From Stictocephala bisonia (lineage: Eukaryota; Arthropoda; Insecta; Hemiptera; Membracidae): a stretch of DNA of 64,000 nucleotides. The DNA lies in NCBI GenBank assembly GCA_035578905.1, contig JAQJVL010000046.1, positions 688,510 through 752,509 on the forward strand, written 5' to 3'. A model generated the notes under the pieces. The model saw only the letters and a program-made list of their open reading frames with translations. It searched no databases and was not told where the DNA came from. The position numbers were made by a program, and so were the translations under genes. Position 1 is the first letter of the stretch. Each line of letters opens with the position of its first letter. Positions 1-64,000 of this stretch are shown here, piece after piece.

Positions 1-904
1 TCGATTTACAAACAAATAAGGTACATCCAGCACTTGGAATAAAAAAAGTTATCTCCAGTTTTTTTACGTAATTTTTCTCAAAAACTAACCTAAAAGTGTA
101 TAATTTTTATTTCAATAATGGTGTATGTATATTTTTATCTTAATTTAGAAGAAAGATCTAACACCCTAATACTTATGGTTAGTGCACTACAGATTTTTGG
201 CCCTCCTGTAAAATTTACCAGACCGGAGATACTCTCTTTTCATTCTAGTACCCTCATTTATTTTTTACACAATTACAACAATATCAGAAATTATTTCTCA
301 GCCATTTTAGCGACTTAATTTATAAAAAAAATAACAGTTAATTTTCGATAAAACGCTAATTTTAAAATGAGAGAACAGTTTTAAAAGCTCTCTTACATAA
401 AACAACAGGCGCCAGAGACCAACTGGGTGACACTTTACTTAATTAGGGTTTTCAGTGATTTGCACACCCACACACCCCTTACACCTCTCTCTTCCTCCCC
501 ACTGTATCGTTGCACTCACTTTTGTCGTCGGAAACCTCTCTTCATCAGTTCTTCACAAGTGTCCTCTATTGAACAACCTATTTACTCCAATTGTACTTTG
601 AGTGGGCGAGTTAAGTTTGTATGTTTGTAAAAGCATCTTATAAAACACTCCCTTTCACAGGTTAGCATTTTAAAGACTCACATGAAAGCTCATTTTATTG
701 TTGTATGCAAATTCATAAGAACAATAGTTCTTTAGTTCTTATAAGATATTTGTGGGAGAATTTGATTATATAGGTTGATATTATAGGTATCAAATAACAC
801 AAATTTTACTTAAACATGGTCATTAATTAACTTTATTGACATCCTAACGACAAATGTATATACAAATATATACAAGTTATTTAATATGGTAAATGAAATA
901 CAGA
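1..904. other. AT-rich sequence with no recognisable feature
   Basis: Both strands were scanned. Only short open frames without domain-like composition are present, and there is no convincing repeat, RNA gene or splice-bounded exon. Confidence 0.5.
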
Positions 905-3135
905 CAGAAAAATAAGCCATCCTACCTTCCCACATAGGTGAACTGATGTGCCTTCCTAACCACAAACGACACATGACTTTATGGGCTTACTACCCATCCA
1001 TAATACAAAACTTTAAGACTCCTTATACTCAACAACGACACACGATTTGATGAGCTCTCCTACCCATGATACATGATGCACATTCCAATATACCTACGAT
1101 AGTCAACTTCATGAATCCTTTTACTCACTAACATACACGAGTCGATGGGCCTCCTACGCCCAACGACACATGACTATAAGGTCCTACCCGTTAATTTACA
1201 CTCCTACTCACAAATAATAACTCTCCTACCTATCAACGTCATACGAATTTATGGAAGAATATATGACTTGATGGATCCTTCGACCGGCCTAACACACGTG
1301 TTAATGTACCTTCATACCTATCAACGAAACATGATTTAATGGGACCTTCTACCTTTCCACGATTCATGAGTTAATGGAGCCTCCTACTCACCAACTCATA
1401 GTACACGAGTTGATGGGTCCTCCTACTCATCATGACACACAACATAGTGGGCCCTTCAGCCCACCAACAACACACGAGTTCATAGGCAATCCTACACTCT
1501 CACAATACATGAATTGACGGATCCTTCTACCTACCAACGATACTCGAGTTGATGGGCTCTCTACCTACCCATGACATACGACTTTATGGGGTCCTCCAAC
1601 CTACCTACGATACATGACTTGACGGATCCTTCTACCTACCAAGGATACACGAGTCTACGGTCTCTCCTACCTACCCATGACATACGACTTTATGGGGTCC
1701 TCCAACCCACCTACGATACATGACTTGACGGATCCTTCTACCTACCAAAGTCTACGGTCTCTCCTACCTACCCATGACATACGACTTTATGGGGTCCTCC
1801 AACCCACCTACGATACATGACTTGACGGATCCTTCTACCTACCAACAATACACCAGTCTATGGTCTCTCCTACCTACCCATAACATACGACTTTATGGGG
1901 TTCTCCAACCCACCTACGATACATGACTTGACGGATCCTTCTACCTACTAAGGATACACGAGTCTACGGTCTCTCCTACCTACCCATGACATACGACTTT
2001 ATGGGGTCCTCCAACCCACCTACGATACATGACTTGACGGATCCTTCTACCTACCAAGGATACACGAGTCTACGGTCTCTCCTACCTACCCATGACATAC
2101 GACTTTATGGGGTCCTCCAACCCACCTACGATACTCGAGTTGATGGGCTCTCTACCTACCCATAACATACGACATTATGGGGTCCTCCAACCTACTTACG
2201 TTACATGACTTGACGGATCCTTCTACCTACCAAGGATACACGAGTCTACGGTCTCTCCTACCTGCCCATGACATACAACTTTATGGGGTCCTCCAACCCA
2301 CCTACGATACATGACTTGACGTATCCTTCTACCTACCAAGAATACACAAGTCTATGGTCTCTCCTACCTACCCATAACATTCGACTTTATGGGGTTTTCC
2401 AACCCACCTACGATACATGACTTGACGAATCCTTCTACCTACCAACGATACTCGAGTTGATGGGCTCTCTACCTACCCATGACATACGACTTTATGGGGT
2501 CCTCCAACCTACCTACGATACATGACTTGACGGATCCTTCTACCTACTAAGGATACACGAGTCTACGGTCTCTCCTACCTACCCATGACATACGACTTTA
2601 TGGGGTCCTCCAACCCACCTACGATACATGACTTGACGGATCCTTCTACCTACCAACAATACACCAGTCTATGGTCTCTCCTACCTACCCATAACATACG
2701 ACTTTATGGGGTTCTCCAACCCACCTACGATACATGACTTGACGGATCCTTCTACCTACTAAGGATACACGAGTCTACGGTCTCTCCTACCTACCCATGA
2801 CATACGACTTTATGGGGTCCTCCAACCCACCTACGATACATGACTTGACGGATCCTTCTACCTACCAAGGATACACGAGTCTACGGTATCTCCTACTTAC
2901 CCATGACATACGACTTTATGGGGTCCTCCAACCCACCTACGATACTCGAGTTGATGGGCTCTCTACCTACCCATAACATACGACATTATGGGGTCCTCCA
3001 ACCTACTTACGTTACATGACTTGACGGATCCTTCTACCTACCAAGGATCCACGAGTTGATGGGCTCTCCTACCTACCCATAACATACGACTTTATGGAGT
3101 CCTCCAGCCTAGTAATGATACATGACTTGCATCAC
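905..3135. repeat. 35-bp tandem repeat organised as 106-bp trimers
   Basis: Degenerate copies of a unit of about 35 bp (ctaccYaccNacgatacac, then gagtYgatgggtcct) begin near 905. From about 1500 they become homogeneous as a 106-bp trimer. The three units are a 36-bp type (catacgactttatggggtcct), a 35-bp type (gatacatgacttgacggat) and a 35-bp type (gatacacgagtctacggtct). A further duplication of 811 bp is visible: the cctaccaacaatacaccag variant lies at 1841 and 2652, and the cgatactcgag variant at 2129 and 2940. This is a satellite-like array with three nested levels. No coding function is suggested. Confidence 0.93.
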
Positions 3136-3399
3136 TCTATCTACCAACTACACTCAACTTTATGGGGCCTTATTGTTGATTGTGTATTGGAAATTGCGAT
3201 TTAAGAATGGTTTTGCTTATTTCATAATTGATAATTTTTCAATACAGAAAAAACATGTAAGCTTAGAGCCTAAAAGTTAACTATAAGCCTATAAGCCTAA
3301 CACGACGTTGAAGCTGATAATGAACTGTCTAGTTAAAGCATCTGTCTAATTCGAGAACATGTTAAATCACATCTGGCAGAGAAACCTGTTTTAAAGTTG

Positions 3400-3546
3400 G
3401 GGTAAGGGAAGTAGTATTACTATGTACTAGTTTATTTTATGTATTATATGTTATAGTTAAGATGGTCCCCGCTGACAAGTATGTTTTGTTACTTAGCGGG
3501 GCCACAATTATTTAAGATTTTGGAATAAACTTCTTCTTCTTCTTCA
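3400..3546 (+). mobile_element. LINE-like 3' end with stem-loop and (CTT)n tail
   Basis: A 7-bp stem (CCCCGCT at 3467-3473, AGCGGGG at 3495-3501) is followed by an AATAAA-like signal near 3523 and a short (TTC)n run at 3528-3545. A hairpin close to the 3' end followed by a short microsatellite is typical of CR1/L2/Jockey-type LINE 3' ends. No coding remnant is evident upstream, so the family is not assigned. Confidence 0.5.
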
Positions 3547-4586
3547 TGAATTGAACTACCTATGAGTGTGTGACTTGACTGTGTCATCTGTCCACCACAA
3601 ATTCGGTGTACCTCTACATACCCACGGCTCATGAATACCCACCAACGACCAATATCTTCATTCTACACATGGCCCTCCCATTATTCCTACCCACCCATGA
3701 TAAATAACTTTTCATTATCACTATACGACTATCAAAATTACATTCATATCGTTATGTTTCACGTAAACAAAATGAATGTGACAGATTAGCAGTGCATTAT
3801 TGATTTTATCCGGCCAATAGCACGAGATCACAGACAGCTGCGTCATATCAAAGGTGTAATGTATGGGATCGTGGAAATACAGTTAAGTAGGCCTCACCCC
3901 CAAAGCTCCTTCCACGTTCCTCCATTGTTCGTTATGTTTTGATTGTAAGGAAGTAAATCTTTAATTAAATGCCCTTTGAGTGTAATTAGATACAATATGT
4001 GTTTTGCCAGAAACATTTTGTTTTTCTGAACAATGGGGCGTAATATATGTTGATATGTTTCAAATTAAAATTCAGTTTCTGTAGGTTTTCAATGTAGGAG
4101 TAAAAACAAACTTACCTTTGCCTTGTTTTCAGTATGTTTTGTCAAATTGAACTTTAGTAAGTTTCATAAGAAACCTTATTTTGACAGAGGGTATAATTTT
4201 TATCTTGTAATTTCAAAGCAATATATTAGTTTGCACAGAATTAAAAATGAAATTTTTAGTGCAGAGTACCTATTTACAATAGTCTTACTCCTTTTGTTTT
4301 TGTTTTTTCTTTTTTTCTAAGAGCTAATTTCTTTAATTTTAGAAATTTGGTTAGTTTAAAACATAAAATATTTATGACATAAAACATATTTTATGAATGG
4401 TGGGCTTTAAAAAAAAAAAAAATACCTTATCAGTTTCTTTAAGATTATTAGGAAAATATTGTTGAAATAATTATTTAATTTTCTTAAAACTATAAACTTT
4501 TGAGAACAACTGAAAAAAGAACAACAGGTTTACAAAAGGATATACATGGAATATGATTAAATATTACTATCTGGAGACATTTACAC
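3547..4586. other. AT-rich sequence with no recognisable feature
   Basis: No convincing coding exon or repeat was seen. The 4123-4320 open frame has low-complexity, T-rich composition and looks random. Confidence 0.45.
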
Positions 4587-5054
4587 TCTTACTATTATAT
4601 AAAAATCTAATGGTGCCTGTCTGTTTGTGTTACTCAATCACGCAAAAGCTACTGGGCCCATTCAGCTGAAATTTTCCATGGACATTCTTAGGGTTTCTGG
4701 TTAACACATAGCTATATTTAGAAATTCATCTGGGTGCCACCCCAGGAGCTCTAAGAAGTATCAATGTAATCCCTATGGCAATACCAATTTGACAATTGTT
4801 TGTGACATTTATTGATTGAATCATTAGCTGTTAGGAAAAACTAATTAAATTAAAACTTTTGAAACAAACCCAAGTTGAGTACTAGATTATAGGTGTGAGT
4901 TTATTTATTTGACACCATCAGCTGTTTTAAAACAAATAAAATGAACACTTTTCAAATAGGCTAAGTGATATTTATATAAATTCAACATTTAAAATAAACT
5001 AAAACATTACTGTTTATATGTTAATCCCGCAGCAAGACACAGGTAAACAGCTAG
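4587..5054 (+). mobile_element. Non-autonomous Helitron-like element
   Basis: The element begins TCTTACTATTATATAAAAAT. It then has the phrase tgttactcaatcacgc followed by aaagctactgggcccattc, which resembles the 5' portion of many insect Helitron-like repeats. It ends in aggtaaacagCTAG followed by T, as expected for a Helitron 3' CTRR end inserted before T. It is about 468 bp and encodes no Rep/helicase. The base before the 5' TC is C rather than the expected A, so the exact 5' boundary is uncertain. Confidence 0.6.
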
Positions 5055-6460
5055 TAATAATTGTCCGGTCTGTTTTTTTGCTTAAAATATGTTTTATTTA
5101 ATACCTACTAAGCAATTTAATCTTATTTAATAATTGATTTGGAATCAACTGGCGTTTAAGGTCAGGCTTTTATGGTAGATTTATGTATTACTTTTATAAT
5201 ACAAAATAAAAATTAATACCTGTCCCCACCTAACATTCGAAACCGGTGTCCTTCAAGGCAGTGTGATCAGCCTGGTTTTTTTTTATTATTATTATTTCAC
5301 ATTGCCAAAATTTACTATAAACACAGGAAAATACGGTATAAAATATAAACATATTGTTGCTTATAAAGTGATATAACGAAGAAAAATAGAAGGGACAGTT
5401 ATAAAACATTTTTAATTTAGTTTCACTCTTTTGTTTTTGCTCTTTGTGTGAATTACCACTCTTCACAAGTAACACTTTCACAAATAACTGTGATTGTCGA
5501 GAAATTGAAAAAGTGGGAGCGCTCAATTATTTGGCGTTGCTTCGAGGCTTTCGAGAGAAAACAACATTTTCGACTGAACAATAAAATACCAACTTTTATA
5601 CATTACATTATACGTAATAACTAATCATGTAATCGAATAGTAAAAAACCTACCTTTTATTTTATATTTTTATAATTTGTCAAACAAATTTGCCCTATAAG
5701 TTATATTTTCCTTGCAACTTTTAAAAATGTGTAATGGTTTAGTGTATTTAGTAATAAGGAAAAGCATTAGTCAGTGAAATAAAAACCTCCAAAATTATTT
5801 TCTACAAATAATAGGCAACAAATATTTATAATTGAGAGACTGAACAAATTATCAAATCTAACTCTTTTTCAGAATTATGAACAAGAATTTTATTAAAATT
5901 GTTTATCTTAGAACTCCTGAAGTAAACAACAAAAATTTTTAAATAAGTTATATATTTTATTTGCTCTGTAAACAACTTGAAAGAAAATTTATTTTTTTAA
6001 ACATTCACCTTATCAGGCGTAACTGTTCTTGTCACAGTTTATATTATTTTATTTTGTAGTATCTTCCATTTTTTTTTTAGTTTTATTTTTAGTATTTTCC
6101 ATTTTGCTGCTATATTGGTAATAGACAAATGTTCTGATTTTATTTTTATTTGATCTTTGTATATATGTAAACATAAACATAATTCGTGTCTAATAATCAT
6201 CTCCGATTTAAATTACACTTCTTTTAAAGTTATTTGTATTTTTTATCAATCTGCCTACGCAATAAGTGTTGTGATCAGTTTATTTTAAAGTATGTACGGT
6301 ACAATCACGTAAAAGTAATGTTGAGTAAACTTAATTTACTCTTAATCTGTGTTTAACTTATGAAGACGATAGTTCTTCGATACTTATACCACATTCGATC
6401 TTATTTTTTAATTATGAATGAAGCAACAAAATATTGTTTTTAATTTACTTAATCTCGTTA
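5055..6460. other. AT-rich sequence with no recognisable feature
   Basis: The 98-codon minus-strand frame at 5230-5526 shows no domain or coding bias. No repeat or RNA gene was recognised. Confidence 0.45.
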
Positions 6461-6462
6461 AT

Positions 6463-6886
6463 CTGGCCTTGAGGGGAGGGTTCCGACGTTATCGAAGACT
6501 ACGTAACAAGCTTTTGGCCTTGACAGGAGAGTTCCGACGTTATCGCAGGTTAAGTAAGAAGCTTATGACATTGACCGGAGGGTTCCGACGTTATCACAGA
6601 CTACGTAACAAGTTAGATGCCTTGACCGGAGGGTTCCGACGTTATCGAAGACTACGTAACAAGCTTTTGGCCTTGACCGGAGAGTTCCGACGTTATCGCA
6701 GGTTAAGTAAGAAGCTTATGGCATTGACCGGAGGGTTCCGACGTTATCACAGACTACGTAACAAGTTAGATGCCTTGACCGGAGGGTTCCGACGTTATCG
6801 AAGACTACGTAACAAGCGTGTGGCCTTGACCGGAGGGTTCCGACGTTATCGAAGACTACGTAACAAGCTTGTGGCCTTGACCTGAG
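6463..6886 (+). repeat. 51-bp tandem repeat with open frame
   Basis: About eight copies of a 51-bp unit (ggagggttccgacgttatcg, then aagactacgtaacaag) occur. Units also alternate in a 153-bp trimer: units 1-3 match units 4-6 closely. Because 51 is a multiple of 3, an open frame at 6418-6885 runs through the array and would encode about eight repeats of a 17-residue basic motif (FRRYRRLRNK core). The non-repeat lead-in is only about 19 codons and there is no further support for translation. I regard the frame as a by-product of the array, although a small basic repeat protein cannot be excluded. Confidence 0.9.
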
Positions 6887-6899
6887 GGTTCAAATGTTA

Positions 6900-8000
6900 C
6901 GAGCTTGTCAACACGCCAAACACTGTACATAGTGTTTTATATGCTTACATAAATGTCACATGTGATGAGCTGGCCCGCACGCCAAACACTGCAGGTTTAA
7001 AGTTGTCACCAGTTAATTGGTTTTATGGAGTAAGTAAATAAACACAACTCGTTGTTTGTCCAATGCCTCGTGTCATTGCCAATTGTGTTTAATAAAACTA
7101 AGATAAATACGTCCGATAGAGATGATAAATGTGTATCACCAAATATTTTTATGAACTCAAATTCACTGACACCAACAAAAATCTAGTTACAGTTGTTTGT
7201 TATTACAGTTTCTGCATAGTAGAACTTGTAAAGTTATAAAATAAAAATGACATAATGATCGTCATAAAGGTCGTAAAACAAGTGGTAGTTATGTATATAG
7301 ACATTCAAAAACGTTTATGTATGTTGATTGTATTTTGTGCAATAGTTTCTTTATCCCTGTTTTCTATTAAGCGATGCGAAAACTTGTGCTTCAAAGATGT
7401 GTATCTTTCAAAAGATTTCAAACTGTCTCAAACAAGTTTCAAAACTCTTATACCATATTCCACTTCCAAGGGAAATCTAAACAGTATGTTGCCGTAAGGG
7501 TTACCATTGGTAACCAAGATTTTGCCATAAAATTATATTTTTTTAAATGGATTATAAATTCTAAAATGTATAAAATAAAATTATAATTGAATTTTAATTT
7601 GTTCATCAATGAAATGAATTCATGTAATGTGGTTTCGATGTATGCGTGAGTTGATTCAATAAAGTAATACCCGAACTGTCAACACAATTAAAGTTAAGAC
7701 TATAAATTTATCAAAAAATTTTAAATAGTATTGTCTAAATAATCATATTAATTCGTATTGTTTCATACAATGTCAAAATATAATCTTGTCAAAACTGTTT
7801 ATTTAATTATGTGGTTTAAATCTTTTTCCTAATCACTCTGCTATAGATCGAATCGTTATTGAGTAGCATGTTTAGTGGATTAAAACAGAATAGTAAATGT
7901 ATTTTCACATGTTTTACAATATTTATTAGTTCATTATTACAGTTATAGTTCTGATTGAAATGCTTTTTATACATAACAAATCCTTTAATCTAATTTAGAC
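6900..8000. other. AT-rich sequence, no gene recognised
   Basis: A short near-duplicate containing cgccaaacact is seen at about 6913 and 6979. Otherwise only small open frames (7255-7497 and 7374-7586) without recognisable domains are present. Confidence 0.45.
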
Positions 8001-8002
8001 AG

Positions 8003-8893
8003 ATTATTAGAGATATAATGATATAGTTATGGTAATGATGATATAGTTAGGGTAGTGATGATATAGTTAGGAACATACTGATACATTTAGGGTTATAATG
8101 ATATAGTTAGGGACATACTGATACAGTTAGGGTTATGATGATACAATTAAGGACATAATGATACAGTTAGGGTAGTGATGATATAGTTAGGGACATACTG
8201 ATACATTTAGGGTTATAAAGATATAGTTAGGGACGTACTGATACAGTTAGGGTTATGATAATATAGTTAGGGACATACAGATACAGTTAGGGTTATGATG
8301 ATATAGTTAGGGACATACTGATACAGTTAGGCTAATGATGATTTAGTTAGGGACATACTGATACAGTTATAGTAATGATGATATAGTTAGGGTAATGATG
8401 ATATAGTTAGGAACATACTGATACATTTAGGGTTATAATGATATAGTTAGGGACATAATGATAAAATTAGGGTTATTGTGATATAGTTAGGGACATGATA
8501 CAGTTAGGGATGTAATGATATAGTTAGTGACATACTGATACAGTTATGGTAATGATGATATAGTTAGGGACATACTGATACAGTTAGGGTTATGATGATA
8601 CAATTAAGGACATAATGATACAGTTAGGGTAATGATGATATAGCTAGGGACATACTGATACATTTAGGGTTTTAAAGATATAGTTAGGGACGTACTGATA
8701 CAGTTAGGGTTATGATAATATAGTTAGGGACATACAGATACAGTTAGGGTAATGATGATATAGTTAGGGACATACTGATACAGTTATGGTTATGATTATA
8801 TAGTTAGGGACATATTGATAAAATTAGGGTAATGGTGATATAGTTAGGGACATGATACACTTAGGGATGTAATGATATAATTAGGGACATAAT
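8003..8893. repeat. 20-bp tandem repeat, mostly 40-bp dimers
   Basis: A unit of about 20 bp alternates between gatatagttagggacatact and gatacagttagggtaatgat, forming 40-bp dimers over about 890 bp. The motif contains ttaggg, but the period is 20 and not 6, so this is not telomeric sequence. Confidence 0.93.
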
Positions 8894-9199
8894 GAACCAA
8901 CTGAAAGAATGTTTATTAAATTTTCACGATTCAGTTCCAACAGTTACAGCTACATAATATGTATGAACATTCAATTTCCTTATTACATATATTACTACTT
9001 AAAATTAATAAAATGAAAATAAATATAGTAGAACAAAATAATAGTAACTAAATCGGATAACCTTCAACATTCCATTCCACTGAAATCTCATGGTGGATTA
9101 CTAAAAACCCGTTACATTTATCTACTGACAAACGATATAATATATACAAATAAACATGCGGGGATTTATTTTAAACCAAGGATTTGTTTTGTAAGTCTT

Positions 9200-9345
9200 T
9201 ATTCACATGGGCCTGCAGACATGTGCGTGAACTTTATTCAACGATTGAAGTACCGACCGTTATCTGAGTTGGGATTGCACCTTGCCCTCCGCAGTCCGAA
9301 GCCTTAACCACTTAACTCGTACCACGCTGGAAAATCGTTGCTCCT
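9200..9345 (-). mobile_element. tRNA-derived SINE-like repeat (family 2), copy 1
   Basis: On the - strand the order is a degraded A-box-like stretch (gttaagtggttaaggcttc), a B-box-like stretch (ggtgcaatccc) and a tail gttgaataaagttcacgcac. The same tail and head recur at 21332-21447, so this is a dispersed family. The tRNA origin is inferred from the boxes only. Confidence 0.55.
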
Positions 9346-9645
9346 CTCCTGTCGCTAAATGATGAATGATGTTTTTTATAGCTCTTGTCAACAAAATAGT
9401 TGCACCATTAGCTCCCAATAAATGCCTCTCTGTTCCATTCTGTTATATCTCCAGACAATCTGATTTTCACAGTTACACTTTTCTGTTAATGCGCATGAAA
9501 ACGATATATTACTTGTTGCCATTTTTGTTTCATTACTTACTCATTATAACTCTTTGAATGGAGTTTCAATTCTTTCTCGAGTCGAATCATTTTCAGAATT
9601 TAATTCTGCACGCTAATCTAAACAATATTAATAAATAATTAATAC

Positions 9646-9716
9646 ATTACAGGGTAATTATGTATTTTCTAGACACCTAATACATTACAGGGTAATTATG
9701 TATTTTCTAGACACCT
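9646..9716. repeat. Direct duplication of about 38 bp
   Basis: The phrase aatacattacagggtaatta followed by tgtattttctagacacct occurs twice back to back. It is a simple local tandem duplication. Confidence 0.85.
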
Positions 9717-10079
9717 CTGAAAATACGATTTCTTGTTTGAAAAATAGGGGTGAAATATGAGTTTATAATTCTTGAGGAGGTTAATTTTAGCCACGGAAAA
9801 CTCGATTTTTACCGAACAATCGAAAAACTAGTTTTTCATGTGGTAGTAAAAAACCAACTTTTTTAACAATTTGAATTTTAAAAAATATATTTTTCAATTT
9901 ACTTGAATACTGAACACGAATATATAATTGGGTTTTCAATAAAATTAATTTGATAGCCTGAAAAATACACTTCTTACTTATACAACCTAACTTATCCTAA
10001 CCCAACCTAAGATAACTTAACTTATCCTAATCGTCTGTAATATACTCAAAAAATCATAATTTGCATATTATCTTCAGGC

Positions 10080-10335
10080 GGGCCTCACTCCACTTGAATA
10101 CTTGTGAATTTGTTTTGTGTGGCCAGTCATAGCTCCTGTTGACATTAAACGTAGTTTTTCGTGATATCTCGAGAAATAGCTGTTGTAGACCAAAATAATG
10201 TTCAAAGTCGTGTTCAGCACAAAAATACATCAAATTTTAAAAAAATTGACGAAAAAATCATGAAAAATAACGGGATTAAATCGAAAAATAAAATTTTCAA
10301 AAATTTAGATTTTCGATTTTTTTGTATACAACGTT
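10080..10335 (+). repeat. Dispersed repeat, copy 1 (inverted partner at 62680-62935)
   Basis: The segment includes gtgaatttgttttgtgtggc, gccagtcatagctcctgttg, gatatctcgagaaatagctg and cgtgttcagcac. All of these reappear in reverse complement near 62.7-62.9 kb in the same relative order. It is probably part of an unclassified transposable element. No coding sequence was recognised. Confidence 0.6.
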
Positions 10336-10339
10336 ACAA

Positions 10340-11160
10340 AAAAAGTTGTATTTTTTGTAATATTTCTGCGTAATAAAAAGTGTATACTCATAAAATATAG
10401 ACCTGATTCTACACACTGGTGATAAAAAATCAAGAATGGTGAGGCAAACCAGAGAGTGCATAAATACCCATTACAGTTATTGTTATGATTGGGATCATTA
10501 TACGCTTTTTTGACTTTCTCCACAATTTCACATTAATCGTACTTGTTGTTTATGGTTTCATTCATTGTTTAACTGTTACTTTTTTAATTGTTGGAACCTT
10601 TGAAAATCGAGAGCAAATAAAACCTTTCTATTTTTCTTAAGAAACAGATTTGTCCTAAAGTATTATGAACATGCGTTAAAACTGCTCATTATATGTTGAA
10701 TTGAAAAGGGTTTAATGTTATAAATGAGTAATAAGTGATGTTATAACCTTTACTGTATACATTTTTTTGAAATAGGGCATTTTCTAAATAACTTTGTTTC
10801 ATCTAAAATTGAATGGATGAATGAAAAATCTATTTATTTCCTCCTTATAACATATACAAAGAAATATATACAAAAATACATGAAATTGGTTCCCCACATG
10901 GGCGGCTGCCTGTGTGTGGGGAAACGAGTCCAGAACAGTCGCAATGTTGTCGGTCACTACTACTAAATAACATAAAGAACAATATAACTTAAAACTAGTT
11001 TGATATAAAAGAATATCATATATATGCATGCGCAATAAGAAGGGACAAATAAGCAATCAATATTTATTGTATCAGGAGCTATTATTAGTAGAGACTTCAC
11101 ACCCACTCATCTACCATACAAACACACATTCACAGTCACATTTGCACTTACTCACATCAC
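10340..11160. other. AT-rich sequence with no recognisable feature
   Basis: No exon, repeat or RNA gene was recognised. Small open frames lack domain character. Confidence 0.4.
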
Positions 11161-11164
11161 TCCC

Positions 11165-11448
<284 letters not shown>

Positions 11449-11481
11449 TCATCATTCTGAATGTGGTCTATTGTGCGATAC

Positions 11482-12072
11482 TTACGTGTAGGAAGAACGA
11501 AAGTAACTTTTAATTTCCGCTCTACCAATTCCAACAATCCACTGGTTGACAGATTTCTTATAAACATTTATGCTACATGGTATAGGATTCTTAATGTGGC
11601 GAGGAGCTTTAGAATAAACGATGTTTGCGATATAATGAGATGATGTCGTCGTTATTGTTTTAACCAATCGAGGCGCATTAATTCCGAGATTTGTGGAAGT
11701 ACGGGTTAGATATGAGTGTTGAATCTGATTGAAAATGTTGTTTTTATTTTTGAAAATGTACATCAATAAACTTCTAATATACAGTTGAGATAAATTTAGA
11801 ACTTTGAACTCATCAAAAAGTAAGTCCGTTGGGAAACGTCGATTTTTTTGTAATGCTGATTTAATTATTGTCTTCTGAGTTATTTCGAGAGGTGAAAGAA
11901 TAGTTTGGAAGCATCCACCCCAAGCTATAATTCCATATTGAAGCTGAGATTGTATATAGGCATAATATACAGTTTTTAGTAAATCCGATTCAAGTACTCT
12001 ATTAAGATAGGAAAAGATAAATATGAATTTCCGGAGTTTATTCCTCAGATAGTTTATATGACTCGACCACCT
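11482..12072 (-). pseudogene. LINE ORF2 C-terminal part, out of frame with the RT
   Basis: This frame continues the retrotransposon protein: SSHINYLRNKLRK, then a region of the type YYAYIQSQLQYGIIAWGG that is shared by many CR1/L2/Jockey RTs downstream of the thumb, ending at TAA (11482-11484). Relative to the upstream frame, one extra base (or two missing bases) between about 12065 and 12075 would account for the shift. The rest of the segment is open, so there has been a single lesion rather than general decay. A programmed frameshift is possible but I see no slippery site, and a mutation or assembly error is simpler. Confidence 0.88.
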
Positions 12073-14479
12073 GGCTATCGAAAACAATGCCCAAATATTT
12101 GTATTCATTAACAAGCTCCACGCATTCACACATCACACAATCATGCTGTCCACCACATGTATGCAGGCGCAGATTGTAATCTACAGGATCGCAGTCGGCT
12201 CTTAAGGAAATAGGTAAACATTTTGTTTTGGAAATATTAACAGTGAGCCGACATTGATCAAACCAACGCTTGACAGTGAGCAGACCGCGCTCTGCCAATC
12301 CAAAAGCCTCCCTCCAACTGTCGCCTTCAAACAAAATGGCAGTATCGTCGGCATAGAGAAATATTTGGCCCCCAGCTAAATTTATTTTACCTAGATTATT
12401 TACTAAAATTAAGAACAAGAGAGGACCTAACGAACTTCCTTGCAAAACACCGTACTCTATTTTTTTATTTGAACTAAATTGGTCATAAATTGACACTGTC
12501 TGATACCGATCACTGAGATAGCTTCGAAACCAATGTAATGCCGTGCCCCTTACTCCTATGGATTCAAGCTTTGCGATCAACAAACCCCTGTCCACACTAT
12601 CAAATGCTTTGGCAAGGTCTATGAATACAACTAACGATTTTTTATTTCGCTCAATAGCGTTATGTATATTTTTTGTAACCAAAAACAAGGCGTCATTTAA
12701 ATTGTGGTCATTCCGGAAGCCGAATTGATTTTGAAACAAATTATTGTGATCGGTTACATATTTTTCTAATTGGCATCTTACACTTCTTTCGATTAGTTTA
12801 GACAATACACTAGTTAAAGTAATTGGTCTGAAACTGACACATTGGTCCTTTGGGCCACCTTTATATATTGGAATCACTTTGCCAAGTTTAAAAATAGTTG
12901 GGAAAACACCTTGATTTATACTTAAATTAATTACATGAAGTAATGGGAGTTTTATGAATTCAAAAAAATTTTTAATTAGAGATGCCGGAATTTTATCAGG
13001 GCCGGGGGCTGAATTACCCTTCATGCTTGAGACTATATGAAACAGTCCCTCCTCCGTCACCGGTTCCAGCTGGAAGTCGGAGTCCACTCGAAACTCCCGG
13101 TCGCTCAACACTGTCTCGGATACAGGAGGAACAGCTCCGGCTAGGTTGGCTCCTACCCCTACGTAATAGTCGTTTAATGTATCAGCGACGTATTTTATGC
13201 CTTCAATTTTTGGAATATCACTGTTTTTTAAAAAATGCTCCACAGGAAATTTATCTTTACTTTTGTTTAAACCCATGACTTCAGCCACGTTTTTACACAT
13301 TTTTCGTTTATTATTTGACGATTCATTAATTAACCTGCGATAATGTAAATGTTTTGCGGATTTAATCAAGGTTGTTAAAATGTTCCGGTAATTTCTAAAG
13401 TGAATTTTTAGTTCAATATTAAACGGTTGCTTTTTCAATCTCCTGCTCATCGCATCTCTGGTCCGTATCGATCTCACTAAAGCTGTAGACATCCAAGGTT
13501 TTAGTCGTGATGTTTTTGATGAAACTTTTTTTACTTTCATTGACATATCAATAATACTTTTGAATAGTTGTACAAGCGTATTACTGGCCGAATTGGCGTC
13601 AGTAGCGTTCATTACCGGGGACCAATCCCAACCAGAGATAAGACGACCAGCTGAATCTACATCAAAGAAAGAAGTTTTATTGTTGAAAGGAGACTCGTTT
13701 GAGTATTTCTCAGTGCAAGATTGGTATTGAGCGGCTATAAAATAATGATCGGTTAATTGAGACTTAATCACCGCGGATTTGATTAAACTAACGTCGTTTA
13801 CGTCTGTAAATACATGATCAATACATCTGACTGAGACATCTGTAACCCTAGTTGGAATATTTATACAGCTAACAAATCCTGCTCCATAAAGTACATCGAG
13901 GTATCTTTGAGCTAGCGGGTCCACAGTTCCAGGCAAAATACAACAATTAATGTCCCCAACCAGCCAGTACGAACTCCTCCTGCACCGATCGTCCAGATAA
14001 GACTCAAGGTCATCGATGAACAGGCCAAAGTCGCTCGATGGACTCCGGTAGACAGACAGCAGCGACAGCCGATCACTGCCAAGCATTATATCTGCTTTGA
14101 TACATGTAGCACCATGCAAACTCACTTCCTCAGACCGCACACACAAACATTTACTTACAAACACAATCACGCCATCATTCTGGTTTTTACTAGATTTATT
14201 CACAATCACATCATACCAATCCATACTCGCATTCGCGTAACTTTCATCTAGCCAAGTCTCTGTTAGTACAATAATATCAAAATTATAACTATAATTATTT
14301 AATATATTAAGTAACTCATCTATATTTTTGTTATAACTCCTGATATTCACACTTAAAATAGTTATGGAATTCTTTAGGTTTGCATTTTTTTCTACAAAAA
14401 ATTTAAAATCATCTGCCCCCTCATATACGCATGCATTGACAACTCTGCAATTCGCAATCTCATCTATTATATCGTCCAT
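12038..14479 (-). CDS. LINE ORF2: endonuclease plus reverse transcriptase (5' portion)
   Basis: The protein nicks target DNA and copies the element RNA (target-primed reverse transcription). The ATG at 14479 (MDDIIDE) is the first methionine; the frame is open a few codons further upstream but starts there with TTG. Counted from this ATG, the endonuclease domain spans about residues 38-255, with SVNIRSYNKN, LTETWLDES, SVYRSP, WLVGDINC and TDHYF motifs. The RT spans about residues 490-760, with APGPDKIP, FRPITL, QFGFR, FIDLAKAFDSVD, GVLQGSSLGPLL and the catalytic LYADDTAIL. It then reaches YKYLGIVFDS, typical of the RT thumb, after which this frame stops within about a dozen codons. The conserved thumb continuation lies in another frame, so this copy carries a frameshift near 12065-12075. 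Catalytic motifs look intact, suggesting a fairly young copy. Confidence 0.93.
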   Translation of the reverse strand: MDDIIDEIANCRVVNACVYEGADDFKFFVEKNANLKNSITILSVNIRSYNKNIDELLNILNNYSYNFDIIVLTETWLDESYANASMDWYDVIVNKSSKNQNDGVIVFVSKCLCVRSEEVSLHGATCIKADIMLGSDRLSLLSVYRSPSSDFGLFIDDLESYLDDRCRRSSYWLVGDINCCILPGTVDPLAQRYLDVLYGAGFVSCINIPTRVTDVSVRCIDHVFTDVNDVSLIKSAVIKSQLTDHYFIAAQYQSCTEKYSNESPFNNKTSFFDVDSAGRLISGWDWSPVMNATDANSASNTLVQLFKSIIDMSMKVKKVSSKTSRLKPWMSTALVRSIRTRDAMSRRLKKQPFNIELKIHFRNYRNILTTLIKSAKHLHYRRLINESSNNKRKMCKNVAEVMGLNKSKDKFPVEHFLKNSDIPKIEGIKYVADTLNDYYVGVGANLAGAVPPVSETVLSDREFRVDSDFQLEPVTEEGLFHIVSSMKGNSAPGPDKIPASLIKNFFEFIKLPLLHVINLSINQGVFPTIFKLGKVIPIYKGGPKDQCVSFRPITLTSVLSKLIERSVRCQLEKYVTDHNNLFQNQFGFRNDHNLNDALFLVTKNIHNAIERNKKSLVVFIDLAKAFDSVDRGLLIAKLESIGVRGTALHWFRSYLSDRYQTVSIYDQFSSNKKIEYGVLQGSSLGPLLFLILVNNLGKINLAGGQIFLYADDTAILFEGDSWREAFGLAERGLLTVKRWFDQCRLTVNISKTKCLPISLRADCDPVDYNLRLHTCGGQHDCVMCECVELVNEYKYLGIVFDSQVVESYKLSEE

Positions 14480-14559
14480 ACAGTAGATTACTGTCCTACC
14501 TACCCAAATTGAATACAACAAGTAATAGGTGTATTTATTGAACTAAACCCATGTCACTA

Positions 14560-16035
14560 AAGAAGCAACAATGTATATAGGCCTAATCACAACAAAGATA
14601 AAAAAGATTTTACGACCTAACTATTTAAAATTAAGTAAACAAAAACAATTCTTCAATAACATAAAATGAAAATATCCAGCATGGTACCAAACATGAACTA
14701 ATCGTGCTTCTTGAATATTTACTCTTCAATTAGTAATGACTACTAATAATATAGGATGGATACAATGAGGCTATGCGATTAAAGTTGCAATAACAATGAT
14801 AAAAATATATAGTAAATATAAATTATGAGATAAAATTAAAACACACTAAGATAATAATAAAATGCTTTCTATCTCACCTTATAAAACAAATTATTTAATT
14901 TATAACCATCCATGAAAAGAGAATTGATGTGTAATAAATAAGACGTAGGCAGTAGGCCTACGTGTTTTGATAATGGAACAGTTATACGATCACAAAGCAA
15001 ACAATATTTTTTAATGTAGCACTATAAAAATAGAAAAAAGAAAAAAAAAGAACTTACATAGTTATTTATATTAATTAAATCAGTAAGACTACTTCCTCGT
15101 TTATTTTAGCGTGTTTAAAGGTCATTTTAGTCTTTAAAGTTTGTAAGTTATAGATACATCTATAGATGAATTTCCCTTTTACGCTACATTACACTAAAAT
15201 AGTTTTTAAAAGACTTTCTAAGTTTAATTTTATTTCTCACTTCCAGATAGATTTGCACTAAACAATTACCTGTATTAAATTCTCTTATGGGCTGCAAACA
15301 ACTTGAAAATACTATTTTTCTGTCGGCTTCTAGGCAACATATATTACCAAACCCCATATATAACACATTCCCTTCGAATCCAAATCAATTTGTTTGTAAT
15401 ATTTCAGGTAATAAAATTGTTAAACTTGCGAAATTTAACGATAATTTTCATCTGAAGAGTCAAGATTTTGTTCTTTTAAAAATCGTCTTCGAGGTATAAT
15501 GAATTTATTTTATTTATTTATTAATAAGATGCCGATCGTCAAGATATGGGCGAATATGGATTTCGAATGAGTGTGATGAGTGTAAATGAGCGAATGTATA
15601 CTATGAGTCCATCCAATTGAGTCCTCAACGTTGGAACAAAATCTTGTCGTTGTCATGATACCATATCATTATGGTCATACCATAATTATTTGATAATACA
15701 GTTCTTTTATAAGATTACAATACAAGTGAACATCACACACCACAAATTTATGTAACATAAGAACTAAATGTGCAAATATTAAGGTGATAGATTTCGATAA
15801 ACCACGATCGATCACTATATTATATGTACATCAACAATGTATTTATATTGTAGTTCAGTTCCATTTTATTTGTACCAAAACGTAATATGCTAACCATGAA
15901 ACTATATAAAGGATTGTCAATCTTCAGATATCTGGTAAAAGTGTATTATTGATATTGTGTGTTGTACTGACGATGTATTAAATGTTCTGACTGTCGAAAT
16001 GGAAATCATCATATAATAATTTTGTCATCATATTG
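14560..16035. other. AT-rich sequence with a decayed ribozyme-family fragment
   Basis: No gene is recognised. At about 15720-15840, caatacaagtgaacatcac, aggtgatagatttcgat and cacgatcgatcac match, with decay, one arm of the hammerhead-bearing repeat at 44.93-45.27 kb. Confidence 0.5.
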
Positions 16036-16562
16036 GTTATTGATGTACGATTTTCAAATTATTTGATGTAATATTAATAATTGATGCCAGATGATCTGAC
16101 AGTTGATCCATAGTATAGACTATTGACGTCAGATTATCTTATTATCTGATAAAATGTTGATAATTGATGCCAAATGATCTGACAGTTAATCTATAATATA
16201 AACTATTGACGTCATATTAACTTATTATCTGATAAAATGTTGATAGTTGATGCCAAATGATCTGAAAGTTGATCCATAGCATAGACTATTGACGTCATAT
16301 TATCTTATTATCTGATAAAATGTTGATAATTGATGCCAAATGATCTGACAGTTAATCTATAGTATAAACTATTGACGTCATATTAACTTATTATCTGATA
16401 AAATGTTGATAATTGATCACAAATGATCTGAAAGTTGATTCATAGCATAGACTAATGACGTCATATTAACTTATTATCTGATCTAATGTTGAAAATTGAT
16501 GCTTAATGATCTGACAGTTGATCCATAGTATAGACTATTGACGTCAAATTATCTTGTTATTG
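16036..16562. repeat. 83-bp tandem repeat, six copies, each with TGACGTCA
   Basis: Six units contain gatgccaaatgatctgacag, a variable ccatagtatagactat stretch and TGACGTCA, followed by attatcttattatctgat. The palindrome starts at 16124, 16207, 16290, 16373, 16456 and 16539, exactly 83 bp apart each time. Substitutions occur elsewhere in the units but none within the 8-mer. Confidence 0.95.
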
Positions 16563-16930
16563 AGTCTTTTCAATAATGTATATTTTAAATTATCAAATAA
16601 GTCATCATATTATGGTTGTAAACGCTACACTGCCTCAGTTCTCCCTTAAAAGTGTTGAGATTACATTATTGCATACTTTCAAAATATTATTTTTGGATTT
16701 TAATATTGTACAAAATGAATACTATGACTGAAGATGGCGCAGTTATTATTATTCTATCATGGATTATAATTTATTCTACATTAATAACTTTCCGTGGTAT
16801 TTAATACTATTCCAATATACTTTAAGGCATAAAATACTTGACTATTGGACTGTTAGGAGAGTAACGTATAGCTCACGCTAGAAGTAACTTGACAGTTTCA
16901 CCGCGAGTAACGTTATCGCCAGAGTATATA

Positions 16931-17376
16931 CAGTGTGGACAAAAAAAAAAAAAATAAGGAAACACTTTACCAACAACGTTATTTTTTCCATAGATAGTTT
17001 AATTGTTCTTATAATTAATTTTGTTCCACGAAGTATAATTTCTAATCATAATATTTTAGTTGAAACCGTTAAATAGCGGAGAAATAATATTGTTAAAATT
17101 ATTTACGTTGAAATTCAAATGACCGCTACTCTGGAAAACATAAACCTTTCGAAGTTAGGTTCAGAGACTAAGTTAGGTAAATAGACCTTTCATTTGGTAC
17201 CAAACTCGACCTAGGCTTACGATGAAGATTTTCGTTCAGCTCCTCGTGGCCCGTCCCCCTGAAAAGATGAAATGTCGCTAATGGCGTCAAAAAGTGTGTT
17301 CTTTTTTAACATGAGATTACAAGATTTCACTTTTACAATAGTTGTGAAAGCGTTTCCATATTTTCTTTCCACTTTG
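16931..17376. mobile_element. TA-flanked MITE (Tc1/mariner-like), copy 1
   Basis: The 446-bp element has imperfect terminal inverted repeats: left cagtgtggac with gaaacactttaccaacaacg, right gttgtgaaagcgtttccata with ttccactttg. TA lies on both sides. A diverged copy of 445 bp lies at 54607-55051 with the same interior landmarks (taaatagcggagaa, ccgctactctggaaaa, cccgtccccctgaaaag). It has no transposase frame. The superfamily is inferred from the TA flanks. Confidence 0.8.
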
Positions 17377-17389
17377 TATATTTTTTTAC

Positions 17390-18110
17390 AAAGAAGTAAC
17401 AAAAACCGAAACCTGTAATAACAAGCCCGGCTAATTGGATAAATGTTCATATTTCAGTGATTAAACCAAATGTTCACCTGCTGGCCATTGCCTAATGAGC
17501 AATGCTGTTAGAGCAATTTATAAAGACTTGAAAATAAAACTATATTACTGTTGGTTCAAAACACAAAAGCGAACAACCAAATCGTAACCAGTTAAAAGCC
17601 GTGTTATATAAATCCATCATATGTATTGTTCAACAGTAAATATGATTACTTAAGCGTAGTTATTCGTGTGGTTTTAATTTATTTATTGATGTAAAATGAT
17701 CATAGACACCTTGTATGCTAAACTATTGATAATTATATAACTTTTCAAGTTACGAAAATTTAATAAAACAATTGACAAACAGTAATAAATATACAAAAAC
17801 TATACATAAGCAACCAAATATACAGGGTGTTTAGCCTCGACTGTCGCATATTTTAAAGGATTGCTTGTTAGGCTAATACAAGCAAATAAAACATTATAAC
17901 ATGAATTTTGGTATTAAAGTTGATCTAAGAAAAACACATTTTATGTAAAAAGGCTGTATGTCTAAGATTATCAGTTCCAAAATGCCGGGTGTCTAAACAT
18001 TTCAAAGTGAAATATAAAAAAAACTACAAATTTTACTAAAAAAATGTTTAAATACAATATTTCTAGACTATATTATGCCAAATTCAACGATACGCCAATT
18101 TAAAAGATCG
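17390..18110. other. AT-rich sequence with no recognisable feature
   Basis: No exon, RNA gene or clear repeat was seen. A cagggtgtttagcc motif near 17822 resembles transposon ends but I found no matching partner. Confidence 0.4.
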
Positions 18111-18215
18111 GATGATAAATAACAGAAGAAACTTAATTTTTGTGACTGAAAGCATTATATGATCACGTTAAAGAGTAGCCAGCCACAAAAATTAAGTTCC
18201 TTCGCTTTTTATCAT
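18110..18215. repeat. Imperfect inverted repeat (arms of about 32 bp)
   Basis: Left arm ggatgataaataacagaag with aaacttaatttttgtg, right arm cacaaaaattaagttccttc with gctttttatcatcc, and a spacer of about 36 bp. It is probably a short foldback relic. Confidence 0.8.
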
Positions 18216-18337
18216 CCAATATTTAAAATTTAAATTTAAATTTAGTACTTTCAAATGACTAAAAAATAAAAACTCCTATATAATTATCTTAAGTAAGTTA
18301 TTAATTAAAAGTTATAAGTTGCTAATTGAAAGTAATC

Positions 18338-18565
18338 CAGTGGCCTTGGCGGGATGATTCTGACGTTTTCCCAAGATAACTGCGTCAAGCAACATCGTGC
18401 GTGGTTGTTCCTTGGATGGGTGACCGTCTGAGGGAACCCTGTTCTTCCATGCAGCCCGCCTGCTCGGTAACTGGTGGTGGTTCGGAAGTCACCCTTAAGC
18501 CGTTAGTTCCCAAGTTAAGTGTTAGAGAGGACTTCTTAGCCCTAACTTCGCCTGGTAAAATAAGA
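18338..18565 (+). mobile_element. 5S rRNA-derived SINE (SINE3-like)
   Basis: The segment tcaagcaacatcgtgcgtgg followed by ccttggatgggtgaccgt matches the internal promoter region of 5S rRNA (box A to box C). It then diverges into a non-5S body (gtggttcggaagtcaccctt, aagtgttagagaggacttct, taacttcgcctggtaaaata). This is not a 5S gene because the 5' part and the terminal stem are missing. A 5S-promoter head joined to an unrelated tail is the layout of SINE3-type elements. A related tail fragment lies at 18683-18735. Confidence 0.75.
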
Positions 18566-18682
18566 CCAACTTTAACTACTTTTTTAAAATCAGAAACATC
18601 TCAAATATTAGTTATCGTTACCTTTATTCAGTTGTAATTACTATAATTAAAAACAAAATTGATATAATTGTAATTACCTTTT

Positions 18683-18738
18683 ATCAGGTTAAGTTGAAGA
18701 AGGGACTTTTTAGACCCAACTTCGTCTGATTGAATAAA
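18683..18738 (+). mobile_element. SINE tail fragment related to the 18.34-kb element
   Basis: caggttaagttgaagaaggg, actttttagacccaacttcg and tctgattgaataaag parallel the end of the neighbouring 5S-derived SINE and lead into a poly-A-like run. Confidence 0.55.
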
Positions 18739-18739
18739 G

Positions 18740-20670
18740 ATGTAAAAAAATACAATGTCAGTTTTAAACATGCTGTACATGTTTTCCTTAGGACTAAAGT
18801 CATATTATTTTTAGAGACACCCAGCAATACTATTTTTAAATTATTTAAACAACCCCTTATATAATGGTTTTAAGTAGGTTATTAACTAAAAAGGGAGTAA
18901 GTGATTAATTAACTAAAAACGTCTCAAAGCAAATTGTAAACATGACAATTTTATTACCAACTAAAGGACAAAAAAGGTTCGTTTGTTTTTCTGTGTAATT
19001 TTATTAAGGGCGTTCGTCCGGGTGCCCAGTTAAGCACTCTAATGAATTTAGTACTGCCACTAAGAGTAGTAAAGATCCTGACTCACGAACGAAAAATCAG
19101 TGCATTCCCCTCCCCTCTCTCTCCGCCTCATAGCCCCCGCCTGCCCCTACCAACAAATTCGACATAACTCCCTCATTTATAATAAACTCTAGCAATTAAT
19201 TTTATATATATTAACAATCTACTTTTTTAGCCAAAGATGATTGTACAGATTTCATCTCAAAATTTGAACACATATTATGTATATAAAAATAATTGGCAAC
19301 ACTTTTTAAAACTATATCTTTTAGATTTACTTCATACTAGGTTGGTTAGTTCCTTTTGTCCACTATATTCTCAAAATGTTAATAAATTATATCACACGGT
19401 TTGTTCATGAGTTATGCACCAAAAAGGCCAAATTAGTCACCTTGGGCATCAATATCTCTAAACAGATTTTTTTTTTAGAATATTTTACTGTAGAAAGTGT
19501 ATTACTTACATGGATACTAACAATTTTATTGAAAAACATTTCAAAAATAATTTTCGATCGAATACCCTTAATTTTATTTAAAACCATCAGGATTTAATTT
19601 CATTTATCCTTATATTTACCCAGAGATCAAAGATGGGTGTACAACAAATCAACTTAAATCGTGTAAAATTGCTTACTACTGATATAAAGTTTAAATACAT
19701 TATGTACTCTTCAATAAATAGCTTTAAAGCTTGATCACTCGTTGTTTGTAGAGTGATGGAAGCACATATTTGATCTAACACACAGAGAGTGAACAAACAC
19801 TGGCCTTGTTTACTAGCACATGTGATAGATTAAATTGTATCATTTATTGTCAAACACAAGTTTTCGATACCACTACTCCTCTGTATCAATATTTTGGGAT
19901 CTTTCCTTTCATATGTTTGAAATATTGATAAATTTTATATGAATAAATATTTTAGTGGTCGGATCTGCTGGTTCTGGTGCAAACTAAGGCCATGCAATAA
20001 AATATAGACACTACATTATTTTGCAATTCGACAGACCTATACACACAAATATATATGGTTTGTTGTCAGCTCTGATTTATTATTTAGAAACAAATCAGTA
20101 ATATATATTTGGAACATGATCTAAAAGGCATGTTGTTTATTAATAGAACTATTAATTGAACCCCTGTATGTAAGATAAATCCGATCCATAGCCGCATTTA
20201 CACCAGTCTTCCAAAAGTTGCGGCAATTTTACGCTTTTTAACAAAAAAATCTACTTTTTATGTCTTCCTATTGTGGAGAGAGAACTCTTCTACTAAATGT
20301 TGGTTTCCCACGGAGTGTATGTTAAGATCAAAGAAAGTTGACAACTAAAAGTGAAAGATATGTTGATGCACGTTTTGCGCAAGCAACTTATAGGAAACTA
20401 ATGGAGAACTGTTCTTCCTCCACGCACCCTGGACATGACATCGGGAGCCAAGATTCCTTCATCAGGGCACGTGTGTACCCCTACTTCAGAATGTCACTGC
20501 CTCTGTACCTATTCCTAGCCTTCAACGAAGGTCTCACCCAATATCTTCGGGTACCTCTTGTATCGTCGGGCACCTGACTGTGATAACACGGGCGGCCGTG
20601 GCAATAGTTGCATCTTCTTCGTCCGACATCCTTGACAAACCTTTCACGCGCCAACTCTTTGGCAACAAGT
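18740..20670. other. Intergenic or intronic AT-rich sequence
   Basis: No recognisable gene, RNA or repeat was found. Open frames at 19376-19597, 19587-19796 and 20338-20577 lack recognisable domains. Confidence 0.4.
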
Positions 20671-20671
20671 T

Positions 20672-20790
20672 CCACTTTCCACTTGTTGCTCTAAATTTGA
20701 TGAGAGAAACTTTTGGTTTTCCACAACAAATATTCCACTTGTTGCTTTAATTTGAGAAGAGCAACTTTTAGTTTTCCACAAACAATCTTT
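20672..20790. repeat. Direct duplication of about 58 bp
   Basis: The segment ttccacttgttgctctaaat, then gagagaaacttttggttttc, is repeated with a few changes about 60 bp later. It adjoins a LINE 3' remnant. Confidence 0.8.
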
Positions 20791-20824
20791 TGTCAAGTTT
20801 TAGTTATTAACTTTGGTACAAACG

Positions 20825-21060
20825 TGGCTTAAGGCCTGTCTCACTGATTCTGTTTATGCTGGCTAATCTATCTGTAAAAGAGCGCAGGGGAAACTCTGTA
20901 ACTATGTGATCCATTGTTTGGATTTACTCCCTCAGTCTCATGACTGATCTATTGTCAATCCCCACTAATATTTCCAGTAGTTACATCTGCCTTCTCCAGT
21001 TCGGAAGCGAAGTTCTTTCCGTCCACAGCAAATCTTTAAAGCTGTACGCACACCCTGGAT
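20825..21060 (-). pseudogene. LINE RT C-terminal remnant (CDCG/HIVxECP type), copy 1
   Basis: On the - strand, atgagactgaggg is followed by aaacaatggatcacatagtt and acagagtttcccctgcgctc. This is closely related to the + strand segment at 54.33-54.44 kb, which translates as SCDCGEYIQTMDHIVTECP. Frames are broken and the first cysteines are lost, so this is an old, decayed copy of the same LINE family. Confidence 0.65.
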
Positions 21061-21331
21061 AGTTCTAAACGAACAAGAATCTGGTAGCTGACCGTCACGA
21101 ATGTGTGATCCCTCAGCTATGGTAGCTACCACAAATTTACGTCATAAACATAAACATCTTTTGACAACCTAACCACTTAAATTATACTGTAACTATTAAT
21201 ATGAAAATACTTTTTATTTTGAAGACATAAAGAGGAGGATGAATTAGCCTCGTGGTCCTAACCTAACCTGAAACCAACAAAACAAAAAATATCAAAACCA
21301 ATTTTTTTAAATAAAATTTCACTCGCCAGTT

Positions 21332-21447
21332 GACATGGGCCTGCAGGCCTGTGCGTGAACTTTATTCAACGAGTGAAGTACCCACCGTTGCCGTTGGCTC
21401 AGTGGGGATTCGGAAGCCTTAACCATTGAGCCACCACACCGGCAGTG
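21332..21447 (-). mobile_element. tRNA-derived SINE-like repeat (family 2), copy 2
   Basis: On the - strand, ggtggctcaatggttaaggc (A-box-like) leads into a body ending in gttgaataaagttcacgcac and ggcctgcaggcccatgtc, shared with 9200-9345. The region between the boxes is shorter than in copy 1. Confidence 0.6.
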
Positions 21448-21559
21448 TGTGATTTTTTAACTAACTGTAATAAAGTGAAAGAATCATATCATGATATAAC
21501 TAAATTAATATATGTATTAAGAAATTTTAATATTTATTTATTGTTTATAAAAAGAAACC

Positions 21560-21645
21560 GGATTTCATCTTTAACCTTACTCTACCTATACCTCATAGAC
21601 TATTGAGCTATGTGCGGAACGTATCAGACCAGCTCTCCCATTATT
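21560..21645 (-). mobile_element. Fragment of tRNA-derived SINE family 1 (3' body)
   Basis: tctttaaccttactctacct, acctcatagactattgagct and tgtgcggaacgtatc parallel the 3' body of the SINE at 61.76 kb. The tRNA-like head is absent. Confidence 0.5.
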
Positions 21646-21649
21646 AATA

Positions 21650-22970
21650 CAAACAAGAAAGTATTGCAGTCACAGTATTCATATATTAAGTATAAAAATA
21701 AAATAATCAGTTAACAAAAAAGAGAGTACAGTTTTTGTGGACACAGATCGTGTTAGTGTGTATGTGATGAATTAAATTTTGCAATAACTACATTTTCTTT
21801 TTGTTTTACAAAAAAATTAAATATAATCCTCGTGTGTAATACGTGAAGTCGTCTTTATGAGCGCAACCCCTCCCTTGATACATTTTAACGACTGAGGCGT
21901 CAAACAATTTGCCTGTATTCGTAGTTGTGTAAAAATTTCTTAATTGTTCGATATTGTCATCCTGAAGAGTACAGGAAGCCCTCAATGTACTTTTTCCGGC
22001 CATAAGAGTAACACGAAGAGATTTAAATTGGTCAAAAAGTAACAGCTGTTGTTTGTATATATAACGATGTTTATAATGATGAGAAATTCATAGATCTTTA
22101 TTAATATTACATAGAGGTTGTTGGATTTATTCAGTAAAACTTTTGTTTGGCCTATTAAAATAAAAAGTTAATACAGGTCTATCTGTGTGTCCTAATACAA
22201 TACTACATCATTTATCATCATCATGATGAGACTTTGGGAAGTTTCGTATTTTTTCCAGTGAAGTTTTTTTTAATATCGTTTAATTCGTATCCAACTGAAG
22301 GTCTCTGCCCCACTGGCCTTTAAAGTGTCACCGGTAATCTAATAAATACTTTATTTATTTAATTAATTATCAGCTGTTAAATAAAATAAATTAAATAGCC
22401 TAAGTAATAAAATGGGTCTTTGTATTAAGACTATGAATAAGTTGCAACTCAAGTGCAGTGAGTGAGCTAGTAAAAATAAATTTATATATTATGATCCTAC
22501 TCATTGTAGTTTAAACAATAACATTTTTAGTTTCAAGTCACATGAAGATACTAAAATGCTGAGATAACACGATTACAGTGAGTTGGCACGTGAAGCGTGC
22601 AGAGGTGTTCCCTAGTGGTTTTATTTAAATAGGATAAATTGATACCACAATAGTTATTTTTAAAAGTCTCTTTTATGTATGTTATTGTGTGAAGCAATTT
22701 AAAGATTTAAAGCTTTGGATTTGAGTTTGAAAAATAGTTGGTGTACCTCAGGGTAAGGATGGAGCTGTCCTTCCATCCGGCTTTGAAATAGTGATGAGAA
22801 TGTCCGGCTTTTTCGAATGTCACGCTAACAATTATTTTGACCGTCTTTGAAAACAACCTTACTACCATACACAATAGGAATACTCCTCAGAATGGTTTGG
22901 GTAGTTCTGTGGATTTTTCCTGCTAGTTTTATTTCCTAACTCAGGATCTAGTCAGTTCATAGAGTATTTT
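21650..22970. other. AT-rich sequence with no recognisable feature
   Basis: No exon or RNA gene was recognised. A short minus-strand open frame at 21806-22003 has no domain character. Confidence 0.4.
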
Positions 22971-22974
22971 ATTA

Positions 22975-25960
22975 ACAGTGATCAGAGAACGAACAGTATT
23001 TTATTAACAGTGATCAGAGAACGAACAGTATTTTATTAACAGTCATCAGAGAACGAACAGTATTTTATTAACAGTTATCTGAGAATGAACAGTATTTTAT
23101 TAACAGTCATCAGAGAAGGAACAGTATTTTATTAACAGTGATCAGAGAATGAACAGTATTTTATTAACATTGATCAGAGAACAAACAGTATTTTATTAAC
23201 AGTGATCAGAGAACAAACAGTATTTTATTAACAGTGATCAGAGAACAAACATTATTTTATTAACAGTGATCAGAGAACAAACAGTATTTTATTAACAGTG
23301 ATCAGAGAACGAACAGTATTTTATTAAGATTGATCAGAGAATGGACAATATTTTATTAACATTGATCAGGGAACGGACAGTATTTTATTAACAGTGATCA
23401 GAGAACGAACAGTATTTTATTAACATTGATCAGAGAACAAACAGTATTTTATTAACAGTGATCAGAGAACGAACAGTATTTTATTAACAGTGATCAGAGA
23501 ACGAACAGCATTTTATTAACAGTGATCAGAGAACGAACAGTATTTTATTAACAGTGATCAGAGAACGAACAGTATTTTATTAACAGTGATCAGAGAACGA
23601 ACAGTATTTAATTAACAGTGATCAGAGAACGAACAGTATTTAATTAACAGTGATCAGAGAACGAACAGTATTTTATTAACAGTGATCAGAGAACAAACAG
23701 TATTTTATTAACAGTGATCAGAGAACAAACAGTATTTTATTAACAGTGATCAGAGAACGAACAGTATTTTATTAACAGTGATCAGAGAACGAACAGTATT
23801 TTATTAACAGTGATCAGAGAACGAACAGTATTTTATTAACAGTGATCAGAGAACGAACAGTATTTTATTAACAGTGATCAGAGAACGAACAGTATTTTAT
23901 TAACATTGATCAGAGAATGGACAGTATTTTATTAACAGTGATCAGAGAACAAACAGTATTTTATTAACATTGATCAGAGAACGAACAGTATTTTATTAAC
24001 ATTGATCAGAGAATGGACAGTATTTTATTAACAGTGATCAGAGAACGAACAGTATTTTATTAACAGTGATCAGAGAATGGACAGTATTTTATTAAAATTG
24101 ATCAGAGAACAAACAGTATTTTATTAACAGTGATCAGAGAACGAACAGTATTTTATTAACATTGATCAGAGAACGAGCAGTATTTTATTACCATTGATCA
24201 GAGAACAAACAGTATTTTATTAACAGTGATCAGAGAACGAGCAGTATTTTATTAACAGTGATCAGAGAACGAACAGTATTTTATTAACAGTGATCAGAGA
24301 ACAAACAGTATTTTATTAACAGTGATCAGAGAACAAACAGTATTTTATTAACATTGATCAGAGAACGAACAGTATTTTATTAACATTGATCAGAGAATGG
24401 ACAGTATTTTATTAACAGTGATCAGAGAACGAACAGTATTTTATTAACAGTGATCAGAGAATGGACAGTATTTTATTAACATTGATCAGAGAACAAACAG
24501 TATTTTATTAACAGTGATCAGAGAACGAACAGTATTTTATTAACATTGATCAGAGAACGAGCAGTATTTTATTAACATTGATCAGAGAACAAACAGTATT
24601 TTATTAACAGTGATCAGAGAACGAGCAGTATTTTATTAACAGTGATCAGAGAACGAACAGTATTTTATTAACAGTGATCAGAGAACGAACAGTATTTTAT
24701 TAACATTGATCAGAGAATGGACAGTATTTTATTAACAGTGATCAGAGAACGAACAGTATTTTATTACCAGTGATCAGAGAATGGACAGTATTTTATTAAC
24801 ATTGATCAGAGAACAAACAGTATTTTATTAACAGTGATCAGAGAACGAACGGTATTTTATTAACATTGATCAGAGAACGAGCAGTTTTTATTAACATTGA
24901 TCAGAGAACAAACAGTATTTTATTAACAGTGATCAGAGAACGAGCAGTATTTTATTAACAGTGATCAGAGAACGAACAGTATTTTATTAACAGTGATCAG
25001 AGAACGAACAGTATTTTATTAACAGTGATCAGAGAACGAACAGTATTTTATTAACAGTGATCAGAGAACGAACAGTATTTTATTAACAGTGATCAGAGAA
25101 CAAACAGTATTTTATTAACAGTGATCAGAGAACAAACAGTATTTTATTAACATTGATCAGAGAACGAACAGTATTTTATTAACATTGATCAGAGAACGAA
25201 CAGTATTTTATTAACAGTGATCAGAGAACGAACAGTATTTTATTAACAGTGATCAGAGAACGAACAGTATTTTATTAACAGTGATCAGAGAACGAACAGT
25301 ATTTTATTAACAGTGATCAGAGAACAAACAGTATTTTATTAACAGTGATCAGAGAACAAACAGTATTTTATTAACATTGATCAGAGAACGAACAGTATTT
25401 TATTAACATTGATCAGAGAATGGACAGTATTTTATTAACAGTGATCAGAGAACGAACAGTATTTTATTAACAGTGATCAGAGAATGGACAGTATTTTATT
25501 AAAATTGATCAGAGAACAAACAGTATTTTATTAACAGTGATCAGAGAACGAACAGTATTTTATTAACATTGATCAGAGAACGAGCAGTATTTTATTAACA
25601 TTGATCAGAGAACAAACAGTATTTTATTAACAGTGATCAGAGAACGAGCAGTATTTTATTAACATTGATCAGAGAATGGACAGTATTTTATCAACAGTGA
25701 TCAGAGAACGAACAGTATTTTTTTAACAGTGATCAGAGAACGAACATTATTTTACTAACATTGATCTGCGAACGAACAGAAACGTATTAACAGTGAGCAC
25801 AGATTGAGTAGGAATTTATTAACAGTGATCAGAGAATGAACAGCATTTTATTAACAGAGATCAAAGAATGAACAGTATTCATTAACAGTGAACAGAGGAC
25901 GAACAGTATTTCATTAACAGTAATCAGAGAACGAACAGTAGTTTATTAACAGTGAAACCA
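22975..25960. repeat. 32-bp tandem repeat, about 93 copies
   Basis: The unit is acagtattttattaacagtg followed by atcagagaacga. It contains TGATCA, and variants (cattgatc, gaatggac, gaacgagc) form recurring blocks. The block beginning attgatcagagaatgg starts at 24001, 24385, 24705 and 25408, at spacings of 12, 10 and about 22 units, so larger segments have been duplicated. Copies at the right edge (after about 25740) are the most divergent, as is common at array ends. Confidence 0.96.
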
Positions 25961-25961
25961 A

Positions 25962-26410
25962 GTGAGCATTAAGTAATTTAAAAAAAATATATTTATATTT
26001 AAGTATTTGTAAAAGACTATAGGAAATAAATATATAATGAAAATGTGTTTCAAGGGAAAATATTTAAATTAGTTCACCCTGCCAAATCAAACATTGTTAT
26101 TTCAGAAAAAATGCACAAAACTTACTTGACTGAAAATTGATTTTTTTTATTTAAGAGAAGACGTTGTATAGTAGTACAAAATCCCAATTTAAACGATTGT
26201 TAAGTTCATTCTTATAATAAACAAGAGTAGGGTCTCATTAGAATAAGTTTTCTGGCGGTAGCTATTTGAAGCCAACCTCTGGTGAAGAGTCTACAATATA
26301 GTACCTACTCAAGCTAATTGACACTCTCTGCTCACACCTGGCCGTCTTAAAATTCCGTATTTAATCAAAGTTATTTTAAGGTTTAGTTAGAGCAAACCAG
26401 TCTACTTACC
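25962..26410. other. AT-rich sequence with no recognisable feature
   Basis: Nothing recognisable was found between the 32-bp array and the TTAA-type transposon end. Confidence 0.4.
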
Positions 26411-26475
26411 TTAGGAGTCTGCATACTGTAGGTAGTCCCTCCATATTGGATTTATTCCCATAGACCAATGTTAGA
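26411..26475 (+). mobile_element. piggyBac-like MITE terminus (fragment)
   Basis: TTAG is followed by gagtctgcatactg and the phrase ccatattggatttattccca, shared with the element end at 28237. The second end was not found. Confidence 0.5.
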
Positions 26476-26889
26476 TGTATAACTTAACGATTTGTCGGTA
26501 AATTATAATTCTTACATAGTGTGAAAGATGTAAGAATTATAAAAGAATCCACTTTTCAAATTTTTATTTTAATTAGGGTTATACATTGATAAACACAAAT
26601 TCTATTAGACGTGTGAATTAACCTATCCCATCGAATTGTTAAATTCCATGAAACCATAAACCTTTATTTGATGGCTTATGTAAGATACCAAACACAATTA
26701 GATTCAAAATACTTTTTAAAAAAATGTAAGCATATTAAGTTAAATATCACTTGCCGTTTTGAGAAAATTCAATAGCCAGAGTTTTCTCACCTGACCCACC
26801 CACCCATCCAAGTACTATGGTTCAGGCTTGTTCAGTACGTTTAAATGATAAATACCGATAGTCCTCAAGTAGCGCATGATACTCTTACT

Positions 26890-27445
26890 GCACTGAACAT
26901 GTATGGGTGGGTGGATCGTCATCATTGTACGTGTAGGGTGGGTGAGTCACCACTCTACGTGGATGTATGGGTGGGTCACCACTGCACGTGTATGTGTGGT
27001 TGCTTCACCACTCTACGTGTATGGATGGGTGAGTCACCACTGCACGTGTATGGGTAGGTGCGTCACCACTCTACGTGTATGGATGAGTGCTCACCACTCT
27101 ACGTGTATGGATGGGTGGGTCACCACTGCACGTGTATGTGTGGTTGCTTCACCACTCTACGTGTATGGATGGGTGAGTCACCACTGCACGTGTATGGGTA
27201 GGTGCGTCACCACTCTACGTGTATGGATGAGTGCTCACCACTCTACGTGTATGGATGGGTGGGTCACCACTGCACGTGTATGTGTGGTTGCTTCACCACT
27301 CTACGTGTATGGATGGGTGGGTCACCACTGCACGTGTATGGGTGGGTGGGTTACCACTGTACGTGTATGGGTGCGCGGATCACCACTGCACGTGTATGGG
27401 TTGATGTCATCACTGTACTTGTATGGGTGGGTGGGCGGGAGGAAT
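26890..27445. repeat. 29-bp tandem repeat in 144-bp higher-order units
   Basis: The base unit is gtgtatggatgggtgggtca followed by ccactgcac. A five-unit, 144-bp block containing gtatgtgtggttgcttcacc recurs at 26990, 27134 and 27278. Frames stay open through the array because 144 is a multiple of 3. These frames are repeat artefacts. Confidence 0.92.
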
Positions 27446-27449
27446 ACTA

Positions 27450-28236
27450 CTGTACTTGTTCATATTATGCGGGTATAAAAATCATACTTATGTCGGTAGT
27501 GTGAATCAATATTTTTTCAAAGTTAACCGTTGATTTACTTTGATGTACATATGTGATTAGGTACATACATTGTACGAGGTTGTACATATCTTAAATTATT
27601 TCAAAAGTTGTGTATATTGAGTCTAATTTCCTGATCGCTCTCAGGAGAGGGTCGAAAAAATTTCATAAGTGAATAATCATAAATGAGTTTGAATTAGTCT
27701 CTTTTTGACGTAGCTGAATTACAACAACAACATATGCAAACTTTTTTATCATCCTCGTAAAAGTCTCTGAAAAGATGGGAAATATAGGAAATTAGCTACT
27801 TGCAAATAGCTTGTAGCCAGAATTAGATTATGTTCCAGTAATAATGGCATAATGGGCAAGCCGGTGGCCGAACGGTTTAAGGGGAAGGTGGAATTTTGAC
27901 CCGTGGGGTCAGGCAGAGACGGTATAAATATTCCTACTAATCCCTTTGCTGTTCAGGCGGCGTTTTGATACGCGAAAGAAAAAGTGAAAGTTGAAAGGGG
28001 TGGCGAGAGTGAGGGACAAGGACGGATAAAAGGAATTTTGGGGTGATTGGTACAAAATACAGTTGTACGTTACCTCGTAGACTAACGATCACTTTTGGAG
28101 CATCCTCCATAGCACAACTTGTTACAATGTTCAGGGTGCAGATTGAAGGTATACCTGCATACCACATTCTTTTACACGTGCCGGATATTACTCATTTGGT
28201 GGTTCGTAAACCCAGTTTCCAAAGGAGAATTCTTGC
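27450..28236. other. Mostly unrecognised; tRNA-like head near 27857
   Basis: At 27857-27930, caagccggtggccgaacggt resembles a tRNA-Leu/Ser A-box region as seen in SINE family 1, but the body that follows is different. No coding exon was recognised. Confidence 0.4.
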
Positions 28237-28370
28237 TTAAGAATCTGCAGAGGCTGGCATCCATATTGGATTTATTCCCATAGCAACAATGTTAACATTG
28301 GACCAAATAGTTTGATTGTTTATCTTCCAAATGTTGTGAATGAGGTGTCATTTTAAACGTAACAACAATG
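28237..28370 (+). mobile_element. piggyBac-like MITE, partial copy
   Basis: TTAA (28237-28240) is followed by gaatctgcagaggctggc, then ccatattggatttattccca, then aatgaggtgtcattttaaac. This is the same order as the reverse complement of the right half of the 46870-47301 element. The other terminus was not found. Confidence 0.6.
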
Positions 28371-28799
28371 CAGTGCTTACTGCTTTTAAAAGCTATATTT
28401 TTAATATACATCGTAGTTCATACGAAAAAGAGTGAAATTAAAATGTTACTTTGCACATTTGTATCAATTTTTTCATTTGTTTATTCCATTTGTTTGGCTG
28501 TATAACATACCTAAGAAAGTTCACTTTTTTAAATGATTTACTTGGTGTTAAATATGGGTACATCAAAATTAAACAACCGTTGACTTTAAACATAAAACTG
28601 CTGCCCTACATCGAGGAAGTGACAAAAATATATTAAGATCATTAAATTTATTTTAAAGTAAGAGAAACAATACACGTTTATTACATTATAGTTTGAATGT
28701 ACATAATTATAAAAATTAAATTACATAAATTTCTTCAAAACCAAAATTAACATAAGCATGAAACAAGAAATTCGAATCAACAGAAAATTATACAATGTA

Positions 28800-29065
28800 A
28801 ATACTCAACAACACAAAAAAATCAAGAATTTATGGCTATTAAATTTTATAATGAAATGCCGTCCAATTTAAGAAATGTATAAGTGAAACAATTAAACAAG
28901 ATTATATGCAACTATTTATTAGAAGTATGTTTATACAAAATTAAAGACTTCTTTAAAATTCAACTGTATTTTATATGTACATTTTAGTCAACTTTTATTA
29001 TATTTATTATACTATATATTGTAATACATCATTTGAGGTTTGGTGCAATAAAGATGATTATTATT
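28800..29065 (+). pseudogene. LINE 3' remnant with ATT-rich tail
   Basis: One frame reads FMAIKFYNEMPSNLRNV, then after a stop codon VKQLNKIICNYLLEVCLYKI. This resembles the extreme C-terminus of CR1/Jockey-type LINE proteins. It is followed by about 100 bp and then gcaataaagatgattattat, a LINE-like 3' tail. Confidence 0.6.
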
Positions 29066-29924
29066 ATATTACGCCTAATGTGAGTCAAATTATAAAATAA
29101 AAATTTTGTGTTTACGCCAGAGTTTATATATTATTGTAATTAATATAATAAACTAATATAATTCAATGAAGCTCAAAATATCATGAAGGTGGTTAGCAGA
29201 ATTAACTTTCATTTAATGACATTTAAATGGGTCCGTTTATTTTTTTTACACCTTTAATGTACTTATATCTTTTTGTTTATTAGGGCCTATGTAAAACACA
29301 GACGGTAGGTGTCCGTTTACCTAAACGTTACACCTATTTCCTCCCCTCAATGAACGTTCATTTTATAGTTGATTTTTACATATATAAAATTACTTACTAT
29401 CTGTCATTTAGTTGTAGTTTGGATTTTTAACTAACTTATATAGATTTATTAGAAAGCATAATATTATGTTTACTATATAAATTTAATTGCAATGCAACGT
29501 AGGTTGTTTAAAAAATAAAGCTTATGAGGGCAATTATCATTATTATTAAATAATTTAATTATTAGTTTAAAAATTAAAATTAATTCACAGCGTTTCATCG
29601 CCATTGATCGACAAAGCTGTATTATACATAGCCAATAATAAAATTAGTAAATGAATAAATTAATAAATAAATCACTCCGGAAGTAATCACGATCTGTTTC
29701 AGACATCTAGCAATTGTAATAAGAGTCAATACGATAGCAGAGTTAGTATACCTAAAGCAAATATATCTGTCTTTGTTAGGTAAAATGTTCTGCCGAGTGA
29801 CCGACATGTAACCACCCGGTTCTTCACCCCTAAATTCCCTATCCGCTGCCTTCCCTCCCTGTTCGACAGTCTCACTTTCTCCTTCTCGCGGCAGAACGGT
29901 CTGTGACTGACCTCACGGATCAAA
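29066..29924. other. AT-rich sequence with no recognisable feature
   Basis: No exon, RNA gene or repeat was recognised. Confidence 0.4.
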
Positions 29925-30178
29925 ACTCCTAGACCCGTCTAAGGCGTCAGGACTTTGAGCCTGGGTTAGATAGCGCTGGTTCTATTCCGGCCTAGACTGG
30001 AAAATTTATCACTGACATATTCACCTTCTACTTTACTGGTTCGCCCCCTTACTCTGTCTGAATAAGTCCTCGCACAGATCAATAGTCTATGAGGAATGGG
30101 CAGAGTAAGATTAAGAAGGAGGATCGGCCATATTAAAAAAAATAAATAAATAAATAAATAAAATTAAAAAAATTAATC
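29925..30178 (+). mobile_element. tRNA-derived SINE family 1, copy with A-rich tail
   Basis: The head gtctaaggcgtcaggacttt, gcctgggttagat and a degraded B box (ggttctattccgg) are followed by the body ctttactggttcgccccctt, actctgtctgaataagtcct and aagaaggaggatcggcc, then an (AAATA)n tail to about 30178. The extreme 5' end is altered. The same head and body are found at 51774-51962 and, in reverse, at 61755-61970. Confidence 0.82.
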
Positions 30179-30184
30179 TACTAT

Positions 30185-30556
30185 TGATCTGCTAGAGGAT
30201 ACAAAGTAAGGTCTGCTAAAGGATACAAAGTAAGGTCTGCTAGAGGATACAAAGTAAGGTCTGCTAGAGGATACAAAGCGAGGTCTGCTAGAGGATACAA
30301 AGTGAGGTCTGCTAAAGGATACAAAGTGAGGTCTGCTAGAGGATACAAAGTAAGGTCTGCTAGAAGATACAAAGTAAGGTCTGCTCGTGGATACAAAGTA
30401 AGGTCTGCTAGAGGATACAAAGTAAGGTCTGCTAGAGGATACAAAGTAAGCTCTGCTATAGGATACAAAGTGAGGTCTGCTAGAGGATACAAAATAAGCT
30501 CTGCTATAAGATACAAAGTGAGGTCTGCTAGAGGATACAAAGTAAGGTCTGCTAGG
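30185..30556. repeat. 24-bp tandem repeat, about 15 copies
   Basis: The unit is aggtctgctagaggatacaa followed by agta. It starts directly after the A-rich tail of the SINE. The last copy is split by a hAT-type insertion at 30557-30881, beyond which tgctagaggat continues. Confidence 0.95.
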
Positions 30557-30881
30557 CAGCGGTTCTCAACCTTTTAGCACTGGCGCCCCCCCTTTGAACA
30601 CTGAAGATAGCTCACGCCTCCCCTCCAGTCAATAAATGGTTGGTTCAAGTTAGAACAGTGAAATTATGAGACTGACTATTCTAACTCTACGTTAGCAAAA
30701 GCTGGGATGCAAAATAAAAATCCAGATATATTTAAATACGAAAGTTTATTTGATGGTTTTGAAAGTTTGTTTTTTAACAAAATATATATTTTTTAATTTT
30801 TTTTCTTTGTACCCTCACGCCTCCCCTGAAATTCTCTCACGCCCCCCCAGGGGGGCGCGCCCCCCAGGTTGAGAACCACTG
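30557..30881. mobile_element. hAT-type MITE inserted in the 24-bp array
   Basis: The termini are cagcggttctcaacct (left) and aggttgagaaccactg (right). This is the widespread hAT terminal motif CAGNGGTTCTCAACC. Flanks are tgctagg (30550-30556) and tgctagag (30882-30889), an 8-bp target duplication with one base lost on the left. The 325-bp interior has no transposase. Confidence 0.9.
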
Positions 30882-30917
30882 TGCTAGAGGATGGACAGCA
30901 CTGATAAATACTTCTAT

Positions 30918-31030
30918 AGTGCGAGCCGGACTCGAACCAGTGTGAACTCTAACCAATGACTACGTCTGTAGTCATTGCTCTAACTCAGGCTCAAAGTCCT
31001 GATGCCTTAGACCGCTCGGCCACCGACTTT
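30918..31030 (-). mobile_element. tRNA-like SINE head (family 1), minus strand
   Basis: On the - strand, ggccgagcggtctaaggcat, caggactttgagcctgagtt and ggttcgagtccggctcgc give A-box- and B-box-like regions. The interval between the boxes is lengthened by an inverted duplication (caatgactacgtctgtagtcattg). The SINE body is absent. Confidence 0.7.
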
Positions 31031-31364
31031 CCCAACAGATTGATTTGGCAAAGTATGGTTAGGTATGAAAACCAATTGTTCATATCGAAAACTGAACAAT
31101 TAAAGACAACGGAAAACTAATTTTTTTAAATTAAGAAACTAAACGCAAATAATGTTTGAATCTTGTTTGGATTCGTCGAGATGAGAATGTGATGAATAAA
31201 TTACACTAACAGTTACGGTTTAAAAATTGGTTCGGCGATGAGTTAATTTTCGTTACCATTATTATTTTCTCATTACTAATTTACTGACAAATTGATTGAA
31301 AAATCATAAATGTACAACAAAGTTTTAAGGATTTTTGAAATTTGTTAATGATGGAGTATCAGAT

Positions 31365-31641
31365 GAGGAAGACAAAGGTTGTTGGGCATTTGCCATCATT
31401 ACGTGCAAATTACCAATCACGACGTTTCGATTAGGTTAAATTCTATGATCTAGATTAAAATATAGATAATTATTAATGTAGATAAGTTTATTAGTTTAAG
31501 AATGTAGTTTTATAAATGTTTGTGTAGATGTAATTTAGTTTTTAGCACTTGAAAAAGATTTGGGTTTTACCAAGTCGAAACGTCGTGATTGGTAATTTTC
31601 ACGTAATGATGGCAAATGTCCAACAACCTTTGTCTTCCTCA
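31365..31641. repeat. Inverted-repeat element with GAAACGUC ends
   Basis: Arms of about 68 bp (31365-31433 and 31573-31641) share gacaaaggttgttgg, gccatcattacgtg and the core cgaaacgtcgtgattggtaa. The palindromic ACGT followed by C is what a dimer-type hammerhead stem III and cleavage site would look like, but the CUGANGA part is decayed (TTGAAAAA) on the right arm and unrecognisable on the left. Confidence 0.8.
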
Positions 31642-32323
31642 AAGTTTTAAGGTGTTAAGGTACCAAGGTTAGTGTACTTATATTTCTGCAAAATTGTGAC
31701 ATTCTTGAACAGGTATTATAGCAAAAGCAATATTATATATATTATATTGCATTATATTATGGAAAACGAGTATTAATAAAATCAAAGCTGCCTTAATCTT
31801 TTTTGTCCTTAAAAACGCAAATCAGCAGACAGTAGAAATGCTATGTTCTAAATCTACATTATTGGTACTAATTAAGAAATTTAATCGTTATAGCTTTGAT
31901 GGCATTTTTGAGTTATTTTTGTATTATTGTATCTGTCTAAAAACTAAATTCAAAGTTATAAAAATTCCAACTAAATTAAACTATACATGTTTTATGTTAG
32001 TGTTTCCTCTTTACATAATTAATTGATAAGAGAATATACAATGGAAATGGGGCGTATTGTTAGTTAAACGATTTCATAACATTTTATTTACGAACTAGTA
32101 GAGATTTAATGAATCTACAAAAAGAGACCTTTTGAATTATTTACTACAATCATAACTAATTTAAGCTCAATAATCAACGAGCAAGCAAACTACAAATGTG
32201 TGCATTCGTGTACAAATTGCACAATTCAATGAACTATAATAAATTCATTGCATGCATACATTACTCTTTAAACCCTTAGCCGTTGGATACGTGCTCAGTA
32301 ACTCATAAGGATGTGTTGCTCAG
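31642..32323. other. AT-rich sequence upstream of candidate exon
   Basis: Nothing is recognised apart from the AG acceptor at 32322-32323. This is presumably the intron preceding the exon, or a region 5' of it. Confidence 0.4.
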
Positions 32324-32481
32324 GATGGCGCCTGGAAGATGGTTCAGTTAGAAACCCTGCTGGCGGCGCTGGTGGACAGCAAGGTGGTCGCGATGAAGGC
32401 TGGGAAGACCCGGTACCACCGACCACCAGAGTCCCCCAGCCACCACTCCAAGTCCAACTCTCACTCGCCGGAGAACCACAG
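32324..32481 (+). CDS. Candidate internal exon 1 of an unidentified gene
   Basis: It is bounded by ttgctcag (acceptor) and a cacag/gtacct donor. The open frame starting at 32324 gives DGAWKMVQLETLLAALVDSK, a short basic stretch, then a Ser/His/Pro-rich end (PESPSHHSKSNSHSPENH). GC content is much higher than the surroundings. The exon is 158 nt and ends with two bases of an Arg codon, which is completed in phase by the exon at 47342. The joined product runs straight from a His/Ser-rich tail into a His tract. I do not recognise the family. The coding call rests on composition, splice sites and phase agreement. Confidence 0.65.
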
Positions 32482-32567
32482 GTACCTCTACAATTCCTCT
32501 ATAAACTGTTGTTTTTAGGGTATTTGTTAGGGTTGGATATTTTCAACGTTTCAAGTGTTGTTAAAAC

Positions 32568-32616
32568 TAACACAACGTTTCGACAGGTATAAAATTCTTC
32601 TCCTATTCAGGTGCTA
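32568..32616 (-). ncRNA. Hammerhead-like motif, core mutated
   Basis: On the - strand, UAGCAC (stem I 5'), core CUGAAUA (expected CUGANGA), a long hairpin closed by cctgtc, GAAA, palindromic ACGU, U, and GUGUUA (stem I 3'). Stem I pairs over 6 bp with wobbles. The single core substitution should inactivate it. It belongs to the same family as 55715-56041 and lies about 85 bp past the exon donor. Confidence 0.6.
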
Positions 32617-32675
32617 CTTTCTACTTTATCCTATATACTTATAAAATTATTTTTTTTCTTAGCCCTTGTAGTAAC

Positions 32676-32821
32676 AAAGGGTGGGGGCTGTCAGGCACCT
32701 TTTGTTTTTGTGAATATTTTTACCTAAAGGTGGTGTTAAAATTCCCCAAAAAATTGATACAGTCATTTTATATCTGTATAACTCTTTCCAATGTAAAATT
32801 ACAAATTTCCACCTACGTAGC

Positions 32822-32904
<83 letters not shown>

Positions 32905-32948
32905 GTCATGTGGGCCTGACAGCCCCCCCCTTGGTCCTTTGTGTGACC
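32676..32948. mobile_element. MITE-like element containing a (TA)n tract
   Basis: Imperfect terminal inverted repeats are gggggctgtcaggcacc on the left and gggcctgacagccccccc on the right, with further partial complementarity outward (acaaagggt, cctttgtgt). The interior contains the TA repeat. No transposase is present. Confidence 0.65.
32826..32901. repeat. (TA)n microsatellite
   Basis: A nearly pure TA run of about 75 bp with one interruption (tatatatta). Confidence 0.97.
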
Positions 32949-32949
32949 T

Positions 32950-33588
32950 ACTCAATTTCAGTCGTGTTACATTTTTTTTAATTTTGTTGTTTAATTCTGT
33001 TTTTTGAGTGGTTTTATACATTATAAACTTATATATTACAGCCTATGAGCTGTTAGGTTTATGGTAATCTAAAGTTTATCATCTATCTCAAGTTCAACTA
33101 TCTAAAATGAAGTATATTACTTGAAATTATTGAAACAACCAAGAAAATGAAGTATAATTATTAAGGAAAATCTAAAAAATCTGTTCCTAATGTCAGAACA
33201 ATGTCTGTGGTGCTCACAGCACATACAAGTTGTATGCAGCAAGTGCAGCGTGGTAGAAACAGACGAATCCGAACAAGGTGAAGAATTACACGATTTCAAT
33301 TTCTTACCAGTAAATTATGAGCGGATTTTTTTGTATTTCATGAGTAAATGTTTTTATTGCTAAATAGTGTGTATTTATATGTATGTAGCCCTTAAAAAAA
33401 CTGAGTGTCTCAGCTCAAGAGTAAATGGCTGTTGTCATGGTGGATTGCCCCCTTTAGTCCTCCACGGGACGGGCAACTCCTTGGTCCTGCTAGAATTTTA
33501 AATAACAGCCTATATAACCCTTAAAAGATTGTAAGCTTATAGATTACGATGGACTCTTCAGAAAATCATGTCCTATTACAAACTATTA
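32950..33588. other. Sequence with no recognisable feature
   Basis: No exon or repeat was recognised. A GC-richer patch at about 33425-33490 (ccacgggacgggcaactcct) may be a SINE relic but I could not place it. Confidence 0.35.
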
Positions 33589-33589
33589 C

Positions 33590-35634
33590 AGGTACACTGA
33601 ACTATTATTTATAAACTAAACTATTACATATACACTGGACTATTATTTATAAACTAAACTATTACAGATACACTGGACTATTATTTATAAACTAAACTAT
33701 TACAGATACACTGGACTATTATTGATAAACTGAACTATTACTAAAACAGTGAACTATTACAGATACACTGAACTATTATTGATAAACTGAACTATTACAG
33801 ATACACTGAACTATTATTGATAAACTGAACTATTACAGATACACTGAACTATTATTGATAAACTGAACTATTTCAGATACAGTGAACTATTACAGATACA
33901 CTGAACTATTATTTATAAACTAAACTATTACAGATACACTGAACTATTATTTATAAACTAAACTATTACAGATACACTGGACTAATATTGATAAACTGAA
34001 CTATTACTGATACAGTGAACTATTACAGATACACTGAACTATTACACATACACTAAACTATTACAAATACACTGAACTACTTCAGTTAAACTGAACTATT
34101 ACCGATACAATGACCTATTACAGATACACTGAACTATTACACATACACTAAACTATTACAAATACACTGAACTACTTCAGTTAAACTGAACTATTAGAGA
34201 TACACTGAGCTATTACACATACACTAAACTATTACAAATACACTGAACTACTTCAGTTAAACTGAACTATTACAGATACACTGAGCTATTACACATACAC
34301 TAAACTATTACACATACACTGAACTACTTCAGTTAAACTGAACTATTACCGATACAATGAACTATTACAGATACACTGAACTATTACACATACACTAAAC
34401 TATTACACATACACTGAACTACTTCAGTTAAACTGAACTAATACCGATACAATGAACTATTACAGATACACTGAACTATTACACATACACTAAACTATTA
34501 CAAATACACTGAACTACTTCAGTTAAACTGAACTATTATAGATACACTGAACTATTACACATACACTAAACTATTACAAATACACTGAACTACTTCAGTT
34601 AAACTGAAATATTACAGATACACTGAGCTATTTCAGATAAACTAAACTATTACAGATACACTGAGCTATTACACATGCACTGAACTATTTTAGTTAAACT
34701 GAACTATTAATAAAACACTAAACTATTACAGATACACTGAACTATTTCAAATAAACTGAACTATTACATATACACGGAACTATTACAGATACACTGAACT
34801 ATTACAGATACACAGAACTATTATTGATAAATTGAACTATTACAGATATACTGAACTATTACACATACACTGAACTATTTCAGTTAAACTAAACTATTAC
34901 AGACACACTGAACTATTACAGGTACACAGAACTATTATTGATAAATTGAACTATTACAGATATACTAAACTTTTACAGATACACTGAACTATTTCAGTTA
35001 AACTGAACTATTACAGATACAATGAACTATTACAGATACACTGAACTATTACAGATACACTGAACTATTACAGATACACTGAACTATTACAGATACACAG
35101 AACTATTACAGATACACTGAACTATTATTGATAAATTGAACTATTACAGATACACTGAACTATTTCAAATAAACTGAACTATTACAGATAAACTGAACTA
35201 TTTCAGTTAAACTGAACTATTACATATACACGGAACTATTACAGATACACTGAACTATTACAGATACACAGAACTATTATTGATAAATTGAACTATTACA
35301 GATATACTGAACTATTACACATACACTGAACTATTTCAGATACACTGAACTATTACAGATACACAGAACTATTATTGATAAATTGAACTATTACAGATAT
35401 ACTGAACTATTACAGATAAACTGAACTATTACTAAAACACTAAACTATTACACATACACTGAACTATTTCAGTTAAACTGACCTATTACAGATACAATGA
35501 ACTATTACATATACACTGAACTATTACAGATACACTGAACAATTTCAGATAAACTGAACTATTACAGATACACTGAACTATTACAGATACACTGAACTAT
35601 TACAGATAAACTGAACTATTACAGATAAGCTGAA
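33590..35634. repeat. 19-bp tandem repeat, over 100 copies
   Basis: The unit is gaactattacagatacact, with variants gaactattattgataaact and gaactacttcagttaaact. Variant units recur in fixed order, indicating blocks of several units copied together. Confidence 0.95.
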
Positions 35635-35779
35635 CTTTTTTATTTAGTTTCATATTTTTGTAAGAAGAGATGATTTTTTTATGAGATTATCGTAATCTTT
35701 TAAGGAGCATATAATTGTTTAAGGGGGTTTATAATTTTGGGTATGTTATTTTAGTAAAAAACGTCTTTAATGAAGGATA

Positions 35780-35850
35780 ACAAAGTTAGTAACTCCTGAA
35801 GATGCCGGAGTTCTATATCTGTAGAAACGTTTTATAAATTGTATAAACAC
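35780..35850 (+). other. Decayed hammerhead-family fragment
   Basis: CTGAAGA (within ctcctgaagatgccgg) is followed 21 bases later by GAAACGTT, matching the core order of the 55.7-56.0-kb elements. Stem I and stem II complementarity is not convincing. Confidence 0.45.
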
Positions 35851-37050
35851 TTGAATTGTTAGAATTCTCAAACATAATCTCTATCTGCTATAAACATATG
35901 AACCAATGCATGAGTCAACGTCTATAAAATCACAGTTTTAGTCGTTGAAGTGCGTTTTCCTCTTGTCTTAGTAAGCATCGAGTAGCACCAAAAACATTTT
36001 AAACAAACTATTTTAACATTGAATTTTAAAACCAAGTCGCAGTTATTAACTTATTAACTTAACTTACAACAAAATCTTTATCAACACTGTGGAATTAAAT
36101 CGTATACATTTTTACAAACGAGTGTCAACAAGAAAAGCGTTCGTAACGTTTATACTCAAAATCATTTCATATAAATCAAAGCCAACCTAATATTTGGCAT
36201 TTGATGTTCTATGTTTCACGTTCGAGGAATTGAATGTCTCATAATGTTTTTGCCTTAAACGATTTTAAATTACAGAATATGCTATCTTTACAATAATGTC
36301 GAAGACAATGTGAAACTATCAAAATCAACGTCAAATTCAAACTAAGATTGTCTAAAAACTGAAAATTAGTTATTAAAAAACATAAAATTTACCACTAACA
36401 GTAACGAAAATGCAATGTTTCAATTATTATTCAAATGACTCAAATTTTATTTTAGCTTCATCTTCCTTCCTACTAAATCCATTTACAGTTTTTAAGTACT
36501 GTTGTAGCCAATTGTAATCTAAATGAAACACAAAAACAAGCTTTCTTTTTACAAAATTACTCACTTTTGAAACATATTCTATGTAGGGCACTTTAATAAC
36601 ACGTCTTTTTGAAGTGTCATGATAAGTAATTTTGTATTATTTCGAAATTTTTACAATCATCAACCAATGTGTAACATTTATACTCAATATTATGAATCAT
36701 GGTAAAGTTAAAAATTGTTGAAAAAAACACATATTAAAAGACAGAGAAGTAAGAACCTCAGAATGTCTGTTATGTCGTTTTATACAGACAACAAATTTAG
36801 CTTACTCACCTGTTGTTTGATTCTAGCCAACTTGTGACAGTATCGTCAGTCCCCATTACCAACCACCTGTAGTGGTCGTTCAGTTGTTTATACTGTACAG
36901 GCCATGTTGTACAATTTCAGCACATGATTTTTGTCGTACTTGATTGATTTACATCAGTTACTTCTGAAATGACGAAATTATAACAGGAGGCAACAATAAG
37001 AACATATTTTAAGGTTAATCTAACAACTCTGGACAAGTTAGAGTCATCGC
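35851..37050. other. AT-rich sequence with no recognisable feature
   Basis: No exon, RNA gene or repeat was recognised. Confidence 0.4.
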
Positions 37051-37054
37051 TCAA

Positions 37055-37885
37055 TAGATGAATGGGGCATGAGTTTTAAGGGCCATATAACACCCTTTAG
37101 GTTGGCTGATCCAGGAGGCATGTTCTCGCTCAAGAGATGAATGGGACACGAGTATTAAGGGCAACCCTTTAGATTGCCTGATCCAGGAGGCATGTTCTCT
37201 CTCTAAAGATGAATGGGACATGAGTCTTAAGGGCAACCCTTTAGATCGCCTGATCCAGGAGGCATGTTCTCACTCAAGAGATGAATGGGACACGAGTCTT
37301 ATGGCCATCTAACCACCCTTTAGATTGCCTGATCCAGGAGGCTTGTTCTCGCTCTAGAGATGAATGGGACATGAGTCTTAAGGGCAACCCTTTAGATCAC
37401 CTGATCCAGGAGGCATGTTCTCACTCAAGAGATGAATGGGACACGAGTCTTAAGGGCAACCCTTTAGATCGCCTGATCCAGGAGGCATGTTCTCGCTCAA
37501 GAGATGAATGGGATACGAGTCTTAAGGGAAACCTTTTACGTTGCCTGATCCAGAAGGTTTGTTCTGGCTCAAGATTTGAATGGAGCACGAGTCTTAAGGG
37601 CACCCTTTAGGTTGGCTGATCCAGGAGGCATGTTCTCGCTCAATGGATGAGTGAGGACACGAATCTCAAGGGACATCCAACCACCCTTTAGATTGGCTGA
37701 TACAGAAGGCTTGTTATCGCTCAAGAGATGAATGAGGACACGAGTCTTAAGGGCCATCCAACCACCCTTTAGATTGGCTGATACAGAAGGCTTGTTATCG
37801 CTCAAGAGATGAATGAGGACACGAGTCTTAAGGGCCATCCAACCACCCTTTAGGTTGGCTGATTCAGGAGGATGGTTCGTGAGAA
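37055..37885. repeat. 72-bp (occasionally 79-bp) tandem repeat
   Basis: The unit contains gatccaggaggcatgttctc, gctcaagagatgaatgggac and gagtcttaagggcaaccctt. Spacing is 72 bp at 37119, 37191, 37263 and again later. Variants with ccatctaaccaccc are about 7 bp longer. Confidence 0.93.
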
Positions 37886-37911
37886 GGTTTGAGGTTATAG
37901 TGTCCCAACTG

Positions 37912-38205
37912 TAAGTTACATTATACAACTACAGTATACGTCATCGTACAATTACATTATACGTTATCGTACAACTACAGTATACTTCATCGTACAATTA
38001 CATTATACGTCACTATACAATTACATTATACGTCATCATACAACAACTGTATACGTCATCATACAACTACAGTATATGTCATCGTACAACTACAGTATAC
38101 GTCACTATACAACTTGAGTATACGTCTTCATTCACCTACAGTATACGTCATTATAAAACTACATTATACGTCATCATACAACTACAGTAAACGTCATCAT
38201 ACAAC
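37912..38205. repeat. 23-bp tandem repeat
   Basis: The unit is acaactacagtatacgtcat with cgt or cat. About 12 copies directly follow the 72-bp array. Confidence 0.9.
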
Positions 38206-38870
38206 TGTGATATTTGAAGATTTTATACGTTTTATATTTACGAAACATGTTTTAAATATTGAAAAATAATTGTTAATCAACCTTTGCGACTTGAAACAAT
38301 TAGTATCATCATGGGATTGATGGTGAATATACTGTTCAGTTAAGCTGGAGTTTAGAGTTCCTGTTTTAGATATAATGTCCACAACAGATATTCATATATC
38401 GTATTTAGCTCGTAATACATATTGAGGGGATCAAAGAAGAATACCCTAAGCGATCACCTGGTATTGATATACTAATTGCTGTTGTCACAACAATTGAACT
38501 CTCATAGATACTAGATCGATACTTTGTCTTTTAACCAAATAAATGTTATAAATTAATTATTGTTATCATTTGATACATTATCAATCAGTCAATCACTGAT
38601 TACATTAAGTAAAATGTGTCATGGAAGGAAACAATTTAGTGATGGGATTGTTGCACTATGATTGTTTACACTAGACGTTGTTATTGTTAAAAAAGTTATA
38701 GCAGAACACTGAAAAAAGAAAATTATACATTTTTTCTGTTCTTATTGAAATCGTCTGAGTTCGTATGATGTTTTTCAAAAGTGACGTAAAATTACAAAGT
38801 TATTTCGTACCTTAATTTGTTTTTAAGTCAAATAAAATGAAGAAAGCAATTATTACGCGTTTAGAATTAT
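38206..38870. other. AT-rich sequence with no recognisable feature
   Basis: No exon, RNA gene or repeat was recognised. Confidence 0.4.
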
Positions 38871-38889
38871 TATTAATTGAGGAAACTAT

Positions 38890-38965
38890 TTATTAACCAG
38901 TCATCACCTGCACAAAGAACTTTAACCAAGCTGTTCTGCCAATTTTATATTCTTAAACCATTATT
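38890..38965 (+). repeat. Short dispersed repeat shared with 46140-46210
   Basis: The pattern caaagaactt, accaagc, gttctgcca, tttta occurs in the same order at both places. It is probably a transposon fragment of unknown class. Confidence 0.5.
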
Positions 38966-39059
38966 TAACTAGAGTACATCAATTTCGAATGTTCAAGTTA
39001 ACAAAACTAGATAAACACTAGTTTCATTGCATTTTGGATTAATGCTGTAAATAGTAAAA

Positions 39060-39385
39060 AAATATTCTTTATTCAAAAAAGAATTATAAGGGTAATTTAG
39101 GGGGTACGAATTAAAAGGGTACAATGGACTCCTTGTAGAACATTATTTAAAAAGCACAAAATTTTACCAGTTCCCTCTTTGTATATATTTCATCCTTTGT
39201 TATTTGTAAAGAAACATTTAGAGATATTTGTGGAAAACAAGTCTAGCAGCCACTATAATTTTAGACCTAGCAGCTTAATATTACAATATCCTAATCATAA
39301 TATTACATACTATGAAAAAGTAATTTTTACATGGGCCTTCATTTGTACAATAAATTACCTCTTTTTATAAAAAATTAAACCGCTT
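39060..39385 (+). pseudogene. LINE RT C-terminal remnant
   Basis: The frame reads QKRIIRVI, a stop codon, then RTLFKKHKILPVPSLYIF, LFVKKHLEIF and a degraded C-terminus. The pattern KKxIR(V/I)I followed by LFKxxxILxxPSLYIxxxLxFVKK is characteristic of CR1/Jockey-like LINE proteins downstream of the RT. The stop and the decayed end show a pseudogene fragment. Confidence 0.7.
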
Positions 39386-39679
39386 TTAAAAGTATAGGGC
39401 AAATTTGTTTTCATTTATAATTGTTTATTGCTTTTACAGTGTCGAAGAGTTTCTTACATTGTCACTTTAGTAAAATGTCTAAATAATTTAATGGTTTATT
39501 ATAAGTATTATATTCATAAGTTTGTTCACTTATTTTGTGCGTGAATTTTGGGGTTTACTTCTTTGTTTTTAACTTGGTTAGATTATTATACTAAGCACTG
39601 AACAATTCACCTACCTACAAACAGAAGTACCTATAAGGCGTTCTGTGATGTACGAAATAAATAAATAAAACTAAGTTTT

Positions 39680-40304
39680 GTGTAACACTTACGTTACATG
39701 TCGTGAAATGTAACAAGTCCTTGAATATGTACTTCCTTGTGTCACATATTTGTGTAACACTTACGTTACATGTCGTGAAATGTAACAAGTCCTTGAATAT
39801 GTACTTCCTTGTGTCACATATTTGTGTAACACTTACGTTACATGTCGTGTAATGTAACAAGTCCTTGAATATGTACTTCCTTGTGTCACATATTTGTGTA
39901 ACACTTACGTTACATGTCGTGTAATGTAACAAGTCCTTGAATATGTACTTCCTTGTGTCACATATTTGTGTAACACTTACGTTACATGTCGTGTAATGTA
40001 ACAAGTCCTTGAATATGTACTTCCTTGTGTCACATATTTGTGTAACACTTACGTTACATATCGTGAAATGTAACAAGTCCTTGAATATGTATTTCCTTGA
40101 CTCACATATTTGTGTAACACTTACGTTACATGTCGTGTAATGTAACAAGTCCTTGAATATGTACTTCCTTGTGTCACACATTAGTGTAATACTTACGTTA
40201 CATGTCGTGAAATGTAACAAATCCCTGAATATGTACTTCCTTGTGTCACATATTTGTGTAACACTTACGTTACATGTCGTGAAATGTAACAAATCCCTGA
40301 ATAT
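39680..40304. repeat. 72-bp tandem repeat, left segment
   Basis: The unit is gtgtaacacttacgttacat, gtcgtgaaatgtaacaagtc, cttgaatatgtacttccttg, tgtcacatattt (72 bp in total). The array is cut by the insertion at 40305-41615 and resumes at once after it. Long frames on both strands are repeat artefacts. Confidence 0.95.
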
Positions 40305-41615
40305 TGAGACCCATCCCCCCACCAACGCTGGAAAGCGTGCCAACCGGGGGATGGCTCAAAACAAGTCAAGCGAAGGGATCACGGGTGGCAGTTGGAGGGT
40401 CCAAAATAAAACTCGGCAGCTGAGCAAAACTACTTTATTACCAAGAAAGCTGCAAAACTGGCTGGCAGAAGGCCACAATGTAAATTCGCACTTAAATCAA
40501 TAATAATAAACCCTAAAATTAACAAGATAATACACAAAAGCTACAAAAACAACAAACTCAACAAATACCAAAATTACCAATTAACAACTACATGGCCTAT
40601 CTGCAGCCTAGCCATAGACACCCAAAACGTAAGAAAATTTTAATGCCCAAATAAAAGTGAAAATTTAGAACTTTTGGCTCACAACAATTAAACCGGCAAT
40701 TTAGCCCACATCCCATGATTCCACCGGGGCCAGGGAGTAGCCGGAATCCCTGGGCAGCTCCGAATTAGAAGTTAAGCAAAGCACAATAATCCCCTTTTGG
40801 TGAAGAATTTAAAAAATTAAACAAGTTTAAAAAAAAATATAAAACGGTACCGTTCGGGTAAAAATTCACTTCAAAACACCCCTAATACACTTAACAAAAA
40901 AATAAATAACAATAACTAGGCCTAAACATATAAATAAATAATTACATGATTTAACAATGGGGACCTAACAAATATAAAAATCTAAACAAAGGTAACAAGA
41001 AAATAAACTAATTAAACTAAATAACAACAAATATTAACATTAAAAGTTCTTGGTATTTTAAGTTTTTTTTTCTTTAATAAAAAAAAAATATGTCCCCAAT
41101 GGCTGTGTTGCATAAAATCACTGTCCAGTTTTTTAGGCCTAGGCCTCAATTAAATAGTTCCACAAACTTTTTTTTCTTTTCTATTTCATATTAGCAACCC
41201 CCAGCTCAGCCGCCCGGAAAACAAGATGGAAAGCACTGACCTGAGGACAGAAGACTCATACCCAAAGATGTAGGTGGGGCAGCAGGGTCACCAATGGCCT
41301 CTATACATGGTCCTCAGGCCAGGCTGGCAGTGTGGATGGTCGGACTCTCCCCGGATGACAGGCTGAGGGAAGATGTCCCACTCGAGGACCCTGGAGTTTA
41401 GGAGTCTCTCAGCCGGCAACCATGACTTGACGAAAGCTACAGAGAAACCACTAGAAAACTGGCCAACCGGACCGACGAAAGCTGGAACACGGAACGAACG
41501 AGTCCGAGCCAACGGCCACGCAACGGTACGCGAATCGCCGGACACAAGCGATCTCAGGCAGCCCAGCAGACCACGACGAAAAAAACGAAATGTACCGGTC
41601 AAAAGACCCGGTACA
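40305..41615. mobile_element. Solo-LTR-like insertion splitting the 72-bp array
   Basis: The 1311-bp insertion begins TGAGACCC and ends CCGGTACA (TG...CA). It is flanked by ATAT on both sides (40301-40304 and 41616-41619), read as a 4-bp target duplication within the repeat unit. It contains no gag/pol and no terminal inverted repeat. A solo LTR left by recombination of an LTR retrotransposon fits best. Orientation is not resolved. Confidence 0.72.
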
Positions 41616-42356
41616 ATATGTACTTCCTTGTGTTACATATTTGTGTAACTCTTACGTTACATGTCGTGAAATGTAACAAATCCCTGAATATGTACTTCCT
41701 TGTGTCACATATTTGTGTAACTCGTACGTTACATGTCGTGAAATGTAACAAATCCCTGAATATTTACTTCCTTGTGTCACATATTTGTGTAACACTTACG
41801 TTACATGACATGAAATGTAACAAATCCCTGAATATGTTCTTCCTTGTGTCACATGTTTGTGTAACACTTACGTTACATGACATAAATGTAACAAATCCCT
41901 GAATATGTACTTCCTTGTGTCACATATGTGTGTAACACTTACGTTACATGACATGAAATGTAACAAATCCCTGAATATGTACTTCCTTGTGTCACATATT
42001 TGTGTAACACTTACGTTACATGACATGAAATGTAACAAATCCCTGAATATGTACTTCCTTGTGTCACATATTTGTGTAACACTTACGTTACATGACGTGA
42101 AATGTAACAAATCCCTGAATATGTACTTCGTTGTGTCACATATTTGTGTAACACTTACGTTACATGTCGTGAAATGTAACAAATCCCTGAATATGTACTT
42201 CCTTGTGTCACATATTTGCGTAACACTTACGTTACATGACATGAAATGTAACAAATCCCTGAATATGTACTTCCTTGTGTCACATATGTGTGTAACACTT
42301 ACGTTACATGTCATGAAATGTAACAAATCCCTGAATATGTACTTCCTTGTGTCACA
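41616..42356. repeat. 72-bp tandem repeat, right segment
   Basis: This continues the array interrupted by the LTR-like insertion. Units here more often carry acatgacatgaaatg and aaatccctgaatat than those on the left. The LTR entered near the transition between the two variants. Confidence 0.95.
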
Positions 42357-43020
42357 CAACAATTTACAATACCCTGTTATTATAACATATTTGTAGGTGT
42401 GTTATGAATGGAAACAAAAGTCACAGTATTTGTATGTTAGGAAACCCCCTGCAATATTTTTTATTTAACCTATAAAATATTGTTTATTAAACCTAAAAAA
42501 CAGACAATGCTCCGTTATTTAATTTGTGACTGTGCTTAAAAGGGTCCTCCTTTGTTCTTGGAAAAGGTCCATCCGTATACACCGACTGTTAGTTCCGGGC
42601 AAGGGCTTTGCCAATATTGGACTGTGGCCAATGACAGGGTGAAGTACTGCCGGAAAACCCTGATGAAAGTTTCAATTGTTTTTCTCGACATCTGCGTATT
42701 TGAGTCCTGTCCAGTCTTTCGGCGTTAAATACAATGAATTGTCTTTGCAAACCTCATTTCATGTTTTGTTAATTTACTCTAAACGAATTCCTTCTTTATG
42801 TCATTTTAGATATACGTGTTTGAGTAGTACACTTAGATTTTATTTTCCCAACATTTATTGAAGAAAAACTGCCCTACATTTCATAATATAAACAAGCGTT
42901 TTCGAGTTATTCATTCTAAACTGATATTTAAAGCAAGCCTAAAAGGGAGGTGTGTGAATTTTACAAAAATCTACTAAACTGCAATGCAGCATATAGTAAA
43001 AGGTTACTTATTCCTAAAGC
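42357..43020. other. Mostly unrecognised; array flank shared with 46.67 kb
   Basis: At 42370-42420, aacatatttgtaggtgtgtt and atgaatggaaacaaa match a segment at 46672-46715. The rest shows no recognisable feature. Confidence 0.5.
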
Positions 43021-43023
43021 TTC

Positions 43024-43248
43024 CGTTAACGACCGCGTCAAGGTGTTGTCTACAATATTTACATCACCAAACGTTTCGCCTATGACGTGATGTGGCATCC
43101 TCAGTGGTATCTGAGATCTCTTACATGGAGTCTCAGAGATACCTCTTCGGATGCCACATCACATCATGGGTGAAACGTTTGGTAATGTAAATATTGTAGA
43201 TAACACCTTGATGCGGTCGTTTCCGGAAGCTCTAGTTATTAGTAATGA
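43024..43248. mobile_element. Inverted-repeat element with hammerhead-like arm
   Basis: Two arms of about 90 bp share acgaccgcgtcaaggtgttg (right arm: tgatgcggtcgt) and gtctacaatatttac, accaaacgtttc and gatgtggcatcc. They face each other across about 45 bp. The left arm on the - strand carries the intact hammerhead-like core. The right arm core is mutated (CTTCGGA). Confidence 0.85.
43065..43109 (-). ncRNA. Hammerhead ribozyme-like motif (type I, minimal)
   Basis: On the - strand: UACCA (stem I), CUGAGGA, one extra base, GCC...GGC (short stem II), GAAA, self-complementary ACGU, U (site), UGGUG (stem I, complementary to UACCA). A stem III consisting only of ACGU would need a dimer. Confidence 0.6.
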
Positions 43249-43249
43249 C

Positions 43250-44090
43250 ACCGGCCGGTTAAGCCTACAAAATAAAATATAGTAAAAGGTTTTATTTTTT
43301 ATTAAATAGTTCAAAAGTTAACCTTAGAACAATTAAAAACTGCTGGCTGAACAAAAATGTATTTCTGTAAAACATTTATATAATCGTTTCATTTTTGCTG
43401 TCGAAGTAAAATTATGTGTTCTAACATAGCAATTTTCAAACTATGATTTTAACTCTAAGAAATAAAGTTTCTTCAAATAAACTCAATTATTACTTATCAT
43501 TTTTGTATTGGCTAATTTTATTCCATGAGACCCTCCGATAACATACGATACTTATTATATAACTCCTATTATATATTTGTTAAAATGTCAACAAGTAAAT
43601 TGAGCAGGACATGTGTAGTTTAGTGTATGAGTTATGTATGCAGTAGTTTAGTGTTTCCGTTTGCATACTCTATAAACACATAATAGCTTAACTTATAAAG
43701 CTAAATGTTGAAAAAAAAACTGTTTCCACTGCTTATTCTCTCCGCTAACATTTAAATATATTAATAACTCATCTCTGTTTTGGAAGTTTAACATGAGCAA
43801 TATACGAAAATCGATACTAAAGTCAGTTAGTATGAAACAAGAATGTGATCATTTTTGTCAGAGGAAAAGCCGGGTAAGTTACGAAAAAAAGGAAATACGA
43901 AAAATATCCACAAATAAAGCGTTGTGAGTACTCAAATTGTGCAGAATTTCGTTCTGATTACGAATATGGCAAGAGTTTTGTTATTAAACGATTATTAGGT
44001 GCATCAGTGCCGGAAATGTGCTAGTTTCAGTAAATTGATGTTTTATTAAGATATGTCTAGGTTAAGTATTGATAGGTTACATGTTTAGGT
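43250..44090. other. AT-rich sequence with no recognisable feature
   Basis: No exon, RNA gene or repeat was recognised. Confidence 0.4.
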
Positions 44091-44094
44091 AGTG

Positions 44095-44820
44095 TTACAT
44101 TACCTAAAATAATAAAATTAGATTAGGTTTGGATTTTTAAGGTAGGTAGGTTACATTCTGTTACTTTAGGTTCGGTTAGGTTGGGGTTTGTAAGGTTAGG
44201 CTGGTGTTTTAGATTAGCTTTTGTTAACCTAACCTAATAAAACCTAACTAAACAAATGTAACCTAAATAAACTTAACATAACCTAACCTAACAATACTCA
44301 ACCTAGTCCTATTGTATCAAAACATTAAGACTCTTATCGTTAGTAAAATAATGTTACTAAAACTGGTACATTTCCATGATCAAGAACCCTTGTGATATCC
44401 GTGATCAGGACAAAATTCAGCACAATTTGAGAACCCACGCCGCTATATTTACGAAAAGGAAGCATTTTTCCGTTTTTAAACATTTTTGGGTCAAATTCCT
44501 TTAGCTGCTCGCCAAACCCAAACTTTTTCTCTGCCAATAACTACCTAAACTACTTATATATTTACAAGACATGTTGTTATTAGCTTCATTTGTAATGAAA
44601 GGACTTGTCTGTAACATAACCTAACCTAACCTAACCTACACAATATATTTTTGTGTTTGTGTGAAGGAAGCTTCTATGACATATTGTATAGTGAGTGTTT
44701 AATACGTCCTGCAACATCTTTCATATCTCCTTAATGGATATTCGGTAATAGACGAAAGTGTGGGTTTGGCGGGCAGCTAAAGGAATTTGACCCATTTTCA
44801 TAATGTTCCCAGATGCTGTA
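44095..44820. repeat. Region rich in CCTAA/TTAGG with inverted segments
   Basis: Many aggttaggtt motifs (44160-44210) face cctaacctaa motifs (44225-44310), and four perfect CCTAA copies lie at about 44617-44640. A second inverted pair shares gtttggcgNgcagctaaagg and aatttgaccca (44475-44530 on -, 44762-44815 on +). This suggests a decayed foldback element. Confidence 0.65.
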
Positions 44821-45017
44821 AATAACGATCATATTATTGTTTCTTAGTTATGAAAGAATGTTCAGCTTAAAATAGACAAGGCTCCTGATCTATATAAATA
44901 CTATGGTTTATGACATTAATACAGTACAAGTAAACGTCACAAAACACAAATTTATTACAATATAAGCACAAAATGCACAAATATATTACAATACAAGTTC
45001 AAAATGCACAAATATTA

Positions 45018-45062
45018 TGGTGATCGATTTCGGTGAACCACGCTCACCTTCCTCAGACCAGA
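45018..45062 (-). ncRNA. Hammerhead ribozyme-like motif (left arm)
   Basis: On the - strand: UGGU, CUGAGGA, extra A, GGUGA...UCACC (stem II), GAAA, AUCGAU (self-complementary stem III), C, ACCA. Stem I is 4 bp, shorter than in the right arm. Confidence 0.65.
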
Positions 45063-45137
45063 GGGATTCACAAGAGAATGGAAAATGATTAGTAAATTGA
45101 GTTGTAGAACATCGTTTTTCATTCTTTTGTGAATCCC

Positions 45138-45184
45138 TATGGTCTGAGGAAGGTGAGCGTGGTTCACCGAAATCGATCACCATA
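45138..45184 (+). ncRNA. Hammerhead ribozyme-like motif (right arm)
   Basis: The order is UAUGGU (45138-45143), CUGAGGA (45144-45150), one unpaired A, GGUGA / UCACC (stem II), GAAA (45169-45172), palindromic AUCGAU (45172-45177), C at 45178 (predicted cleavage site), and ACCAUA (45179-45184). UAUGGU and ACCAUA pair perfectly. All conserved hammerhead core positions are present. The extra base between CUGANGA and stem II departs from the textbook form, but such an insertion is known in a natural viroid hammerhead. Confidence 0.72.
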
Positions 45185-45279
45185 ATATTTATGTATTTTG
45201 TACTTGTATTGTAATATATTTGTGCATTTTGTGCTTATATTGTAATAAATATGTTTTGTGTGACGTTTACTCTACTATA

Positions 45280-46135
45280 TACCAACACGTATTATGCTAA
45301 TTAAAAAACTATTTGAAATTAATAGTCGTTTAGGTCCAGTTCAATTAGGAAGTTTTGGATTCAATGGTTCAGATTCAAATATTATATGAACATTTTTCTA
45401 TAAACAGAATAACTGGCAAGTAAACAAAACACTAATAAGAAACAATAAAACTATTTAAAAAGTTGATTTAAGAATCAGCCAATTCTTGTTTATTTGTTCA
45501 TGGACTGTCAAGAAGAACACAAATACAGACTAACTTTGAAAACTTTGTAATAAAATGAGGATTATAAACAAACCATGACTAAGCAAAATAATTCATTTTC
45601 ATATTCGGATATAGAAATTATATATCCGAATTTATTATATAACAAATGTTCCATATTCGGATATAGGAAAGTCTATACTGAACTTATAGTAAAATCGAAA
45701 TATCTGGTAACAACTGAACATCCGATAATCAAAGAAAATACTAAAAATAGAATTTTAAACAACGATGAACATAATATCACTAAACCAAGTGATTTTAAAA
45801 TATCAAGCTACTGTAATACCTCTGAATTGGTCGAATCAATTGTGTACAACATTCTAGAATAGAACATATATAGAAACAATGAATAACACGCTTTTATTTT
45901 CTTATTTTTTTATCTAGAGAAGAAAAAATAAGTAGAGAAAATACAACCAAATAGAACGATTTTGATCTCTAGTTACAACGTGCAGAATTTTCCAAACTCT
46001 ACAAATTGTGTAATTCAGTATTTTTAAGTAAGTCAGAGTGTGTTTATGTTCTGTAAAATGGGAAAATTTATATTCCAGATTCCCCGTTTTACATTGGTTT
46101 ATCATGCATCGTAAACCCAGCGCGCCATTTATGCG
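45280..46135. other. AT-rich sequence, no gene recognised
   Basis: It contains an 11-bp hairpin (attcggatata / tatatccgaat) near 45603-45632. The 95-codon frame at 45575-45862 has AT-driven composition and no domain. Confidence 0.4.
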
Positions 46136-46362
46136 GGGCAATTTCACCCTTCACCAGGACAAAGAACTTGGACCAAGCAGTTCAGCCACTTTTAACATCT
46201 TTAATATTGATTTACTACAGTTGGTTTCAAAAATTTCGGATGTCTAAGTTAAAAAAATTAAATAACAATTAGTAGTCTAACACATAATAGCTCATTTATG
46301 AAACGATTTGTAAAATAAATATTTAAAATTAAGATTCAACTACTCAACTAATCATTAGAAAC

Positions 46363-46715
46363 TTACGTTACAGGAAAAATGTACAAATCTCTAAATATGT
46401 AATTTTTTAGTCACATAGATGTGACCCATGCAATTGATTTTATATACACATATAGATTTCTCATCGTTAAATGTTGTGTCTCAAATTGTATCAGCTGTTT
46501 TAAAGTGCAGTTGTGGAGCGCTAGTGTAGTCCCATGTAGGCCTAAATATAATACAGTTTAAACCAGCTGTTGTAGCAGACCTAACCTAACTAACAACATT
46601 ACTGGAGTAAATATACTTATTAGATGAGATGTAAAAATCGTAGATGTATATAATCAAGGCTCATCCAATTTTATTACATATTTGTTGGCATGTTGCGAAT
46701 GGAAACAAATAATAA
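46363..46715 (+). repeat. Single-monomer relative of the 72-bp array and its flank
   Basis: At 46363-46432, cttacgttacaggaaaaatg, acaaatctctaaatatg and gtcacatagatgtgac match one unit of the 39.7-42.3-kb array. At 46672-46715, ttacatatttgttggc and gaatggaaacaaa match the sequence right after that array. This looks like an unexpanded copy of the parent repeat. Confidence 0.65.
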
Positions 46716-46869
46716 AAATATTTATTTCCAAAATTGGCCTAAAGGGTACCCTGCCCCCAGGGATAATAATAATTTGAACATTTTTATTTTAAAACGATAA
46801 AGTAACGGAAAATAATATGTTACTTTTCCGCTACTACGGGAACTTAAGAAATAATTGTTTAGTACTTAA

Positions 46870-47301
46870 GAGTCTGCAAATGCTATCGGAGGCTGTCGGC
46901 CATGTTGGTTTAAATCCCATAAGAACAGTTCTATTTTCGACCCGGGTATACGATCTCACGCGTATCCAAACAAAACACTTATTTTCAAACGGATTTTTCC
47001 TAACAAATTGCATTTGATCAAGAATTAAATTACACGTTGGAATTGCTTTGCGAATTTTAAATTAGTTTTATAGAGACAAATACAAAACACATTTAGTTTG
47101 AAGCTATTACTTTCACATATTTTTTAAAACAAGGCGTATGTATTCAAAATATGAAAAGAAACCCCAACTTGCAATGTAACAAAGTTTAAAATGACACCTC
47201 ATACACAACTTTTGGTCAATAAATAACGAAAAAATATGGATTTGCAAATAACATTGTTCTTATAAGGTTAAAACCAACATGACTGACAGCCTCTGCAGAC
47301 T
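46870..47301. mobile_element. piggyBac-like MITE next to exon 2
   Basis: It is flanked by TTAA at 46866-46869 and 47302-47305. Inverted ends share agtctgca, gaggctgtc and catgttggtttaaatccc (right arm: gttaaaaccaacatg) over about 70 bp. The interior of 432 bp has no transposase. TTAA target duplication is the piggyBac hallmark. Confidence 0.8.
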
Positions 47302-47341
47302 TTAAAACTTTAGTTTCAGTTGTTATTTTGTTATTGTCCAG

Positions 47342-47560
47342 GCACCACAGACACCACCACCATCACCACCACCATTACCACCACCATCATCACCACCATC
47401 ACCGGCACAAGCGGGGGAGCAAGAGCAAGACGGCAGTCTGCAACGTTGACGGGTCCACACTGGTGCTCACAGGCAGGCCAGATGTGGCGGAGACTCAGTT
47501 CTGCAATGGAAGCCTGGAGGAAGAGCCATGCCCTGGAGGTTGCAGGGGTCATACCAAACT
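47342..47560 (+). CDS. Candidate exon 2: His-rich tract, furin-like site, Cys-rich segment
   Basis: It is bounded by ttattgtccag and ccaaact/gtaagtc, a strong donor. In phase with 32324-32481 it encodes HHRHHHHHHHHYHHHHHHHH, then RHKRGSKSK, then a segment with four cysteines ending EEEPCPGGCRGH. RHKR fits the furin/proprotein-convertase consensus, and the Cys-rich part would be the mature side of a secreted or extracellular protein. The C...CNGS...EEEPC...C spacing vaguely recalls the end of a thrombospondin type-1 repeat, but I cannot confirm that. GC content and codon use differ clearly from the surroundings. The His codons (CAC/CAT) form a trinucleotide repeat, so tract length may vary between individuals. 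Confidence 0.72.
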
Positions 47561-50080
47561 GTAAGTCAATCACTGACATGGAATAAATGTGTTTTTAATT
47601 ATTTAATACTAGACAAACTGTGAAGGTAATAGGTACTCTCTGTTCTTAGAATACTTGGAAGAAGGACTATGTTGATAAAAAATATTATAGTCCAATGGGG
47701 TTACGTTAGGCTGAAGCGGGTGGGTGGGGCATTTAGTGGACTGGACCATTTACAAGTCACCCACCCACCCATACAAGTATTGATCCACCTATCCATCCAT
47801 AGCCGTAAAGTGGTATTAACCCATCCGCCCATTTCCGTACAATGGTATTGGTATTGGTACACTTATCGTGTGAGGAGAGCTTTCCAGGAATTTGAACCAA
47901 AGAACATCAATCAACATTAACCAATCAGACCATAGTTGAAAGGTTTTGTCCTTTCCACTAGAAAGGACAGAACCTTAAGACATCCTTAATATAATTAAAT
48001 TTTGTAATAAAAAAATAACTTATTCATTTTGTACATAACTTCAACAAAAAACTTGTTAAACAATCCTTTCCTATTATTGTTTTATTTTACACTTTTCAGA
48101 TTCATATAATTTTATGAATTGATTCATTGTGACTTTTTAATTGAAGAAATCGTATAACATGTACATATTAGACAACCTATACATACATATCTAAAGGAGT
48201 GTTCGGGAAATCACCTAATACCTTACGAAAAACGTGGAACAATCCTACCAAATGCTCGTATCTTTAATTTAAACACAAAGAGTGTTTACTGTGGATTGGA
48301 GAAAGCCTTTGAACTTTTTTCAGCCGCTCATTAATTAAAAATATGTTCTAGATCATCACCAAACGAAGTCTCATGGCTTTTATCATTTACTATTTACACT
48401 ATTATAAAAAATCACTATTAATTTTATTCTAGAACAAAAAGTTATAAGAATTTATAATTTAATTACGTGTTTCTTAATTGTAGTTAGCACCTGGATCCCT
48501 TCTGAAAATCTGATGAACATATGACTAACAGTCTGTCTCTATTCATTTAAAAATTCATCTTGGTTGTTTAAGGCTGTTTCGTAAAAAAATCGAACTTTTC
48601 GATTACAATATCTTTATTCAGCTACTAAACACCTGCCAATTTCAATAAAATTATGTTTATTATTATAAATACAACACATCAAAGATGAAAATTTGGTCTT
48701 TATTGGTACATGCCCAATTAAGAAACAATTTTCCCAATTATTCTCAAATTTTACAAACAGACCCTCAAAGGCCTGGTTTTTCTCATCAGTTATTTTAAAT
48801 TACGATATTTTACTACAATTTAGCCAATTCAGTTTTAAATAATTAATAATACATGTTTGTTTTTATTTTATTACAACGATAAATACAACGTAATGTTTAG
48901 AATCTTATGCTTTTTAATATCACCCACTTTACAAAATTCATTAACTTTATATACTCAACTGGGGTATGTACTTTTACCTGCATGTTATATTATAATCCAA
49001 TCGCCACGCACACATACTACGAGACACACCACCCGTACCCGCATAATCGTGCTTCAACGACATTCCGCAATTATATAGAAGGGGAGGGGAGGGGTGTAGT
49101 ATCTGTGTGTGTGACTCGTGGTCAAACGTACATCCAGCGCTGCGAGCGGAATTCTGTTGTCCCTAATGCCGGCCGAACCACCTTAAAATACTGGAAGTAT
49201 AATGTACTAAATAATGTCAAACTTGATCATGCTCAGTTCATTTTAGGTTGGATAAAGCCTTATAATTAGTGTTTGCAGCAAATACATTACTGCAAAGATT
49301 TGTTCCGAAACATATAAATCGTGGTTCTTAAAATACTTAAGATATACAGCGCTAAAAGCCTGCCTAGATAGCACTGAATGTACAGTAAGCCATACAAACA
49401 ACGTTCAAATCTTACTATAAATGTAACTTGTAGGAATGTTCGCATTGGGAATTTTACAACCATCCAAGCCATAAAAATCGTTTGCAAATCAAGACTGCAG
49501 TGATAAATTTTAAATTTACAGTTCTTTAATGGCTTAGCCTTGAATTTAAAAAAATGTTTAATGTAATTTTTTAATGTTTGTACTTTATTTCATTGACCAT
49601 TGGTTTCATCTTTTTTTGAAAGAAACGATACGGTATCTTACACTTAAATACATGGAAATTAAAAATAAAATAGGTACACGAACGATATATTCTACACTAC
49701 TTTAACGAAATACAATGTTATAATTTGTGTTGTTAATTTTAGTTACTTAAAAAACATATTTAGAAGTGATTTCATTAACTCATGATCTAAATATATATTC
49801 TATTTCTCTTATTTCTGTCAAACATACAAAATAAACATGTTTATATACTTACAAAACAGATGTTATTAATTTACTAAAATCAACCAAATGTTATACTTAC
49901 GGAACAATCTTTTAGGGTTAGTTTCTACCTTTTAGGATTACTTTATCAAGGTGAAAATACCCTAGTTGTCCTTTTTAAGCCCCAAAGAAACAGTGCACAA
50001 CATTTCAGTTCTCTACCTAAAGGACAAGTTGGAGAATTAGTGATGAGTGAGTGAGTCGGTTAGCTAGGGCTTTGCGTTTT
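47561..50080. other. AT-rich sequence, presumed next intron
   Basis: A short degenerate stretch at 47755-47850 (cacccacccatacaagt) resembles the 26.9-kb array unit in reverse. The 48907-49269 frame has no recognisable domain. No other exon is convincing. Confidence 0.4.
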
Positions 50081-50087
50081 ATATATA

Positions 50088-51158
50088 CACACACGGTGTT
50101 GAAAACTTATGGAACCACCTTCATTTCTCTTAAATGGGTCCAGATAAATAATTGATATTTAGGATTTCTCTGTAGAATGATTTTTTCTAACTTTTGATGC
50201 AGTTTATAAGTGTTTTTTAACTATAGGGGAGGGCTCGTAGAGGATTTCGAAAAAAAGTTTAAATGAAAAGTTATCATGAGTTGCCCATCATTTTAAAGCC
50301 AATTCACTCTGAATAAGACGCCATAAGTTTCAAGTCAAAAGAACCACACTATCAGAAATGGCCACTGGTTAATCTTTCTTAGCAGTGATATTTGAGTGGG
50401 AATTCGACTTGTTGTAAAAGCTTGTTATGAAGCTAGGTATTTGATTAAAGAAATAGAAAATTATCTTAAAATACATTATTGACATAATAGTACAAATATC
50501 TCTTAGAACAGAACTGGATTTTACAACATATCGAATTCTCACTCAAATATCACTGCTAAGAGAGGTTAACCAGTTGCCATTTCTGATAGGGTGGTTCTTT
50601 TGACTTGAAACTTATGGCATCTTATTCAGAAAAATATAAATAGGCTTTAAAATGATGGACAACTCATCATAGCCTTTCATTTAAATTTTTGCCAAATTCC
50701 TCTACGGGCCCTCCCCTCTAGGTAAATAACAATTATAAATTGCATCATAATATATATATATATATATAAAACAAGCATACCAAATCTCAATTATTTATCT
50801 GGACCCATTTAAAAAAAAAATTAAGGTGGTTACATACTTGTTCAAGACCCTCTGCTAAGAAAGATTAACCCATCGCCATTTCTGATAGGGTGGGGTGGTT
50901 CTTATGACTGGAAACTTGTCGTGTCTTATTGTGGCGTCTTAATCACAAAAAAAAAGGCTTTAAAATGTTAGGCAACTCATCATAGCCTTTCGTTTAAACT
51001 TTTTACAACCATCCGCGAGCCCTCCCCTCTAGGTTGAAAAATATTACAAACTGCATCAAAAGATAGAAAAAACTGTTCAGAGGTATACTAAATCTCAGTT
51101 AATTACCTGAACCCATTTAAGAGAAATTAAGGTGGTTCCATACTTTTGTAGATAAATT
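50088..51158. mobile_element. Large foldback element with an extra half copy
   Basis: Arm A (about 50088-50410) and inverted arm A' (about 50528-50850) share ttatggaaccacctt / aaggtggtt, aaatgggtccagataaataa, ggggagggctcgtagagg, gttgcccatcattttaaagc and ggccactggttaa. A third, direct copy of A' follows at about 50855-51158, ending aaggtggttccatacttttg. The arms are over 300 bp each. No protein-coding capacity. Confidence 0.88.
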
Positions 51159-51159
51159 T

Positions 51160-51773
51160 GAGTGGAGTCTGGTGGAACGAGTGATACCCATTGTGCTCTT
51201 TGAGGGCTAAATTAAATTAACCTTTCAGAATGTTAAACCATTTAATTTTCTATTGAATTAACTTTCGCGTATCTTTAACGAGTAAAGTGTATTTTAAAAC
51301 TAAGTGAATTGACAAAATGTCAGGTATCACTTCGTAGTTTGCAAACTGGTTGGCAATGAAGTTCCAGGCAAAGTGTACTTTGCTTTCCTTGCCGACTTTA
51401 CTTGGCAACTTCAAAACCAGTCGACGTTCGCGTCTTCAAAATTTCCATATTCAATCTGATTATATAATCACCACGCCCCCTGTTCTAATTCGTCCTTCTT
51501 TCTAATTTGCCCGATGGAGTCCCCCACTGCTTGATCCAGTGTCAACGGAAATTTTAATGGCCGCCCTTTAGCGAGTAATCAATGTGTGTTCTAGGCCTTA
51601 ATCATCTTTCCCACAGTTGCTGGACTCTGAAAACCGATCCTCAAGCGTTCACTATCATATTTCCTAATCCCGTGCCTGTTACCTTTGTTTCCTTTATTTC
51701 CCAGAACATATCCTTGAAATCCAATATATTTTTGTTCTGTGTTAAAATACTGGCAAATTAATTAAAATACTTA
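51160..51773. other. Sequence with no recognisable feature
   Basis: No exon or RNA gene was recognised. The region ends where the SINE at 51774 begins. Confidence 0.35.
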
Positions 51774-51962
51774 GCCGGCGGTCGAGCAGTCTACGGCGTC
51801 AGGACTTTGAGCATGGGTTAGAGATATGGCTGATTCGAATCCGGCCTAGACTGGAACATTTATCAGTAATATTCACCTTCTACTGTACTGGTTCGCCCCC
51901 TTACTCTGTCTGAATAAGTTCCTTGCACAGATTAAGAAGGACATCGGCCTCTCCTTAAAATA
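51774..51962 (+). mobile_element. tRNA-derived SINE family 1, left copy
   Basis: The A-box-like region gccggcggtcgagcagtcta, the phrase ggcgtcaggactttgagc, the B box gattcgaatccggcc and the body tactgtactggttcgccccc and ttactctgtctgaataagtt end in acatcggcctct. It marks the left end of a 10.2-kb inverted structure. Confidence 0.85.
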
Positions 51963-52221
51963 AAATCAGACAATCAATATAAAGAAATAAACGTCCTTCA
52001 TCAAAACAACGTTTTATTGATTACAGTCAACAATAAAAAATACCCATCTAAAAAATTAATTTTAATTCATATGGGTCCATTAAAGTATGTCAAAATATGC
52101 CACATAAAAAAAAGAATAAGAAAAGTTTGCAATATAGTGATATGAGATACGATCTACGGAATGATGTGTGCTTACTTTGAAAGTGTAAGGAAAGTGACTT
52201 GGTTATTTATTCACGAGGCTT

Positions 52222-54112
52222 TGGCCACACGCTCTAGTGAGGCTACACGCTATGGTTCTCTGCTGTGTTCCTGGGTCACACTCAAACTGTTCTTGACCAC
52301 ACGCTCTAGTGAGGCTACTCGCTGTGGTTCTCTGCTGTGTTCCTGGGTCACACTCAAACTGTTCTTGACCACACGCTCTAGTGAGGCTGCACGCTATGGT
52401 TCTCTGCTGTGTTCCTGGGTCACACTCAGACTGTTCTTGACCACACGCTCTAGTGAGGCTGCACGCTATGGTTCTCTGCTGTGTTCCTGGGTCATACTCA
52501 AACTGTTCTTGACCACACGCTCTAGTGAGGCTGCACGCTGTGGTTCTCTGCTGTGTTCCTGGGTCACACTCAAACTGTTCTTGACCACACGCTCTAGTGA
52601 GGCTGCACGCTGTGGTTCTCTGCTGTGTTCCTGGGTCATACTCAAACTGTTCTTGACCACACGCTCTAGTGAGGCTGCACGCTGTGGTTCTCTGCTGTGT
52701 TCCTGGGTCACACTCAAACTGTTCTTGACCACACGCTCTAGTGAGGCTACACGCTATGGTTCTCTGCTGTGTTCCTGGGTCATACTCAAACTGTTCTTGA
52801 CCACACGCTCTAGTGAGGCTGCACGCTATGGTTCTCTGCTGTGTTCCTGGGTCATACTCAAACTGTTCTTGACCACACGCTCTAGTGAGGCTGCACGCTA
52901 TGGTTCTCTGCTGTGTTCCTGGGTCACACTCAAACTGTTCTTGACCACACGCTCTAGTGAGGCTACACGCTGTGGTTCTCTGCTGTGTTCCTGGGTCACA
53001 CTCAAACTGTTCTTGACCACACGCTCTAGTGAGGCTGCACGCTGTGGTTCTCTGCTGTGTTCCTGGGTCACACTCAAACTGTTCTTGACCACACGCTCTA
53101 GTGAGGCTACACGCTGTGGTTCTCTGCTGTGTTCCTGGGTCACACTCAAACTGTTCTTGACCACACGCTCTAGTGAGGCTGCACGCTGTGGTTCTCTGCT
53201 GTGTTTCTGGGTCATACTCAAACTGTTCTTGACCACGCGCTCTAGTGAGGCTGCAAGCTGTGGTTCTCTGCTGTGTTTCTGGGTCATACTCAAACTGTTC
53301 TTGACCACACGCTCTAGTGAGGCTGCACGCTATGGTTCTCTGCTGTAATCCTTAGTCATACACAAACTGTTCTTGACCACACGCTCTAGTGAGGCTGCAC
53401 GCTGTGGTTCTCTGCTGTGTTTCTGGGTCATACTCAAACTGTTCTTGACCACACGCTCTAGTGAGGCTGCACGCTATGGTTCTCTGCTGTAATCCTTAGT
53501 CATACACAAACTGTTCTTGACCACACGCTCTAGTGAGGCTGCACGCTGTGGTTCTCTGCTGTGTTTCTGGGTCATACTCAAACTGTTCATGACCACACGC
53601 TCTAGTGAGGCTACACGCTGTGGTTCTCTGCTGTGTTTCTGGGTCATATTCAAACTGTTCTTGACCACACGCTCTAGTGAGGCTACACGCTGTGGTTCTC
53701 TGCTGTGTTTCTGGGTCATACTCAAACTGTTCTTGACCACACGCTCTAGTGAGGCTGCACGCTGTGGTTCTCTGCTGTGTTTCTGGGTCATAATCAAACT
53801 GTTCTTGACCACACGCTCTAGTGAGGCTGCACGCTGTGGTTCTCTGCTGTGTTTCTGGGTCATACTCAAACTGTTCTTGACCACACGCTCTAGTGAGGCT
53901 GCACGCTGTGGTTCTCTGCTGTGTTTCTGGGTCATAATCAAACTGTTCTTGACCACACGCTCTAGTGAGGCTAAACGCTGTGGTTCTCTGCTGTGTTTCT
54001 GGGTCATACTCAAACTGTTCTTGACCACACGCTCTAGTGAGGCTACACGCTGTGGTTCTCTGCTGTGTTTCTGGGTCATACTCAAACTCTGTTCTTGACC
54101 ACACGCTCTATA
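52222..54112. repeat. 72-bp tandem repeat, array A (about 26 copies)
   Basis: The unit is ctcaaactgttcttgaccac, acgctctagtgaggctgcac, gctgtggttctctgctgtgt, tcctgggtcaca. The period is 72 bp, so a 395-codon frame stays open; it is a repeat artefact because all strands and several frames are open. Units from about 53200 on carry tttctggg instead of ttcctggg. Confidence 0.96.
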
Positions 54113-54249
54113 TATACTTTACAATATGCAAAAAAAAAAAAAAAAAAACTGAAATCGATTAATTCATATTGATTAATGCAGTTTTTGAAAAGAGTTGTGT
54201 ACTAAAATTCGAGAATTACCGTATGTACACATGAAATTTTACAGCTCTT

Positions 54250-54440
54250 CATACCCCTACCCTTTATACAGACGACTTCATACAGTCGTTTCTGAACTGG
54301 CGTGGGAAGATGTCTAATAAAAACATGAATGGTCATGTGATTGCGGAGAGTATATTCAAACAATGGATCATATAGTTACAGAGTGCCCCGTGCGCTCTTT
54401 TATGATGGATTGGCTCGATGGATTGGATTTAGCTTTGTGA
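54250..54440 (+). pseudogene. LINE RT C-terminal remnant, copy 2
   Basis: The frame from 54333 reads SCDCGEYIQTMDHIVTECPV and ends at TGA (54438-54440). This Cys/His motif near the C-terminus is common in several non-LTR retrotransposon clades. Upstream frames are broken, with stops near 54315. It is related to 20825-21060. Confidence 0.78.
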
Positions 54441-54606
54441 CAGGATATTAGTTTATACTTTTATTAAAATAAAATGACTTTTGGACCTTTTCCGAAGTAT
54501 ATGTATTACAGCTTTTATATAATTTGTTTAAATTTATAAATGGTAGCTGACAAAAAATGAAACAATATATATTTATCTCCAAACGGGAGTAGGAGAGTAT
54601 CTTATA

Positions 54607-55051
54607 CAGGGGGGAAAAAATATGGAATCTCTTTCACAACGACGTTATGATTTCCATAGATAATTTTGTAATTTATTTTTAATAATTTCTTTCTATAAAT
54701 TACAATTGTTGATCAGAATAATTTACTTAAAACAATTAAATAGCGGAGAATTAATATTGTTCAAATTAGTTACTTTGAAATTCAAATGGCCGCTACTCTG
54801 GAAAAGATAAACCTTTCGAAGTCCGGTTTCCGGCAATTAATTTATCTTGAACAGACCTTTCATTTAATATCAAACTCGCTCTAGAGTTACGTTAAAGATT
54901 TTCCTTCAACTCCTCGTGGGCCGTCCCCCTGAAAAGACGAAATTTCGCTAATGGTGTCAAAAAGTATGTTCTTTGTACAATGATCTTGTACAAGATTCCA
55001 CTTTTACACATACAAAAGTTGTGAAAGCGTTTCTATAGTTTTTCCACCCCG
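54607..55051. mobile_element. TA-flanked MITE (Tc1/mariner-like), copy 2
   Basis: The 445-bp element is flanked by TA, with ends caggggggaaaaaatatgg and tagtttttccaccccg. It is the diverged counterpart of 16931-17376 in the same orientation and shares taaatagcggagaa and ccgctactctggaaaa. Confidence 0.8.
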
Positions 55052-55670
55052 TATTTGTAAGATTAAGTTTTTAACAATTATATAAGTATAAAATCAAAAC
55101 ATGAGTCAGTTGTTGTTAAAATTATTTATTGAAGTTTCTATCGGCGTTATCGGTAACCGTAGGGTTAGTAGTGAGACACCAGTTTCGCCAAATTCAAGAT
55201 CGGAAACGGATATCTAGCACGAGTAGCAAACTTTAATTTTCAAAACTTACCTGATGATAAAATACAGGAGCTAACTTGCATTAAATGCAAAGTTTTTCAT
55301 TTTAACAATGGACAATGAATAAATGAAATCAGCACAGACAAAAGACATGTTCTGTGTAACAGAGACTTTCAGCTCATGTTGTACCCTGCGAGAATAGCAG
55401 AATACCGCAGTCCCTTTCTGCATTGTTGACTTGCTTAAGAAGTCTGAATAAATAGCCGATGTGGATTGCCAGCCTTTAGCTCGGTTCACCTGCTCTGCGT
55501 CCAGGGCCAGTACGTGCTTTAAACTTTACGGCTTTCTTCTGTCTTTATCTTACTTTTGTGACTCTTCCTTTGTTACATTGCACCCTACAAACCAGCAACT
55601 TAGTATTTTATTATTTTTTTTTTACTTAGTTCATGTAGTAGCCTAACATTTTTTTTTCAACAACTTATGG
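55052..55670. other. Sequence with no recognisable feature
   Basis: No exon, RNA gene or repeat was recognised. Confidence 0.4.
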
Positions 55671-55714
55671 TAATTTTGGTGTAAATTTACAACGCTTATA
55701 GTGTTTTTAAAACT

Positions 55715-55762
55715 AACACAACGTTTCGACAGGTATGAGACTTCCTGTCCTCTTCAGGTGCC
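55715..55762 (-). ncRNA. Hammerhead ribozyme-like motif (left arm)
   Basis: On the - strand: GGCAC, CUGAAGA, extra G, GACAGG...CCUGUC (perfect 6-bp stem II), GAAA, ACGU, U, GUGUU. Stem I pairs over 5 bp with two wobbles. Confidence 0.68.
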
Positions 55763-55992
55763 ACCTACTACCTCATCCTACATATACAAATATTATTATA
55801 TACTACTTAACTAACCCTTTTCAACGTAGAGTATTTTTTTCGTAATTGTGTGTATAAGAAGACATGATTTTCAGAGAAGTCTATCGTAATCAATAAACAC
55901 ACGATTCTGTTAGGGTTTTATACGTTGATACGAGTTATTTATGTATTATAAAAATAAAAACATTAGTTTGATATGTGGGATAAGGTAGTAAG

Positions 55993-56041
55993 TAGCGCCT
56001 GAAGATGACAGGAGTTTCATGCCTATCGAAACGTTGTGTTA
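55993..56041 (+). ncRNA. Hammerhead ribozyme-like motif (right arm)
   Basis: UAGCGC, CUGAAGA (55999-56005), extra U, GACAGG...CCUAUC (stem II with one mismatch), GAAA, ACGU, U (site), GUGUUA (56036-56041). Stem I pairs over 6 bp including two wobbles. Confidence 0.65.
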
Positions 56042-56090
56042 GTTTTAAATAAAACTAACATATAATTACTTACTGTTTACACCAAAATGT

Positions 56091-56890
56091 AATACTTTTG
56101 GATACGTAATAGCTTTTGTAATAAAATTTGTCAAATATTGTATAAATTCTTAACAATCAATATGGGGAAAATAATAATAATTTCTATATAGAACATTTTT
56201 TAATAATTCCAGGTTATTTTACTAATTGTCAAACGACTAACAAGCACCTTATCAAGATCATAGTGATGGCAACATACGTAAAGGTTGAGATATAGCAGTC
56301 ATTTGATGACGCTGATACGTCAATATCTCAGTCTGTCAAAGTCAGGTCTTGATGGCAGCTACAGTATTAATTCAGCATTTGGAAACAAATGGGGCTACAT
56401 TTCAAAAATCTCAAAGGCCTAGGACGAACAAAAGTTTTTTTTAAAGAATCAATTAGTTTAAAATGCAGAGTGCGTAATACTAGTTTTTACATTAGTTTGA
56501 ACTTGTTAGGGCCTATGTGTCAATCTAAGCTTGCTGAGTCTTCGACTCAGTGAGCTACTGTCATCCAGGACAGAAATTATAATTTTAGAAAAACACTTAA
56601 ATTCAACATGATCAGTAACAACCAGTAACACGACACTCGGAATGTGTTAGTTAATCAGATTAAACACTAACACAAAAACACATTATATAAAATTAAAAAA
56701 ATTATTAAATAATCCAATTGCATATGAATACGAGTATGTTACCAGGCACAGATGTCTAATGTTAATGTTGTTTCAAAATAAAAGCGGAGTCTACAGTATA
56801 GTAAGTGTTAAATTAAGAGGTTTATATATGTTCATCTTATAAGTTTCTTTTCACAAGAAAAGTATACTAATATAACAGAATCTCAATATT
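56091..56890. other. AT-rich sequence with no recognisable feature
   Basis: No exon, RNA gene or repeat was recognised. Confidence 0.4.
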
Positions 56891-56894
56891 TGTA

Positions 56895-57195
56895 AATTGA
56901 TTCTTTCTCTGTCCCTTCTCGCAAGACGAAGGTCGTTCTTATAGCAGAAGACCTAAGGTTTTAAACTGATTTCTCCTTTGTTCCGAATACCTTTTCACTT
57001 GAAAAAGTCCGCTCGTAAAAGAGAAGCTCCATCACTGTAAACTGATTTTTCTGTATTCCAAATTCCTTCTCGCTTGATGAAGGCCGTTCATGTAGCAGAA
57101 CCTGAAACACTGTAAACTAATTTAATCCGTGTTCCAAATTCCTCGACACTACAAGAAGGCCTCTCATTTAGCAGAACTTCCATAGTTTTAAACTT
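56895..57195. repeat. 75-bp tandem repeat, four diverged copies
   Basis: The unit contains ttccaaattccttctcgctt, gaaggccgttcatgtagcag and actgtaaactgattt, and directly precedes array B. Copies differ considerably. Confidence 0.8.
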
Positions 57196-60100
57196 ATGGA
57201 GCGTGTAGCCTGACTAGAGCGTGTGGTCAAGAACAGTTTGAGTATGACGCAGGAACACAGCAGACAACCACAGCGTGTAGCCTCACTAGAGCGTGTGGTC
57301 AAGAACAGTTTGAGTATGACCCAGAAACACAGCAGAGAACTACAGCGTGTAGCCTTACTAGAGCGTGTGGTCAATAACAGTTTGAGTATGACCCAGAAAC
57401 ACAGCAGAGAACTACAGCGTGTAGCCTTAATAGAGCGTGTGGTCAAGAACAGTTTGAGTATGACCCAGAAACACAGCAGAGAACTACAGCGTGTAGCCTT
57501 ACTAGAGCGTGTGGTCAAGAACAGATTGAATATGACCAAGGAACACAGCAGAGAACCCCAGCGTGTAGCCTCACTAGAGGGTGTGGTAAAGAACAGTTTG
57601 AGTATGACCCAGGAACACAGCAGAGAACCACAGCGTGTAGCCTCACTAGAGCGTGTGGTCAAGAACAGTTTGAGTATGACCCAGGAACACAGCAGAGAAC
57701 CTCAGCGTGTAGCCTTACTAAAGCGTGTGGTCAAGAACAGTTTGAGTATGACCCAGAAACACAGCAGAGAACTACAAGGTGTAGCCTTACTAGAGCGTGT
57801 GGTCAAGAACAGTTTGAGTATGACCAAGGAACACAGCAGAGAACCAAAGCGTGTAGCCTCACTAGAGCGTGTGGTCAAGAACAGTTTGAGTATGACCCAG
57901 GAACACAGCAGATAACCACAGCGTGCAGCCTCACTAGAGCGTGTGGTCAAGAACAGTTTAAATATGACCCAGAAACACAGCAGAGAACCACAGCGTGTAG
58001 CCTCACTAGAGTGTATGGTCAAGAACAGTTTAAGTATGACCACAGAATATATGTCTATATTCTGTGGTATGACCCAGAAACACAGCAGAGAACTACAGCG
58101 TGTAGCCTCACTAGAGCGTGTGGTAAAGAACAGTTTGAGTATGACCCCGGAACACAGCAGAGAACCACAGCGTGTAGACTCACTAGAGCGTGTGGTCAAG
58201 AACATTTTAAGTATGACCACAGAATATATGTCTATATTCTGTGGTATGACCCAGGAACACAGCAGAGAACCACAGCGTGTAGCCTCACTAGAGCGTGTGG
58301 TCAAGAACAGTTTGAGTATGACCCAGGAACACAGCAGAGAACCACAGCGTGTAGCCTTACTAGAGCGTGTGGTCAAGAACAGTTTGAGTATGACCCAGGA
58401 ACACAGCAGAGAACCACAGCGTGTAGCCTCACTAGAGCGTGTGGTCAAGAACAGTTTGAGTATGACCAAGGTACACAGCAGAGAACCACAACGTGTAGCC
58501 TCACTAGAGCGTGTGGTCAAGAACAGTTTGAGTATGACCCAGGAACACAGCAGAGAACTACAGCGTGTAGCCTTACTAGAGCGTGTGATCAAGAACAGTT
58601 TGAGTATGACCCAGGAACACAGCAGAGAACCACAGCGTGTAGCCTCACTAGAGCGTGTGGTCAAGAACAGTTTGAGTATGACCCAGGAACACAGCAGAGA
58701 ACCACAGCATGCAGCCTCACTAGAGTGTTGTTCAAGAACCTTTTAATATGACCCAGAAACACAGCAGAGAACCACAGCGTGTAGCCTCACTAGAGCGTGT
58801 GGTCAAGAACAGTTTGAGTATGACCCCGGAACACAGCAGAGAACCACAGCGAGTAGCCTCACTAGAGCGTGTGGTCAAGAACAGTTTAAGTATGACCACA
58901 GAATATATGTCTATATTCTGTGGTATGACCCAGGAACACAGCAGAGAACCACAGCGTGTAGCCTCACTAGAGCGTTTGGTCAAGAACAGTTTGAGTATGA
59001 CCCAGGAACACAGCAGAGAACCACAGCGTGTAGCCTCACTAGAGCGTGTGGTCAAGAACAGTTTGAGTATGACCCAGGAACACAGCAGAGAACCATAGCG
59101 TGTAGCCTTACTAGAGCGTGTGGTCAAGAACAGTTTGAGTATGACCCAGAAACACAGCAGAGAACTACAGCGTGTAGCCTTACTAGAGCGTGTGGTCAAG
59201 AACAGTTTGAGTATGACCCAGGAACACAGCAGAGAACCACAGCGTGTAGCCTCACTAGAGCGTGTGGTCAAGAACAGTTTGAGTATGACCCAGGAACACA
59301 GCAGAGAACCACAGCATGCAGCCTCACTAGAGTGTTGTTCAAGAACAGTTTAAATATGACCCAGAAACACAGCAGAGAACCACAGCGTGTAGCCTCACTA
59401 GAGCGTGTGGTCAAGATTAGTTTGAGTATGACCCAGGAACACAGCAGAGAACCACAGCATGCAGCCTCACTAGAGTGTTGTTCAAGAACAGTTTAAATAT
59501 GACCCAGGAACACAGCAGAGAACCACAGCGTGTAGCCTCACTAGAGCGTGTGGTCCAGAACAGTTTGAGTATGACCCCGGAACACAGCAGAGAACCACAG
59601 CGAGTAGCCTCACTAGAGCGTGTGGTCAAGAACAGTTTAAGTATGACCACAGAATATATGTCTATATTCTGTGGTATGACCCAGGAACACAGCAGAGAAC
59701 CACAGCGTGTAGCCTCACTAGAGCGTGTGGTCAAGAACAGTTTGAGTATGACCCAGGAACACAATAGAGAACACAGCGTGTAGCCTCACTAGAGCGTGTG
59801 GTCAAGAACAGTTTGAGTATGACCCAGGAACACAGCAGAGAACCACAGCGTGTATTCTCACTAGAGCGTGTGGTCAAGAACAGTTTGAGTATGACCCAGG
59901 AACACAGGAGAGAACCACAGCATGTAGCCTCACTAGAGCGTGTGGTCAAGAACAGTTTAAGTATGACCACAGAATATATGTCTATATTCTGTGGTATGAC
60001 CCAGAAACACAGCAGAGAACTACAGCGTGTAGCCTCACTAGAGCATGTGGTCAAGAACAGTTTGAGTATGACCCAGGAACACAGCAGAGAACCACAGCGT

Positions 60101-61490
60101 GTAGCCTCACTAGAGCGTGTGGTCAAGAACAGTTTGAGGATGACCCAGGAACACAGCAGAGAACCACAGCGTGTAGCCTCACTAGAGCGTGTGGTCAAGA
60201 ACAGTTTGAGTATGACCCAGGAACACAGCAGAGAACCACTGCGTGTAGCCTCACTAGAGCGTGTGGTCAAGAACAGTTTGAGTATGATCCAGGAACACAA
60301 TAGAGAACACAGCGTGTAGCCTCACTAGAGCGTGTGGTCAAGAACAGTTTGAGTATGACCCAGGAACACAGCAGAGAACCACAGCGTGTATTCTCACTAG
60401 AGCGTGTGGTCAAGAACAGTTTGAGTATGACCTAGGAACACAGGAGAGAACCACAGCGTGTAGCCTCACTAGAGCGTGTGGTCAAGAACAGTTTAAGTAT
60501 GACCACAGAATATATGTCTATATTCTGTGGTATTACCCAGAAACGCAGCAGAGAACTACAGCGTGTAGCCTCACTAGAGCGTGTGGTCAAAGCCTCGTGA
60601 ATAAATGAACAAGCCACGTTCACAAGGGTTGTCGATATGACACATACATTCAATTGCTGTACCACAGTTTGAGTATGATCCAGAAACACAGCAGAGAACC
60701 ACAGCGTGTAGCCTCACTAGAGCGTGTGGTCAAGAACAGTTTGAGTATGACCCAGAAACACAGCAGAGAACCACGTTGTAGAACCTCACTAGAGCGTGTG
60801 GTTAAAGCCTTGTGAATAAATGACCAAGTCACATTCTCAATGCTTGTCAATATGGCACATACATTCAACTGTTGTGCTACAGTCTGAGTATGACCGAGAA
60901 ATACAGCAGAGAACTACAGCGTGTAGCCTCACTAAAGCGTGTGGTCAAAGCCTCGTGAATAAATGAACAAGCCACGTTCAAAAGAGTTGTCGATATGACA
61001 CACATACATTCAACTTTTGTACCACAGTTTGAGTATGACCCAGAAACACAGCAGAGAACCACAGCGTGCAGCCTCACTAGAGTGTGTGGTCAAGAACAGT
61101 TTGAGTATGACCCAGAAACACAGCAGAGAACCACATTGTAGAGCCTCACTAGAGCGTGTGGTCAAGAACAGTTTGAGTATGACCCAGAAACACAGCAGAG
61201 AACCACAGCGTACAGCCTCACTAGAGCGTGTGGTCAAGAACAGTTTGAGTATGACCCAGAAACACATCAGAGAACCACAGCGTGCAGCCTCACTAGAGCG
61301 TGTGGTCAAGAACAGTTTGAGTATGACCCAGGAACACAGCAGAGAACCACAGCGTGTAGCCTCACTAGAGCGTGTGGTCAAGAACAGTTTAAGTATGACC
61401 ACAGAATATATGTCTATATTCTGTGGTATGACCCAGAAACACAGCAGAAAACCATAGCGTGCAGCCTCACTAGAGCGTGTGGCCAAAGCC
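57196..61490. repeat. 72-bp tandem repeat, array B (inverted relative to array A)
   Basis: The unit is the reverse complement of array A (gagcgtgtggtcaagaacag, tttgagtatgacccaggaac, acagcagagaaccacagcgt, gtagcctcacta). Seven units carry a 33-bp palindromic insertion. Three others (60583-60680, 60795-60895, 60935-61035) carry an insertion of about 95 bp beginning caaagcctcgtgaataaatg, which resembles the array's own outer flank. Open frames are repeat artefacts. Confidence 0.96.
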
Positions 61491-61754
61491 TCGTGAATAA
61501 ATAACCAAGTCTTTTTCCTTACGCTTCCAAAGTAAGCACACATCATTCCGTAGATCGTATCTCATATCGCTATATTGCAAACGTTTCGTTTTCTTTTTTT
61601 TTATTTGGTTTATTTTGACATACTTTAATGGACACATATGAATGAAAATTAATTTTTTAGAAGGGTTTTTCTTATTGTTGACTGTAATCAATAAAACGTT
61701 GTCTTAATGAAGGACGTTTATTTCTTTATATTGATTGTCTGATTTTTTAAAGTA

Positions 61755-61972
61755 GAGGCCGATCCTCCTCCTTAACCATACTCTGCCCCTTCCTCATAGA
61801 CTACTGATCTGTGCTAGGGACTTATTCACTCAGAGTAAGGCGGTTAACCAGTACAGTAAACTGTGACTATTATTAATGAACCTAACAGTCGGGACTGGAT
61901 TCGAACCAGTGCTATCTCTAACCCAAGTTTAGAGTTCTGACGCCTTAGACCGCTCGGCCACCGGCTCGCCCT
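61755..61972 (-). mobile_element. tRNA-derived SINE family 1, right copy
   Basis: On the - strand: gagccggtggccgagcggtc, taaggcgtcagaactctaaa, B box ggttcgaatccagtcc, then body ttactgtactggttaaccgc, agatcagtagtctatgagga and ggaggaggatcggcctct. It marks the right end of the 10.2-kb inverted structure. Confidence 0.85.
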
Positions 61973-61975
61973 GGT

Positions 61976-62675
61976 TAAATTTTAAAATATTTTTCACTTA
62001 TTATATTACACTGCATTTTTTATAATTACAGTCCTTATCTGAACTACAGATTTCTGTTTTAATTCGTTACCTAATATGTTTTTGGAATAAAAAAAAACAT
62101 CGTTCTATTGCATAAAAACAATTAAATAAATATTTAGTTAAAAAATAATCTAATTATATGTGGATAAATTAGCATGAAAGTAAACCGATTTAGTAATACT
62201 ATAACTTACATTGTAAACTAAAGGCATATTAAAACTTTGCCCATAAATATGAAAAATGGTTGTGCAAAGTTTTACTCGGATGGATGCACAAGTATCAGGG
62301 TAGTTACAGAGCTTGTTTAATTCTTTGCTTGAGCTGCCTTGCATGCTGATGTTGCCACCTCACCATCCTGAAGACGAATTTTAAATGACGTGGAATATTA
62401 AATCTTAATTAGAGTGGACAGTACACGCGGTAACTTTAGTAGATTAAAATATCTTTTATGAAAACAAATTTAGTATTTTTCGATAATTCTCTCTAAAAAT
62501 TCTCAATCACATTATATCAAAAATACTTACTGAAATATTTTATTTATATTAATAACGGCATTTATGCGCTTTTTAGACGCCTCGCCGATCTTTACTTTTT
62601 TATCATCAGTGGGTACAATCATGTATATATTTTATTAGAATCCACTTTTTATTCCGCGGAAATAATGTTTTATAT
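61976..62675. other. AT-rich sequence with no recognisable feature
   Basis: No exon, RNA gene or repeat was recognised. Confidence 0.4.
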
Positions 62676-62679
62676 GAAA

Positions 62680-62935
62680 AAAACGAAAATTCTAAATTGT
62701 TGAAAATGTTGCTTTTCGATTTATCTCCGTTATTTTTCGTGATTTTTCATAATTTTTGTATTTAGTGTATTTTTACATGCTGAACACGAATTTGAAAATT
62801 ATATTGGTCTACGACAATTATTTCTCGAGATATCACGAGAAACTGCGTTCGCGGCAAATCACCTATGGTGCCCATATGAACAATGTTAATAGGAGCTATG
62901 ACTGGCCACCAAAAACAAATTCGCACGTATTCCCG
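62680..62935 (-). repeat. Dispersed repeat, copy 2 (inverted partner of 10080-10335)
   Basis: In the reverse direction it shares the gaatttgttttNggtggcca, gtcatagctcctatt, gatatctcgagaaat and cgtgttcagca blocks with the copy near 10.1 kb. It ends about 80 bp before the 54-bp array. Confidence 0.6.
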
Positions 62936-63012
62936 CCGCAGCGACGGCGTTCTCGTGACTCGTCAAGTGTAGAGCATCTAGCTGATCAATTTAGAGTAGC
63001 CTATATTAAAGA

Positions 63013-63780
63013 TGCTCGTTTAACACTCGGTGTGGACAAACGAAGTAACGGTAAGTGTGTTAAGCAGCTCGTTTAACACTCGGTGTGGACCAAACGAAGT
63101 AACGGTAAGTGTGTTAAGCAGCTCGTTTAACACTCGGTGTGGACCAAACGAAGTAATGGTAAGTGTGTTAAGCAGCTCGTTTAACACTCGGTGTGGACCA
63201 AACGAAGTAACGGTAAGTGTGTTAAGCAGCTCGTTTAACACTCGGTGTGGACCAAACGAAGTAATGGTAAGTGTGTTAAGCAGCTCGTTTAACACTCGGT
63301 GTGGACCAAACGAAGTAACGGTAAGTGTGTTAAGCAGCTCGTTTAACACTCGGTGTGGACCAAACGAAGTAATGGTAAGTGTGTTAAGCAGCTCGTTTAA
63401 CACTCGGTGTGGACCAAACGAAGTAACGGTAAGTGTGTTAAGCAGCTCGTTTAACACTCGGTGTGGACCAAACGAAGTAATGGTAAGTGTGTTAAGCAGC
63501 TCGTTTAACACTCGGTGTGGACCAAACGAAGTAATGGTAAGTGTGTTAAGCAGCTCGTTTAACACTCGGTGTGGACCAAACGAAGTAACGGTAAGTGTGT
63601 TAAGCAGCTCGTTTAACACTCGGTGTGGACCAAACGAAGTAATGGTAAGTGTGTTAAGCAGCTCGTTTAACACTCGGTGTGGACCAAACGAAGTAATGGT
63701 AAGTGTGTTAAGCAGCTCGTTTAACACTCGGTGTGGACCAAACGAAGTAACGGTAAGTGTGTTAAGCAGCTCGTTTAACA
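63013..63780. repeat. 54-bp tandem repeat, 14 copies
   Basis: The unit is ctcgtttaacactcggtgtg, gaccaaacgaagtaacggta, agtgtgttaagcag. Copies are nearly identical apart from an aacgg/aatgg alternation. The first unit lacks one C (gtggacaaacg). Each unit carries a GGTAAGTG splice-donor-like motif. Frames are open on both strands because 54 is a multiple of 3. Confidence 0.96.
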
Positions 63781-64000
63781 TAACATTTAATGAGTCATCA
63801 ATGTACTACTGTAAATGGCAATGATTGAGTAGGTACATGACATTATATGAGTCATCAATGTACTACTGTAAATAGCAATGAGTGAGTGGGTACATGACAT
63901 TCAATTAGTCATTAATGTACTACTATAAATGGCAATGAGTGAGTGGGTAAATTACATTTAATGAGTCATCAATGTACTACTGTAAATGGCAATGAGTGAA
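63781..64000. repeat. 57-bp tandem repeat, four copies, continues past the window
   Basis: atgagtcatcaatgtactac, tgtaaatggcaatgagtgag and tgggtacatgacattt repeat at 63790, 63847, 63904 and 63961, exactly 57 bp apart. Confidence 0.93.

Follow-up and report, generated by a model that had tools for sequence, protein, structure and literature searches.

Positions 44919-45313 of the window (the whole 64,000-nucleotide stretch of Stictocephala bisonia DNA that was analysed) are almost certainly a short insertion of a Penelope-like element (PLE), in which two pseudo-LTRs (pLTRs) of about 190 nt, the repeats that serve the element as promoter, lie head to head and a tail is present on one end. The palindrome arm is the pLTR of an autonomous, young PLE. 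The parts of the insertion, with its hammerhead motifs, are listed below.

44919-45313, plus strand: whole insertion, comprising inverted pLTR, pLTR and tail of a Penelope-like element; the ends are largely equal in the fetched genome copies
44915-44921 and 45318-45324, no strand: weak 7-nt target-site-duplication candidate ATTAATA, from flank comparison
44919-45089, minus strand: left inverted pLTR arm, tail-less, from the arm search and the match to the autonomous pLTR
44938-45018, minus strand: 31-nt repeat units in the left pLTR arm, from the repeat search
45018-45060, minus strand: mirror hammerhead motif with stem I of 4 bp, from the descriptor
45090-45110, no strand: palindrome centre, the join of two pLTRs, differing in most copies, from centre comparison
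45093-45280, plus strand: right pLTR arm; the match to the autonomous pLTR starts within a TATAAAT stretch
45138-45184, plus strand: minimal type-I hammerhead motif in which CUGAGGA is followed by an extra A, from the descriptor; predicted cleavage after 45178
45185-45247, plus strand: 31-nt repeat units in the right pLTR arm, from the repeat search
45281-45313, plus strand: one-sided PLE tail, in which the ATG at 45294 reads MLIKKLF, like the PLE ORF start

The best inverted-repeat arms (44929-45089 and 45111-45271) are 161 nt each, 94% complementary and separated by a spacer of 21 nt, and the near-perfect palindrome spans 44919-45280, with a looser arm match of 90%. An earlier note on this DNA had described a palindrome at 44928..45275 with a hammerhead-like motif in each arm, which the repeat search and the descriptor bear out. 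The palindrome stands at the coordinates described, but the inserted unit is longer and reaches about 45313 on the right only. The left arm (44919-45085) matches the pLTR found in autonomous tandem copies (L107) at 97.0% identity, and the right side (45093-45318) is 92.2% identical to the autonomous pLTR; the match to the autonomous PLE ceases shortly past the ATG at 45294. The duplication candidate is 7 nt long; of 1406 pairs of unrelated flanks, 157 likewise agree over 7 nt or more.

The genome (1,683,019,093 bases, or 1.68 Gb, in 11,105 contigs) was searched with positions 44900-45300, and the best 40 of 3302 candidates were scored, namely the window and 39 fetched loci. The repeat is palindromic in the window and in 37 of the 39 fetched loci, and single in L104 and L105. 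L104 has a 663-aa open frame that stops immediately ahead of its single pLTR and matches the Pfam domains RVT_1 (44.3 bits, cut-off 29.6) and GIY-YIG (25.3 bits, cut-off 22.6). This ORF has 156 relatives in the protein collection, and among the 120 listed 57 are 794 to 853 aa long; homologues P0096 and P0097 start with MLIKKLF. The single pLTR of L105 is preceded by a 143-aa frame, which on visual inspection corresponds to the last part of the L104 ORF and for which a Pfam search names nothing. When the PLE ORF was sought in the genome, 67 of 18,733 candidate places were scored, all 97-100% identical, and a stop-free open frame of 856 aa is present in 21 of the 67 rows.

Seven copies of this ORF lie in tandem on contig C1867, about 2760 b apart, and the genome also has inverted pairs. 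Stretches cut from between tandem ORFs (L107, L108 and L114) contain the pLTR, in the order TATAAAT, hammerhead, 31-nt repeats and then ATGCTAATTAAAAAACTATTT, the ORF start MLIKKLF. In L107 the pLTR leads into an ORF whose first residues are MLIKKLF, which is also the reading of the window tail. Across its copies the repeat shows the features of PLEs, which are reverse transcriptase and GIY-YIG domains in one ORF adjoining the pLTR, tandem copies, an optional tail of about 30-40 nt at one end and target-site duplications of variable length. The earlier note had taken the repeat for a non-autonomous element with no protein, which does not hold given that the arm is a pLTR adjoining RT/GIY-YIG ORFs elsewhere in the genome. 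It had also called the head-to-head order unusual, when this is described as the most frequently observed order of inverted Penelope pLTRs (PMC3846280). Head-to-head pairs of the PLE ORF itself were seen on contigs C7210, C7762 and C10768 of the assembly (G000), with the matched parts about 230 to 600 b apart. A gap of this size cannot fit both N-terminal parts, so inverted joins may form deeper within the ORF.

Across the whole genome the exact 35-nt ribozyme core occurs 4,225 times (2143 + 2082), with 0 occurrences of the reversed control, and 2883 + 2967 exact copies span the predicted cleavage site. Exact palindromic places of one spacing class number 116 (control 0). Contig C1 carries 89 exact sites. 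Among neighbouring sites no more than 1500 b apart there are 16 divergent pairs, one convergent and one direct, as against 4.5 divergent pairs, and a maximum of 13, in 10,000 trials with shuffled strands. The search for further copies that had been proposed thus returned thousands of them, many palindromic. A pattern scan of the genome-contig collection gave no match, nor did scans of viral contigs for the repeat, and the contigs picked up by broader patterns are not relatives of the 45-kb repeat.

The hammerhead motif on the right arm reads, in order, a stem I of 6 bp, CTGAGGA, an extra A, stem II, GAAA, TCGA, TC and ACCATA. The 6-bp stem I and the predicted cleavage position after 45178 are as had been described. 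The type-I elements (CUGANGA, GAAA, A15.1-U16.1, H17, and stems I and II in order) are all present, with one extra base after A9. A strict type-I descriptor without the extra base has 0 matches in the whole window; one that allows 0-1 extra base finds two, one in each arm of the 45-kb palindrome, and 7 in 1500 dinucleotide shuffles. The palindrome geometry makes the second motif a mirror of the first, so that it provides no independent evidence. Both of the outward-facing strings reported earlier are indeed there, but they amount to one mirrored motif rather than two independent ones.

A second descriptor, which tolerates 0-2 extra bases and lets the stem III spacer range from 2 to 6, identifies 4 exact-core sites in the window, every one with exactly one extra base and all within three palindromes (at 45.0, 43.1 and 55.7 kb). 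On 300 shuffles it returns 0.043 sites per window, with a maximum of 1. Five imperfect copies of the motif lie in the same or related palindromes. These other copies and palindromes are as follows.

15714-15905, plus strand: older decayed copy with its centre deleted and a right-hand tail common with the 45-kb element, from sequence match
31364-31641, no strand: palindrome whose hammerhead motif, at 31543-31590 (plus), is decayed
32554-35851, no strand: element related to the 55.7-kb palindrome, in which the outward motifs at 32568-32616 (minus) and 35790-35837 (plus) are decayed
43004-43245, no strand: second palindrome whose hammerhead motifs face outward; that at 43065-43109 (minus) has an exact core and that at 43139-43185 (plus) is decayed
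55699-56057, no strand: third palindrome whose hammerhead motifs face outward; that at 55714-55763 (minus) has an exact core, and the other is at 55993-56041 (plus)

The six palindromes listed in the analysis comprise 2130 bases, or 3.3% of the window, and the presence of hammerhead motifs in the window's palindromes is not due to chance. The 31-, 43- and 55-kb palindromes would also be of PLE origin. For the 43-kb palindrome there were 3913 first-look candidates in the genome and 40 of 40 scored places match in both orientations, which points to another abundant motif-bearing palindromic family. In both of its arms, an ATG overlapping the hammerhead core opens a frame of 43-45 codons. Within 32554-35851 a 2-kb minisatellite (33581-35636) occupies the expected centre, and palindrome centres may seed minisatellites. 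Two long palindromes among the six, 50095-50849 and 18097-18230, contain no hammerhead by descriptor or model; the former has a third partial arm that extends to 51142. Elsewhere in the window, a non-LTR retrotransposon ORF (12038-14542, minus) contains RVT_1 and a weak endonuclease match and has 94 relatives in the protein collection, the named ones being arthropod. Large 72-b minisatellites of one kind are found in opposite orientations at 52221-54110 and 57200-61406, and AACCT-like repeats are also present.

In seven motif rows from which the 45-kb element was excluded, 79.7% of the cells in stems I and II are paired, and the covariation score is reached by 0 of 500 shuffles; these rows take in both arms of three elements and are not independent. 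A covariance model (R1) whose 7 motif rows come from three palindromes and one relative recovers its own 7 members in the window, with no other match below E=0.25. The 45-kb motif gained no covariance-model support, being missed at E<=10 by this model from the window's other palindromes. The Rfam check for hammerheads was also negative, with none at the gathering score in the whole window and none at E<=10 in 44600-45600 or 45134-45188. A fully closed phage type-I hammerhead that served as a control (L021) is likewise below the Rfam gathering score and was missed at E<=1 in a 12-kb search. In a 66-base Rfam search it reached 20.2 bits against a cut-off of 48.5 and hammerhead families were named, whereas an equally narrow search of the window motif named no hammerhead family. 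At the gathering score, Rfam reported 0 of the 11 closed phage-type hammerheads among 16 loci. Because the control also falls under the cut-off, yet is named in the narrow search, the Rfam negative is weak, though not empty. Matches to Rfam microRNA hairpins are an artefact of the long palindrome.

The extra base in the 45-kb motif is an A between A9 and G10.1. The plus-strand hammerhead of chrysanthemum chlorotic mottle viroid naturally has one extra A at the same place, with a moderate drop in its trans-cleaving rate (PMC3705267); this is a viroid ribozyme, and we claim no common origin. Among IMG/VR contigs, several of which are near-identical, 13 of 16 with one extra base close as complete type-I hammerheads, as do 9 of 17 without it. 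The viroid example and the 13 closures make the insertion compatible with activity. Model R1 matches viral loci that bear the extra base, the best being L011 (8e-05). Several viral contigs (L006, L009, L011, L015, L019 and others) carry type-I hammerheads that have a single extra base behind CUGANGA and lie below the Rfam gathering score, and another hammerhead-bearing viral contig (L026) carries two Twister-P5 ribozymes (1318-1377 and 1810-1867, minus).

The description of an element from the anole (PMC11167929) prompted the idea that the extra base supplies the U of an AUG start codon (A9-U10-G10.1). This fits 4 of 9 motif rows, which are both 43-kb arms, the 55.7-kb right arm and 35790-35837, and does not fit the 45-kb element. 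The ORF of the 45-kb element begins about 150 nt downstream of the motif, so the idea is not relied on. The hammerhead here is well upstream of the ORF start, whereas the ORF of the anole element is described as starting at stem II (PMC11167929).

Self-cleavage by the 45-kb motif is plausible. In the predicted fold of an isolated arm, stem II has a probability of 0.999 and stem I of 0.927; in the autonomous pLTR stretch these values are 0.109 and 0.001, and in the full palindrome both are 0. For the isolated 47-nt motif, the hammerhead stems are at -13.2 kcal/mol versus -16.3 kcal/mol for the best fold. The palindrome's own transcript would, according to these folds, silence the hammerhead by holding it in a hairpin. 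Minimal type-I hammerheads are known to cleave as dimers via a self-complementary stem III, as the earlier note recounts. A palindromic transcript, however, contains one ribozyme and one complement, and in its predicted full fold both hammerhead stems have zero probability, so the dimer idea fails inside it.

The absence of an Rfam hammerhead and a predicted pLTR RNA fold that disfavours the hammerhead are what would be expected if the likeness were coincidental and the conserved string had another role, for example as a binding site for the PLE protein. Cleavage by the anole PLE ribozyme, moreover, is reported to require protein, and the ribozyme to be dispensable for insertion in vitro (PMC11167929). 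Coincidence nevertheless seems very unlikely. The complete core and both stems recur in unrelated palindromes with compensatory changes (79.7% paired, 0 of 500 shuffles), and variability within the hammerhead is about half that of the remaining arm (0.032 versus 0.062, the latter possibly inflated by the 31-nt repeats). The pLTRs of PLEs are also documented to carry hammerheads (PMC7761336). The proposal of a minimal type-I hammerhead motif of the Penelope kind, with a self-complementary stem III and carried in a mobile element, is supported.

In order to see how the palindromes differ, 38 palindromic copies were compared. They scored best against a query that was itself palindromic and had one tail, which biases the sample toward palindromes with a single tail, and as L073 and L074 are one locus assembled twice, 37 are independent. 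The outer ends are largely equal among copies. By strict scoring with a shuffled control, the tail is on one end in 35 of the 38, on both ends in 2 and on neither in 1. The two flanks of a copy share at least 9 nt in 20 of 38 cases, compared with 17 of 1406 mismatched flank pairs, and the remaining 18 copies have no duplication of this length. The centres fall into 31 classes, and many contain filler, part of which consists of pLTR scraps; 23 of the 38 hold at least 20 nt of it, as counted by a simple ungapped extension that overcounts where arms are mutated, e.g. in L098. The longer arm is the right one in 15 copies and the left one in 19, and in 4 the arms are equal. Minor variants common to both arms of one copy number 52, against a permuted mean of 13.8 (0 of 2000 permutations reach 52), and the arms are 99-100% identical in six copies, two of them being the locus assembled twice. 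None of the 38 has an arm ending at the predicted cleavage site, in a sample biased by a query that itself contains the motif.

Since the centres are mostly different, the palindrome is mostly not inherited as a unit and is instead built anew at insertion; most palindromes look as if each was made from one kind of template at its own insertion. L079 and L083 have the same centre with different flanks, which suggests that a palindrome may sometimes be recopied. Such sharing at different sites, the largely fixed outer ends with duplications and the thousands of motif copies could be taken as signs of a separate palindromic family of the foldback or MITE kind, non-autonomous and ribozyme-bearing, that spreads as a unit. 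We consider this extremely improbable. It needs shared centres in most copies and is largely refuted by the 31 classes, the arms are homogenised within copies, and the same pLTR stands beside open PLE ORFs, whose start codon region is the tail. In MITEs and foldback elements the palindrome is inherited between fixed terminal repeats, and what is found here is variable centres and a one-sided tail. The variable centres and the linkage to PLE ORFs speak equally against the non-autonomous ribozyme-bearing mobile element that had been suggested.

The insertion as a PLE product leaves two routes to the palindrome to be weighed. PLEs are described as often inserting with head-to-head inverted pLTRs and an optional tail, for which self-priming was proposed in rotifer Penelope elements (PMC3846280): the first cDNA would fold back and be copied. 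The variants shared by the two arms of a copy (52 versus 13.8), the six copies with arms 99-100% identical (two being one locus) and centres that resemble clean hairpins, such as that of L088, which has no filler, agree with this. A snap-back should, however, place the tail at both ends, and it is at one end only in 35 of 38 copies; either arm may be the longer (15 right, 19 left, 4 equal), and at least 20 nt of filler stands in 23 of 38 centres by the ungapped extension that overcounts mutated arms. We therefore regard self-priming as rather unlikely. The alternative is that two-sided target-primed reverse transcription, with filler at the join of the cDNA ends, left the palindromes behind as fossils, a reading that we hold tentatively, with a chance not far from even. 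The purified anole PLE protein is reported to cut and extend both target strands, with reverse transcription starting within the RNA, and the PLE tail to be the stretch that separates two start sites of reverse transcription (PMC11167929). The one-sided tail and the variable, filler-containing centres are the reason for preferring two-sided priming, which we would place at about twice the probability of self-priming.

With two-sided priming, the PLE protein would cut both strands of the target, and each strand would prime reverse transcription from one of two positions inside the mRNA, either the end of the tail or that of the pLTR. The two cDNAs would each reach the 5' part of an RNA of the same kind, and the joining of their ends would leave a palindrome. 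The hammerhead would be that of the parent element, carried along. In the parent, it may cut transcripts of tandem pLTR-ORF arrays, either as a single unit or as a dimer formed by way of the AUCGAU stem III.

Minimal hammerheads in pLTRs and inverted, head-to-head pLTRs are already known in PLEs. The parent element resembles Penelope/Poseidon-type PLEs in having RVT_1 and GIY-YIG in one ORF, pLTRs, tandem units and a tail, as well as head-to-head pLTRs and a minimal hammerhead motif in the pLTR; it differs from them in that this genome holds many short ORF-less pLTR pairs. Minimal type-I hammerheads have been described in PLE pLTRs and, in their thousands, dispersed in metazoan non-coding DNA (PMC7761336). 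The 45-kb motif has the same type-I order and near-absent stem III, which here is AUCGAU, but the dispersed motifs of the window sit in head-to-head palindromes. Metazoan retrozymes, which are described as non-coding, of low GC and about 170-400 nt long with a type-I hammerhead (PMC7229834), share all four properties with the 45-kb palindrome. Retrozymes, however, are direct tandem repeats of hammerhead units that give rise to circular RNAs and have no autonomous ORF, whereas the 45-kb element is an inverted pair from an autonomous PLE, and the genome contains inverted pairs together with single copies beside PLE ORFs. Among the titles and abstract openings of the open-licence literature, we found none on hammerheads in solo inverted pLTR pairs.

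The pLTR palindromes of PLEs would account for the minimal hammerhead motifs of the window. The many short pLTR-pair insertions have defined ends and readable joins, from which strand priming sites and end joining can be read in the sequence, and they could also show whether ribozyme-cleaved RNA ever serves as a template. If an unbiased count also shows no arms ending at the cleavage site, uncleaved RNA would be the usual template. If two-sided priming is true, the genome of S. bisonia would be a base-resolution record of the reaction.
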